From Candidatus Saccharimonadota bacterium (lineage in GTDB: Bacteria > Patescibacteriota > Saccharimonadia > Saccharimonadales > Saccharimonadaceae), in NCBI GenBank assembly GCA_030531645.1, contig JAUNNB010000007.1, positions 1 to 49,575 on the forward strand: a DNA stretch of 49,575 nucleotides, in the 5' to 3' direction. Shown piece by piece: positions 1 to 49,575 of this stretch. The translations under genes were made by a program, and so were the position numbers. Positions within the stretch are counted from its first letter, which is position 1. Every line of letters begins with the position of its first letter. The notes beneath the pieces are model-generated. The model searched no databases. It saw only the letters and a program-made list of their open reading frames with translations, and had not been told where the DNA came from.

Positions 1-41
1 AGTAGGAACTTACTGTTGAATTAGAAAAAGAGTCTAGGATA

Positions 42-50
42 TGATAAAAT
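42..50 (+). promoter_or_regulatory. Extended -10 promoter of the NYN gene
   Basis: TGaTAAAAT preceded by TA, close to the TATGATATAAT box of the phage minus-strand promoters. The predicted transcript start is about 57, at or next to the first ATG. No -35 at normal spacing is visible. Confidence 0.5.
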
Positions 51-57
51 ATTAGTA

Positions 58-576
58 ATGGAGTTTAAGATGAATAACACGGAAAATAACTATGCATTTA
101 TTGATGGCAATAATCTCTATTTAGGTGCTAAGAATCAAGGGATTCAATTGAACTACATCAAATTACGTAGATATCTCCGTGACAAGATGAATGTTTCACA
201 AGCGTTTTTATTTATTGGGTTTGATCCAGCTAATACTGACTTTTATAGGCTGTTACAAAAAATAGGATACATTTTAATTTACAAGCCTACGATTGTATAT
301 AGAAATACCGATGGGACTCGTACAATGAAAGGAAACGTAGATGCCGAACTTGTTTTATATTCGTCCGCAGTGGAATTTGAAAACTACGATAAAGCTGTAA
401 TCGTTTCCAGCGATGGTGATTTTGCGTGTCTAGTTGATTTCCTGGATAAGAAAGGGAAGCTAAAGAAAATTATTACACCTACAGAAAACTATTCTTCCTT
501 ATTAAAAAGATTTCACAGTTATATTTTGCCTCTCAACTCTATTCGAAACAAGGTCGGTAAATTTAAGAGCAAATAA
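58..576 (+). CDS. NYN (PIN-like) domain protein, LabA/DUF88 type
   Basis: A 172-residue protein made almost entirely of one NYN domain, a PIN-like fold found in metal-dependent RNases. Visible acidic signatures are FIDGNNLY near residue 15, KGNVDAELV near residue 95 and SSDGDF near residue 121; these are the usual metal-binding aspartates. The second ATG at 70 has GGAG six bases upstream, so translation may start there or leaderless at 58. The gene has a phage-like promoter and lies left of the prophage structural operon on the opposite strand, so I infer phage cargo rather than host gene. RNA or tRNA cleavage is plausible from the family, but the substrate is unknown. Confidence 0.75.
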   Translation: MEFKMNNTENNYAFIDGNNLYLGAKNQGIQLNYIKLRRYLRDKMNVSQAFLFIGFDPANTDFYRLLQKIGYILIYKPTIVYRNTDGTRTMKGNVDAELVLYSSAVEFENYDKAVIVSSDGDFACLVDFLDKKGKLKKIITPTENYSSLLKRFHSYILPLNSIRNKVGKFKSK

Positions 577-636
577 AAAACCGGGATTTGCGTTCGGATG
601 CAGTACCTTAGGCTAGCCCGGTCATCGTGATTTAAT
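576..636 (-). ncRNA. Candidate short RNA ending in an intrinsic terminator
   Basis: On the minus strand a TGATATAAT box (651 to 643) predicts a start near 636. About 25 nt later comes ACCGGG, a roughly 30-nt loop, CCCGGT and then TTTTTT. No gene lies on the minus strand between 650 and 877, so this is either a short stand-alone RNA or an attenuated antisense transcript running into the NYN gene. No known family recognised. Confidence 0.4.
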
Positions 637-642
637 AATTAC

Positions 643-651
643 ATTATATCA
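643..651 (-). promoter_or_regulatory. Extended -10 promoter of the minus-strand short RNA
   Basis: TGATATAAT within TATGATATAATGTA, matching the boxes at 9399 and 16830 that drive the phage structural operons. Confidence 0.45.
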
Positions 652-669
652 TACATAAACATTTAGCAC

Positions 670-708
670 AAGTCTTTTTTCGGTCCACCCGTCAAGACTT
701 TATTTTTT
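670..708 (+). terminator. Intrinsic terminator after the NYN gene
   Basis: AAGTCTT (670-676) pairs with AAGACTT (694-700), followed by TATTTTTT. It would stop the plus-strand NYN transcript before the next promoter at 719. Confidence 0.55.
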
Positions 709-718
709 ACAGAGATAA

Positions 719-727
719 TGTTATAAT
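719..727 (+). promoter_or_regulatory. Extended -10 promoter of the structured leader
   Basis: TGtTATAAT; the predicted start, about 734, is the first base of the outer stem of the leader RNA that follows. Confidence 0.6.
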
Positions 728-733
728 TACATC

Positions 734-877
734 GTCTCTACCATTTTTTATCGCATACAGCCTGAAGTCGGCATCGTAAGGCAACTGCTGTATGTGGTTG
801 GGATTTGGTAGAGACACCGAGCTTACGATGCCGATTTTTGTATCATAAGCCGGTGTCAATCTAATCAAGGAGAAAAT
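734..877 (+). ncRNA. Structured 5' leader with competing pairings
   Basis: Outer stem GTCTCTACCA (734-743) with TGGTAGAGAC (806-815). Inner stem 752-761 with 787-796. The inner loop (768-780) is perfectly complementary over 13 nt to 822-834, which is also the 5' arm of a third hairpin, 813-831 with 840-857 (GACACCG/CGGTGTC base, one bulge, one mismatch). The third hairpin and the loop-to-downstream pairing exclude each other. The ribosome binding site AAGGAG (868-872 region) follows directly. The layout looks like a switch or pseudoknot controlling the zinc-ribbon gene; it matches no class I recognise. Confidence 0.6.
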
Positions 878-1333
878 ATGTCAGAAACACTACACCAAGA
901 TAATCTCTGTCCTTTTTGCGATGATGAACTATCATCTAAAAACTCCTCATTTCTCAGAATTGAAGGAAGAAAGATATGCAGAGAATGTTCGCAAAAACTC
1001 TCTAAAACTATGCCGGGCAGATATCCTTATCGTGGCGCTACTCTCGAAGAAGCTTATCGTAGAATAGAACATTATGTAGCACCACAAGAACAATACCACG
1101 CCACGGGATCAGCCTCTACGACAACAATCTCCAAAAAGAACACATGCCCTAAGTGTCATAGCGTGAACATCTCGCCAATCGGCCAGAAATCCAAAAGTTT
1201 TTCAGTTGGTAAAGCGGCGGTAGGTGCAATGGTTTTTTCGCCACTTGTAGGTGTAGCTACTGGTATGATGGGGGGATGCAGCAAAAAAGTGCAATTTTAT
1301 TGTCATGACTGCGGTAAAATTTTTAATCGTTAA
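878..1333 (+). CDS. Double zinc-ribbon protein with a glycine-rich hydrophobic segment
   Basis: A 151-residue protein of unknown function. Four cysteine pairs are visible: CPFC near residue 11 and CREC near 34 form one ribbon, CPKC near 90 and CHDC near 143 a second. Between the last two pairs, residues about 107 to 133 form a small-residue-rich hydrophobic stretch that could cross or touch a membrane. AAGGAG precedes the ATG. It is transcribed behind an unusually structured leader. Its stop codon and that of the convergent tape-measure gene lie in the same four bases TTAA (1330-1333). Its position inside the prophage suggests a lysogeny or accessory gene, but nothing in the sequence proves a role. 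Confidence 0.7.
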   Translation: MSETLHQDNLCPFCDDELSSKNSSFLRIEGRKICRECSQKLSKTMPGRYPYRGATLEEAYRRIEHYVAPQEQYHATGSASTTTISKKNTCPKCHSVNISPIGQKSKSFSVGKAAVGAMVFSPLVGVATGMMGGCSKKVQFYCHDCGKIFNR

Positions 1334-4300
1334 ACTATTATTGCTGATTGATTTGATAAGAATCCTTTTTCGTTAATACCATCAATAACTTTATCAATAA
1401 TAGTATCCTCACCGACTTTAACCGTTACATGAGTTTGGGAGTTAGCCTCAATTGCATCTGAAATCGACACGTCAACCTTGCCTTTAGTATTACTGATAGT
1501 TTCTGCAATACTAGACAAATCAGGGCTAACTATATCTTTGAGAGATGCCTTAGCGCAAGCAGTGATATCTTCTACTGTATCAATAAGGTCGTCGCCGCCT
1601 TCGGAGAAACCATTGTTAAGACCTTGCGCCATATAGCCACCAATCTCAGCAAAAAGCCTAGAGGGGGAATGAATGCCTAGAAAATTCTTTATCCCATTAA
1701 CAGCTCCTGAAAAGATATCGCCCATTTTCTTTCCAATATTGCCAATACCTTCCTTTAAGCCATTCCAAATATTGGAGCCGATGTTCTTAAATGTGTCTAC
1801 TGCTCCGCCAAACGCACCCTTAATGTCATTCCATCGATCTTTAGCCCAATTTTTTACGCCAGACCAAGCACTGCCTATCGCCTCTTTGGCACCTTTAAAC
1901 TTTTCACCAAACCAATTTCCAACGGAGTTGAAAGTATCTTTTATGCCTCCCCAGATTTCTTTGCCTTTTTCTCCTATCTTGTTAAATGCATCGCCCACCT
2001 TTTGCTTCGCATCGTTAAACCAATTGCCAAATTTCTCGCCAATTCCACACCAAACATCTTTAACCTTTCCCCATAGGCCACCAGAGTCACGCTCCATTTT
2101 GCCGGTCGTTTCATTCCATTTCATTCCAAAATCGCCAGCATCTTTTATAATCGCATCACGAAGTTGTTTAGAATAATCCGACCCGTCATTTGCTAATTCT
2201 TCCAATTTACTATTTAATTGTTCGGAATTTAGTTTTGCATCTTTTATTGACTGAATACCCTCATCAAGACTTTCCTTTGTTACATTCTGAGATTCAGCAA
2301 GAGTTTTAAGATTTTTTTCTTGTTCCTGCTGCTTGTCATTTAAATCATTATATGCTGAGTTTTCGTCAAGAATGGCATCATAAAGCTTTGTAACTTGCTC
2401 CCTATTCTTATCCAAGGATAGTCCATATGTTTCGGCTACTGCTTGCAAACGCTCCTCCTTGGATCCTTTTTCTGCCAGTTGCCCAACCAGATTTTGTACT
2501 TCCTCGGCATTCAAATGTAATTGTGAGCCGCTAGCCTTTTCAGCCTCCAAAAGAGCCTTATCCGTTTCTTCTAACTTCTTTTCGGCTTCATCCAGACTCC
2601 TAAGCGAATCAGCTTGGCGTTTTATTATTTCTTCTTGCTCTTGAAGAGCCTTTGTATATTTTTCAGATGATTCTTTTAGTTTACCATTCATTTTATCAAC
2701 ATCTTTTTGCGATGCTTTCATATCAAAGAAACCACCAATGGCATTAGATATAGCACCACCCAATGCAGAAAGTCCATCTTTAAAGATATTACAAAACCCA
2801 GAAATTGCTTCAAATAGTGGTTTGAGTAATTCAAGTAATCCACCGAGTACTTTTAAAGCTATATTAACTGGTGATAATGCAGTGCTGATTTTCATAACAG
2901 CCTCAACAAATGGAGAGATTAACTTGAATATAGTGCCTATGATAGATGCAATCGGTTGCAATATCCCCATAATAATATCTAATACTGGCGTAAGTGATGA
3001 TGCAATAATCGAGATTAGTGGACTAATCGCATCTGCGACCGATTTTATGATGCTCATAATCGGAGATAGCACAGCCTTCAACAAATCCATAAGTCCCTCT
3101 CGTAGATCATCATTAGTAAGCATAAGAGCGCCAATAACGGCAATTAAGGCACCAATTGGATGAGCGGATATGAGGCCAAATAATCCAGAAAAAGCACCTT
3201 TTACCGTACCTATTACCCCCGTAATACTTGATAATGCCGAACTTAGTCCTCCGGTAACGACCGAAATGATACCAGAGCTTTCATTCGAAACATGGCCAAA
3301 TGCAGAAGCCAATGTTAAACCGGCATCCCAAGCTTTCTTAAATGACCCTGTTGCTTTAGTTATATCTGTCGCTAATTTGGATATTTTAATGGTGGTTATT
3401 ACTGCACTGATTGCAGCTAGGGCAGAAGCTAACCCCCTCACAGCACTTTCATTATTAGCCATTTTTCTACATTCTTCGCCGATTCTATGTAAAACAGAAA
3501 CGATAATGCCGCCCGTCCATTGAGCAATCGGCACCAAGAAATCATCAATAAATGGTTTTAGAAATGAATTCCAGTACTCCCTTAATACGGCTCCTACCAG
3601 CTGAATTGCTCCACCAATAGCATCCAAAATTCCAGGCAATAATGAATTGCCGGCCCAGCTAACTAGCGGCTTCAAATATTCATTCCATATATCACCAATA
3701 ATTTCACCAATAGGTTTTGCTGCAGCCTTAATATCATCTATAAATTGTATGATAGAGTCCTTAATAACATCAAAATCAAAGATGTTCTTAAGCTTATTCA
3801 TCATTCTCTGGAATATTTCTTCTATTTTATCAGCTGCCTTACTTGCTCCAAAATCCTCATTATCCCAATTGTAATTAGCGATTGCCGCTCCTGCACCTCC
3901 AGCACCACTAGTTGCTCCACTTGATCCACTGGATGTATTTTCGTGAAGCACATTCATTTCATCAAAACCAGCAAGTTGTTGTTTAAGTTTCTTAGCAGCT
4001 TTATTAGCATCATCGATGCCATCGGCTACATCTTCAGCACCCGAAGCGATACCAGCCATATTATCGACCGCCGCATCGGTTTCCTTAACTAAATTATTCG
4101 TTGAGCCTTTGCCACCAAACAACGTCCCAATCCATGCCACCGCTTCTTTAATTAACTTAACAAAAGCGGCAATATAGTTCATCGCTGTATTAATTGCGTT
4201 TGTGATGTTTTCAAAAAATTTAGGGATGTTGCTACTGCTAAGCACATTGATAATATTTGTAATACCACGAGTAATTGCCGTTTTCATATTGGTAATACCC

Positions 4301-5040
4301 GTAGCAACACCAGCGCAGTTGTTTCTAGCCTGCGTTTCAAAGTTCTCAAATCCAGGCAAGCCTTCTTTGTTGAGTTTCATGATTGTAAACATGAAGTCAT
4401 TCATGGAGACCTTGTCAGCCTTTAGGGCTTCATAGAGGTCATTTGAGGAAACATAACCCATAGATTGGGCAATTTGCTTCAATTGGCTAGGCATAGCTTG
4501 AAGCAAGATTTTCCAATCCTGCATATCTGGCTTACCTTTAGCATAGGCTTGCATCATCTGTTCTAGTGCAGATGCTTGCATTTGAGCGTCGTTTGTGCCG
4601 GCAAGAATAGCATTATTCATTGCCAGGAACATATCTGTAGAGGCTTGCAGATTGCCGTTAATAGCCGTCAGGCGCTGTGTGGCAGCAGCAGCGGTATCTA
4701 GTTTGGTTGGCAACCCTTTAAGTTTTTCCGAGAGCTTGTCTATGGCGATACTAGAGATGTCGGCCGAGACTCCAAGTCCAGACATCACCGTAGAGAAGTT
4801 ATTCATGGTGTCAAAGCGCTTTATTGCATCTCCCACGCTACTAGCCATAGCAGAAAATGCTCTGCTAATAACATTACCAGCAATATGCCCTAAAGTTGAC
4901 CCGAAGGCAATCATCTTTGTCGAAACTTTACTAGACGATGTTCCAAATGACTGTAAAGTCTTTGAGGCTTTATTCATCTTGGCTTCAAAATCGTTTGTAT
5001 TAGCTGAAACTATTACATTTAATTCATTTGCTGTAGGCAT
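1330..5040 (-). CDS. Phage tail tape measure protein
   Basis: At 1236 residues it is the largest gene in the prophage. The first 250 residues resemble the TP901-type tape-measure core, with a start like other phage tape measures, and a long middle part alternates hydrophobic helices (around 480 to 760) with a charged coiled coil (about 780 to 960). The C-terminal third carries repeated tryptophan/glycine blocks of the form W-x-x-IK and ends in a conserved SPSRLFAEIG-like motif typical of these proteins. The protein sets tail length; at about 0.15 nm per residue the tail would be roughly 185 nm (estimate from family behaviour). It directly follows the tail chaperone frame. No tail-tip gene follows; the next gene is convergent. 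Confidence 0.9.
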   Translation of the reverse strand: MPTANELNVIVSANTNDFEAKMNKASKTLQSFGTSSSKVSTKMIAFGSTLGHIAGNVISRAFSAMASSVGDAIKRFDTMNNFSTVMSGLGVSADISSIAIDKLSEKLKGLPTKLDTAAAATQRLTAINGNLQASTDMFLAMNNAILAGTNDAQMQASALEQMMQAYAKGKPDMQDWKILLQAMPSQLKQIAQSMGYVSSNDLYEALKADKVSMNDFMFTIMKLNKEGLPGFENFETQARNNCAGVATGITNMKTAITRGITNIINVLSSSNIPKFFENITNAINTAMNYIAAFVKLIKEAVAWIGTLFGGKGSTNNLVKETDAAVDNMAGIASGAEDVADGIDDANKAAKKLKQQLAGFDEMNVLHENTSSGSSGATSGAGGAGAAIANYNWDNEDFGASKAADKIEEIFQRMMNKLKNIFDFDVIKDSIIQFIDDIKAAAKPIGEIIGDIWNEYLKPLVSWAGNSLLPGILDAIGGAIQLVGAVLREYWNSFLKPFIDDFLVPIAQWTGGIIVSVLHRIGEECRKMANNESAVRGLASALAAISAVITTIKISKLATDITKATGSFKKAWDAGLTLASAFGHVSNESSGIISVVTGGLSSALSSITGVIGTVKGAFSGLFGLISAHPIGALIAVIGALMLTNDDLREGLMDLLKAVLSPIMSIIKSVADAISPLISIIASSLTPVLDIIMGILQPIASIIGTIFKLISPFVEAVMKISTALSPVNIALKVLGGLLELLKPLFEAISGFCNIFKDGLSALGGAISNAIGGFFDMKASQKDVDKMNGKLKESSEKYTKALQEQEEIIKRQADSLRSLDEAEKKLEETDKALLEAEKASGSQLHLNAEEVQNLVGQLAEKGSKEERLQAVAETYGLSLDKNREQVTKLYDAILDENSAYNDLNDKQQEQEKNLKTLAESQNVTKESLDEGIQSIKDAKLNSEQLNSKLEELANDGSDYSKQLRDAIIKDAGDFGMKWNETTGKMERDSGGLWGKVKDVWCGIGEKFGNWFNDAKQKVGDAFNKIGEKGKEIWGGIKDTFNSVGNWFGEKFKGAKEAIGSAWSGVKNWAKDRWNDIKGAFGGAVDTFKNIGSNIWNGLKEGIGNIGKKMGDIFSGAVNGIKNFLGIHSPSRLFAEIGGYMAQGLNNGFSEGGDDLIDTVEDITACAKASLKDIVSPDLSSIAETISNTKGKVDVSISDAIEANSQTHVTVKVGEDTIIDKVIDGINEKGFLSNQSAIIV

Positions 5041-5042
5041 AT

Positions 5043-5653
5043 TTAGTCCTTCTTCCCATACTTCAACTTGGCCATCCGTACCCGTTGGTCATCAGTAATC
5101 GCAATTTGTTCCTCTTGCTCCCTCTTGATGCTTGTAAACGGCTTTTTCGGGTAATGTTTAGGGTCGTGTACTGCATATTGGATATAATATCCAAATATAT
5201 GGTTAAGTTGGTCTATACGTTCATTTTCACGATCTAGACGATTACGGTAACCTGTAACGCAATCATAGAACTCACCATAAGTCAGCTCCCAGTAATCCTT
5301 TATTGAAATCCCTATCTCAAACGCTAGGATTTGTTGTTCCTTCCAGACTTCTGTGAAGGTCTTGAGATTTCTACTGGCTGCTCCATCTCCTGGCGTAATT
5401 TCGCCACGTCTATCTTTTGTCCTAAAAAACCAGCTTCGTTAATGGCTTCCATAATCGTAGCAAGCACTTCAGCTAAACCCTTTTTGAACGTTTCATCAAA
5501 AGTAGCATTATCACCACCGCCACAATGCCAAATGAACAATAAGTCACTAATGGAGGTATTGCCATCGCCTAAGTGTGAGATAATTTCGAAAAAGTTTTGT
5601 CCGCTTTCTCTTTCGGCATTTGCGATATTAGAAGCTTTATAATCGAGAATCAT
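5043..5653 (-). CDS. Tail assembly chaperone, -1 frameshift product (gpGT type)
   Basis: The sequence U UUU UUA (5429 to 5423, minus strand) spans codons 76 and 77 of the short chaperone frame in the correct phase for -1 slippage. After it, the -1 frame stays open for 126 codons to a TAA at 5045-5043, giving a 203-residue product. This second part has no start codon of its own and contains ELTYGEFYD and FGYYIQYAVHDPKHYP, normal protein-like sequence. Gene order (tail tube, chaperone, frameshift extension, tape measure) is the one seen in lambda-like and many Gram-positive phages. In those, the longer form bridges the tape measure and tail tube during assembly. Confidence 0.85.
5324..5653 (-). 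CDS. Tail assembly chaperone, short form (gpG type)
   Basis: A 109-residue protein between the tail tube and the tape measure. It is mostly acidic and helical, with FDETFKKGLAEVLATIMEAI around residue 52 to 71, and ends in a short basic tail (SGRNNKS). In siphoviruses this protein coats the tape measure before tube polymerisation. A slippery heptamer at codons 76-77 produces the longer form described separately. Function is assigned from position and frameshift architecture rather than from a strong motif. Confidence 0.75.
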   Translation of the reverse strand: MILDYKASNIANAERESGQNFFEIISHLGDGNTSISDLLFIWHCGGGDNATFDETFKKGLAEVLATIMEAINEAGFLGQKIDVAKLRQEMEQPVEISRPSQKSGRNNKS

Positions 5654-5721
5654 AGGTTATTTCCTTGTTTAAGTTACTGATTAGGGGTAGTTAGACTCCA
5701 CCCCTAGGAGTTTTTGCTTAA

Positions 5722-6150
5722 CTAGGATTCGTTTTCGGTATAGACAGGCTTACCGCTCAGACGAATAGTAAAGCTGACGGTAGCGAGACCATCGGTAGTA
5801 GCTTCGCCATACTTGAAAGCTTTGACAAAACCACTATATGTAAGAGTACCTTTACCGTCTGGATAAGTTTCTACCCATTCACGAATATCACCGCTATCAA
5901 ACAGAGCCGAGAGTTTCTGCACCTGGCCATCAAAGCAGTTGTTTGCAGTGACATCAATAGACCCAGGGTCTTTTGCGCCCTGAATATACTCTTTTGAGCG
6001 ATTTGGTGAATCAAGAGTAGTAACATCGATTTCATCAGCTTCAGTTGACTGTTCGCCAATTGAAACGATGTGAGCTAAAACGAGATCAGAAGGCTCGCTT
6101 CCAGCTTTTTTAAGAGTAAGGCTTGTTGCCATAGTTTGTACACCAGCCAT
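5722..6150 (-). CDS. Major tail tube protein
   Basis: A 142-residue, beta-rich protein with the pattern of lambda gpV/TP901 tail-tube proteins: an early IVSIGEQSTEADEIDVTTLDS-like strand pair, the central region around KDPGSIDVTANN, and a C-terminal strand ATVSFTIRLSGKPVY. AAAGGAG lies seven bases before the ATG. It would stack as hexamers around the tape measure. It sits between the head-tail joining genes and the tail chaperone, as expected for its role. Confidence 0.8.
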   Translation of the reverse strand: MAGVQTMATSLTLKKAGSEPSDLVLAHIVSIGEQSTEADEIDVTTLDSPNRSKEYIQGAKDPGSIDVTANNCFDGQVQKLSALFDSGDIREWVETYPDGKGTLTYSGFVKAFKYGEATTDGLATVSFTIRLSGKPVYTENES

Positions 6151-6167
6151 ATTATTTCTCCTTTACA

Positions 6168-6503
6168 TCAACGCAGGCCAACAAAAGTCGCATTGATGTG
6201 GTATAACGCTCCCTCCGGTGATGGGACATCGAGGGAATTTTGTAGTCGATACTTCAACTCACGCATCTTAGCCTCGACTTGGACTAAGAGCGAACTGGCG
6301 GTAACGCTATCATCCGCATAGATATCGAGTGTAACTGCGATATCTTGTTTGACAATCTCATTATCGAGATCATATTGTGCAGAATTACCGGTAATACGGT
6401 AAGTAATGGCCGGGACTTCATTAAAGACATTCTGAGACGATAAAGTTACAGGGAAACCCAATTCCTTTAGCTTTGATACTATTTCTGGTTTTGGATTAAA
6501 CAT
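6168..6503 (-). CDS. Tail completion / minor head-tail protein
   Basis: A 111-residue protein beginning MFNPKPEIVSKLKELG, with an alternating strand region around residues 30 to 65. It overlaps the HK97-gp10-like gene by eight bases and precedes the tail tube gene. This position is occupied in related phages by the tail terminator or completion protein (gpU/DUF3168-like). Assignment is by synteny and size; sequence motifs are weak. Confidence 0.6.
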   Translation of the reverse strand: MFNPKPEIVSKLKELGFPVTLSSQNVFNEVPAITYRITGNSAQYDLDNEIVKQDIAVTLDIYADDSVTASSLLVQVEAKMRELKYRLQNSLDVPSPEGALYHINATFVGLR

Positions 6504-6921
6504 TTTCTACCGCCTTTCGAATAATACCTTTGATAAGTGCCTGGTTTTCGAAGAATGCTCTACCTAAAAACGGTTGTGCTACTTGTCCAGCTCTATTGCC
6601 GTACGCCAATGGCATCTGCGTTCGATACGGATAACTTCCGCCACCACGTTTACCAGTGCCGAATTCCACGTAAGGAGCATATTCAATACTTGTATATACC
6701 TTACCCATAGTTTCCCCGGACACAGTAGTCGCTGGAATCATATGGATAGATTCACGTAATGTACCAGTATCAACGGGACATATCATCTTAGCATCTGCGT
6801 CGATAATGCCAGTAGACACATTTATAGCCCGTTCGAGAGCAGTTGTAAGCTTCTTGGAGATATTTGAATACCTCGTTTGTACGCCAGCTAAACCATTTAC
6901 TTGCAGATTTACGCTTGCCAT
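6496..6921 (-). CDS. HK97 gp10-like head-tail joining protein
   Basis: A 141-residue protein with family landmarks CPVDTGTLRESI near residue 50, the YAPYVEFGTG motif near residue 81 and AQPFLGRAF near residue 115. Members act as tail completion or neck proteins joining the filled head to the tail. It overlaps both neighbours by a few bases, indicating translational coupling within the head-tail operon. Confidence 0.85.
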   Translation of the reverse strand: MASVNLQVNGLAGVQTRYSNISKKLTTALERAINVSTGIIDADAKMICPVDTGTLRESIHMIPATTVSGETMGKVYTSIEYAPYVEFGTGKRGGGSYPYRTQMPLAYGNRAGQVAQPFLGRAFFENQALIKGIIRKAVENV

Positions 6922-7253
6922 CTCTTACCTACTATCGTAATGTGCGAATCGCTCGGAATTATACTTGTCACCTGATAATTCTTGCCCGAGTAGGAAATAA
7001 TATCGTTCAGCATAACTTCCACCTCTGTCCTACAAGTAATACAGATGTCAATGGACTCCGATAGACCCAGTTCAGTCATTACTTCCCCAAGCTGGCTAAA
7101 TCTTACGTTGCCCTGAAAGCTGTCCCGAATTTCACCCTTATTCTTGATGAGTCCGCCCTCGTCATCAAGAATATCAGTAATATCCAAGATGTTTACGGTT
7201 TTGTCGTAAAAGTTATCAGCAATAGCCTGTCTAACTGTTTCAGGAACAAACAT
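6909..7253 (-). CDS. Head closure / head-tail adaptor protein
   Basis: A 114-residue protein. The start at 7253 (MFVPETVRQ) is preferred over an upstream in-frame ATG because AGGAG lies eight bases before it. A strand-rich centre (ISYSGKNYQVTSI) resembles SPP1 gp16-type head-closure proteins, which plug the portal channel. It overlaps the upstream gene by 14 bases and the gp10-like gene by 13. The call relies largely on gene order. Confidence 0.55.
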   Translation of the reverse strand: MFVPETVRQAIADNFYDKTVNILDITDILDDEGGLIKNKGEIRDSFQGNVRFSQLGEVMTELGLSESIDICITCRTEVEVMLNDIISYSGKNYQVTSIIPSDSHITIVGKRWQA

Positions 7254-7617
7254 TAATTCTCCTATATGGCGCAAGTAGCTTAGTGAAACTGGCAAATACT
7301 TCATTGTCATCCGTAGAACTTAAATAATTCCTAATTTCGTTGGAATAACTAATAGATTGGCCATTATCACTCATGCTATTTATAGCCGAGTCTGCTTGGG
7401 TAGTTTCCAGTGAGTTGAATGTCTGGTTGAATATGCCAGAGACAACCCTTGCGACAATACGCTCAAGATTCTCAGCAAGCTCATCCACGTTAAGATAGAG
7501 CAATACACGATCGAAGACTTCACAGATTGCATATTCTAGGAGGTCTTCATCGTCTGTAGCCTTCTTGTTAATGGCTGAGACATATTCTTTGATTCTTGCG
7601 AGTTGTTCATCTGACAT
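7240..7617 (-). CDS. Head-tail connector (gp6/gp15-like)
   Basis: A 125-residue mostly helical protein (start MSDEQLARIKEYV; an ATG two codons earlier is possible, but GGAG spacing favours 7617). The pattern of an N-terminal helix, a middle helix DELAENLERIVARVV and a mixed C-terminus ending in LAPYRRI resembles phage DNA-packaging connector proteins of the HK97 gp6/SPP1 gp15 type, which form the ring under the portal. Its place directly after the capsid and head-decoration genes supports that. Confidence 0.6.
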   Translation of the reverse strand: MSDEQLARIKEYVSAINKKATDDEDLLEYAICEVFDRVLLYLNVDELAENLERIVARVVSGIFNQTFNSLETTQADSAINSMSDNGQSISYSNEIRNYLSSTDDNEVFASFTKLLAPYRRINVCS

Positions 7618-7631
7618 ATTCATTCTCCAGA

Positions 7632-7844
7632 CTATTTCTTTGGAGCTTCCTCCGCAGGTTTTGCCTCAGATTTCTCTTCTGGCTTTTCTGCAGGGGTTGC
7701 TTCTTTTGGAGCTTCTGCCTTCTTGGTTGCAGGCGCTTTGTCCTTAATCTCTTTGTAGACATCTGAGCCTCTCATAAGAGCAATGACTTCAGCGTTATCT
7801 GTTTCCTCGATTACATTAGCTTTTAGATTGCGAAATCTTGCCAT
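7632..7844 (-). CDS. Small head protein with Ala/Lys/Glu/Pro-rich tail
   Basis: A 70-residue protein. Residues 1 to 34 look folded (FRNLKANVIEETDNAEVIAL), while the remainder is a low-complexity K/A/P/E tail. Small proteins of this type are common directly after the major capsid gene and may decorate the head or assist the connector. No precise family is recognised. Confidence 0.55.
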   Translation of the reverse strand: MARFRNLKANVIEETDNAEVIALMRGSDVYKEIKDKAPATKKAEAPKEATPAEKPEEKSEAKPAEEAPKK

Positions 7845-7871
7845 TTCGTTTCTCCTTGTTTAAGGTTGATA

Positions 7872-8717
7872 TTAAGCGGATGGGGTTGGAAGAGTTGCGA
7901 GTTTCTTCACGAGATCAGCAGCAACAACCTTAGTGCCGAAGTCGTAGAAGAGCTCTACGGCGTGAGCATCACTGAGGTTGATTTTCTCATCTGCGTATTC
8001 ACGAACAGAAACTGGCTGTGCGACAGCACCGCTTGCCATTACCAAGATAGCGGCAGTCTGGCGAACATTGCTGTAGACACGAACACCATGAAATACTGCA
8101 ATTTCTTCAGCATCGCTACCGACAGATGCACCCGGCACTTTGTCAATGTAATTGCGAAGCTTGCCATAAGCAGCTGGGCTGAGAGTCATTTCAATGTCAG
8201 CACGATCAACACCTTCGACATATGCGTTGGTGGTGGTTTCAACCGCTTGAATCATAGCTTCGGCGACTGCTTCAATTTCAGTCTCGGTGGTGGTTACTGC
8301 GGTAGCAGCAGCCTCAGCAGCGGTGAAGAATGCTTTATCGAGAGCAACAATCATAGCCTTAGCATGATTGTCTTTGCGCTTAGCGATAATGTTTTCAACA
8401 CCCTGAGTACGAGCATCAAAGCCTTCAATCTCTTCGATGATTTCTTTATGCTGGTCGAGATTGATAGTAACTTTACCAGAGTTATCAAGAGCATCACCAT
8501 TGCCTGCGGAACGAGCAGTGCCGTAAGCTTTAGATGTAGCATTCTTGAAGCGGCTTACTTCAACAGAGCCGGTTGTTGGATCACCAGAGTAATCCTTGTT
8601 CTTAAGCTGCTCAGAGAGAGCGCCTTTTTGTACGGACTCAATGACCTTCCCATAGCTTTCAGCTAAAGAATCTTTGCCATCGCCGTTTGTAATATTAATA
8701 GCAGAAGTTCTTGCCAT
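7872..8717 (-). CDS. Major capsid protein, HK97 fold
   Basis: A 281-residue capsid subunit. The long helical middle (around residues 75 to 155, containing FDARTQGVENIIAKRK), the alanine-rich spine segment and the C-terminal A-domain-like strands (GVRVYSNVRQ, VSVREYADEKIN) fit SPP1/TP901-like HK97-fold capsids. It follows the scaffold gene with a 32-base gap and has GGAG before the ATG. No N-terminal prohead-protease delta domain is present, consistent with the separate scaffold gene. Confidence 0.85.
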   Translation of the reverse strand: MARTSAINITNGDGKDSLAESYGKVIESVQKGALSEQLKNKDYSGDPTTGSVEVSRFKNATSKAYGTARSAGNGDALDNSGKVTINLDQHKEIIEEIEGFDARTQGVENIIAKRKDNHAKAMIVALDKAFFTAAEAAATAVTTTETEIEAVAEAMIQAVETTTNAYVEGVDRADIEMTLSPAAYGKLRNYIDKVPGASVGSDAEEIAVFHGVRVYSNVRQTAAILVMASGAVAQPVSVREYADEKINLSDAHAVELFYDFGTKVVAADLVKKLATLPTPSA

Positions 8718-8749
8718 AATATTTTCTCCTTCGGATTATACGACTAAGT

Positions 8750-9310
8750 CTAGAAGGCAATTGCACCGTTGGCGTGATAGCCAGTTTCGGTTAAACCTTC
8801 GGATTTCTTAGCATTTTTGCTTCCATCACCGAAGTCTGTAGGAGTTTTGCCAGCTAATTTAGCTTCAACGGCCTTAGAAACGGCTTCATTGAAGGACTTA
8901 TTCAGCTTTTCGATATTCTCGAACATGGTGTCCTTATTAATATCTACGACAAAGTCCACAAGCTTAGTGTCGATGGATAGTTCTGCAAGCTTTTCGATGC
9001 CATCTGCACGATTTTCACGAAGCGTAATACTACGTTCCTTTTCGGCAAGCTCATCATCTTTAGCTTTGCGTTCCTCATTGGCTCTCTGCTCTTCGGTCAG
9101 TTTGGCTTTTCGCTCATATTCGGCGATTGCATCTGCAACGGCCTGCTTATTTCGCTCTTCAGCCTTGGTTTTCTCCTCAGCGATACGCTTTTGGATCATA
9201 TTGTTGACCTCGTCCTGAGTAAAGGTCTTTGAGTCGCCTTTATTGTCCTCTGTTTGTTCGGTAGTAGGCTTGCTTTCTACCGCAGAGTTCTGATTGGATG
9301 TTTCTACCAT
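8750..9310 (-). CDS. Capsid scaffolding protein (DUF4355/GP20 type)
   Basis: A 186-residue, highly charged protein. Residues about 30 to 105 form a long coiled coil (FTQDEVNNMIQKRIAEEK is the family's opening motif), followed by a capsid-binding C-terminus. Scaffold proteins template procapsid assembly and leave or are degraded before packaging. First gene after the promoter-terminator module at 9353-9407, so its expression depends on read-through of that terminator. Confidence 0.85.
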   Translation of the reverse strand: MVETSNQNSAVESKPTTEQTEDNKGDSKTFTQDEVNNMIQKRIAEEKTKAEERNKQAVADAIAEYERKAKLTEEQRANEERKAKDDELAEKERSITLRENRADGIEKLAELSIDTKLVDFVVDINKDTMFENIEKLNKSFNEAVSKAVEAKLAGKTPTDFGDGSKNAKKSEGLTETGYHANGAIAF

Positions 9311-9352
9311 CTCAATGTCTCCATTTAACGCCTGTCGGCTTAATATAATATC

Positions 9353-9382
9353 AAAAAAGCACGCAAGATTTCTCTTGTGTGC
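9353..9382 (-). terminator. Leader terminator in front of the head/tail operon
   Basis: Minus-strand GCACACAAGA, loop GAAA, TCTTGCGTGC, then six U residues. One internal A-C mismatch. It starts about ten nucleotides after the predicted transcription start (about 9392). A second copy with two compensatory base-pair changes lies at 16784-16813. Confidence 0.75.
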
Positions 9383-9398
9383 GCATTGACTTAACTAT

Positions 9399-9407
9399 AT
9401 TATATCA
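9399..9407 (-). promoter_or_regulatory. Phage late-type promoter A (extended -10)
   Basis: TGATATAAT in the context TTATGATATAATATA. It would transcribe scaffold, capsid and all tail genes to position 1330. No convincing -35 at 16 to 18 bp, so the TG extension or an activator may matter. Confidence 0.65.
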
Positions 9408-9446
9408 TAAGCCTAATGAAAAGTGAAATATCAATCTTCTTATGAT

Positions 9447-9641
9447 TTATCCTGCCGTTTCGTCTTCAAATGGTTGGTTATTCGCAATACGTTTTCTAAT
9501 ATAGGCGCAAATCTCGTCAACTGTCTTTACATTATCTGGCAATTGTTGCTCAAAGAACACAGGAAGACCCGGTAACTCAGGATCTCCAAACCTAGCGGCA
9601 TATTCTACCTCAATTTGGCGTATTTTCTCTGCATCTGTCAC
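9447..9641 (-). CDS. Small phage protein of unknown function
   Basis: A 64-residue acidic protein (MTDAEKIRQIEVEYAAR…). Its ATG overlaps the stop of the MuF gene by one base, so it is translated as the last cistron of the packaging operon. No motif recognised; similar small proteins between the MuF and scaffold genes occur in SPP1-like phages. Promoter A lies just downstream of it, within the 136-base gap to the scaffold gene. Confidence 0.6.
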   Translation of the reverse strand: MTDAEKIRQIEVEYAARFGDPELPGLPVFFEQQLPDNVKTVDEICAYIRKRIANNQPFEDETAG

Positions 9642-11386
9642 TACTTTTTACCTCCAATCTCTTTTATTATATCACGATAAATGCTATATGATTCTGGAAA
9701 GTACCGTCTGATAAGCTTAGTGGCATTTTTATTCAAGATTGAAGCACTATACATTTCCGTAAATGCCTCGTGCGCAAGGCTCCTGTCATTCCAATATGAT
9801 GCCTTGTGATATGCTCCAAGATTAAATTTGTTTTTAGTCACACCGCTAAAGATGTCCGAAATATATGAATAGTCCCTTTTGTCTGGAAAGTTAGTCTTGA
9901 TGGCTCTAGTAATTTGTTGTGATGTTGTAAGCTTTATACCGTCAATGGAGTATTGTTTAGAATTAAAGAGCTTTTCGGCTTCTTTCTTGAGTGTTTTAGC
10001 GAAAATGCCATCTTTGTATATCTCTGACATGTATCCTTTGCCTTTAGTCGCCAAGTAATCGATATTATGACCCGACTCATGAATCATTGTTCTATATTTG
10101 TCAGACCATATTGAGCCATATGAATCTCTTTTGAGATTAAAGACGATGGATTCGCTCCTAGGGCTGAAGTGTGCAGTACCTTTGTATGCTGTATTGCTCA
10201 CCATAACCTTGTCTTTGTAATTATTGAACACTTTGCGCTCATCTGGCATAGCTTTTAGCTTACTATTGATATATCTTGTTGCTGATTCAGACATGATTTT
10301 AGATAGACTCTTTGTGCGATTCCTACTTTTTGCAGAGGCTTCTGCTTTTTGTCTTGCGACTGCTAGTTCATAAGATTTATCCATCTGTTTTCGCCAGTCA
10401 TTGAAGCTAATATTGTAAGTAAAATGATTTCTTCCAGTTTCTGGATCTCGATACATCCTAGTTTCCGGCTCATACTCTTTAAAATAGGGCACAATAGTAG
10501 AACGACAATTCGGATGGAGTGGCGGCATATTCTCGCCAGGAATAGCATCCTCTACTTTAATCTTGTTGCCGTCGTTTTCCTGGCAGATTTCACTTGTACG
10601 GTTATCTAACGTCGCTAGGAAACGATAATATTTGAAGCCCATCTCTTTATATGAATCTATCTCCGCTTGATTATGGAAGTAATTGGACTCTGTGCGGATA
10701 AGTCGCTCTGCATAATACTGGTTTACATCAAAGCGCTCCCTAAACTCTCTCGCCGTTTTCTGTACACTCTGGCCGGAGGCAATGGCAGAAGCCAGCTTAT
10801 TTTGAAGTGACTGAGCCAATATGTCCGTATTAGCCCAGATGCGTTCTGAATAGTTCTTGCCTTGAAACTTCGAATCAAGCACCTTATCTACTGTTTGTTT
10901 ATCGAGCATTGAAAAGGAAGTCGGTGTGGAGCCGATACCACGAGATACATCGTAGCCAGAATGATAATAATCATTTTCGTACACCTTAGAGTGTGCCTCG
11001 GTCTCAAGTTGAGTTTGTTTCAATGCTGCTTCTTTAATTCCAGCCCACATTTGAGCATTTAAGAATTCCAAGCGGCTCATACGACCTTTATAGTTATCAG
11101 GGAGATATGTGTTGAGCCCTAGCTCCTCCATGCGCTTCAGAAAACGTTTTACATCGCCTGCTGGGGTAATAGCTCTAAGAGCTTGCATATCAAAAGTGTT
11201 GTCGCTCCTATAATAAGCTTCGTATATCGCTTTAACCTCATTTATCGTTTTTCTGCGAGCCTTACGATATACATCCTGTACCTTAGTAATATATTGTTTA
11301 GTAATTTTCTCACTACTAGCAAGGCGGTCGTTGGCCCGCCTTGCCCAATATGCATCAGTTCGTTTTCTAAGTGGAGTAGAAGCCAT
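9641..11386 (-). CDS. MuF-type minor head protein fused to a metallopeptidase-like domain
   Basis: A 581-residue two-part protein. Residues about 1 to 330 are the MuF/SPP1 gp7 head-morphogenesis region, with the hallmark segment LDNRTSEICQENDGNKI and, further on, PPLHPNCRSTIVPYF. After a charged linker, residues about 370 to 581 contain HESGH at 436-440 and a downstream HEAFTEMYSA segment at about 539; H-E-x-x-H plus a distal glutamate is the zincin pattern. MuF proteins are carried in the capsid and some temperate-phage members bear C-terminal toxin domains. I infer a virion-delivered peptidase or toxin, not proven. It follows the portal gene with an 11-base gap. Confidence 0.8.
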   Translation of the reverse strand: MASTPLRKRTDAYWARRANDRLASSEKITKQYITKVQDVYRKARRKTINEVKAIYEAYYRSDNTFDMQALRAITPAGDVKRFLKRMEELGLNTYLPDNYKGRMSRLEFLNAQMWAGIKEAALKQTQLETEAHSKVYENDYYHSGYDVSRGIGSTPTSFSMLDKQTVDKVLDSKFQGKNYSERIWANTDILAQSLQNKLASAIASGQSVQKTAREFRERFDVNQYYAERLIRTESNYFHNQAEIDSYKEMGFKYYRFLATLDNRTSEICQENDGNKIKVEDAIPGENMPPLHPNCRSTIVPYFKEYEPETRMYRDPETGRNHFTYNISFNDWRKQMDKSYELAVARQKAEASAKSRNRTKSLSKIMSESATRYINSKLKAMPDERKVFNNYKDKVMVSNTAYKGTAHFSPRSESIVFNLKRDSYGSIWSDKYRTMIHESGHNIDYLATKGKGYMSEIYKDGIFAKTLKKEAEKLFNSKQYSIDGIKLTTSQQITRAIKTNFPDKRDYSYISDIFSGVTKNKFNLGAYHKASYWNDRSLAHEAFTEMYSASILNKNATKLIRRYFPESYSIYRDIIKEIGGKK

Positions 11387-11397
11387 CTAACGCCCTT

Positions 11398-12765
11398 TTA
11401 GTTCATATCTTCATTGCTAACCTGAACATTTTGGTCAGTTTCGTTCATATCTGCAAAGTCATTGGCAGCATACGACTCATCCTTTGGGGTATCACCTTCT
11501 TCTTGTTCTGCAATCTCTACGGTCTCGCTGGCATCCTTTACGAATGAGAGTTGAGATACGAGAAGTTCTTTGTCTACGATGCCAGTGAGATTATTAATCA
11601 TCTGGCTGGTCTCGTAGTCGTTGGATGGAAGATTGCGCTTGAAAACAACATCGACCTCTTCGGCTGGAACTGCCTTCATGATAGATTTCGTTTGAAGGAA
11701 GGTACCATAGAGAACAAAACGCTCGATAAGGCTCTTCTCGAAGAAACGCTCCTTGTTTTTTATTGTCTGTTCGAAGGTGAGCAATTTATAGCGCAATGCA
11801 ACGCCGGATGAGTTACCAACAAAGTTTTCATCAGACATATTAGGGACCATACTAATCTTATGGATATCTTGTTCGATATTCTTGCGCAATACATTTACAT
11901 CGGACTCATTAACATCTTTTGTGAGATACTCAATCTTACCATCATGAGGGATGTTTGATAGAGCACGATACTCTTTAAGTTGTTTCATTTGTTCATTATC
12001 GAACTGCATGCCATAGAAACATAGGATAGAATCAACAAGTTGCTCACGATCATTAACTCGGTCGCTCTGAATTAGGTTATAAGCATCGATAAGACTAATG
12101 ACTGGCTCAAAATCACCTTGTAATTCGCCGTTATTGCGATACTCAATCATTGGTACTTTGCCAAAGACATGGGGTTTACGTGATATCTCCTTAAGATTAT
12201 TCCCAGTAAGTGTATAGTTGATAATTTCGTTCTTCGTGGCCACAATCACATCATAATATGCTGGCGTGGTATCCTGTGGCTTATTGTAGATCGGACGATA
12301 ATTCAAGCCGTACAGCTTGTTATGTACCATAGTATTGTCGTAAATAATGATGGTATTACGTACATCGAGCGCCACAGAACGTGGCTCCGCATTCTCATCT
12401 GCATAGATATACTCGTATTTGATACCAAAAATGGAGCATTCCTTTGCAATCTCGACATCCATATTCTCCATAGTTTGTCTCTTATAGGCATCAAGAATAG
12501 GTTGGATATCAATGCCGTCATTCACTTGATAATCGACAGGGTTACCAAGAAGGTATCCGGTCGCTACATCCACGATATATTTAGCGTGATTCACCATGAC
12601 TTTGTTGTTGAATCTTGTGCTATCTTTCTCTCGTTTTGTGATTTCTTGTTTACCGAGATAATAATCATCTAGGCGATTGAAACGCTCTCGTCGTTTCTCG
12701 TTGTAGTCAATCGCATCTTTGATAAGCTTTGCGGTTAACTCTGTTTCGATTGGTACTTGATACAT
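11398..12765 (-). CDS. Portal protein, SPP1 gp6 family
   Basis: A 455-residue portal subunit; twelve copies form the DNA entry ring at one capsid vertex. Start at 12765 (MYQVPIETELTA) chosen because AAGGAGG lies six bases upstream; an in-frame codon nine residues earlier overlaps the terminase. Family-typical stretches include YYLGKQEITKREK near residue 38, GYLLGNPVDYQV near 73 and NFVGNSSGVALRYKL near 310, the stem region. The C-terminus is acidic and likely disordered. Confidence 0.9.
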   Translation of the reverse strand: MYQVPIETELTAKLIKDAIDYNEKRRERFNRLDDYYLGKQEITKREKDSTRFNNKVMVNHAKYIVDVATGYLLGNPVDYQVNDGIDIQPILDAYKRQTMENMDVEIAKECSIFGIKYEYIYADENAEPRSVALDVRNTIIIYDNTMVHNKLYGLNYRPIYNKPQDTTPAYYDVIVATKNEIINYTLTGNNLKEISRKPHVFGKVPMIEYRNNGELQGDFEPVISLIDAYNLIQSDRVNDREQLVDSILCFYGMQFDNEQMKQLKEYRALSNIPHDGKIEYLTKDVNESDVNVLRKNIEQDIHKISMVPNMSDENFVGNSSGVALRYKLLTFEQTIKNKERFFEKSLIERFVLYGTFLQTKSIMKAVPAEEVDVVFKRNLPSNDYETSQMINNLTGIVDKELLVSQLSFVKDASETVEIAEQEEGDTPKDESYAANDFADMNETDQNVQVSNEDMN

Positions 12766-12775
12766 ATTTCCTCCT

Positions 12776-14215
12776 TTACCAATACCCCACACGGACAGAT
12801 GCTCCGTGCTTATTTATTACTTCCGGCTTCCTAACGGTTGTAATCATTTCATATATGGCCGCTAAAACATCTACTGCATCATCATGAGCGTTACGGCCTT
12901 TTCTTTGATAGCTCATGACTTGTCTGTAAAATTCTGGGTACTTTGTGCGCCAATTCGGTGGCATATAGACGTGGTTTTGCACCCAAGAAGACGAAGAGAG
13001 AATGCGAGATTCCTTGTTCTTCGTTTGAGTTTGGGAGGTGATGACTACTTTGTTGGTGTTCAGTTTTTCTTTTAATATCATTTCTACGTTTCGGGCAAAA
13101 CCACGTCCACCATTATTGCTCTCTATAACAGACTCGTTCACGTTGCCGTTAGAGAGCAGTTCGGCAACCTTTGACTCTGTAATTTCCATAGGCTCATCTG
13201 TGAATACTAGATCCGTAATATAAGCCTCACCATTATATTCAATATAGTTGATAGAGCAGAGAAAGTCTGAGCCGGTATCCGCTGTATCAGTATAGTTTGT
13301 CACTTTACCTTCTGGTTTCTTATCCCAAATCATAAAATCAGAGTAGAGTCGTCCACCAATATCAATAGGCTTTTGATTGTAGTTGGCTTCTACAATATCT
13401 AAATTCATTTCACGGGTTTTGGTCTTGAAGTCTTTCTTAGAGAGAACATCTTCGCAAAGCATTGAGCCATCTTCTTGAACTGCCTTATAGGTGATTATCT
13501 CTACATCATCGCCAAACTTATCTAAAACCCTGCCGGCAAGATCTCCTTCTGCCCAGCGAGTCATAATGATAATAACCTTCCAATTATTCTCACCACGAGA
13601 GAGGAAGGTATTATTAAACCACTCCCAATGGTTTTCCAGTACATTGTCGTTGTATGCGTCTTCTGCCGAACGAATAAGGTCATCCACGATTAGGTAATTT
13701 GCGCCAAACCCAGTTGCAGTGGCATTTGGCGATGTTGCAAGATAGTTAACTTCTGAGGACTTCTCGAGAGTCCACATCTGGGCCGATGCCTCACCATACT
13801 TGACCTTAGTGTGAGGGAAAATGTCTGAATACACGATATTCTTATTCACTTTCTCGGTCTGAATCATATTACGAACAGAGCGAGCAAATGTTGATGATAG
13901 CTTTTCATTATAAGAGGCTGTCATAACTTTACTTTTTGGGTCTCTGCCGAAGAGCCATGCTGTGAATAGTTGTGCTGTGAGCGACTTGCCATGTCGAGGC
14001 GGCAGGTTGATAACTAGGAAATGTTTGTCTGAGGCCTCTACAAAGCGCTGAAGGCTGTCGCACATCTCATGTAGGTATTTTCTATTGTCCTTATAGAATC
14101 CGCCCTGCATAAGCTCGCAAAAGCCAAAGAAATCAATGCGAGCCAACTCACACCTGAGTTCTTGCTGAACTTCCGGTGTTACAGATAATTTGCGAATATC
14201 TTTTAGGGTCATCAT
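12776..14215 (-). CDS. Large terminase subunit (ATPase/nuclease)
   Basis: A 479-residue DNA-packaging motor. The ATPase has Walker A PPRHGKS at 72-78 and Walker B LIVDDL at 175-180, with a coupling motif IIIMTRW near residue 215. The C-terminal RNase H-like nuclease starts near residue 310 (CSINYIEYNGEAYITDLVF) and continues to HDDAVDVLAAIYEM, the conserved final aspartate region. It cuts and pumps concatemeric phage DNA through the portal. The start ATG overlaps the small-subunit stop in an ATGA arrangement. Confidence 0.93.
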   Translation of the reverse strand: MMTLKDIRKLSVTPEVQQELRCELARIDFFGFCELMQGGFYKDNRKYLHEMCDSLQRFVEASDKHFLVINLPPRHGKSLTAQLFTAWLFGRDPKSKVMTASYNEKLSSTFARSVRNMIQTEKVNKNIVYSDIFPHTKVKYGEASAQMWTLEKSSEVNYLATSPNATATGFGANYLIVDDLIRSAEDAYNDNVLENHWEWFNNTFLSRGENNWKVIIIMTRWAEGDLAGRVLDKFGDDVEIITYKAVQEDGSMLCEDVLSKKDFKTKTREMNLDIVEANYNQKPIDIGGRLYSDFMIWDKKPEGKVTNYTDTADTGSDFLCSINYIEYNGEAYITDLVFTDEPMEITESKVAELLSNGNVNESVIESNNGGRGFARNVEMILKEKLNTNKVVITSQTQTKNKESRILSSSSWVQNHVYMPPNWRTKYPEFYRQVMSYQRKGRNAHDDAVDVLAAIYEMITTVRKPEVINKHGASVRVGYW

Positions 14216-14595
14216 TTGATTAGCTTCCTCAATTCTGCTGCTGTCAGTCCTTCGAACGGTCGTTCATTGATTGTTGTGGCGATTTCGCCAGTAACTTGAC
14301 TTTTGGTCTCCTGTGCATCGTAGCCGCCATTAAGTTTAATCTTTATATCTAGTGCTTTTGAGATTTCGAGTGGCGTAGAATCTGGATCATCGATAATCTC
14401 ATCAAGTTTTTTCAAATCTTTCTTGATTCTTGCAGGATTCTTGGCCGCCTGCTTCTTGGCAATAGCACGATAGGAAAAATCATCCTTTGGCCTACCGCCA
14501 TTGTTTCCAACACTGAGCTGATTATCCTTGGCAAATGTGCCATCGGAGTTTCTCCCGAGTTTTGCAGAGGTGGTCTGTTTACTATCTTTACTCAT
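14212..14595 (-). CDS. Small terminase subunit
   Basis: A 127-residue protein beginning MSKDSKQTTSAKLG; AAGGGA nine bases before this ATG rules against the longer frame. A basic, glycine-rich N-terminus (GNNGGRPKDD) is followed by a helical domain and a short C-terminal helix (EGLTAAELRKLI) of the type that docks the large subunit. It recognises the packaging site. Assignment from position, size and this architecture. Confidence 0.7.
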   Translation of the reverse strand: MSKDSKQTTSAKLGRNSDGTFAKDNQLSVGNNGGRPKDDFSYRAIAKKQAAKNPARIKKDLKKLDEIIDDPDSTPLEISKALDIKIKLNGGYDAQETKSQVTGEIATTINERPFEGLTAAELRKLIK

Positions 14596-15301
14596 TGTCG
14601 TCCCTTTCGTATTTACATTTATCGCTAAAAACTTGTCTAATATACGCACCAACTTCACACATTAGAAAACTGCTGTCATCTGTAGATAGAAACATACTCC
14701 GCTTGCTGTAATTATTTGTGTTCGAATATACCTTTACATCTTTCTCGACAAATCTAGGGTGCACGTTAGTCATATTGCAATACAAGCTCCTACGATGACC
14801 GTTACTTGGATATTTAGATAATATCTCTAGCAGGTGTTTCTTATGGAATATGATTGGAGCATGAACTTCGTAATCATTAGTCTTGTAATCACCGTTTATT
14901 AACACCTCTCTGGCCTTGATTAAATCAGCAGCATAAGAGCCAATTCGCCCATATGTTGCGAGTCTATCATTTAAATCACCTAGCGAATAATATGGTAATT
15001 CTCTGATAAGCCTCATTATGAAGAAGTCATCGTTCATCATAATGAATGGATCAGAGATTTCTGGGTTTATGCATGCCATGTAGAGCTTGCGATTAACTTT
15101 CTCGAACTTCTTTAATTCATGATGGTAATCTATATCGGTATCTATTCTGGTGACTTCTTCCGAAAGCCATGGGATTTCCTTGGAACAGACAAAAACCTTA
15201 CGATGTGGCATATTTTTGAGAGAACGTAGGGAGTATCGTAAATCATTGTTACTGCCATCAGCCAACACTGGGTAGAACACATCAAGATTCTTTGTAATCA
15301 T
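14588..15301 (-). CDS. Stealth-like sugar-phosphate transferase
   Basis: A 237-residue protein with features of the Stealth family (hexose-1-phosphate transferases in capsule synthesis). FIMMNDDFFIMR around residue 90 corresponds to the conserved NDD block, and NLDVFYPVLADGSNNDLR is a shortened, changed version of the N-terminal CR1 motif. The start at 15301 forms ATGA with the stop of the glycosyltransferase before it. Being encoded in the packaging operon, it probably modifies a virion component or host surface polysaccharide; the target is unknown. A generic glycosyltransferase is the alternative. Confidence 0.6.
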   Translation of the reverse strand: MITKNLDVFYPVLADGSNNDLRYSLRSLKNMPHRKVFVCSKEIPWLSEEVTRIDTDIDYHHELKKFEKVNRKLYMACINPEISDPFIMMNDDFFIMRLIRELPYYSLGDLNDRLATYGRIGSYAADLIKAREVLINGDYKTNDYEVHAPIIFHKKHLLEILSKYPSNGHRRSLYCNMTNVHPRFVEKDVKVYSNTNNYSKRSMFLSTDDSSFLMCEVGAYIRQVFSDKCKYERDDNE

Positions 15302-16104
15302 TGCTCCCACCTTCCATTTCTCAAATTTTCAATGGCATTTGCAAGCTTGATATCTCTTCTCGCACGTGTATATGATTTCTCAAGCTTCAAATCCATCAAA
15401 TCGGCCACAAAACGATAGCAGCTAGACTTCCATTTATCCAAATAACTGTTACTGGTAGAATCTGGTCTAATATACCAATTTACAACTGGCTTTTTAAACC
15501 ATGCTACTGTTTCCGTAACATCACATTGCTTAAGATGCTGACAGACGTCTTCACAAAGCGTGTTCTCAGGGAATGGCTCAAAAAGTTCTTCCTTAATCGC
15601 TTTTGTCCAACAAGCTACTCGGCAACTATGGGCAACATCCTCAATATCTTGCTCTCGCAAGATATTCGGTGTTTGGTCTACTGTAGTGCCATCAATATTG
15701 TGCCTAATATAAGGCAAACGTATCATATCCGGGTAATCATTTTCGACAATAAAATCATGAAGTTCTTGAAGAATATTTTTGCCTACAAAATCATCATCAG
15801 CATCGAGAAATATGACATATCTACTAAGACCGTTCGGCATTTCATTCATTGCACGATTTCTAGTGCCACCGTTGAAGATCTTTTCTGGGTATTCCGTTCC
15901 CAAGAAATAAAGTGAATTTGCTCCGAGTATGAACGGAAATTCTTTGCGCAAATCTACTAATTTATCATAGGTACCATCCTCCGAGCAATCATCAATCACA
16001 ATCAATTCAAAATCTTTAAAAGTCTGTCCCATAACAGATTTAATTGCTCGCTCGATAGTGCCGACGTTATTGTATGCCGGTATGATTACTCTGAAGAAAC
16101 TCAC
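15298..16104 (-). CDS. Family 2 glycosyltransferase
   Basis: A 268-residue GT-A fold enzyme. The N-terminal FRVIIPAYNNVGTIERAI and VIDDCSEDGT bind the nucleotide sugar; FLDADDD near residue 104 is the metal-binding DxD. A later ENTLCEDVCQ segment (about residue 188) holds the likely catalytic ED. No membrane segment, so it acts in the cytoplasm. It is coupled by ATGA to the Stealth-like gene, suggesting two steps on one glycan. Donor and acceptor cannot be read from the sequence. Confidence 0.85.
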   Translation of the reverse strand: MSFFRVIIPAYNNVGTIERAIKSVMGQTFKDFELIVIDDCSEDGTYDKLVDLRKEFPFILGANSLYFLGTEYPEKIFNGGTRNRAMNEMPNGLSRYVIFLDADDDFVGKNILQELHDFIVENDYPDMIRLPYIRHNIDGTTVDQTPNILREQDIEDVAHSCRVACWTKAIKEELFEPFPENTLCEDVCQHLKQCDVTETVAWFKKPVVNWYIRPDSTSNSYLDKWKSSCYRFVADLMDLKLEKSYTRARRDIKLANAIENLRNGRWEQ

Positions 16105-16119
16105 TATAACCCCTCCGAC

Positions 16120-16368
16120 TTATTTGCGTTTAAGAAATCTGACTGGCGGTGTTTCAATAAATTTCGGAGTCGTATCGGCGACTTTAACTTTCTTGGTTGT
16201 ACTCTTGACTGCTTTAGGCTGCAACGCATGAATCTCGTAAGTTGTACCATACATAGTAACCGTAGCCATACCTTTCTTTACTTTGCCAGTGACATCAATA
16301 TCTTGGCCAAAAAGCCTTACAACTACCCTGCCGTCTTCATTTGGTTTAGTTTTGATGATTTCTACCAT
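16120..16368 (-). CDS. Small basic phage protein
   Basis: An 82-residue protein starting MVEIIKTKPNEDGR (AAGGGA upstream decides this start over an earlier ATG). Two short strand-rich units (RVVVRLFGQDIDVTG, MATVTMYGTTYEI) suggest a small beta barrel, followed by a lysine-rich tail. Overlaps the previous gene by 23 bases. No family recognised. Confidence 0.55.
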   Translation of the reverse strand: MVEIIKTKPNEDGRVVVRLFGQDIDVTGKVKKGMATVTMYGTTYEIHALQPKAVKSTTKKVKVADTTPKFIETPPVRFLKRK

Positions 16369-16753
16369 AAGATCCCTTTCTAAATGTCGACACTCCTCGT
16401 GCATTTATGTTATTGGCCAATTCAGTGAGCGTTTTTTCTTTCACGTATCCTCTACGGGACATAAGTATTACTCGTGGCTGACGAATTTCGCCGTCTTTAT
16501 AAATGCCGTCGATGCACAGCTCACAAGCAACTCGTTTCGTCGGAATATGTAAAAGTAAAACTCTGCCAACAGCGGTAGTTTTTGCACGAAACTTATCGTT
16601 TAACTTGAATTCATCCACTAAATCGTTAGCTGCGTTCTTTACTTTGATGCCAATCTGCATTTGTAATGATGTCTCAAAGCAGATTTCAGAACAAGTTAAT
16701 GCTCGCATCGTAACGAGTGTTTCGAACTCATTTACTGATAGGTTTTTGTCCAT
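16346..16753 (-). CDS. Phage protein of unknown function, first gene of packaging operon
   Basis: A 135-residue protein with a helical N-terminal half and a strand-rich second half (RVLLLHIPTKRVACELCIDG). Four cysteines are spread without a zinc pattern. AAAGGA precedes the ATG. It is the first cistron behind promoter B and its leader terminator. In that position it could have a regulatory or packaging role, but nothing in the sequence shows one. Confidence 0.55.
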   Translation of the reverse strand: MDKNLSVNEFETLVTMRALTCSEICFETSLQMQIGIKVKNAANDLVDEFKLNDKFRAKTTAVGRVLLLHIPTKRVACELCIDGIYKDGEIRQPRVILMSRRGYVKEKTLTELANNINARGVSTFRKGSYGRNHQN

Positions 16754-16783
16754 AACCGTATCCTTTGTTTAGCTATTATCATC

Positions 16784-16813
16784 AAAAAAGCACGCAGAAT
16801 TTCTTCTGTGTGC
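16784..16813 (-). terminator. Leader terminator in front of the packaging operon
   Basis: Minus-strand GCACACAGAA, loop GAAA, TTCTGCGTGC, then six U residues; same length, loop and mismatch position as the copy at 9353-9382. It lies about ten nucleotides after the predicted start of promoter B. Confidence 0.75.
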
Positions 16814-16829
16814 GTATTGACTTATTTAT

Positions 16830-16838
16830 ATTATACCA
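16830..16838 (-). promoter_or_regulatory. Phage late-type promoter B (extended -10)
   Basis: TGGTATAAT in TTATGGTATAATATA, drives the packaging operon (16753 to 9447). The bases between the -10 and the hairpin (AAGTCAATnCGCACACA) are shared with promoter A. Confidence 0.65.
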
Positions 16839-16867
16839 TAAACGGATTAGTGAGACTAGGTGGCAGA

Positions 16868-16896
16868 TTGACTTATAAGGTGTTCTGTGCTACAAT
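16868..16896 (+). promoter_or_regulatory. Plus-strand promoter of the winged-helix gene
   Basis: TTGACT (16868-16873), 17 bp spacer, TACAAT (16891-16896) with a TG extension; divergent from promoter B. Predicted start about 16903. Confidence 0.7.
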
Positions 16897-16902
16897 GGTT
16901 TT

Positions 16903-16999
16903 AATTAATTGGCTAGTTTGACCTCAGGCTGACTCAACTCGGCTTGAGGTCTTCTGTGCTCACCTCAATTATGTAAACACATAAAATGGAGGTAATATT
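16903..16999 (+). promoter_or_regulatory. 97-nt leader with alternative hairpins
   Basis: GACCTCA (16920-16926) pairs with TGAGGTC (16945-16951). The same TGAGGT can instead pair with ACCTCAA (16962-16968). A small ATGT/ACAT hairpin (16971-16982) stands just before the GGAGG at 16988-16992. The alternatives suggest a regulated leader; no known class recognised. Confidence 0.4.
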
Positions 17000-17272
17000 T
17001 TGACTCTTGAGTATCTCAAGGTTGATAAGCGTATCATGAAAGAGTACGGCATTAACGCAGCCGTATTGCTTGAGCAAATTCGCTATTCATCTAAGATTCT
17101 ACCCAAGGATCAGAATGGATATTGCTACATAGACTCTAATTATTTGTGTTCGGAACTCGGATTAAAACGAAATACCTTCCTTAGAATACGACAGAAATTG
17201 ATAGAATCACATCTTATTGCTTGCAGAACTGGACATAACCAGAATGACAAGCCCAGATATAAATTGTTATAA
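17000..17272 (+). CDS. Winged-helix DNA-binding protein (TTG start)
   Basis: A 90-residue protein. YCYIDSNYLCSELGLKRNTFLRIRQKL around residues 47 to 73 reads as a helix-turn-helix of the winged-helix class, resembling the N-terminal domain of phage replication organisers and DnaD-like proteins; the usual C-terminal replication domain is absent. GGAGG lies seven bases before the TTG codon, the only credible start. Located beside a DnaA-box-like cluster and the integrase, so it may control replication or lysogeny. Function inferred. Confidence 0.65.
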   Translation: MTLEYLKVDKRIMKEYGINAAVLLEQIRYSSKILPKDQNGYCYIDSNYLCSELGLKRNTFLRIRQKLIESHLIACRTGHNQNDKPRYKLL

Positions 17273-17377
17273 TTGGAGATAGGCAATAATATGATTGGAG
17301 GCAACAGTTTCTCTGTTTTTTATTGCTTTATATGGTAGCGGAGCCTTTTTGTTTTTGTTAAAAACGTATCCCAGCTC

Positions 17378-17420
17378 TGTGGAAAAATACCCCATTTTTT
17401 GTGGATAACTTAGTGGAAAA
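17378..17420 (+). promoter_or_regulatory. DnaA-box-like cluster
   Basis: TGTGGAAAA (17378-17386), TGTGGATAA (17400-17408; exact reverse of the consensus TTATCCACA) and AGTGGAAAA (17412-17420), all in one orientation within 43 bp of AT-rich DNA. Confidence 0.4.
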
Positions 17421-17429
17421 GTTGATTCC

Positions 17430-17450
17430 GCTGTTTCAAAATGAAATAGC
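17430..17450 (+). repeat. 21-bp near-palindrome, copy 1
   Basis: GCTGTTTCA, central AAA, TGAAATAGC: an imperfect inverted repeat. An identical copy begins 34 bp downstream. Looks like an operator or a recombination accessory site just upstream of the integrase. Confidence 0.6.
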
Positions 17451-17463
17451 GTTTACAGAGAGC

Positions 17464-17484
17464 GCTGTTTCAAAATGAAATAGC
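17464..17484 (+). repeat. 21-bp near-palindrome, copy 2
   Basis: Identical in all 21 positions to the copy at 17430. Start-to-start distance of 34 bp is about three helical turns, so two dimers could bind the same face of DNA. Confidence 0.6.
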
Positions 17485-17536
17485 CATATAAAACTAAATA
17501 AAATAAACTAATAGTAATAAGGAGAATTTTGGCGGA

Positions 17537-18448
17537 ATGAATAACTATTGCGCATTCAAAAACTTTAAGCCAATGACTTATGACAAGCTTAATATAAGCC
17601 CAGGCCTTAGTAAAAAGGCGATAGCGTCGCAGATTAACGAGTATCTAGATTATTGTGCGAACGTAAGAAAAATGAGTCGAATGACTATGCATGCAAAAGA
17701 ATCGTCTCTAAGATTCTTTATGATAGAGTCTGGCTGCAACGACCTAAAAGAACTAACAAACGAACATTTTAACAAATTTGTAAAAATCGAAATAAATAGA
17801 GGTATCTCGGCGAGAACTATCAACACTAGGACATACCATATCATAACCTTGGTGAAATATTTTAGAGAGATAGGTATGAATATCCCTCTATGTATCCCCC
17901 TCATTATGAAACTCAAAGAGCTACCACCAAGAAGAGTATCTTATACATGTGAGGAGATAGAGGAAGTACTGCAAAATGCCACAGAGTTTGAGTACTTGCT
18001 AATAAAGTTAGGATTTGATACGGGGATGCGTATTTCTGAGATCACTAAGCTCAGCTATGAACAAATACATGGGAGGCGCATTAACTTTATTGGTAAGGGC
18101 ACAAAATCAAGGGAAGTTTATATGAGTATGGATTGTTGCCAGCGTCTAGCTAAGTATATCGATGCTCATAATATCACTAGTGGAAGAATCTGGTTAAATG
18201 CCTGGGGGTATCCTATGGGTGTGGATACTATAAGGCGAACAATGAAGAAAGCATTTATACGTTGTGGCCACGATGATTTCTATCCTCATGCATTGCGGCA
18301 CTCTTTTGGGACGGATATCCAAAGACGAGGTGCCGACATCATGGTAATTAAAGAAATGATGGGACATTCTAATGTTGCAACTACTGAACGCTACTTACAC
18401 GGATTCGAAGGGCAGTTACAAGGACTATTTGACGCATATAGGATCTAA
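17537..18448 (+). CDS. Tyrosine recombinase (prophage integrase)
   Basis: A 303-residue site-specific recombinase. Residues about 24 to 112 are the SAM-like core-binding domain. The catalytic domain shows R165 (GMRISE), K188/K190, H251 and R254 (HALRHSFG), H277 (MMGHSNV) and nucleophile Y286 (TTERYLHG). It inserts and, with helpers, excises the prophage at the tRNA-Lys site 270 bases downstream. No arm-type DNA-binding domain is present in front, so it resembles XerC/D-like short integrases. GGAG lies upstream but 12 bases away; an alternative GCGGA is closer. Confidence 0.92.
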   Translation: MNNYCAFKNFKPMTYDKLNISPGLSKKAIASQINEYLDYCANVRKMSRMTMHAKESSLRFFMIESGCNDLKELTNEHFNKFVKIEINRGISARTINTRTYHIITLVKYFREIGMNIPLCIPLIMKLKELPPRRVSYTCEEIEEVLQNATEFEYLLIKLGFDTGMRISEITKLSYEQIHGRRINFIGKGTKSREVYMSMDCCQRLAKYIDAHNITSGRIWLNAWGYPMGVDTIRRTMKKAFIRCGHDDFYPHALRHSFGTDIQRRGADIMVIKEMMGHSNVATTERYLHGFEGQLQGLFDAYRI

Positions 18449-18471
18449 AATAAAATAAGAGAGGTAGCAAG

Positions 18472-18494
18472 AAAACTCGATGGGGAGTTTTTTT
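18472..18494 (+). terminator. Terminator after the integrase
   Basis: AAAACTC (18472-18478) pairs with GAGTTTT (18485-18491), loop GATGGG, followed by a run of T. Confidence 0.65.
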
Positions 18495-18525
18495 GTTTGT
18501 TGTGGAAACTATTCCGCTTATGGTA

Positions 18526-18554
18526 TTGACAAAACTAACATAATTTGATACACT
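18526..18554 (+). promoter_or_regulatory. Promoter between integrase and attR
   Basis: TTGACA (18526-18531), 17 bp, TACACT (18549-18554) with TG extension. Its transcript would start near 18561 and run through about 150 nt without an open frame into the tRNA remnant. Confidence 0.65.
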
Positions 18555-18560
18555 AGGCTT

Positions 18561-18710
18561 AGTTGGAGTGCAAACACTATAACATTCTATAAGAAGATTA
18601 ACAATCTAGACGAATTAGGACCGGAACAACGCAATAGTACCGGGTTAATTCCGATGGATGTACTCTTCTTTTTCTTATTTTCATATTAAAGAAGAGGCGC
18701 TGCCTACCTG
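18561..18710 (+). other. Non-coding stretch with small hairpins, probable attP arm
   Basis: No open frame. Short hairpins are visible: AGTG/CACT at 18567-18578, AGATT/AATCT at 18595-18607, and a longer CTCTTCTTT/AAAGAAGAG pair (18663-18671 with 18688-18696). It may be an RNA made from the 18526 promoter or the integrase arm region of the phage attachment site. Confidence 0.35.
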
Positions 18711-18714
18711 AATA

Positions 18715-18774
18715 GGTTAGAGCACGAGCCTCTTAAGCTTGGTGTCGAGGGTTCGAGTCCCTCCCGGCTCACCA
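18715..18774 (+). tRNA. 3' part of tRNA-Lys(CTT); prophage attachment site attR
   Basis: From the D-arm side onward the sequence is a normal tRNA: anticodon stem CGAGC/GCTTG around loop CTCTTAA (anticodon CTT at 18732-18734), variable loop GTGTC, T arm GAGGG/CCCTC with TTCGAGT, acceptor 3' strand CCGGCTC, A, CCA. The 5' acceptor strand should read GAGCCGG, but the bases at the proper place are CGCTGCC, and the D stem pairs at only two of four positions. So the 5' half has been replaced, as at the distal end of a tRNA-integrated prophage. The intact gene should lie at attL, left of the window. Confidence 0.75.
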
Positions 18775-18777
18775 CAT

Positions 18778-18803
18778 AAAATAGACCTTCAAGGTCTTAT
18801 TTT
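18778..18803 (+). terminator. Terminator downstream of tRNA-Lys
   Basis: AGACCTT/AAGGTCT hairpin flanked by AAAAT and TTATTTT; works in either direction. Confidence 0.6.
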
Positions 18804-18818
18804 ATTACCATAAGCTTT

Positions 18819-18916
18819 ATGTAAAAATTACCGCAAGGAGTGAGTGGGAAGAAAGCTTGCTTTCTTATCCACGAACGACGCTAGCGGAAAAAATTACCTT
18901 TAGGTAATTTTTACAT
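18819..18916 (+). repeat. Large inverted repeat with nested alternative hairpin
   Basis: The 14-bp arms 18819-18832 and 18903-18916 are perfect inverted copies (ATGTAAAAATTACC). Inside are CCGC/GCGG and a GTGG-AAGAAAGC hairpin (18845-18872). The right arm can instead form a 10-bp hairpin with 18889-18898 that ends in TTTTT. Either a terminator/antiterminator pair or a small palindromic mobile element; no gene inside. Confidence 0.5.
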
Positions 18917-18950
18917 CACTGTGTGTGGAAAACGATTTTTTGAAAAACTC

Positions 18951-18977
18951 TTGACATCATCCACAGCCTGATATAAT
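18951..18977 (+). promoter_or_regulatory. Promoter of the gene at 19021
   Basis: TTGACA at 18951 and extended TGATATAAT at 18969-18977, spacer 15 bp; a second TATAAT overlaps at 18977-18982. Confidence 0.6.
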
Positions 18978-19020
18978 ATAATATTAATATTAGATATTAA
19001 AACAGACAGGATGCGAGGTT

Positions 19021-19539
19021 ATGTCTGAATTACCAGAAAAACAAATCAAGAGATTAAGGACCCTCATACAAGAGGCTGAAACAAATTTGGCTGCAGCAAA
19101 AGAGCTGTTAATTTCCGTGATTGGTGATGGCGATACCATTACTACCCCTCGCGATGTTGTCATTTCTGGTCCAGAAGGAAAAGTTATCGAAGGTGTCTTC
19201 GATGGCCAAATTATGATCGACCAAGAAGGCAAGAATTATCCTGTTCCTGCTAACTATGCATCCAAGTCCAAGCTTGTCGAAGGCGACATTATGAAGCTCA
19301 CTATCACTCCAGATGGTCGCTTCCTATACAAGCAGATTGGCCCAGTTGAACGCAAAACTGTCATCGGTACCCTCGTTCATCACGATGATAAATATTTCGT
19401 AGAAGTTTCCGGCAAGGAATATGAAGTTCTCTACGCATCGGTCACTTATTTCCGTCTCCATGAAGGCGCACAAGTCTCCGTTGTTATCCCTGCCAATAAC
19501 GAGCAAGCCACCTGGGCTGCAGTTGAAGCCGCATTATAA
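19021..19539 (+). CDS. Conserved hypothetical protein, coiled coil plus beta-barrel-like domain
   Basis: A 172-residue cytoplasmic protein I cannot assign. Residues 5 to 35 form a helix/coiled coil (KRLRTLIQEAETNLAAAKEL); residues about 50 to 165 are strand-rich with repeated glycine turns (GKVIEGVFDGQIMI, KLVEGDIMKLTI, RFLYKQIGPVER), suggesting one or two small barrels. It has its own promoter and terminator, and sits next to translation genes (serS, hpf). It may be a nucleic-acid-binding factor, but that is only a guess from fold style. It is not elongation factor P. Confidence 0.8.
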   Translation: MSELPEKQIKRLRTLIQEAETNLAAAKELLISVIGDGDTITTPRDVVISGPEGKVIEGVFDGQIMIDQEGKNYPVPANYASKSKLVEGDIMKLTITPDGRFLYKQIGPVERKTVIGTLVHHDDKYFVEVSGKEYEVLYASVTYFRLHEGAQVSVVIPANNEQATWAAVEAAL

Positions 19540-19567
19540 AGAGCTCTATTCCAAGAGCTCTTTTTTT
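19539..19567 (+). terminator. Terminator between the hypothetical gene and serS
   Basis: AAGAGCTC (19539-19546), 8-nt loop, GAGCTCTT (19555-19562) and a run of T. Confidence 0.85.
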
Positions 19568-19568
19568 G

Positions 19569-19577
19569 TGCTATAAT
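19569..19577 (+). promoter_or_regulatory. serS promoter (extended -10)
   Basis: TGcTATAAT directly after the preceding terminator; predicted leader about 17 nt. Confidence 0.65.
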
Positions 19578-19600
19578 ACACCTTGAGAATAAGGAGCAAT

Positions 19601-20845
19601 ATGTTAGATATTAATTTTATTCGCGAGAATCGCAAACTTGTCGAAAAATCTGCGCGTGAAAAAAACTACAAAGTCAACTTTGATGAACTAATTCGTCTCG
19701 ATGACGAACGTCGTGACTTTCTTGCCAAGGCTGAAAAGCTTCGCGCTAAACGCAATGCTATCGCAGCCAAGATGAAAGGTGGCAAACCTTCGCTCGAACT
19801 TATGACTGAAGGGAAAGAAATCAAAGAGAAACTCGCCGGAGTTGAAAAAGAGCTTACCAAATCTACTGATCGTTTCAATCAGGCTCTCAAAACAGTACCA
19901 AATGTCTTCTTTGATGATGTGCCTCTAGGCGATGAAGAATGCTCCGTTGAAATCAAAACTTGGGGTGAGTGTAAAGAAACCGGCGTTGATCACCTCGACT
20001 TCGCTACTGAACGCGGTTGGCTCGACTTTGAGCGTGGTGCCAAAGTAGCAGGCGCTAAGTTCTATTATCTAAAAGGCGACCTCGCCCTCCTAGAAAACGC
20101 CATTATTCAATATGCTATCCGCAAGGTCACCGAAAAGGGCTTCACCTATATGACTGTTCCTGATATGGTGTCTTCCAAGATTCTCGAAGGTGTCGGTTTT
20201 GCTCCTCGCACCTCCGAACAGTCTGATGAATACTACATCGAAGGCGAAGATCTCGCTATGATTGCTACCGCCGAAATGCCTATCACAGGCTACCACATGG
20301 ATGAAATTATCCCTGAAGAGAATCTCCCTCTCTTCTATGCCGGTCTCTCCGCATGTTTCCGCAAGGAAGCTGGCGCTTACGGTAAATATACCCGCGGCCT
20401 CTTCCGTGTCCATCAGTTTAATAAGCTCGAGATGTATGCCTTCTGTCTCCCAGAGAAGAGTAAAGAAGTCCACGAGCATATCCGTGAAATCGAAGAGGAA
20501 ATCTGGCAAGAAATCGGTATTCCATATCATGTCATCAACATTGCCGCTGGCGACCTCGGTTGCCCTGCCGCCAAAAAATACGACATCGAATATTGGAGCC
20601 CAGTGAATCAGAAATACCAAGAGCTCACATCCTGCTCTAACTGTACAGATTTCCAAGCACGCTCACTTAATATTCGTGTTCGCAGAAAAGATGGCACCGT
20701 CGAGATCCTTCACACCTTAAATGGCACCGCAGTATCTCTCGCACGCACCCTCGTCGCCCTCATTGAGAATTATGCCACTGAAGATGGCCGTTTAGTCATT
20801 CCGGAAGTTCTTCGTCCATACATGAATGGCCGTGACGTGATATAA
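19601..20845 (+). CDS. serS: Seryl-tRNA synthetase
   Basis: A 414-residue class II synthetase that charges tRNA-Ser. The N-terminal coiled-coil arm (residues about 25 to 100) grips the long variable arm of the tRNA. Motif 2 is visible as FRKEAGAYGKYTRGLFRVHQF and motif 3 as LNGTAVSLARTLVALIEN near the end. The start MLDINFIREN is set by AAGGAG five bases upstream; an in-frame ATG 18 bases earlier lies before this site and is rejected. The last codons GTG-ATA-TAA form part of the hpf promoter. Confidence 0.97.
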   Translation: MLDINFIRENRKLVEKSAREKNYKVNFDELIRLDDERRDFLAKAEKLRAKRNAIAAKMKGGKPSLELMTEGKEIKEKLAGVEKELTKSTDRFNQALKTVPNVFFDDVPLGDEECSVEIKTWGECKETGVDHLDFATERGWLDFERGAKVAGAKFYYLKGDLALLENAIIQYAIRKVTEKGFTYMTVPDMVSSKILEGVGFAPRTSEQSDEYYIEGEDLAMIATAEMPITGYHMDEIIPEENLPLFYAGLSACFRKEAGAYGKYTRGLFRVHQFNKLEMYAFCLPEKSKEVHEHIREIEEEIWQEIGIPYHVINIAAGDLGCPAAKKYDIEYWSPVNQKYQELTSCSNCTDFQARSLNIRVRRKDGTVEILHTLNGTAVSLARTLVALIENYATEDGRLVIPEVLRPYMNGRDVI

Positions 20846-20846
20846 T
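20838..20846 (+). promoter_or_regulatory. hpf promoter overlapping the serS stop
   Basis: TGATATAAT; the serS TAA is 20843-20845, inside the box. Confidence 0.6.
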
Positions 20847-20864
20847 TAGAGTGTAAGGAGTTTT

Positions 20865-21227
20865 ATGATAGAAAAAGTTGAAATTAGTGGAAGTAATAAT
20901 TATAAAATTACTGATAATTTCCAAAAATATGTTGAAAAACGCATCGGCAAACTAGACCGATATCTTCCACGCACACACAAAAAAGATATTATTGCTCGTA
21001 TTGTTGTAACTGAAGTAGATCGTGCACACGGCAACAAATATGAAATTTCTGTCGCTATGGAAATTCCTGGTGGTAAAGTTATTGCTGCTCGTGATGAATG
21101 CTCCAATGTTTTTGCTGGTATCGATATCCTTGAAGCCAAGATGATGAACCAAATCCGTCGCTTCAAAACCGAAATTTCGCCAAAACACAGCAAAAACCCA
21201 TTTTCTCGCCTAGTTCGTAGGAAATAA
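20865..21227 (+). CDS. hpf: Ribosome hibernation promoting factor, short form
   Basis: A 120-residue HPF/YfiA-type protein: N-terminal KVEISGSNNYKITDNFQKYVEKRIGKLDRY, the strand ARIVVTEVDRAHGNKYEISVAM-like core and the helix AGIDILEAKMMNQIRRFK are the family pattern. It binds the 30S decoding centre and silences ribosomes during stress or starvation. Lacks the C-terminal dimerisation domain of long HPF. AAGGAG lies seven bases before the start. Lies between serS and secA, with its own extended -10. Confidence 0.9.
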   Translation: MIEKVEISGSNNYKITDNFQKYVEKRIGKLDRYLPRTHKKDIIARIVVTEVDRAHGNKYEISVAMEIPGGKVIAARDECSNVFAGIDILEAKMMNQIRRFKTEISPKHSKNPFSRLVRRK

Positions 21228-21300
21228 CCCTTTATTTATTCTCTATTTTATGGTAGAATAACCCTATAATATTATCCAGAGTTTTGGAGGATTTGGTCGT

Positions 21301-24114
21301 ATGCCAAAAAATAAGTCAGAAAGTAATAATTTTGATAGCAAACTTGCTGAGGCAAATGCTATCGTTCAAGCAAAAAAGCAAGCTAAGAAAGAAGCTGCAG
21401 CTGCCAAAAAAGCTGAGGCTAATAAGAAGCGCGATGCAAAGATTGCGGAACGCAAAGAAAAGAACCCAACCGATAAGTTGGCTGATAAATCTACTAGTAC
21501 AAAAGTCTTACAACGCATCTTTGGTGATGCCCAGAAAAAGACTCTTCGTCGCTACCAGCGCAAAGCTGCCGAGATCGGCAAGCTTGAGCCTGCTTTGAAA
21601 AAACTCTCTGACAAGAAACTCGCATCCAAAACTGACGAACTCAAAAAACGTGCAGAAAAAGAATCTCTGGATAAACTCCTTCCTGAAGCATTTGCTCTCG
21701 TTCGTGAAGCTTCTCGCCGTATCCTCAAGATGCGCCACTTTGATGTCCAGCTCATCGGTGGTATGGCACTCCACGAAGGTAATGTCGCCGAAATGAAGAC
21801 TGGTGAAGGTAAGACTCTCGTTGCTCTTCTCCCAGCCTATCTCAATGCGCTTACTGGCAAAGGCGTCCACGTCGTCACCGTTAACGATTACCTCGCTCAG
21901 CGTGATGCCGGTTGGAATGGTCCAGTCTATGACTTCCTCGGTCTCTCTGTCGGTGTCATCATTGCCGAGGCTAGCTTTATTTACGATAAAGAATACATTA
22001 ATGAAGATCACGAAGACGAACGCTTCCGCCATTTGAAGCCTTGTACCCGTAAAGAGGCCTACAATGCCGATGTCACTTACGGTACAAACAACGAATTTGG
22101 CTTCGACTACCTTCGCGACAACATGGTCAACGAGGTCCAATACCTCCGCCAGCGCGAATTGAATTACGCTATCGTAGATGAGGTCGACTCCATCTTGATT
22201 GATGAAGCTCGTACCCCTCTCATTATTTCCGCTCCAGCTGGCGATAATCCTGATTCATACTATCAATTTGCTAAGGTTGCCGCTCAACTCGGCGCTGAGG
22301 ACTACGTTTTCGACGAAAAACGCCGCTCCGTCACCCTTACCGACAAAGGTATCGACAAAGTCCAAACCATCCTTGGTGTCAAAACTCTCTATTCTTCAGA
22401 GAACACCCGCCTAGTCTATCACATGGAGCAGGCTTTGAAGGCTGAAGTTGTCTTCAAGCGTGATAAAGATTATGTCGTCACCAACTCCGGCGAAGTTATC
22501 ATTGTTGATGAGCACACTGGCCGTTTGATGCACGGTCGTCGTTACAATGAAGGCCTCCACCAGGCTATCGAAGCTAAAGAAGGCGTTACTGTCCGCCAAG
22601 AGTCTATGACTCTCGCAACTATTTCCTTCCAGAACTTCTTCCGTCTATATAATAAGCTCTCTGGTATGACCGGTACCGCTTACACCGAAGCCGAGGAGTT
22701 CCAGCAAATTTATGCCCTCGATGTAATCCAGATTCCACCAAACAAACCATTAAAGCGTGTCGATAAAGATGATCTCATCTATCGTACTGAGGATGGCAAG
22801 CTTCGCGCTATTGTCGCAGCCGTCAAAGAATATCACAAGAAGGGTCAGCCAGTCCTCATCGGTTCCGCTTCTATCGTGAAAAATGAGCTCATCGCTAAAT
22901 ATCTCGATGAAGCTAAGCTAAAATATGAGATTTTGAACGCAAAGAACAACGAGCGTGAAGCCGCCATTATCGAACGCGCCGGCGAAAAGGGTGCAATCAC
23001 CCTCGCAACCAACATGGCTGGTCGTGGTACCGATATTAAACTCTCCGACGAAGTCAAAGAACTCGGCGGTCTCGTAGTCATCGGCTCAGAACGTCACGAT
23101 TCTCGCCGCGTTGATAACCAGCTCCGTGGTCGTGGTGGCCGTCAAGGTGATCCTGGTGTCACTCAGTTCTTCGTCTCATGTGAAGACGACCTCATGCGTA
23201 TCTTCCAGGGTGATCGTATCTCTATGATTATGAAGCGTCTAGGCGTTGATGAAGATATGCCAATCCAGAACAAGTCTGTCTCGAAGACTCTTGAATCTGC
23301 CCAGAAACGCATCGAAGGCTTCAACTTCGATTCCCGTAAGAACGTGGTCCAATACGATAATGTCATCAACCGTCATCGCCGCGTCGTCTATCTCATGCGC
23401 CGTAAGATTCTCTCTGGTGAAGATATCCAGGATGAAATCGAACGCCTCATGAAAGAAGCCGTCAAAGACCTTACTGAGCAAAGCTCTCGCATTAACAAGA
23501 ACTTCAAAGAAGAGTTCACCGCCGTCTTTGACTTTGACGAAGAGCTCGTCGACGAAATTGGTCTCATCAGGAAACCTGAAGCTCGCGCCAAACTCGCTTT
23601 GACCGCACTTAAAGAAGCCTACACCGCCAAAGAAACCGAATTCGGCGCAGATGTTATGCGCAAAATCGAACGTGAAGTCTACCTCAAGGTTCTCGATACT
23701 CTCTGGATGCAACATCTAGAAAATATGCAACATCTCCGCGAAGGTATCCACTGGCGTTCTGTTGGTCAGCGTGATCCACTCGTAGAATATCGTACCGAAT
23801 CCCAGAAACTCTTCGACGGTCTCCAGAAGAATCTCCGCGAAGAAGTCTTGAAGATTATTCTTTCTATCTCTATCCGTGAAGCTATCCAGCAAGAAATCAC
23901 TGATGGTGAAGAATATGATACCGAACTCACCAAGATGGCTGAAGGCTCCACCGAAAAGGGTGTTAACGAAATCAGCTCTGGCGTAAAGAACAAAGATTCT
24001 GAGTTCAAGAAAACTACCGGCACTAAGGTTACCGTCAAGAAAAGCGCTACGAAGAAATCTGCCACGAAGAAGAAAACTTCGAAAAAGAAATCTAGCAAGA
24101 AAAAACGTCGTTAA
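21301..24114 (+). CDS. secA: Preprotein translocase ATPase SecA with basic extensions
   Basis: A 937-residue motor that pushes unfolded proteins through SecYEG. Walker A GEGKT is at 168-172 (about 63 residues later than in E. coli), followed by VDEVDSILIDEARTPL (Walker B), TNMAGRGTDI and LRGRGGRQGDPG of the second helicase domain. Residues 1 to 65 are a lysine/alanine-rich helix not found in typical SecA, and the last 30 residues are almost all K, S and T. The usual C-terminal zinc site (CxCxSGxxxxxCHG) is missing. TGGAGG lies ten bases before the start. Confidence 0.96.
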   Translation: MPKNKSESNNFDSKLAEANAIVQAKKQAKKEAAAAKKAEANKKRDAKIAERKEKNPTDKLADKSTSTKVLQRIFGDAQKKTLRRYQRKAAEIGKLEPALKKLSDKKLASKTDELKKRAEKESLDKLLPEAFALVREASRRILKMRHFDVQLIGGMALHEGNVAEMKTGEGKTLVALLPAYLNALTGKGVHVVTVNDYLAQRDAGWNGPVYDFLGLSVGVIIAEASFIYDKEYINEDHEDERFRHLKPCTRKEAYNADVTYGTNNEFGFDYLRDNMVNEVQYLRQRELNYAIVDEVDSILIDEARTPLIISAPAGDNPDSYYQFAKVAAQLGAEDYVFDEKRRSVTLTDKGIDKVQTILGVKTLYSSENTRLVYHMEQALKAEVVFKRDKDYVVTNSGEVIIVDEHTGRLMHGRRYNEGLHQAIEAKEGVTVRQESMTLATISFQNFFRLYNKLSGMTGTAYTEAEEFQQIYALDVIQIPPNKPLKRVDKDDLIYRTEDGKLRAIVAAVKEYHKKGQPVLIGSASIVKNELIAKYLDEAKLKYEILNAKNNEREAAIIERAGEKGAITLATNMAGRGTDIKLSDEVKELGGLVVIGSERHDSRRVDNQLRGRGGRQGDPGVTQFFVSCEDDLMRIFQGDRISMIMKRLGVDEDMPIQNKSVSKTLESAQKRIEGFNFDSRKNVVQYDNVINRHRRVVYLMRRKILSGEDIQDEIERLMKEAVKDLTEQSSRINKNFKEEFTAVFDFDEELVDEIGLIRKPEARAKLALTALKEAYTAKETEFGADVMRKIEREVYLKVLDTLWMQHLENMQHLREGIHWRSVGQRDPLVEYRTESQKLFDGLQKNLREEVLKIILSISIREAIQQEITDGEEYDTELTKMAEGSTEKGVNEISSGVKNKDSEFKKTTGTKVTVKKSATKKSATKKKTSKKKSSKKKRR

Positions 24115-24132
24115 TCAGGATTAGTTTCTTCG

Positions 24133-25407
24133 ATGAAACATTCTGTCGAAAAAGTTAAGTTGAAAAATGGTGCCGAGGGGCTCCTCATTGATGTGCCAAA
24201 CGCATCAGTCATGAGCTTCAAAGTTCATTTTCGTGGGGGCATGCGCTATGCCAAATCCCCAAATCTTTTTGAAATTGCACACGTCGTAGAACATCTCAGC
24301 TTCGGAGCTAATTCCAAGTTCCGTGATGAGCAAGCCTATGAAGCCGAGTTCACCAAAAACGGTGCCTACCACAACGCCTGGACATCAGATTATTCAGTCT
24401 GTTATGAAGCCGAGTGTGCTGATTTTGAATGGGATCGTATTATGCAGCTCAAACAGGTTGCCATTACTTCACCTAAATTCAACGACGAAGAACTAGCTAG
24501 CGAAAAGCGTACCGTCAAGTCCGAACTCACCGGCTATATGAACGATTATGCTCGTTTACTTTGGCCACGCCTCCAGAAAGAAATTGGCGAAGATGTCCCA
24601 AATCTGAGGGAACGCATCGCCACCTTGCAGAATATCGAAGTAAAAGATATCCGCGAGCATTACCGTCACACTCACACTACCAAGAACATGCGCTTTATCG
24701 TAACCGGCCAGGTTCACAAACGCAAACGCGAAATCATCGATATGCTTGAGTCTTGGGAGCTAAAAGAAGGCAGTCGCTTTGAAATACCAAAAGATGAGCT
24801 CCATTCTTCAGCACCAGCTTTGATACGTCGCAAAGATGCATCAAATCTAACCTTTGGCTTCAGCTTCATCACACCTCGTCGTTTATCTCAACAAGAAGCC
24901 CAGACTTTCGGCGCATTAAACCACATTTTAACCGGAACTATGAGTTCTCGCATCTTCGGCCAAGCTCGCAAAAAAGGCCTAGTCTATGGTATGGGTAGCA
25001 GTGTCAACACCTCAGCCCACTATTCCAGCTGGGACTTTGACGGGGAAGTGAACGAAGATAGCGCCGAAGATCTTTTCGCTCTCATTGCGAAAGAGCTTAA
25101 AGATGTCCTAAATGGCAATGTTAGAGATAAAGATTTAGAATCCGCCAAGTCATATGCCCTAGGTCGCTACCAAATGGGTGCCCAAACCGTCGCAGATATT
25201 TCTAATTTCTACGCCGAAAACTATTTTAGCGCTGATGAAGTCGATGATTATGATATTTACCCTGAACTTATCTCCAAAATCACCAAAGAAGATATGATTA
25301 AACTCGCCCACGAATTTCTTGGCTCCGACATCCACGCTCTCGTAGCCGTCGGATCCTGCGACAAATCTCTCGTTAACACTATTGCTGAATCTCTTAGTTT
25401 AGCATAA
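24133..25407 (+). CDS. M16-family zinc peptidase
   Basis: A 424-residue inverzincin. The inverted zinc motif HVVEH is at 50-54, and the distal glutamate lies in the SEKRTVKSEL segment about 75 residues later. A second, inactive-like half begins near residue 215 with the R/Y region (GQARKKGLVYGMGS) that binds substrate. No signal peptide, so probably cytoplasmic. It follows secA by 18 bases without a clear promoter and may be co-transcribed. Members process peptides or leader sequences; substrate unknown here. Confidence 0.88.
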   Translation: MKHSVEKVKLKNGAEGLLIDVPNASVMSFKVHFRGGMRYAKSPNLFEIAHVVEHLSFGANSKFRDEQAYEAEFTKNGAYHNAWTSDYSVCYEAECADFEWDRIMQLKQVAITSPKFNDEELASEKRTVKSELTGYMNDYARLLWPRLQKEIGEDVPNLRERIATLQNIEVKDIREHYRHTHTTKNMRFIVTGQVHKRKREIIDMLESWELKEGSRFEIPKDELHSSAPALIRRKDASNLTFGFSFITPRRLSQQEAQTFGALNHILTGTMSSRIFGQARKKGLVYGMGSSVNTSAHYSSWDFDGEVNEDSAEDLFALIAKELKDVLNGNVRDKDLESAKSYALGRYQMGAQTVADISNFYAENYFSADEVDDYDIYPELISKITKEDMIKLAHEFLGSDIHALVAVGSCDKSLVNTIAESLSLA

Positions 25408-25409
25408 AG

Positions 25410-25418
25410 TGATATAAT
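25410..25418 (+). promoter_or_regulatory. murD2 promoter, leaderless
   Basis: TGATATAAT ends six bases before the ATG at 25425, so transcription should begin on the A of the start codon. Confidence 0.65.
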
Positions 25419-25424
25419 ATTTAT

Positions 25425-26792
25425 ATGAATATTGCAGTTTTAGGGGGTGGCGTCGAGGGAACGGCCATCAAAAAATATTTCGCTAGCGACGAAAATCATG
25501 TTCAAATTTTTGATAACTTCAAAGATGAAGATGTCCCGGAGTTTCACCTCGATGATTACGATTTAATCTTTAGAAGTCCTTCCGTCCATCCTTGGTGGAT
25601 TAATAAAAGCGTAAAATCAACAGAAGTCAATTCAGACAACTGGACCTCCAATACCAATTATTTCTTCGAAAACTGCAAAGCCCCAGTCATCGGCGTTACC
25701 GGCACCAAAGGCAAGGGAACCATGTCATCTATGATTAAGGCCATACTGGAAGAAGTAATAAAAAATTCCGAATGGAAATCCCGCACTGTCCACCTCATCG
25801 GTAATTATGGTGTCCCAGCCATCGAAGAACTCGACAAAATCGCAAATGATGACATCGTGGTTTTTGAGCTAAGTAGCTTCCAGCTCTGGGATTTATTCGT
25901 GAAATGCAAACCAGGTGAAGCCAACCCCCCACACATCGCAGTTGTCGGCCGTGTCGAGCCAGACCACCTCGACCGTCACAAAGATTTTGCAGATTATGTC
26001 AGCGCCAAAAGCAATATCACCACCTATCAAAAACCAGAAGATTATTGTATCTATTATGGTGATAACCAAGTCTCAAAAGAAATCAGCGAATGCTCAGCTG
26101 GCACCAGAATTGATTATACCAAATCGAATATTCCATCCGAGTTCCTGGACTGTCTCACCATCCCAGGTCAACACAATCGAGAAAACGCTTCGGCCGCCAT
26201 CAATGCCGCTGCCGCATTCTTCCATATGAATCTAGATGAATTTCTCGCTGAGAATGGCGACGCAGTCAAAACTGCCCTCAAGAATTTCAAAAGTCTTCCT
26301 CATCGTCTCGAATATGTCACGACCAAAAACAATGTCGATTATTATGATGATAATTACTCAAGTGCTTTCCCAGCCCTCGATGTCGCCCTGAAGGCTTTTG
26401 AAGATCGCCCCGTAATCTTAATTGCCGGTGGCAAGGATCGCCATCTCGATTTGACTGAGACTAAAAACCGCATCTTCCGTAATGCTAAGAATCTCAAACG
26501 CGTCATCTTAATTGGTGAAACAGCAGAGACCTTGGCAAAAGACGAAGACCCGGCCAAATACGAAATCGCCGATAGTCTAGAACGCGCAGTCTATCTAGCA
26601 GGAAAAACCGCCGAAAAAATCGCAGAGGATATCAATTCCAACTACGACCTATGCATCCCAGCCACCAACGCCGCTAAAAATGGCGAAGCTCCAAAGAACC
26701 CAGTCGTCCTCATGTCTCCAGGCGCCGCCAGCTTTGATATGTTCAAAAATTTCAGCGACCGCGGTGATCAATTTAAAAAACTTGTGTTATAA
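25425..26792 (+). CDS. murD2: Mur ligase, probable UDP-MurNAc-L-Ala--L-glutamate ligase (MurD2)
   Basis: A 455-residue Mur ligase. Rossmann-type N-terminus (MNIAVLGGGVEG), ATP loop GVTGTKGKGT at 90-99, the H-x-D region VEPDHLDRH and a C-terminal domain with IAGGKDRHLDL and SPGAASFDMF. The D-Glu-binding motif of MurD (DSKATN) is replaced by DDNYSSAFPA. Being directly followed by murL, it most likely adds L-glutamate, later epimerised, as described for the MurD2/MurL pair of Xanthomonas. Ordinary MurD is the alternative. Its final codons overlap the murL promoter. Confidence 0.82.
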   Translation: MNIAVLGGGVEGTAIKKYFASDENHVQIFDNFKDEDVPEFHLDDYDLIFRSPSVHPWWINKSVKSTEVNSDNWTSNTNYFFENCKAPVIGVTGTKGKGTMSSMIKAILEEVIKNSEWKSRTVHLIGNYGVPAIEELDKIANDDIVVFELSSFQLWDLFVKCKPGEANPPHIAVVGRVEPDHLDRHKDFADYVSAKSNITTYQKPEDYCIYYGDNQVSKEISECSAGTRIDYTKSNIPSEFLDCLTIPGQHNRENASAAINAAAAFFHMNLDEFLAENGDAVKTALKNFKSLPHRLEYVTTKNNVDYYDDNYSSAFPALDVALKAFEDRPVILIAGGKDRHLDLTETKNRIFRNAKNLKRVILIGETAETLAKDEDPAKYEIADSLERAVYLAGKTAEKIAEDINSNYDLCIPATNAAKNGEAPKNPVVLMSPGAASFDMFKNFSDRGDQFKKLVL

Positions 26793-26793
26793 T
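26785..26793 (+). promoter_or_regulatory. murL promoter overlapping the murD2 stop, leaderless
   Basis: TGtTATAAT; the murD2 TAA is 26790-26792. The murL ATG follows eight bases later, with no ribosome binding site. Confidence 0.6.
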
Positions 26794-26801
26794 TAATATA
26801 T

Positions 26802-28298
26802 ATGGCAAATCCTGAAAGTGGTTTTATTGTCGACTCAACGAAGCGTAGTGATTACGTCTTCAAATTCTTAAGCTATTATTACGACAAGCGCTCCCGCACA
26901 GCTACTTTTTGTTATCAAGGTATCGATAATTTTATCTTCACAGAAAAAATCACCTTCGCTCCAAATCCAGCCGACGAAACTCGCAAGTTTAATGTTCTAA
27001 ACAAACCAGAACTCGACGAGCTTCTCGATCGCGCCGTATTCTTGGCTTTCATACTCATCGGTACTAGCTATTTCAAAGCTCACCCTACACCATATGTCCG
27101 CCTCGATATTCCACTCGATGATTTCCAGGCTAAGTTCTTTAGTCATATCTACCAAGAAGGCCTCAGCCAATATGCTTTCGAAAATCACCTTACCCGTTCT
27201 AACCTCGCCCACTTCGTGGCAACCCCAAATTACACAGCCCGCCCAGCAGTCCGTTATTCCGGTGTTGGCAATCTAGCACTTGAATCTGGTGGTAAGGATA
27301 GCCTTCTCGTTTCTGCTCTTATGAACGAAGCTGGCATCAAATATACACCTTGGTATCTTTCCAGCTCCCCAGAAGGCGAGCACCCAGCCGTTATCGATAA
27401 TCTCTTTGATGAACTTGTCCGTTCTAAAGCTTCCATCGCCATCCGTGAGTTAGACCTCGAGCATCTTCGCCAATCCGGTGGCTTCAATGGCCATGTCCCA
27501 ATCACATACATCACTCAAAGCTTGGCACTTATTCAGGCAATTCTAAACAATCAAAACACCGTGATTACATCTATCGCCCAAGAAGGCGGCGAACCTCATT
27601 CCATCATTTCCAGCAGTGGTCAGATTCTCTCACCAAATACCGATACATCCACTATGCCAGCTGCACTTAAAGTTAATCATCAATGGTCTAAGACTTGGGA
27701 AGCTGAGCAACTATTTGCCGAGTATGTCGAGAAATACATCAGTCCAGACCTTCATGTTGGTTCACCTATCCGCCGCTTCTCCGAATTACGCGTAGCAGAA
27801 CTATTTATCCGTAAATGCTGGCAGAAATATGGCTATAGCTTTAGCTCATGCAACAACGCCAACTACCGCCAAGGCAATTCTAATAAGTCATTGCGTTGGT
27901 GTTCCAACTGCGCCAAATGTGCTAATACCTACTTATTATTCTGTCCATTCCTTCCTCCACAGAACCTCCAAGCACTCTTTGCAGACAAGGATCTATTTGC
28001 CATCAAAGAACTCGAAGATACTTTCAAGGGACTTCTCGGAGTCGATGGAGTTCTAAAACCATTTGAATGTGTCGGCACTATAGATGAGTTGCGTTTTGCT
28101 TATCAATCTCGAAGTCTTGTTCCATTCCAAACTGACCCTAATTTGAAAAATCAGATGCTTGCCAGCAAGCAACCACTCCCACCTCACTATGCAGACCTTC
28201 CATTCCCAGTACCTAGATCGTCATTCAACTACGCAGCCGAATACCCTCAACAACAATACTTCACGGACTTCCTTAGAAAGCAAGATCCAGAAGCATAA
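26802..28298 (+). CDS. murL: UDP-MurNAc-L-alanyl-L-glutamate epimerase (MurL-type)
   Basis: A 498-residue cytoplasmic enzyme. SGGKDS at 162-167 is the pyrophosphate-binding loop of N-type ATP pyrophosphatases, preceded by the family's GVGNLALE. A cysteine cluster RWCSNCAKCANTY near residue 365 completes the pattern I associate with MurL, which activates and inverts the terminal L-Glu of UDP-MurNAc-L-Ala-L-Glu to D-Glu. Adjacent to the Mur ligase, it gives a route to D-Glu without MurI. Ends just before a strong terminator. Confidence 0.8.
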   Translation: MANPESGFIVDSTKRSDYVFKFLSYYYDKRSRTATFCYQGIDNFIFTEKITFAPNPADETRKFNVLNKPELDELLDRAVFLAFILIGTSYFKAHPTPYVRLDIPLDDFQAKFFSHIYQEGLSQYAFENHLTRSNLAHFVATPNYTARPAVRYSGVGNLALESGGKDSLLVSALMNEAGIKYTPWYLSSSPEGEHPAVIDNLFDELVRSKASIAIRELDLEHLRQSGGFNGHVPITYITQSLALIQAILNNQNTVITSIAQEGGEPHSIISSSGQILSPNTDTSTMPAALKVNHQWSKTWEAEQLFAEYVEKYISPDLHVGSPIRRFSELRVAELFIRKCWQKYGYSFSSCNNANYRQGNSNKSLRWCSNCAKCANTYLLFCPFLPPQNLQALFADKDLFAIKELEDTFKGLLGVDGVLKPFECVGTIDELRFAYQSRSLVPFQTDPNLKNQMLASKQPLPPHYADLPFPVPRSSFNYAAEYPQQQYFTDFLRKQDPEA

Positions 28299-28323
28299 AA
28301 AAGACCCCTTCGGGGGTATTTTT
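28296..28323 (+). terminator. Bidirectional terminator between murL and tRNA-Gln
   Basis: A-tract, ACCCC, loop TTCG, GGGGT, T-tract. Serves murL on the plus strand and the tRNA on the minus strand. Confidence 0.9.
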
Positions 28324-28398
28324 TGGCTGGGCCTGCAGGATTCGAACCTGCGAATGACGGGACCAAAACCCGTTGCCTTACCACTTGGCGAAGGCCCA
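28324..28398 (-). tRNA. tRNA-Gln(TTG)
   Basis: Full cloverleaf on the minus strand: acceptor TGGGCCT/AGGCCCA, anticodon stem ACGGG/CCCGT around TTTTGGT (anticodon TTG), T arm GCAGG/CCTGC with TTCGAAT, discriminator G and encoded CCA. Confidence 0.95.
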
Positions 28399-28434
28399 AT
28401 GCTCCTTATATTTTACCATAATAAATAACTTTTG

Positions 28435-28875
28435 TTAAGCGTCAGACTTTTTCTTATCTGATACTTTTTTCTTGAAAACTATCAACTTGCTCAAAACATA
28501 GTTCATTATAATTACTACTATATTCGCAATAATCTTCCAAACCATATTATTCATCGAAAGTAAATCTACTGCCACCCACATAATGAGTGCATCCACCCCG
28601 CCAGAGAACACCCTGGCGCCAACAAACTTTACTATCTCGGCAGAAATTTCCTTAAAACCTTTTGCCTTACTATCAAAAACCCACTTGCGATTAGTTACAT
28701 ACGCAAACGCCACCGAAGCTATCCAGGCCACAGCCCAGCTCACCATATTTGGGATATGCCAAACCTCAGCAAACAACCAATAGACAACTACGTTTACAAC
28801 TGTCGTAAGCACACCAAAAATTATATACGTGATAATTTCCCAATATTTTGAGATTAGCTTACGAATTTTCTCCAT
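28435..28875 (-). CDS. GtrA-family membrane protein
   Basis: A 146-residue protein with four predicted membrane helices (about 14-34, 42-62, 80-104, 113-133) and the GtrA signature GVLTTVVNVVVYWLF near the start and FAYVTNRKWVF in the loop. Family members help flip undecaprenyl-linked sugars across the membrane for surface glycan synthesis. Lysine-rich C-terminal tail in the cytoplasm. Leaderless start, divergent from cysS with only 35 bases between. Confidence 0.9.
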   Translation of the reverse strand: MEKIRKLISKYWEIITYIIFGVLTTVVNVVVYWLFAEVWHIPNMVSWAVAWIASVAFAYVTNRKWVFDSKAKGFKEISAEIVKFVGARVFSGGVDALIMWVAVDLLSMNNMVWKIIANIVVIIMNYVLSKLIVFKKKVSDKKKSDA

Positions 28876-28882
28876 ATCTATT

Positions 28883-28891
28883 ATTATAGCA
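28883..28891 (-). promoter_or_regulatory. gtrA promoter, leaderless
   Basis: Minus-strand TGCTATAAT, seven bases before the ATG at 28875. Confidence 0.6.
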
Positions 28892-28895
28892 CGCG

Positions 28896-28904
28896 TGGTA
28901 TAAT
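28896..28904 (+). promoter_or_regulatory. cysS promoter, leaderless
   Basis: TGGTATAAT, six bases before the ATG at 28911; ten base pairs from the divergent gtrA -10. Confidence 0.65.
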
Positions 28905-28910
28905 ATATTC

Positions 28911-30257
28911 ATGAGATTATTTAATACTGCATCAAAGACGATTGAAACTTTTAAGCCACAAAATCCTGATAATGTCAAAATCTACACCTGTGGTCCAACC
29001 GTCTATGATTACGCTCATGTAGGGAATTACACCAGCTATATTTACTGGGATCTTCTTGTACGCACTTTAAAAGCTAACGGCTACACGCCAAATCGCGTGC
29101 TTAATCTCACTGATGTTGGGCATCTTACTTCCGATGCAGACGAAGGTGAAGACAAGCTCGAAAAAGGTGCTCGCCGTGAAAAGATGACCGTTTGGGAAAT
29201 TGCTCAAAAATACATCGATTATTATCTCGAAAACTTCCGCAAACTCAATCTCACCGAGCCAAACCATATCTGCCGCGCCACAGATTTCATCGAACAAGAC
29301 GAATCCCTAATTGATACCCTTATCGAAAAGGGTTACACTTACGAAACTAAGGATGGCATCTATTTTGACACTTCCAAGTTTAGCCGCTATGCCGATTTCG
29401 CACATCTAGACCTTGAAGGCCTTGAGGCTGGAGCTCGTGTCGAGATGAACGACAAACACAACAAGACCGACTTCGCGCTCTGGAAATTCATTCAACCAGG
29501 CGAAGATCACGCCATGCGCTGGGATTATAAAGACCGTGATGGTTATCCTGGCTGGCATATTGAATGCTCTACTATTATTCACGAAGTTTTAGGCGAAACT
29601 ATCGATATCCATACCGGTGGCATTGACCATATTCCAATTCATCACACTAATGAAATTGCACAATCCGAATCTGCTTTTGATAAGAAATTCTGCAACTACT
29701 GGCTACATTGTAATTTCATCACTATCGACAACCAAAAGATTAGCAAATCTCTCGGCAATACATATACGCTTGAAGATCTCGAGCAAGAGGGAATTAAACC
29801 TCTCGATTTCAAGATGTGGGTGTTATCTGGTCATTTCCAAGGCACTCGTAATTTTAGTTTTGAAGATTTACGAGCCGCCGGCTTCCGCCGTCTACATTGG
29901 CGCAATCTCGCAGCCAAAGCCTTTCAATTGAATCAAGTGGAAGAACATTCGGAAATTACACAAAAAGTAATTGATGCCACTTCAGACAATCTTAATTCCG
30001 CAGAAGCCTTTGCTATCATTGACCAAAATTCTCTTAGCCTCAGTCTCACTGACTGGCAAAAAATCGACGATTTATTTGGCCTTGGACTTATCCCAGAAGA
30101 TATCGAAGATGACATTAAATATCTCATCCACGAACGCGAAGAAGCTCGCAAAAATCATGATTTCGAAACCGCCGATCGCATTCGCGATGAATTAGCAGGG
30201 TCGAACATTTCCGTTCTCGATTCAAATGACGGCCCAATTTGGCAATTCGTGATATAA
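28911..30257 (+). CDS. cysS: Cysteinyl-tRNA synthetase
   Basis: A 448-residue class I synthetase. YTCGPTVYDYAHVGN holds the HIGH-type motif and the first zinc cysteine; WHIECS and HHTNEIAQSE supply the other zinc ligands; KISKSLGN is the KMSKS loop. The C-terminal helical domain (about 330 to 420) recognises the anticodon. It charges tRNA-Cys in the cytoplasm. Its last codons GTG-ATA-TAA are part of the -10 box of the next gene. Confidence 0.97.
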   Translation: MRLFNTASKTIETFKPQNPDNVKIYTCGPTVYDYAHVGNYTSYIYWDLLVRTLKANGYTPNRVLNLTDVGHLTSDADEGEDKLEKGARREKMTVWEIAQKYIDYYLENFRKLNLTEPNHICRATDFIEQDESLIDTLIEKGYTYETKDGIYFDTSKFSRYADFAHLDLEGLEAGARVEMNDKHNKTDFALWKFIQPGEDHAMRWDYKDRDGYPGWHIECSTIIHEVLGETIDIHTGGIDHIPIHHTNEIAQSESAFDKKFCNYWLHCNFITIDNQKISKSLGNTYTLEDLEQEGIKPLDFKMWVLSGHFQGTRNFSFEDLRAAGFRRLHWRNLAAKAFQLNQVEEHSEITQKVIDATSDNLNSAEAFAIIDQNSLSLSLTDWQKIDDLFGLGLIPEDIEDDIKYLIHEREEARKNHDFETADRIRDELAGSNISVLDSNDGPIWQFVI

Positions 30258-30258
30258 T
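30250..30258 (+). promoter_or_regulatory. Promoter of the AI-2E-family gene, overlapping the cysS stop
   Basis: TGATATAAT with the cysS TAA at 30255-30257 inside; 18-base gap with AAGGAG before the next ATG. Confidence 0.55.
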
Positions 30259-30276
30259 TATTTAAAAGGAGAGGTT

Positions 30277-31368
30277 ATGTCTAAAAAAATCGATATGGAT
30301 ACCGGAACGTTTATGCGTTTCTGGATGGCGCTTTTAGCGTTTATTGTTGTAGTATTATTTATTCTTCAGGCAGCAGAAGGGATTCTCATTATTTGTGCAT
30401 CCATCTTCCTAGCTATCGCCCTTACTCCTTTCGCTAAGAAACTTGACCAAATCGACAAGCGTAAAACGCGCAAGACACTTTCCAACGTTATGGCAGTATC
30501 CATTGTAGTGGTGGTATTTGTAGGTATCGTAGCGGCTGTCGGACCAGTTATTGTCGACCAGCTCTCCAAGTTTCTAAACAAGGCTCCGACTGAAATATCC
30601 AATTTCCTCGACAATACAGATCTCTCTGGTCTTGAGAAGTTCCTCGGTTCCGAAGATCTCAAAGCAGACATTATCAACACCTCTCGTAACGTCATTACAA
30701 CCATTAGGGAAAATCTTTCCGTCATCGCATTAAATAGCATCAGCGCTCTCGTCAACGCTATTACCACAGCTATCTTCATTGTAGTTCTTACTATTCTATT
30801 TATGCTTCAAGGTCCAGAACTACTTGAATCTTCTTGGAAATCATTCTCAATGAAAAACGAGCGTAAGGCAAAAATTCTACGCCGCACTCTCGACAAAATG
30901 GCTAATGTTATTTCAATCTATGTTTCCCGTCAGGTTCTCGTCGCTATTCTCGATGGTTTTGTGGCTGGCCTTCTTGCCTTCTTGCTCAGCCTCTTTACTC
31001 CAGTCGACAGCGGCTTCGCTATCCCAGTCGGCCTCATCTCCGCCATCTGCTACCTAATCCCAATGTTTGGTCCGATCATCTCCTCAGTCCTGAACGCGCT
31101 TCTCCTCGTCGTTTCTTCACCACTCGCAGCCGCCATTTACCTCGTGGTCTATATTATCTACGCACAGATTGAAGCCAACATTATCGCACCAAAACTCCAA
31201 GGTCAAGGCCTCGATCTCTCACCGCTCGTTATCCTTGTTGCAATCGTCCTCGGTATGTATGCATTTGGATTCATTGGCTGTATCATCGCTATCCCAATCG
31301 CCGGCTGTATCAAAGTCATCATCGACGAACTCCCATCCCTTAAAACACTCTCAGATAAGAACAACTAG
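30277..31368 (+). CDS. AI-2E family (YdiK/PerM-like) membrane transporter
   Basis: A 363-residue protein with about seven to eight hydrophobic segments in the AI-2E family arrangement: two at the N-terminus (residues 13-50), a polar extracellular loop (about 95-145), then helices to residue 345. Family landmarks are the region FVAGLLAFLLSLFTPVDSGFAIPVGLISAICYLIP-like block near 225-262 and YIIYAQIEANIIAPKLQG near 288. Substrates in the family include autoinducer-2, polyamines or Na+; undetermined here. AAGGAG lies six bases before the start. Confidence 0.9.
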   Translation: MSKKIDMDTGTFMRFWMALLAFIVVVLFILQAAEGILIICASIFLAIALTPFAKKLDQIDKRKTRKTLSNVMAVSIVVVVFVGIVAAVGPVIVDQLSKFLNKAPTEISNFLDNTDLSGLEKFLGSEDLKADIINTSRNVITTIRENLSVIALNSISALVNAITTAIFIVVLTILFMLQGPELLESSWKSFSMKNERKAKILRRTLDKMANVISIYVSRQVLVAILDGFVAGLLAFLLSLFTPVDSGFAIPVGLISAICYLIPMFGPIISSVLNALLLVVSSPLAAAIYLVVYIIYAQIEANIIAPKLQGQGLDLSPLVILVAIVLGMYAFGFIGCIIAIPIAGCIKVIIDELPSLKTLSDKNN

Positions 31369-31373
31369 TGTCC

Positions 31374-31402
31374 TTGACAACACCTCGATAACATACTATT
31401 AT
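31374..31402 (+). promoter_or_regulatory. Promoter of the queuosine precursor transporter, leaderless
   Basis: TTGACA (31374-31379), 17 bp, TATTAT (31397-31402), seven bases before the ATG at 31410. Confidence 0.75.
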
Positions 31403-31409
31403 ATATAGT

Positions 31410-32102
31410 ATGTCAAGTGGACAATTCTTCTCAAATAAAAAGCTCAGTTTGCTTATCTTTTTGACGTCAATCTCGGCCGGTCTCGTATTGCTATCAAATA
31501 TCGCCGCAGGGAAATTATGGGATTTCTTTGGCATCGCCGTTGACGGCGGTATCATCTGCTTCCCATTAACATACATTCTAGGCGATCTCATTGTTGAACA
31601 TTTTGGCGAAAAAACCTCAAAGAGCATCGTTTATTTCAGTGCCTTGTTCAACATACTTTCTATCTTCGTTCTATGGGGAGTTATCGCACTTCCAGCTTAT
31701 CCAGGTTGGGATGCACAGGATGCATTTGCTACAACATTAGGATTCACCCCGCGTATCATTTTTGGCTCACTTACTAGCTTTATCCTCTCCAATATCGCAA
31801 ACATTTTCATCTTCGACAAACTAAAAAACTACAGCAAAAATCACCCCACCAAAAACAAGAAATTTGGTAAAATCTTCAGCAAAAGTTATATCGCTCGCGC
31901 CATCGGCTCTTCCGTTGTTGCCCATCTCATAGATTCATTAATTTTCGAAACAATCGCCTTCCTAGGTGTCCTCAGCTTCCCAGAATTCCTCGCTCAAGCA
32001 GCCTTTGCCTATGTAGCAGGTCTCGCTATTGAAATTGCCCTTAGCCCAATCTCAAGTATTATTTCTAAGCAGTGTGGCAAATACATCGCGGAGACTAAAT
32101 GA
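31410..32102 (+). CDS. Queuosine precursor transporter (VUT/YhhQ family)
   Basis: A 230-residue protein with about six membrane helices. The segments LVLLSNIAAGKLWDF, FPLTYILGDLIVEHFGEK and RAIGSSVVAHLIDSLIFETIAF are the COG1738 signatures. It imports preQ1 or a later queuosine precursor. It overlaps tgt in ATGA, so import and tRNA insertion are encoded as a unit, fitting an organism that scavenges queuosine precursors from its surroundings. Confidence 0.88.
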   Translation: MSSGQFFSNKKLSLLIFLTSISAGLVLLSNIAAGKLWDFFGIAVDGGIICFPLTYILGDLIVEHFGEKTSKSIVYFSALFNILSIFVLWGVIALPAYPGWDAQDAFATTLGFTPRIIFGSLTSFILSNIANIFIFDKLKNYSKNHPTKNKKFGKIFSKSYIARAIGSSVVAHLIDSLIFETIAFLGVLSFPEFLAQAAFAYVAGLAIEIALSPISSIISKQCGKYIAETK

Positions 32103-33283
32103 GCGACTTCTCCTTCGAGATTATCCAACATATTCCGGGTGAACTTGGTCGCGCCGGCATCATCCATACACCTCACGGCGACATCAAAACTCCAGCTTTT
32201 ATGACAGTCGGTACACGCGGTGAAGTGCGTTATGTCTCATTTGACGATTTAAAATCCATCTCAGCCCAAGCAATGCTTAGTAATGGTTATCATCTCCGCA
32301 ATGTCTCCCCAGAAATCGCTGAGCATGGTGGTCTCGCAGCATGGTCTGGTTGGAACGGGCCAACGCTCACGGACTCTGGTGGTTTCCAAGTTATGTCGCT
32401 TGGTTCAGGTCTGGGTAAAGTTGTTTCGATGGAGCGCGAAAAACATGTCACCAACACAGCCCATACCGAGCGTCTCGCACATGTGAGCGAAGAAGGTGTC
32501 TCTTTTAAGGACCCATTTACTGGCGAAGAAGATTTCATCGGACCAGAAGAATCTATGCAAATTCAATGCCGTATTGGTGCGGATATTCATATGGCTTATG
32601 ATGAACTTACCTCGCTCGCAGATACTTACGGATACAACGTCGAAGCTCTTGGTCGTACAGAACGCTGGGCTCAGCGCAGCATCGATGAGCATATAAAATT
32701 ACGTGATTCACTCGGATATCGTCAATCGCTCTACGGCGTCCTCCAAGGTGGTAGATGGGAAGATCTTCGTCGTTCAACCGCCAAGAAACTTGGCAAAATG
32801 GAATTCGACGGTTTTGGTTTAGGCGGGGCGTTTCTAAAAGAAGATTTGGGCGAAATCCTACGTTGGTGCAACGAAGAACTCCCTGAAGAAAAACCTCGCC
32901 ACTTACTGGGGCTTTCACATCCAGACGACATTCTTATCGGCACGCTTATGGGTGCTGATACTTTCGATTGTGTTGCTCCAACTCGCGAAGCGCGTCATGG
33001 TCGCATCTATACAAAACACGGTAATATCAATCTTCGCAAGTACGCCGATTCCGAGGAACTACTCGACGAAAATTGCGACTGTCCAGCCTGCTCCGCCGGT
33101 CTTACTCGAGGTTACTTACGCGCACTTTGGAAATCCGGAGACCCAGTCAAAAAAGCCGAATTCTATAACGCAGTTTCATTGCATAATCTACGCTTCATCA
33201 TCCGATTCACAGAAGATATTCGCACAGCAATCTTAGAAGGTCGCTTCAAAGAATTCTATGATTTATTCTTCGCTTCTTCTTGA
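32099..33283 (+). CDS. tgt: Queuine/preQ1 tRNA-ribosyltransferase
   Basis: A 394-residue TIM-barrel enzyme that swaps G34 of GUN-anticodon tRNAs for a queuosine precursor. [10 protein letters not shown] near residue 91 (catalytic Asp), [49 protein letters not shown] (nucleophile Asp) and the zinc site CDCPAC followed by a distal His (LHN) are all present. Coupled to the precursor transporter. Its 3' end overlaps uvrB convergently by 28 bases. Confidence 0.96.
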
Positions 33284-35361
33284 ACCTGAATTATCTGATC
33301 TCTAAGCACAGCCGCTCTCTCAAAGTCTAAATTGGCCGCCGCTAGCTTCATCTCGCTTTCAAGCGCCTTCACCAACTTCGGCAATTCTTGCTTTGGAATA
33401 CGCTTAATATTAAGCTCGGATTTTTGTTCTTTTTCTGGAATAATCGCACGCAAGCCCTGTGAGATTTCCTTTTCAACCGACTTAGGCGTAATCTTATGGT
33501 CTTTATTATATTTTTGCTGAATTTCACGACGGCGATTTGTTTCTTCGATGGCACGCGCCATACTTTCAGTTATATTATCCGCATACATAATCACATGGCC
33601 TTCCACGTGACGCGCTGCACGACCAATTGTCTGAATCAACGCAGACTCACTTCTAAGGAATCCCTCTTTATCGGCATCTATAATCGCCACAAGGGAAACT
33701 TCCGGCAAATCCAAACCTTCACGAAGCAAGTTAATGCCAACCAATACATCATAGACTCCGGCTCGCAAATCTCGTAATATATCACCGCGTTCCAGTGTAT
33801 CGATATCGGAATGTATATACGCAGTCTTAATGCCACGCTCCTTCAAATGGTCAGTCAAATCCTCAGCCATGCGCTTAGTTAAAGTAGTCACAAGCGTCCT
33901 CTGCCCCTTAGCCACACGCTTATCAATCTCCTCCATCAAATCATCAATCTGGCCATCACTACCTCTCACTTCAATCTCTGGATCGAGAAGCCCAGTCGGA
34001 CGAATCACTTGTTCTGCAGGCTTTGGTGAATGTTTCAGTTCATATTCACCAGGAGTTGCAGAGACATAAATCGCTTGCCTAACATGATCTTGAAATTCGC
34101 TAAAAGTAAGTGGTCTATTATCAAGTGCGCTCGGAAGCCTAAAACCAAAATCTACCAAAGTAGTCTTCCTAGCATGGTCGCCATTATACATACCACGCAC
34201 TTGTGGCAATGTCATATGAGACTCATCCACCATCAACAAGAAATCTTTAGGGAAGAAGTCTAGCAATGTTGCTGGCGGCTCGCCAGCCACTCGGCCATCA
34301 AGATGCCTCGAGTAGTTTTCAATGCCTTTCACAAAGCCAGTTTCAGCCAACATTTCAAGGTCATACTTAGTGCGTTGAGACAAACGCTGCGCTTCAAGAA
34401 ATTTACCTTCTTTTTCAAAGTAAGCCAGTCTCTCATCAAACTCAACTTTTATAGTCTCAATAGCCTTCTCAAGTTGATCACGCGGTGTCGCATAGTGGGT
34501 ATTTGGGAAGATATGAATTCTGTCTGGGCGTTCCAAAACTTCTGCCGTTAACGGGTCAATTATTTTCACATTCTCTAACGCATCAAAGCCAAATTCGAAT
34601 CTATAAGCTACTTCGCCCGAAGCAGGGAACAGGTCAATCGTATCGCCCATCACACGGAAATTTCCACGCTCAAATGCCAAGTCATTCCTATGATATTGCA
34701 TCGCCACGAGATAAATCATAAAGTTTGTCTGGCTCAAGCTATCTTTAACCTGGGTAGCATTATTAATTAAGCTCTTCACCGCCGCTTCAGTCATTTCCGA
34801 ACGCACTGCGCTAGATTCTCTCGAAAGCAGTTTCTCCATTTTTTCGCTACTTATCACTCGCCAAGTATTATTTATTTTTTCAAGTGGCAAAGACATTTCC
34901 GTATAGTGATCAGGTGAACCAATACCATAAATACACGATACTGATGCAACAATAATCGTATCTGGGCGAGTTAAAAGCGCTACCGTCGCGGCATGGCGCA
35001 ATCTATCGATTTCATCATTAATCGCGGAATCCTTTTCAATATAAGTATCCGTCGATGCAATATAGGCTTCCGGTTGATAATAATCAAAGTATGATACAAA
35101 ATAATGGACTTCATTTTCAGGGAAGAATTCACGGAATTCCGCATAGAGCTGAGCTGCCAACGTCTTATTGTGTGCCAAAATCAAAGTAGGTTTCTGTACC
35201 TGTTCAATAATATTCGCCATCGTGAAGGTCTTACCAGACCCAGTCACACCTAGCAGTGTTTGCTCACGCTCACCCTTAGCGATGCCCTTTAGAAGTGTCT
35301 TAATTGCTTCTGGCTGGTCGCCTGTTGGTTTGTATTTCGAAACTAGTTTGAACTGTCCCAT
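33256..35361 (-). CDS. uvrB: Excinuclease ABC subunit B
   Basis: A 701-residue DNA-repair helicase-like protein. Walker [11 protein letters not shown] near residue 37, the beta-hairpin [15 protein letters not shown] near 92 that inserts into [31 protein letters not shown] and QTIGRAARH of the second RecA fold, and a UVR motif ([17 protein letters not shown]) at the C-terminus for UvrC/UvrA contact. Stop TAG. Leaderless start, divergent from the deaminase gene. Confidence 0.97.
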
Positions 35362-35368
35362 CCTATAT

Positions 35369-35374
35369 ATTATA
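35369..35374 (-). promoter_or_regulatory. uvrB promoter, leaderless
   Basis: Minus-strand TATAAT seven bases before the ATG at 35361; the plus-strand box at 35375-35383 begins in the next base. Confidence 0.6.
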
Positions 35375-35383
35375 TGATATAAT
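35375..35383 (+). promoter_or_regulatory. Promoter of the dCMP deaminase-like gene
   Basis: TGATATAAT, followed by a short leader with AAAAGGAGA before the ATG at 35409. Confidence 0.6.
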
Positions 35384-35408
35384 ATACTAAATTAAAAGGA
35401 GAGACAGT

Positions 35409-35942
35409 ATGGACTGGGATACATATTTTATGGGTATCGCAGAAGAAGTTGCAAAGAAATCTAGAGACCCGAGCTCACAAATGGGTTGCGTAATCGTAGA
35501 TCCAAAACACCGCCCTGTTTCCTTTGGCTATAACGGTCTTGTCCAAAGTGCCGACGAATCCAAAATGACACTAAGCGAACGTCCTATGAAATATCGCTTT
35601 GTTATTCACTCCGAAATGAACGCTGTCCTTTTCGCTGGCCGCGACCTAACTGGCTGCACAGTTTATAACCGTGTTGCCACCTGTGACAACTGTCTCAAGC
35701 ATTGTCTCCAAGCCGGCATCAAACGTTTTGTTTACAAAGATCTTCGCGTCCGTTCCTACAAAAACGACCCTCAGAATTCTATGACCAGTCTCGAATCCGA
35801 CGAAGCCATCATTCGTCTTCTCGCGGCCTGCCCAGATGTCGAAACTCTCAATATCACCAACGGCAAGACATACATCGAAGATATTCTTGACTCTTATCCA
35901 AAAGGCTCCAAAGAGCGTAAGAGTCTCGAAAAATGGATTTAA
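35409..35942 (+). CDS. Deoxycytidylate/cytidine deaminase family protein
   Basis: A 177-residue zinc deaminase. H67 and E69 (HSEMN) with C92 and C95 (TCDNC) are the zinc and catalytic residues; an N-terminal MDWDTYFMGIAEEVAKKSRDPSS block is shared with ComEB/dCMP deaminases. Likely converts dCMP to dUMP for thymidylate synthesis in the cytoplasm. The asparagine-containing RPMKYRFVIHSEMNA segment differs from typical E. coli-type enzymes. Directly followed by a 65-residue gene. Confidence 0.82.
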   Translation: MDWDTYFMGIAEEVAKKSRDPSSQMGCVIVDPKHRPVSFGYNGLVQSADESKMTLSERPMKYRFVIHSEMNAVLFAGRDLTGCTVYNRVATCDNCLKHCLQAGIKRFVYKDLRVRSYKNDPQNSMTSLESDEAIIRLLAACPDVETLNITNGKTYIEDILDSYPKGSKERKSLEKWI

Positions 35943-35943
35943 A

Positions 35944-36141
35944 ATGACCAGAACACACAAATTCCAAGGGTTCAGTGAGCCAGAAAAGTGTTGGGTAGGA
36001 GACCAACAAAAGGTTTGCTATGCCACTAAAGACGAAGCCGAAATGGCGGCTCGTTGCGCCGAGTATGACCACGACGCTCCAGCTCTTTCTGTCTATAAAT
36101 GCGAATTTGGCGACCATTGGCACCTCTCTAGTAAATCCTAA
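35944..36141 (+). CDS. Small Cys/His-rich protein
   Basis: A 65-residue protein starting MTRTHKFQGF one base after the deaminase stop (the longer in-frame opening would overlap the deaminase, so this start is preferred). Cysteines at 16, 25, 38 and 53 and a terminal HWHLS resemble a small zinc-binding fold of the type seen in some phage and CPR proteins. Its 3' end overlaps the convergent cutinase-like gene by 14 bases. Function unknown. Confidence 0.6.
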   Translation: MTRTHKFQGFSEPEKCWVGDQQKVCYATKDEAEMAARCAEYDHDAPALSVYKCEFGDHWHLSSKS

Positions 36142-37804
36142 TCCCGGTATTCGGCGCAAGAATAAATGGCTTATTTATAGCTTCACGCTCATATTCTAAA
36201 CTCTCACCTAATCGCCCCTCACCGTCTATCACCTGAACAGTGATTTTATTTTCTACATAGGGATTTAAATCTTTTATAGTCAACTTCATATTATTTTGAG
36301 ACAAAGTATTCCTATCTACAATTCCCAAGAACCCATTATTTAATGTCACTAACACTCCGGTTGCATTAACAGGTAAAACCAAACTTAGTTCTACTGTGTC
36401 TTTTCCGGTTTCAATGTTGTTTGTTGCACGCTTATTCAAAATTCGAAAGGAACCGGTACTAGCCAACATCACACTCGCCCTACTCGTTTTTGTAGTCTCA
36501 ACAGTAGTTTTCATCACATACTTTGCTACTAATTTTTGCAAAGCTGTTTCGTTATTTGAGTTTAAAATTCCGCCAGTATCAATTTCATTATTTGCCAAAT
36601 ACACCCTAACTCGCACATTAGCATCTAAATGATTCTTAAAATCATTTAACATATGAATCACCGCCTCATCCAAACTCCGACTTAACGGCCTTTTATCCGG
36701 TGTCACCGTGCACATAGAAATATTACTATAGTAATAGCTCACCAACATCACGCCAGCACCTTCAGCAATGTCCGCCGCGTCTGTACTAGTAGCTCTCACG
36801 CAACTATTCAAAATCACAATTTCAACAGGCAATTGTCTCTCAAATATCTCATCAATCTTCGCTCTAGCACTCGGATGGTTTCTCTCGTCTACCGGCACAT
36901 CATAAACCGTTGTTACGCCCAATTCCTGATCATATCCAGACGAAATATTATCATTATCGCTAGCACCAGGCGGCGTAAATGTGCTTTCAGTTTTTGGAAT
37001 TTTTTCAGCGCTAAGATGCGCAATTTTATCCGCCACTTCTTCATATCTACCTTGTTCCACATATCCAATATGCCCACCTATCAAATTGACCCAATTAAAA
37101 CTCGATCCACACATAAAATCATAATTATTACACCATGTACCTAGCTTACCTATCCAATTATCTGGCCGATAACCTCGCACCAAATCTTCATCGTCCACCA
37201 ATATTCCTTTATACACCCGGCAATCCGGCACATTCACGCGATAATCCGATAATTGCGCGCCTATACAAGCCATACCATTTTTACCCTCTGGCAAAATTAA
37301 TTCTGGATCACCAACTGTAGCAACATAAATCATCTTCGAAACATCTAGCGCCGGAAGAATCTTACTCGCAATCATTGCGCCTTGCGAATACCCCACTATC
37401 GCAAATTTAGTCTCTGAACATCTTGCAGATGTTTTTGCAATGTCAGCCTTCAATTTACTAATTCCATCTTGCACGCTGTCTGCTAGCTCATAGGCGTTAG
37501 CACCAGACAGAACCGCTCCTGTCGCCACCTCCAAATCTATCCCCACCGCTCGATATTTCAAATCATGAATCGCATAAGAAACTAGAGCAGCCTTCTTTTT
37601 CATTTTATTTTGCATAGCGATTTTAAATTCTTTATAATTCCCACCAGCATCCTGTTCTTCACCAGAGCCACGAATAAAAATTACTTCTAAGTCCGGGCAA
37701 TTCCCACTGGAAGATACCGCCGATACCGGCATACTCCTCAAACAAAAGCCCATTATTGCCACCAAAATTCCCACGCCTATTTTTTGACGATAAAAAAATC
37801 GCAT
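36128..37804 (-). CDS. Secreted cutinase-like alpha/beta hydrolase
   Basis: A 558-residue exported protein. Residues 1 to 30 form a signal peptide (RFFYRQK, hydrophobic core, AVSS). Residues about 36 to 255 match the cutinase/lipase family: GYSQG (S140), CNNYDFMC (D229) and GGHIGYV (H245) give the triad. The remaining 300 residues form an additional region, rich in beta strands near the end. The start at 37804 follows GGAGG; an ATG four codons earlier overlaps this site. In an epibiont it could attack host lipids or esters, including actinobacterial envelopes; this is inference. Confidence 0.82.
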   Translation of the reverse strand: MRFFYRQKIGVGILVAIMGFCLRSMPVSAVSSSGNCPDLEVIFIRGSGEEQDAGGNYKEFKIAMQNKMKKKAALVSYAIHDLKYRAVGIDLEVATGAVLSGANAYELADSVQDGISKLKADIAKTSARCSETKFAIVGYSQGAMIASKILPALDVSKMIYVATVGDPELILPEGKNGMACIGAQLSDYRVNVPDCRVYKGILVDDEDLVRGYRPDNWIGKLGTWCNNYDFMCGSSFNWVNLIGGHIGYVEQGRYEEVADKIAHLSAEKIPKTESTFTPPGASDNDNISSGYDQELGVTTVYDVPVDERNHPSARAKIDEIFERQLPVEIVILNSCVRATSTDAADIAEGAGVMLVSYYYSNISMCTVTPDKRPLSRSLDEAVIHMLNDFKNHLDANVRVRVYLANNEIDTGGILNSNNETALQKLVAKYVMKTTVETTKTSRASVMLASTGSFRILNKRATNNIETGKDTVELSLVLPVNATGVLVTLNNGFLGIVDRNTLSQNNMKLTIKDLNPYVENKITVQVIDGEGRLGESLEYEREAINKPFILAPNTGIRIY

Positions 37805-37888
37805 AATTACCTCCAAATATGCGAAAAAGTGTAAATCTAATATAACAAATCCAAAAAATCTTTCAAGCCTTGTTTTTCACCTAAAAAA

Positions 37889-37897
37889 TGATACAAT
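37889..37897 (+). promoter_or_regulatory. Promoter of the Trm11-like gene, leaderless
   Basis: TGaTACAAT, six bases before the ATG at 37904. Confidence 0.6.
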
Positions 37898-37903
37898 TAT
37901 TTT

Positions 37904-39103
37904 ATGAAATACATAGCCGTGTTGGGACGACTCTCTGATATATCTTTTGCTGAACTACAGGCACAATTCGGTGAATCTGTCCACAGAATATCTAGTAATT
38001 TGGCAGTTTTTGAATCTAAAAATGACCCCGATATCAATCGTTTTGGCGGCGTGCTCAAATTCGGAAAACTCCTCGAATCATCACCGATTGACGCCATTGA
38101 AGAAACTTGCAAAGAGGGAAAAATCACCCTTGGTGTATCCGACTATAGCAAGAATGCTAACCCAAAAAAAGCCTTTTCTGAAGCACTCAAAATCAAGAAA
38201 ATTCTTGCTCGCAAAGGGCATAGTGTCCGAGTAGTTTCAAACGATGGCGATGCCATCCTATCCACCGCTACTGTTCATCATAATCAGCTCGGTGAAAAAC
38301 CACGCCACATAGAGCTTATCAAATTCAGAAACGAATACTATCTTGGTCTAGGCACACAAAATATTACCGCCTACGCACGCCGCGACCAAGCTCGCCCAAA
38401 ACGTGATGCCAAGGTCGGTATGCTTCCGCCTAAACTTGCCCAAATCCTGATTAATCTTTGTGGTCCACTCAAAGCCAATTCCGTAATCCTAGACCCTTTC
38501 TGCGGCACCGGCGTAGTATTACAAGAGGCCACCTTGATGGGTTATCTCCCACTCGGCTCAGATCTGAACCCTCATATGGTAGATTATACAAAAACCAATC
38601 TAACTTGGCTTCTCAAAGGCGATTACAGTCTCCATTTTCCAAAGGTTAGCCTTGCATCACAAGCAAATCGCAGCAAAATCGACCCTGAAGAATGTATTAA
38701 AGAAGGTGATGCCACAGATTTCAAATGGGATGGCAAAATTGACGCCGTCGCCTGTGAGATTTACCTTGGCTCGCCAATGTCTCAGCCACCTGCCGAAATC
38801 AAGCTCAAAACCGAAAAACAAATCTGTAAAGAGACTTTGCTTGGCTTTCTCAAAAACATCGCCCCACAGCTCAAAAAAGATACTCCATTGACCCTCGCAA
38901 TTCCGGCCTGGCTCCGCCCAGATACCTCTAGCGAAAAGAATCTCATCAAAACCCCAGCCGGCCTATATTCCTGCTTAAATGTTCTTGACGAAATCGAAAA
39001 CTTGGGGTATAATGTAATGAAGCAAACGGGGAGCAATAATCTGCTCTATTATCGTAATGGCCAGATTGTCGCCCGTGAAATAATAGTATTAAGGAAAAAG
39101 TAG
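37904..39103 (+). CDS. Trm11-like tRNA guanine-N2 methyltransferase
   Basis: A 399-residue SAM-dependent methylase of the UPF0020/Trm11 class. N-terminal 150 residues resemble a THUMP-like tRNA-binding region; then RRDQARPKRDAKVGMLPPKLA, the SAM loop LDPFCGTGVVLQEA near residue 198, and DAVACEIYLGSP near residue 278 in place of the usual DPPY. Family members methylate guanine in tRNA, often position 10. The unusual active-site motif keeps the exact base uncertain. It precedes rpmA by one base. Confidence 0.78.
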   Translation: MKYIAVLGRLSDISFAELQAQFGESVHRISSNLAVFESKNDPDINRFGGVLKFGKLLESSPIDAIEETCKEGKITLGVSDYSKNANPKKAFSEALKIKKILARKGHSVRVVSNDGDAILSTATVHHNQLGEKPRHIELIKFRNEYYLGLGTQNITAYARRDQARPKRDAKVGMLPPKLAQILINLCGPLKANSVILDPFCGTGVVLQEATLMGYLPLGSDLNPHMVDYTKTNLTWLLKGDYSLHFPKVSLASQANRSKIDPEECIKEGDATDFKWDGKIDAVACEIYLGSPMSQPPAEIKLKTEKQICKETLLGFLKNIAPQLKKDTPLTLAIPAWLRPDTSSEKNLIKTPAGLYSCLNVLDEIENLGYNVMKQTGSNNLLYYRNGQIVAREIIVLRKK

Positions 39104-39104
39104 T

Positions 39105-39377
39105 ATGTCACATGTTAAAGCTGGCGGTACCGCCAAAAACGTCCACAATAATGCTGGCCAACGCCTTGGCGTCAAGCGTTTTGGTGGTCAAAAAGTACGC
39201 TGTGGCGAAGTTCTTGTCCGCCAAACCGGTTCTACTAAGATTGCTGGTCCTGGCACCTATATGTCCAAGAATTTCACTATCCATGCTGCAAAAGATGGTG
39301 TTGTTACCTTTGTCAAAACAAAGAAAACCCACTTCTCTGGCAAATCAGTCCCACGCGTACGCGTAGAAGTTCGCTAA
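39105..39377 (+). CDS. rpmA: Ribosomal protein bL27
   Basis: A 90-residue 50S subunit protein. MSHVKAGGTAKNVHNN is the flexible N-terminal tail that reaches the peptidyl-transferase centre; RLGVKRFGGQKVRCGEVLVRQ is the family core. AAGGA lies ten bases before the start. It starts one base after the methylase stop, so the two genes form an operon, closed by a strong terminator. Confidence 0.96.
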   Translation: MSHVKAGGTAKNVHNNAGQRLGVKRFGGQKVRCGEVLVRQTGSTKIAGPGTYMSKNFTIHAAKDGVVTFVKTKKTHFSGKSVPRVRVEVR

Positions 39378-39381
39378 TTAA

Positions 39382-39404
39382 AGTGCCCCAAGGGGCACTT
39401 TTTT
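39382..39404 (+). terminator. rpmA terminator
   Basis: AGTGCCCC (39382-39389), loop AA, GGGGCACT (39392-39399), T-tract. Confidence 0.9.
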
Positions 39405-39405
39405 G

Positions 39406-39414
39406 TGCTATACT
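39406..39414 (+). promoter_or_regulatory. Promoter of the aldolase fusion gene, leaderless
   Basis: TGcTATACT in the tail of the rpmA terminator, six bases before the ATG at 39421. Confidence 0.6.
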
Positions 39415-39420
39415 ATAAGC

Positions 39421-41352
39421 ATGAGAGTTTTAATCGCCGGCAATGTCATTAAAGATATTTATCTAGACCTCGCCGATCAATCTTTTGAATTTGATGATTA
39501 CGAGACACCTTGGCTTAGTCTCGCCTTAAACAGTAGTAGTGTCCGCTATTCCCGTCGCACATCAGTTTTTGGTGGTGCCGCTGCCACTCTAGAAGCATTG
39601 CGCAAACTTGGTCATGATGCAGAAATTTGCGGTCGCAATATTAAAACCGCCGAGAACGGCCGCACCCTGAAATTCCACGAAGATAAGCCAGTCGAAGTAT
39701 ACCGCTACATCCTAACATACGAAGATCACCTAGTATATCTCACTCCTGGCATCCGTATTCCAACTGAACTTGCCACCCCTACGGAACCAGCTGATTGGAT
39801 TTTAGTAGATCGCTCCGCCGAAATCAACGAAGATTTCCTTGATGACCTCAAGAAATATCGTGAAGTTGACCCTAATGTGAAACTAGCTGTTTTTGCCAAT
39901 ACTCGCAGCTCTAGCGCCGCTAGCGATTTAGATATGCAGAATCCTGGTGAACCTGGCGCTCGCATTTTCTCCAAACCGCTTCAGACTCTTCTTCGCAAAG
40001 CCGACCTCATCATTACCGATGGCAGCCTCTATGGACTCCGCATCAAATCATCTGTTCCAGTCTTTGAAATCAACGACCATGAAATTCGTTTCAAAGACGA
40101 CTATGTTTCATATTCTGTCGAGAATTCAGATCTCTTAACCGACCTCACCAAATACAACATCTTAACAGCCACTGTTTTCTCTGGCTATGCCGAAGGTCGC
40201 GATATCAAAGATGTCTTGGAGCTCGCCGCTATTAATATTGAAACAGCACGCATCACAAGCTTACTTGAAAGGGAAGAACTCGAAATGAAACTCACTGAAA
40301 GAAAAGAGGCCCGTGAAAACATCCGCCTCATTGCCAAACAACTTTTATCAAACCACAAAGGTATCCTCGCCGCTGATGAATCTGGTGGTAGTATCCACAA
40401 GAAATTCGAAGAAGCCGGCATTCCTGATGACGAAAGCCATCGCAGAGATTATCGCAACATTTTCTTCACCACTGAAGGCCTCGAAAACTACGTTTCTGGC
40501 GTTATCCTCTTTGATGAAACCGCCCGCCAACTTAGCGATGACGGCCGTCCTTTCACCGAGTATCTCACTAGCAAAGGTATCATTCCTGGCATCAAAGTCG
40601 ATCAAGGCCTCGTCAATTTCACTAGCACTGGTTATATGAACGAGAAATACACCACGGGCCTAGATGACCTATCAGCTCGCCTCGACGAATATTATAATAT
40701 GGGTGCTCGCTTCGCTAAATGGCGTGCCGCCTTTGAAATCACCACTGCCGTTTCCGATGCCATCAACGATATGCCAGATGTTCAACCAGTCCTAGCAGGT
40801 CTTCGCACCCCAACCAAATATGTCATTGAAGAAAACGCTCGCATTCTAGCTGAATATGCTAGGAAGTGTCAGGATGCCCATATCGTACCAATCGTAGAAC
40901 CAGAAGTCGTTCACGATGGTGATTATAGTGTTGCCACTTGTGCTAAAGTTACCAGCGCCATTTTAGACCAGCTATTCAAGGCTTTGCGCGAAAAAGGCGT
41001 CGATCTTTCCGCTTGTATTCTCAAGGTTAATATGGTGCTCGCTGGCAAAAAGTTTGAACGCCAATCTAGCCCAGAAGAAGTCGGTATCGAAACCGCCAAA
41101 GTCCTCAAAGAGCACGTCCCAGCAGAACTCGCCGGTGTTGTCTTCCTTTCGGGTGGTCAAACCGTCGAACAATCCACAGACAATCTTGCCGAAGTCATAA
41201 AAAACAGCCCATTCCCATGGCCAGTTACATTCTCATTCGCCCGCGCACTTCAAGGTCCAGCCCTCGACGCATGGAAAGGGAACAACGCTAATTCCAATGC
41301 CGCCCGCGATGCCTTCAAAGCTCGCCTCATCGCTAACTGTGAAGTCTTATAA
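39421..41352 (+). CDS. PfkB-like domain fused to class I fructose-bisphosphate aldolase
   Basis: A 643-residue fusion. Residues 1 to about 288 look like a PfkB/RfaE sugar-kinase fold (RVLIAGNVIKDIYLD, SVFGGAAATLEALRKLG), but the signature asparagine of the GGxxxN motif is T and the catalytic aspartate expected in GAGD is lost (TATVFSGY), so kinase activity is doubtful. From M289 it is a class I aldolase: GILAADES, ARFAKWRAAFE and the Schiff-base lysine K535 in ILKVNMV. It splits fructose-1,6-bisphosphate. The earlier in-frame ATG at 39403 lies in the terminator and is rejected. Confidence 0.85.
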   Translation: MRVLIAGNVIKDIYLDLADQSFEFDDYETPWLSLALNSSSVRYSRRTSVFGGAAATLEALRKLGHDAEICGRNIKTAENGRTLKFHEDKPVEVYRYILTYEDHLVYLTPGIRIPTELATPTEPADWILVDRSAEINEDFLDDLKKYREVDPNVKLAVFANTRSSSAASDLDMQNPGEPGARIFSKPLQTLLRKADLIITDGSLYGLRIKSSVPVFEINDHEIRFKDDYVSYSVENSDLLTDLTKYNILTATVFSGYAEGRDIKDVLELAAINIETARITSLLEREELEMKLTERKEARENIRLIAKQLLSNHKGILAADESGGSIHKKFEEAGIPDDESHRRDYRNIFFTTEGLENYVSGVILFDETARQLSDDGRPFTEYLTSKGIIPGIKVDQGLVNFTSTGYMNEKYTTGLDDLSARLDEYYNMGARFAKWRAAFEITTAVSDAINDMPDVQPVLAGLRTPTKYVIEENARILAEYARKCQDAHIVPIVEPEVVHDGDYSVATCAKVTSAILDQLFKALREKGVDLSACILKVNMVLAGKKFERQSSPEEVGIETAKVLKEHVPAELAGVVFLSGGQTVEQSTDNLAEVIKNSPFPWPVTFSFARALQGPALDAWKGNNANSNAARDAFKARLIANCEVL

Positions 41353-41396
41353 AAAAGTGAAGCCCCGCCTAATACTAGCGCGGGGCCTTCTAAAAA
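41351..41396 (+). terminator. Shared bidirectional terminator (aldolase fusion / hppA)
   Basis: GAAG-CCCCGC with GCGGGG-C-CTTC, A- and T-tracts at both sides; lies between two convergent genes. Confidence 0.8.
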
Positions 41397-41404
41397 ATAG
41401 TTGC

Positions 41405-43684
41405 TTAAATCAGCCCGAATAATCCAAGTACATTGAACTGGCAGAATAAGGGCGCTAAAGTAATCGAAACTGTTGCAGAAAGCTTAATTAATATGTCAAG
41501 GTCTACACCTACGACGTCTTTTCTGGGATCACCAATTGTATCACCCTCTACAGCCATCTTATGAGCATATGAGCCCTTCAGGTGTCCTTCAAGCATTCCA
41601 GCCTCAATAAATTTCTTAGCGTTATCAGCTATGCCGCCGGAGTTACCCATAAATATAGCCATACTAACTGCCATTATCGTTGCACCTGTAATCATTCCAC
41701 CGTTTGCAGCCGGACCCAAAACGAATCCAACTATTACGGGGGCCAGGATAACTACCAATGTAGGTTTTACCATCCTATGGACGGCTTCCTGTGTAGCGAT
41801 TCTGATACACTGAAGGTAATCAGGCAACATCTTACCAAGGAAAATTGCACCCTTGGAATAGTCAATCTGCTTTTCGCCTTTTTCATTGTATGTCACCGGA
41901 GCATCAATCATTAGCTGTCTCAAACTCTCAGCTTCCATAGAACGCGCTGCCGCCTTAGTATTCATCAGCAACCAGCCCATAAACAGACAAACAAATGCGC
42001 CACCGAAAGTTGCAGCATATGTCACGAACGGATTAGCCAAGCTCAGGCTTTCAGGCGAAATATTGTACTTCATGATAATCGTAAGATACGTGAAGTTGAG
42101 CGAGAGCGTTGCTCCTGCTGCGCCGCCAATTGCAAAGCCTTTAGCTACGGCCGCCCTGGTATTACCCTCGGCATCACAAACATCTGTGACTTTGCGGGTC
42201 GCACTTGCATCTTTGGAATCCTTAATACACGATTCAACTATGCCGCCTGCATTATCGGCTATCGGCCCAAAGGCATCAATCGAAACAGGCGAAGTAACAA
42301 ACGACAACATACCTATGGCAGTACATCCAATACCGAACATACCACAAACCAAATAAGCTATGATGCCAGAAACGACAATAATCAACACCGGGGTAAATAC
42401 AGAAATATATCCCCAAGCATCAATCGATGTTACTAAGAACGCAGCTCCGTGCGGAGCGTTGTTAGCCGTGTCCTCCACGGCCTTGCTAGCCAAACTCGTG
42501 TAGTATTCTGTTATCTTCGTAATCAGGATTCCCGATACGATACCAATGATTGGTGCAACCGCAGGGCTGATCCATCCCATTTTAAATCCTTCGAGTGGAT
42601 CGTTGCCAAAGAATACAAATGCAAAAATGATTGTCGAAACAATTGTGATAAACGCCGACGAGAGCATTACACTGTCTAAGAATTTCAGCGACCTTGTGGA
42701 GTCTTCTTTCGTCAACTGCACATCAGGGTCTGCCAAAATCTTCTTCAGACCTTTGTCAACTTTTACCAAAACACTTGCAAGTGCAACTAGGCTTGCCAGA
42801 AGTCCACTGGCTGCAATGGCTATTGCGAAAGATGCGACCGCATGAGCTTGCGCATCAGTTTTTGCCAAATCTACACCAGCCATGACGACCGATGCAATAG
42901 CAGCAACATAAGACTCCAACAAGTCGGATCCATTGCCACCTACATCATTGACGTTGTCGCCAATGAAATCTGCAGCTACGCTCGGAATCCTGTAATCATC
43001 TTCATCCACACCAATAACAACCTTGCCTACCAAATCAGAAGACATATCAGCTGCTTTAGTAAAGATTCCTCCGGATACTCTGTTAAACAAAGCAATCATC
43101 GAACATCCAAAGGAATACGCTACGAAACGCTGAGTCGAAGGATTGCATGCAATCCCGGTTACGATACTGTAGCCAACTGCATCTCTGCTGATTCCGAAAA
43201 CGATTCTCACCAGCACAAATCCCAGCAGTCCAAAGGCTGAAATACACAGCCCAGGCACAGCACCACCCAGAAGCGCAAACGCCCCAGTGATTCGGATACT
43301 CTTGGTCTTCTTGGCAACGTACGCCGTTACCACATTAGCGTAAGTTGCAGCCTTCATACTCATGATACAACCACATGAGCTCATGAGGGCTCCAAGCAGC
43401 AATGTGACGCCGGTCGAGAGTTCAATAAACAGTGCATTAAATAATGTAACTCCGATTAACACTACAATGATGTAGCGATATTGAGTCTTCATGAATTCAT
43501 TTGCACCGTCACGGATAATTCCCGCAAGTTCCAACATCTTTCGGTAGACGTTTTCACTGGCCGTTTCCGCTTTTGCCTCAACTTCGATGTCACCTGCCGT
43601 CGTTTTTACGCTACTGTAATAATGCGACGCAGCGAACAGTGCAATGGCGCAGACGCCGATTGCGATAAAACTATACACCAGCAT
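41405..43684 (-). CDS. hppA: Membrane-bound ion-pumping pyrophosphatase
   Basis: A 759-residue protein with about 15 to 16 membrane helices that couples pyrophosphate hydrolysis to H+ or Na+ export. The substrate site has GGIFTKAADMSSDLVGKV and IGDNVNDVGGNGSDLLESY, with the canonical DxxxDxxxD-type aspartates partly varied (usual text is DVGADLVGKVE and GDNVGDVAGM). GNTRAAVAKGFAIG has alanine where K+-independent enzymes carry lysine, pointing to the K+-dependent type. The start at 43684 is set by AGGAGGTGAT; the preceding in-frame GTG lies in it. Its long leader is unlike nearby genes. Confidence 0.93.
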   Translation of the reverse strand: MLVYSFIAIGVCAIALFAASHYYSSVKTTAGDIEVEAKAETASENVYRKMLELAGIIRDGANEFMKTQYRYIIVVLIGVTLFNALFIELSTGVTLLLGALMSSCGCIMSMKAATYANVVTAYVAKKTKSIRITGAFALLGGAVPGLCISAFGLLGFVLVRIVFGISRDAVGYSIVTGIACNPSTQRFVAYSFGCSMIALFNRVSGGIFTKAADMSSDLVGKVVIGVDEDDYRIPSVAADFIGDNVNDVGGNGSDLLESYVAAIASVVMAGVDLAKTDAQAHAVASFAIAIAASGLLASLVALASVLVKVDKGLKKILADPDVQLTKEDSTRSLKFLDSVMLSSAFITIVSTIIFAFVFFGNDPLEGFKMGWISPAVAPIIGIVSGILITKITEYYTSLASKAVEDTANNAPHGAAFLVTSIDAWGYISVFTPVLIIVVSGIIAYLVCGMFGIGCTAIGMLSFVTSPVSIDAFGPIADNAGGIVESCIKDSKDASATRKVTDVCDAEGNTRAAVAKGFAIGGAAGATLSLNFTYLTIIMKYNISPESLSLANPFVTYAATFGGAFVCLFMGWLLMNTKAAARSMEAESLRQLMIDAPVTYNEKGEKQIDYSKGAIFLGKMLPDYLQCIRIATQEAVHRMVKPTLVVILAPVIVGFVLGPAANGGMITGATIMAVSMAIFMGNSGGIADNAKKFIEAGMLEGHLKGSYAHKMAVEGDTIGDPRKDVVGVDLDILIKLSATVSITLAPLFCQFNVLGLFGLI

Positions 43685-43811
43685 ACTTATCACCTCCTAT
43701 TTTATTTTTGAACGGTGTACTTTCAATCTATAAAATAAAGGTGGTCTAGCAACTACTTGTAAAAGTACTTGACGCCCACCGTTTCACAAGAATCGCGTGC
43801 CCAGCACGCTT
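43685..43811 (-). promoter_or_regulatory. Structured hppA leader
   Basis: About 125 nt from the predicted start to the ATG. Hairpin GCGTGC/GCACGC, then GGTGG (with TACTT/AAGTA nested) closing with CCACC. The segment AACGGTG of the second stem could instead pair with CACCGTT close to the ribosome binding site, so two states are possible. No known riboswitch recognised. Confidence 0.45.
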
Positions 43812-43817
43812 ACTTAC

Positions 43818-43846
43818 ATTATACCACAGATTGGCCCGTTCGTCAA
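43818..43846 (-). promoter_or_regulatory. hppA promoter
   Basis: TTGACG (43846-43841), 17 bp, TATAAT (43823-43818). Confidence 0.8.
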
Positions 43847-43848
43847 TG

Positions 43849-43857
43849 TGATATAAT
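43849..43857 (+). promoter_or_regulatory. xseA promoter, leaderless
   Basis: TGATATAAT six bases before the ATG at 43864; three bases beyond the hppA -35. Confidence 0.65.
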
Positions 43858-43863
43858 TATTAT

Positions 43864-44958
43864 ATGGATGTTGAGTTAACTGTTTCTCAATTTATAGACA
43901 CCTGTAATCAGACTTTGGAATACGCTTACCCTTCCGTCGTTATTACTGGCGAGGTTAGCAGTTTCAAAGTTAATCAAAACAAGTGGGTTTTCTTTGATTT
44001 GAAAGACGAGGAATCTAGCATTTCTTGTTTTATGACTCTCTGGGATTTACGCCAACCACTAGAAGACGGTATGAAGGTCAAAGTTCTTTGTTCTCCAAAG
44101 CTCACCAAGTGGGGCAAATTCAGCGTCACCGTCAAACGCATCCAGCCGATTGGGGAAGGGAACATCAAAAAGAGCTTTGAGCTACTCAAAAAGAAACTCG
44201 AAAAAGAAGGTCTTTTTGCGCCAGAGAAAAAACGCCCGCTTCCTAAACCTATTTCTAAAATCGGCGTTATCTCTAGCACTCAGGCCGCCGGCTATGCAGA
44301 CTTCGTTAAAATCTTGAATGAACGCTGGGGTGGACTCGAAGTTCAAGTTTGCCACACCCAGGTTCAGGGCCTTATTGCTGCCGACCAAATCATTCGCGCC
44401 CTAAATTATCTTAACGAACGCAGCGAAGTTGATGTTATTGCCATCATTCGTGGTGGTGGCTCTGCCGATGACTTGTCCGTCTTTAATGACGAAGCTCTGG
44501 TCCGTGCCATTGCTGCTTCCAAAATTCCAGTTATCACTGGTATTGGCCATGAAGTCGACGAATCGCTATCCGATCTAGCCGCCGATGTTGTAGCCAGCAC
44601 ACCATCCAATGCGGCACAAATGCTCACGCCAGATCGCGTCGCCATGAAACGAAACCTCGAAGATAAAATCGTTGGTATTCGCCAAAAGATTTCTTCCGAA
44701 ATTCAACTTATTGAGAATTCTATTCAAAACAAGAACGACGAATTGAAGCGCATTATTTTGTCCAAAATTGAATTACTAGAAAATAAGCTAAAAAGCACGC
44801 GAAAAATCTTAGATTCTCTAAATCCAGAAATCATTCTCGAAAAAGGCTACAGTATTATTCGTGGCGATATCGACATTGGGCAAAACATCGAAATCGAAAC
44901 GAATTCTGAATTAATTGATGCTAAAGTAATCGCAAAAAGGAGTAAACATGGCCACTAA
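43864..44958 (+). CDS. xseA: Exodeoxyribonuclease VII large subunit
   Basis: A 364-residue nuclease subunit, shorter than the usual 400 to 450. N-terminal OB fold (SVVITGEVSSFKVNQNKWVFFDLKD) binds ssDNA; the catalytic core shows PISKIGVISSTQAAGYADF, IIRGGGSADDL, TGIGHEVDESLSDL and DVVASTPSNAAQMLTPD. The C-terminal coiled coil that binds the small subunit is present but short. Degrades single-stranded DNA ends. Overlaps xseB. Confidence 0.95.
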   Translation: MDVELTVSQFIDTCNQTLEYAYPSVVITGEVSSFKVNQNKWVFFDLKDEESSISCFMTLWDLRQPLEDGMKVKVLCSPKLTKWGKFSVTVKRIQPIGEGNIKKSFELLKKKLEKEGLFAPEKKRPLPKPISKIGVISSTQAAGYADFVKILNERWGGLEVQVCHTQVQGLIAADQIIRALNYLNERSEVDVIAIIRGGGSADDLSVFNDEALVRAIAASKIPVITGIGHEVDESLSDLAADVVASTPSNAAQMLTPDRVAMKRNLEDKIVGIRQKISSEIQLIENSIQNKNDELKRIILSKIELLENKLKSTRKILDSLNPEIILEKGYSIIRGDIDIGQNIEIETNSELIDAKVIAKRSKHGH

Positions 44959-45145
44959 AACTATCAACGACAAAATCAAAGAACTCGACGAGAAGGTCGA
45001 ATGGTTCTACGGCGACGATTTCGCACTCGACAAAGCATCCGAAAAATATAAGTCCGCTATCAATCTCACCAAAGAAATCGAAAAGGACCTGGACAATCTT
45101 AAAAACGAAATCACTGTTATTGACAAAGATTTTTCTACGGAGTAA
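44948..45145 (+). CDS. xseB: Exodeoxyribonuclease VII small subunit
   Basis: A 65-residue two-helix protein (KIKELDEKVEWFYGDDFALDKASEKYKSAINLTK) of the XseB pattern; it wraps around the large-subunit coiled coil. Overlaps xseA by 11 bases and is preceded by AAAGGAG inside it. Confidence 0.88.
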   Translation: MATKTINDKIKELDEKVEWFYGDDFALDKASEKYKSAINLTKEIEKDLDNLKNEITVIDKDFSTE

Positions 45146-45154
45146 AATAAGCTT

Positions 45155-45991
45155 ATGGATAACAATGTGTATCAACCTGGTGGCTTTGCGTTTGGTACCA
45201 ACCCAAATCCGGCTCCACAGCCGACAGCTCCAGCTCAACCTCAGCCCGTTCAGCAACCTCAGGGTCAACCTATGGGTGTTCCGGGTCAGCAGCCTATGCC
45301 AGGCCAACCGATGCCACAAAATCCTTATATGGCTCAGAAACCTCAGAAAAAAATCAATTCTAGCCTAATCAAAACTATCTGTCTAGTACTCGTATCTATC
45401 GTTGCCGTTACTTTTGCTTGTCTCTTTGCCTGGATGTATACCGAGTGGGACGCAGCTTCAACAGATGTCAAAGGCCAAGTTGAAAAAGCTGTTGCCATCG
45501 CTAATGACGAGCTCGAAAAAGATCTTCGCACCAAGTTTGAACAGGAACAAAAGTATCCTTACAAGACCTTCGGTGGTCCTGCCGATTTTGGTAATCTCAA
45601 CTTTGAATATCCACGCACCTGGAGCGTCTATATCCCAGATGATGCGCGCGATGCTAGCGACTACCACGCATTCCTTCACCCAGACCACGTCTCCAAGACA
45701 GATACAGAAACCGTCACGGCTCTTCGCGTAAGCATTGAAAATACCCTTCTCGACGAGGCACTCGAAGATTACAACGATGCCGTCGAAGATGGTGAGATGA
45801 CCGTCACTACCACCGTAGTTAACGGCGCCAATGTCAGCGTCTATACTGGTAAACTTCCTTCCAACGACGAATTCACCGGTATCGCCTGCCTCTTCAAGAT
45901 TCGCGATAAAACAGTCACCCTTCAGACCGATGCAATGGTTTTCAAAGACGATTTTTACAATCTATTGAAGACTGTTCACTTCAATTCGTGA
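45155..45991 (+). CDS. Membrane-anchored protein with proline/glutamine-rich cytoplasmic tail
   Basis: A 278-residue protein. Residues 1 to 65 are low-complexity P/Q/G/M; residues 72 to 95 form one membrane helix (SLIKTICLVLVSIVAVTFAC). The rest is exported: a short coiled coil (about 100-135), then a globular domain with NLNFEYPRTWSVYIP, resembling PsbP/MOG1-like folds by eye. Similar single-pass proteins are common in Saccharibacteria. Function unknown. Its TGA stop is the first part of the next promoter. Confidence 0.75.
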   Translation: MDNNVYQPGGFAFGTNPNPAPQPTAPAQPQPVQQPQGQPMGVPGQQPMPGQPMPQNPYMAQKPQKKINSSLIKTICLVLVSIVAVTFACLFAWMYTEWDAASTDVKGQVEKAVAIANDELEKDLRTKFEQEQKYPYKTFGGPADFGNLNFEYPRTWSVYIPDDARDASDYHAFLHPDHVSKTDTETVTALRVSIENTLLDEALEDYNDAVEDGEMTVTTTVVNGANVSVYTGKLPSNDEFTGIACLFKIRDKTVTLQTDAMVFKDDFYNLLKTVHFNS

Positions 45992-45997
45992 TATAAT
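45989..45997 (+). promoter_or_regulatory. Histidine kinase promoter overlapping the upstream stop, leaderless
   Basis: TGATATAAT; the TGA is the stop codon of the preceding gene. Six bases to the ATG at 46004. Confidence 0.6.
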
Positions 45998-46003
45998 AAA
46001 AAC

Positions 46004-46717
46004 ATGTCGGAGGTTAACGGATTTGCCGTTGTTGCGCATGAGTTGAAGTCGCCAATTTCAACCATACGACAACTAGCACTGGGTATGGATTTTGACGACC
46101 TCGCCCTCTGCAAGCAAAACCGCTCTAAGCTCATCTCTGTTTCAGACCACGCAATTCGCCAAGTTAATGATCTACTTAAAATTTCCCGTCTTGAAGACGG
46201 CCTGTTTGAGATGGAACCAGTATCGGCCCGCTCTATTTGTAATGATGTTCTCGCAGAGCTAGATGATTTATTTATCTCGGCCAACCGCAGAATTTCTACC
46301 AAATTCACTAATCGCTCCCATCTCGTCTACGCCAATCGCGAAATGTTACGCAGTATTATCTATAACTTCTGTGTCAACGCCCTGAACTACTCCGAATCCG
46401 GCACCATTTCCGAAATCCTAGTTCAAGATACCAAACAGCGCATCTCGCGCAACCGTGAAACAGACCGAGTCCGTATCTCAGTTCGAGATTTTGGACCAGC
46501 TCTCCCGCCAAGCATTTGGTACAAAGTTCGTCATGATTTATACGACATACCGGAGGAAATCGCCATGCGTCCAGGCAACGCCGGGCTTGGCCTCTATATT
46601 TCATCGCAATTTTCTAGGGCGATGAATTGCCAAATCTCTGCCGTTCGCCACAAAGACGGTACCACTTTCTCCATCACTCTTCCAGTTTCCGAACAATTAA
46701 GTCTGTTTGGAGACTAA
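46004..46717 (+). CDS. Soluble histidine kinase without input domain
   Basis: A 237-residue kinase core. The phospho-accepting histidine is H12 in VVAHELKSPIS, only 11 residues from the N-terminus. The ATPase part shows NFCVNALNYSESG (N box), RDFGPALPPS (G1) and GNAGLGLYIS (G2). No membrane helix and no sensory domain. Its stop is joined to the start of the receiver gene, so the two are translated together. What it senses must come through a partner or through the core itself. Confidence 0.88.
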   Translation: MSEVNGFAVVAHELKSPISTIRQLALGMDFDDLALCKQNRSKLISVSDHAIRQVNDLLKISRLEDGLFEMEPVSARSICNDVLAELDDLFISANRRISTKFTNRSHLVYANREMLRSIIYNFCVNALNYSESGTISEILVQDTKQRISRNRETDRVRISVRDFGPALPPSIWYKVRHDLYDIPEEIAMRPGNAGLGLYISSQFSRAMNCQISAVRHKDGTTFSITLPVSEQLSLFGD

Positions 46718-47071
46718 ATGAGCATATATATTATAGAGAGTAATGAAATCCTGGCAAACTGCATCAAAGATGCATTACCAAAGGACACCAAAATTTTTCC
46801 AGATATCTATTCCGCCTGGGATGCCATCCAAGATAATATCCCAAGTCTGATTTTCCTAGACATCCTCCCCACCGGTCCAGACGGTTTCACTCTTCTGAAC
46901 CAACTTGTGAGTCTAAAGGAAACCGAAAATATACCCATTATATTATTGTCGGCCATAAACCTAAAAAATTACAATTTATCAGACTATAATATTAAGCGCA
47001 TTCTAAACAAAGAAACCTTCACTCCGATGGATATTAAGGATTGCGCGGAGAAATATTATGCCAAGCAATGA
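46718..47071 (+). CDS. Stand-alone response-regulator receiver domain
   Basis: A 117-residue receiver. Phospho-aspartate D48 (FLDILPTGPDGF), switch serine S78 (LLSAIN) and lysine K98 (ILNKETF) are present, but the usual first-strand acidic pair reads E-S (YIIESNE), which may weaken metal binding. No output domain. It probably acts through protein contact, possibly with a partner encoded elsewhere. Overlaps recO by 14 bases. Confidence 0.82.
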   Translation: MSIYIIESNEILANCIKDALPKDTKIFPDIYSAWDAIQDNIPSLIFLDILPTGPDGFTLLNQLVSLKETENIPIILLSAINLKNYNLSDYNIKRILNKETFTPMDIKDCAEKYYAKQ

Positions 47072-47735
47072 TTTCAAATCCGAAGCCATCGTCTTGCGTC
47101 GCACTAACTACGGAGAAACCGACCGTATCGTCAACTTCTTAACTCCATCCGGCTCCAAATCCGCCCTTGCAAAGGGGGCCCGCAAAGAAAAATCAAAACT
47201 CGCCGGAGGTATCGAGGTGTTCTGTCTTTCCGATATCACTATCCATGAAAGATCTTCAGACGGGCTCGGTATTCTCACATCAACCAAGCCAAAACATTTC
47301 TACGAAAACATCGTGAAAGACCTAGAGACCCTAGAATTCGCCTCCAATATTCTTAAATCAGCCTCTAAACTTTCTAGCGCCATCGAATCGCCAGATTTAT
47401 TTAATCTCGTCAAAGAAATTTTCGAAGCACTAGATACGAAACTTCTCCCCATTAATTTTATAGATATATATTATATATTGAACTATGCCGAAATCTCCGG
47501 AGAGGGAATTAATCTCATTTCCGATAGCAACGGCGCCAAGCTAGACAAGGATTCCAAATACTTTTGGGATAGCTTCGCCAAAGTCTTCGCCAAAAACGAT
47601 GATGGCAATTTCAACGCCAGCCATATCAAACTTCTCCGTCTCATCATCGCTGGCAATCTAAAAACCATCTCTCGTGTCAAAGATCTCGATAAATATACCT
47701 CTGACTTCGTCGTTATCGCCAATTCATTCAAATAA
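47058..47735 (+). CDS. recO: DNA repair protein RecO
   Basis: A 225-residue protein. N-terminal OB fold (SEAIVLRRTNYGETDRIVNFLTPSGSKSALAKGARKEKSKLAG) with the typical GE/D-R pattern and a helical C-terminal half. RecO anneals DNA and loads RecA in recombinational repair. The zinc-binding cysteines seen in some RecO proteins are absent. Encoded with the kinase/receiver pair. Confidence 0.9.
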   Translation: MPSNDFKSEAIVLRRTNYGETDRIVNFLTPSGSKSALAKGARKEKSKLAGGIEVFCLSDITIHERSSDGLGILTSTKPKHFYENIVKDLETLEFASNILKSASKLSSAIESPDLFNLVKEIFEALDTKLLPINFIDIYYILNYAEISGEGINLISDSNGAKLDKDSKYFWDSFAKVFAKNDDGNFNASHIKLLRLIIAGNLKTISRVKDLDKYTSDFVVIANSFK

Positions 47736-47766
47736 AAAAGGCCTCCTGAATCCAAGAGACCTATTT
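47736..47766 (-). terminator. Terminator between recO and the GIN-like gene
   Basis: AGGTCTC and GAGGCCT on the minus strand (one mismatch), followed by TTTTTT; A-rich on the other side, so it can also serve recO. Confidence 0.55.
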
Positions 47767-47772
47767 CCATAC

Positions 47773-48660
47773 CTACCAGAACTTGCGACCATGGTCGCCA
47801 TTGCCAGTGTCCTGTGCGTTGATTCTGCCTGATCCGGAAACATGCTTGCATAGTTTACCCTGTATGGGCTTTCCGACATCAATACCGCCGGAACCAGAAA
47901 CTGCCAAATCCGCATCGTAAACGGCGACATTCCTAATATCTATCAAACCAGAACCCGAAACTGATGCGTCCAAATTCACAGCATCACCAGACATAATCAT
48001 CACGTCGCCAGACCCAGAAACCTTGAGTTTCACGCGAGCCTTCGGTCCAACTTTGCTCACAGATAGCGACCCGGAGCCGGAAACCACTCCATACAGATGC
48101 TCAGCAGCGTCAACAGTTACACTATTAGTTCCCGCCACAGTGACATCAAGCCTAGTGTTATCAAATTCTCCGACAGTCACAATGCCATTTATACCTCTAA
48201 TCTCGAGATCTTCGATAGCATCACCCACCTTTATCTCAATTTCCATCGGCTCGAAGCCAGTAGAACTACAGATAAAAGTATCGCCATCTTTATTATTGGT
48301 TTGCACTACATGCACGTTGGAGCCGCCTGATACGATATTAATCTGGTTATTTCCACCGAAGGAAATCACCTGTTTAACACGAGACGAAGATGATGTTTTC
48401 ATATCTCCCTTGATTACGCCCTGGCCATTCTGAGAAAAAGCAACCACGCCATCAACCAAATCACCAGGTCCAGAGATAGAGACAAGGATATCTTTTCCAT
48501 CTACCGGCACAATCTTTATATTGGCTGTCAGGTCTATGATTTGCAGACCCTTTACACCCGTCAAAACCTCGCTACGGTTCTTTATTACCGTTTTCTCTTT
48601 CGCTTTGCCAGCCCCTTTCACCAGATCATCAACATTTACTCCATTAACAAATATGGACAT
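47773..48660 (-). CDS. GIN-like beta-helical protein without signal peptide
   Basis: A 295-residue protein. The C-terminal half carries five repeats with an SGSG turn (VSGSGSLSV, VSGSGDVMI, VSGSGLIDI, VSGSGGIDV, VSGSGRINA) typical of GIN-domain (DUF2807) proteins, a left- or right-handed beta solenoid. Family members are usually exported; here there is no signal sequence or membrane helix, so cytoplasmic location is suggested. The first 100 residues form an extra strand-rich domain. Role unknown. Confidence 0.72.
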   Translation of the reverse strand: MSIFVNGVNVDDLVKGAGKAKEKTVIKNRSEVLTGVKGLQIIDLTANIKIVPVDGKDILVSISGPGDLVDGVVAFSQNGQGVIKGDMKTSSSSRVKQVISFGGNNQINIVSGGSNVHVVQTNNKDGDTFICSSTGFEPMEIEIKVGDAIEDLEIRGINGIVTVGEFDNTRLDVTVAGTNSVTVDAAEHLYGVVSGSGSLSVSKVGPKARVKLKVSGSGDVMIMSGDAVNLDASVSGSGLIDIRNVAVYDADLAVSGSGGIDVGKPIQGKLCKHVSGSGRINAQDTGNGDHGRKFW

Positions 48661-48708
48661 TTTTATGCCCCCCTTTCTGTAATATAGGTATTTTAAGGTA
48701 CTCTTTCT

Positions 48709-48717
48709 ATTATATCA
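48709..48717 (-). promoter_or_regulatory. Promoter of the GIN-like gene
   Basis: Minus-strand TGATATAAT; the leader includes AAAGGGGGG shortly before the start codon. Confidence 0.6.
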
Positions 48718-48785
48718 CACTTATGCTATTTTGTCAATCTATAGCGCCCCTAGCAAAAATTATCAAAAAAAGTCCAAAAAAAGTA

Positions 48786-48814
48786 TTGCATTATTCAAAA
48801 ACTTTTGATATAAT
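48786..48814 (+). promoter_or_regulatory. 23S rRNA promoter
   Basis: TTGCAT (48786-48791), 17 bp, TATAAT (48809-48814) with TG extension. A second TATAAT lies at 48929-48934. Confidence 0.65.
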
Positions 48815-48820
48815 AAGGGA

Positions 48821-49031
48821 TAAGTTCAGCATGTCAATTTTGTGTGACCTCTGCTAAAAGAGAAACGCGAGGAACTCTTCTCTAAAGAGTCTAAACAATC
48901 GCTCGTAGAAATACGTATGAGTGTTTAATATAATGCGTTATTAACAATTTGAAACAACGATGAAAAATAGACTTGCATTTTGATTAGCGATCAAGCGTCT
49001 AACGCCGATTGCTAATTAAGTCAATGCATAA
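48821..49031 (+). other. 23S rRNA leader
   Basis: About 210 nt without an open frame or 16S/tRNA sequence. A long imperfect hairpin (48975-49028), TGCATT…GATTAGCGATC pairing with GATTGCTAATT…AATGCA, stands directly before the rRNA 5' end and may take part in processing. Confidence 0.5.
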
Positions 49032-49575
49032 AAAGGTACATAAGGGCAATAATAGTGGATGCCTTGACAATCAATACCGATGAAGGACGTAGGACTCTGC
49101 GATAAGCCTCGGGGAGCTGAGAACAAGCTTTAATCCGGGGATTTCCGAATGGGGAAACCTAATATGGGTCATGCCATATTGTCATTATCTGAACACATAG
49201 GATAATTGAACGGGAACCAGCCGAACTGAATCATCTTAGTAGGTTGAGGAAAAGAGAATAACCAATGATTCCGAAAGTAGTGGCGAGCGAAATTGGATCA
49301 GCCCAAACCTTAAGATAACCTAACGGTTTAACGGCCTGAGTTATTAAAGGGGTTGCGAAATTAGATAATTTTCAAGTTGAGATTTTCGTTTTCGGAGATT
49401 TCAACTTGAGAACCATCATCGTTAAATGAATGGATAATGTTAAAAAACTTAGATCGTAGCGGAAGCGTTTGAATGGCGCGCCAAAGAGGGTGAAAGCCCC
49501 GTATGCGAAACGGTCTTTGTCATTATATATCTTTTTTCAAGTAGGACGGGGCACGAGAAACCCTGTTTGAATCCG
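49032..49575 (+). rRNA. 23S ribosomal RNA, 5' part (runs off the window)
   Basis: Conserved 23S stretches GTGGATGCC, GATGAAGGACGT, TTTCCGAATGGGGAAACC, AGTAGTGGCGAGCGAA, GAAAGCCCCGTA and AAGTAGGACGGGGCACG occur in order. The 5' end is estimated by placing GTGGAT at the E. coli positions 24-29. A hairpin of nine or more pairs (49371-49410) marks an expanded helix between the CAGCCCA and GCGGAAGCG blocks. Confidence 0.95.

Follow-up and report, generated by a model that had tools for sequence, protein, structure and literature searches.

A promoter, a terminator and a phage-specific tag before the late units of Saccharibacteria phages suggest a distributed antitermination regulon

Introduction

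In a prophage of a Candidatus Saccharimonadota bacterium, the operon that runs from the scaffold gene to the tape measure gene is preceded by a predicted promoter leading straight into a predicted terminator, which raises the question of how genes behind such a barrier are switched on. The original prediction, made from the window (the whole 49,575-nt stretch of DNA analysed here), proposed that these genes depend on read-through and drew analogies with lambda Q and HK022 put. On balance, we consider it probable that the late genes form a distributed regulon, kept off by terminators until a phage-specific antitermination factor reads a short tag at the start of each transcript. Promoter, terminator, tag, fixed geometry and distribution can all be read, as predicted features, from the sequence. 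In open-access papers, no account of late-gene control or antitermination in Saccharibacteria phages was found, which is weak evidence of absence.

Copies of the Module in the Window Prophage

At 9353-9407, on the minus strand, the predicted arrangement (copy A) was confirmed: an extended -10 promoter (TGATATAAT, 9407-9399) is followed by a predicted start A at 9392, 7 nt past the -10, a terminator-like hairpin from +11 (9382-9359) that has a GAAA loop and a single A.C mismatch, and, at +35 to +40, a U6 run (9358-9353). The initially transcribed region carries a phage-specific sequence, hereafter the tag (TAAGTCAATGCGC, 9393-9381), which overlaps the base of the terminator stem. A second copy with the same layout (copy B) is located at 16838-16784 on the minus strand, with an extended -10 promoter (TGGTATAAT, 16838-16830), a predicted start A at 16823, a hairpin from +11 (16813-16790), a U6 run at +35 to +40 (16789-16784), and a tag (TAAGTCAATACGC, 16824-16812) common to copy A and to a third copy on contig C2 of the same genome. 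Copies A and B are 87% identical over 61 nt; their 40-nt RNAs adopt the same predicted fold at -12.6 kcal/mol each (z -2.5 for A and -4.0 for B), and in both the stable hairpin directly adjoins the U6 run, as expected of an intrinsic terminator. The compensatory changes reported between the two hairpins were verified at two stem pairs (A-U to G-C and G-C to A-U). The GAAA cap is indeed present in the window, but it appears incidental, the loop not being conserved in relatives. A weak -10-like sequence (TGATATTAT, 9353-9345) lies just 3' of the copy A U run, the sole exception among the distinct modules described below, the other 68 of which have no -10-like site within 45 nt after the U run.

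Behind copy A lies a late unit (1330..9310, minus) for scaffold (start at 9310), capsid, connectors, tail and tape measure, assigned by PHROGs and, in the case of the capsid, by homology to relatives. The unit behind copy B (9447..16753, minus) comprises g16346, g16120, glycosyltransferase-like genes, g14212, large terminase, portal, minor head protein and g9447 (PHROGs, homology). Within this packaging operon, genes that are Stealth_CR2-like (under the Pfam cut-off) or belong to glycosyltransferase family 2 (14588-16104, minus) perhaps have a role in surface modification.

Several other features of the prophage were recorded. Adjoining its tyrosine integrase gene (17537..18448, plus; Pfam PF00589) is a tRNA 3' fragment (18705-18763, plus), probably the attachment site, where ARAGORN calls no full tRNA. 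A terminator-like hairpin is likewise present in the leader (16860-17000, plus) of the early operon, which contains a winged-helix gene and the integrase, and a different conserved early-operon leader, ATATGTTGGGAAA..AAGCCTC, is common to loci L002 (3933-), L003 (3211-) and L217 (18798-). Between the phage tail region and a zinc-finger gene (878-1333), positions 719-850 (plus) hold a TGTTATAAT site and, after it, two pairs of complementary segments that interleave (GTCTCTACC/GGTAGAGAC and GGCATCGTAAG/CTTACGATGCC), which look like a pseudoknotted leader RNA; this stretch has no Rfam match.

The window is the entire contig C9 of its genome (G000). A module scan of the other contigs revealed the third module, TATAATATGAATAAGTCAATACGC, on contig C2, within a stretch encoding homologues of related phages' tail-tip proteins, endolysin, VRR-NUC-like protein and RecE-like exonuclease. 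This copy has a folding energy of -15.5 kcal/mol, and its distal stem is of unrelated sequence. Across the 771-kb genome, the tag pattern TATAATNNNNNTAAGTCAATRCGC has exactly three matches, namely copies A, B and C2, and its reversed control has no occurrence; a loose module finder run on 609 kb of host DNA, taken in stretches, returned 12 matches, none with the tag. On account of the common tag and the homologues of related phages' genes, the two pieces appear to be one prophage split over C9 and C2, with C2 1-11453 (L152) very probably being its missing half.

Conservation before Late Units of Related Phages

Relatives were gathered by scaffold, terminase and capsid searches, and those that are named belong to Saccharibacteria. 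After hand removal of 9 of the 81 finder matches, which lay outside a late-unit context, 72 modules were kept in 34 related phages and prophages, with two to five modules in most of those that are well covered. Many of the 34 are close relatives, so they do not count as independent events. When the finder was run on first-order Markov versions of these loci, it returned 1-6 matches. The scaffold gene has a module on its 5' side in nearly all relatives; further modules stand 5' of tail/lysis genes, of the g16346 homologue and, in some cases, of g14212, and in G058 they also stand before late units on the opposite strand. The search of other CPR prophages that had been proposed thus located the module before packaging, scaffold and tail/lysis operons.

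The distance from the -10 to the U run is 39.5 +/- 2.3 nt, within finder limits that bound the range to about 27-49, and the U run averages 5.8 over the 72 modules; the presence of a hairpin in every module is partly by construction, as the finder used a folding criterion. Among 51 distinct starts, +1 is A in 50 and -1 is a pyrimidine in all, neither being required by the finder, and this retention in relatives supports the predicted start position. No -35 signal was detected among the related modules. At least seven modules have a second, tag-less terminator; in several phages, terminators stand in tandem behind one tag.

Small-RNA genes, too, consist of a promoter leading into a terminator, and the modules might be read as genes for regulatory RNAs of about 40 nt that act elsewhere, with the late genes served by promoters of their own. 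Such a role is very improbable, considering that 66 of the 72 modules are immediately followed by a late unit whose ribosome site and start lie no more than 170 nt away, with no further promoter, and that the distal hairpins are unrelated between copies.

A fresh test set consisted of new prophages from the genus and family, fetched with a g16346 alignment, with those seen before or cut by a contig end left out. The module was present directly 5' of g16346 in all 10 testable prophages (in G688, with two hairpins, it was recognised by eye), and the three examined at greater length, G660, G714 and G688, had 3, 3 and 2 copies with new shared tags GATCATTCGCG, GAACCATTTGCG and ATCTATTGCG. Conservation before late operons in the 34 phages and prophages and in this set strongly supports the original idea that late genes are controlled through read-through of a promoter-proximal terminator. 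Beyond these phages, the exact hairpin pattern had no match in viral contigs, and a 16-nt tag pattern matched 30 viral stretches, with the module found only in those of this Saccharibacteria phage family. Clostridial loci with a related capsid, a poor outgroup because they have little in common beyond the capsid gene, showed no module before their late genes.

Two further observations concern the surroundings of the modules. In one subgroup, the scaffold region has further promoter-like sites nearby, whose long hairpins (CAGCCC...GGGCTGATTTTTT) carry no tag (L035 13044-13212, L069 582-646 and L079 9148-9212). In the G047 prophage region, genes for tRNA-Met, -His, -Asp and -Ile are situated near late modules (L040 5562-5797 and L041 6505-6580).

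A Tag Common within a Phage and Different between Phages

The most informative feature of the module, absent from the original prediction, is the tag, which marks a regulon of two to five units. When copies from one phage are compared, the longest common substring has a mean length of 11.7 nt over the 24 nt that follow the -10, vs 4.4 in shuffled sequences; the corresponding values are 4.57 vs 4.33 for the 24 nt upstream of the -10, 2.70 vs 2.44 for the distal hairpin, and 4.27 vs 3.93 downstream of the U run. This within-phage comparison alone was used, between-group tag figures being circular because the groups were defined by tag. The sharing is confined to the first ~14 transcribed bases, which are common within a phage and differ between phages, as illustrated by AGACTAATTGCAC or near variants in five G047 copies, AAGACCAAATACGA in G013, TATCAATGACGGC in G058 and AGATCGACTGCGAC in three L056 copies. 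The specificity element therefore appears to be the initial transcript together with the stem base, the rest of the hairpin being kept as structure only. Selection on RNA structure, first argued from the two window hairpins, is supported more broadly, for within one phage the distal hairpin sequences are unrelated, yet all fold.

These data can be set against the view that the terminators act passively, as brakes or insulators through which a constant fraction of transcription leaks without any trans factor, late expression being governed otherwise, for example by copy number after induction. A hairpin strength that varies widely across modules, from -7 to -19 kcal/mol, would suit such a brake, as would the fact that the factors discussed below are candidates, none of them established. 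A brake, however, needs no tag common within and different between phages. Gene conversion of whole copies is not a likely source of the tag either, given that the flanks are unshared and that conversion would hardly leave such short islands. We therefore hold the passive reading to be distinctly unlikely.

The tag might instead be a DNA operator, with a repressor or activator binding +1 to +15 of each late promoter to control initiation and the terminator merely trimming leakage. The data fit DNA recognition as well as RNA recognition, and an operator regulon too would show one shared phage-specific element per late promoter. By inspection, however, the tags lack dyad symmetry, and an operator would leave unexplained the overlap of the tag with the stem base, the terminator at a fixed distance from nearly every copy, and the two terminators at some late units, all of which make this reading unlikely.

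A third possibility is put-like antitermination in cis, in which the 5' tag would pair with sequence past the U run and the read-through RNA itself would modify the polymerase. Pairing of this kind is seen in a number of modules (GUCAA/UUGAC in L010, ATCAA/TTGAT in several groups), with a mean of 9.86 vs 9.20 +/- 0.25 when partners were swapped between phages. It is, however, weak or absent in whole groups, such as those with AAGACTAATTGCAC and AAGACCAAATACGAC tags; the 3' partner would be made only once the terminator had been passed; and action in cis alone would not need phage-specific tags. We accordingly give this reading hardly any credence, and the outer RNA helix across the U run, weakly above chance, was rejected as a candidate.

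Candidate Factors

No trans-encoded RNA complementary to the tag was detected in 17 phages, whose early regions were partly covered, the longest complement outside the modules being 8-10 nt, as for shuffled tags. Antitermination by a trans-acting small RNA was consequently rejected for the parts examined. Among phage proteins scanned, a subset of genes, no antiterminator homologue (including Q and AlpA) was matched, such proteins being known to diverge fast.

The leading but unproven candidate for a late regulator is g16346, the first gene behind copy B (16346..16753, minus). It was found in 23 of the 24 phages examined as the first gene behind the first module, the exception having its contig cut at that end. 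Its predicted fold is alpha-alpha-4 beta-alpha (model pLDDT 83), and the model had no significant match in PDB or BFVD. The second candidate is the early winged-helix gene (HTH_36; 17000..17272, plus), the first gene before the integrase, whose product resembles replication-initiator N-terminal domains. As a universal factor it was rejected, not being found in the module-bearing L010, L049, G044 and L079, some of which are only partly covered. Two early families, fam 38 and fam 40, were likewise set aside, each occurring in just four phages. When co-variation with the tag was assessed by partial Mantel tests, g16346 had the highest simple r (0.62) and a partial r of 0.38, equal to that of the minor head protein (0.39), so that neither g16346 nor the winged-helix gene was singled out.

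Proposed Mechanism and Its Implications

Based on these patterns, each module would combine a sigma-70-type extended -10 promoter with an intrinsic terminator within 40 nt. In the lysogen, polymerase would start at each late unit and halt after an RNA of about 40 nt. After induction, the tag, which occupies the first ~14 transcribed positions, would be recognised by a phage-encoded factor, probably a protein. This factor might read it on the nascent RNA or on the DNA of the early elongation complex, and would let polymerase through the terminator. The packaging, scaffold-tail and lysis/tail tip units could thereby be switched on together.

Termination in vivo, the trans-acting factor and its processivity are the parts of this scheme that we infer. 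A phage-specific trans partner is suggested by a tag that is common within a phage and different between phages, and a protein is the likelier factor, as the parts examined encode no RNA complementary to the tag outside the modules. A processive change of the polymerase is favoured over the melting of one hairpin because of the tandem terminators behind a single tag. Taken together, the phage-specific tag, the lack of a complementary RNA and the second tag-less terminators favour antitermination keyed to the tag.

It is possible, and we put it forward tentatively, that these phages have a new class of late control, in which a distributed regulon under antitermination takes its specificity from a tag of 10-14 nt at the transcript 5' end. 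The tag, which overlaps the terminator stem, would be read by a protein from an unknown family, for which g16346 is a possibility, and would have diversified until every phage lineage carried a different one. If that protein is g16346, its place behind the first of these terminators could make the switch self-reinforcing. The tag, readable from sequence alone, would assign late units to a phage and join prophage pieces split by assembly, as with the window prophage, and a possibly new antitermination mechanism would become accessible in ordinary reporter strains without growing the host.

Comparison with Known Systems

Lambda Q and 21Q typically serve one late promoter, whereas here two to five late units are involved. 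As in those phages, a late promoter is followed by an intrinsic terminator that is passed (here by prediction) for late expression, and the layout of a terminator directly downstream of a late promoter recurs in all 72 modules of the 34 phages and prophages (predicted terminators). Q reads the DNA between -35 and -10, where the QBE is located, together with a -10-like pause element (PMC6606751). In the present modules, by contrast, the tag lies in the initial transcript and no QBE-like element is shared. For a -10-like pause element in the initially transcribed region, the best match was 3.59/6 vs 3.41 shuffled, a value reached by 16 of 500 shuffles, and the A2 and T6 positions were kept with at least a 4/6 match in 31% vs 20%. 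The lambda Q analogy thus stands as regards a terminator directly past a late promoter, but not as regards the -35 to -10 site, which is unshared and has no -35.

The nearest system is the AlpA regulon of Pseudomonas aeruginosa, in which the alpB and PA0807 promoters each have a close intrinsic terminator (26 bp past the start at PA0807) and depend on one antiterminator, and in which the response requires an AlpA site located between -35 and -10 (PMC7969949, PMC9371919). In both systems, an intrinsic terminator (here predicted) stands behind each of two or more promoters. Unlike in AlpA, the -35 to -10 region here is unshared and without a -35, and the common element lies downstream of the start. 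The module may work like those of Q and AlpA, and it is not filed as a member of that group because no shared element upstream of the -10 was found.

In HK022, put acts in cis by itself, with no phage protein (PMC9378689). It resembles the present module in being transcribed at the very start of the message. Instead of a two-stem RNA without a terminator U run, however, both window copies have one hairpin followed by U6, and a partner acting in trans is suggested by tags that vary from phage to phage. The put analogy is weakened on these grounds.

RNA antiterminators of the BglG/LicT type act on one terminator via an alternative hairpin. The recognised RNA would here, too, overlap the 5' arm of the leader terminator, but no alternative hairpin is evident, and several phages have tandem terminators behind a single tag. 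P2 Ogr, finally, activates initiation from upstream sites, and terminators are not its control point. The regulon proposed here would be similar to that of Ogr in uniting several late operons through a shared cis element and one phage factor, and would differ in that the control point lies at the terminators rather than at upstream activation sites.
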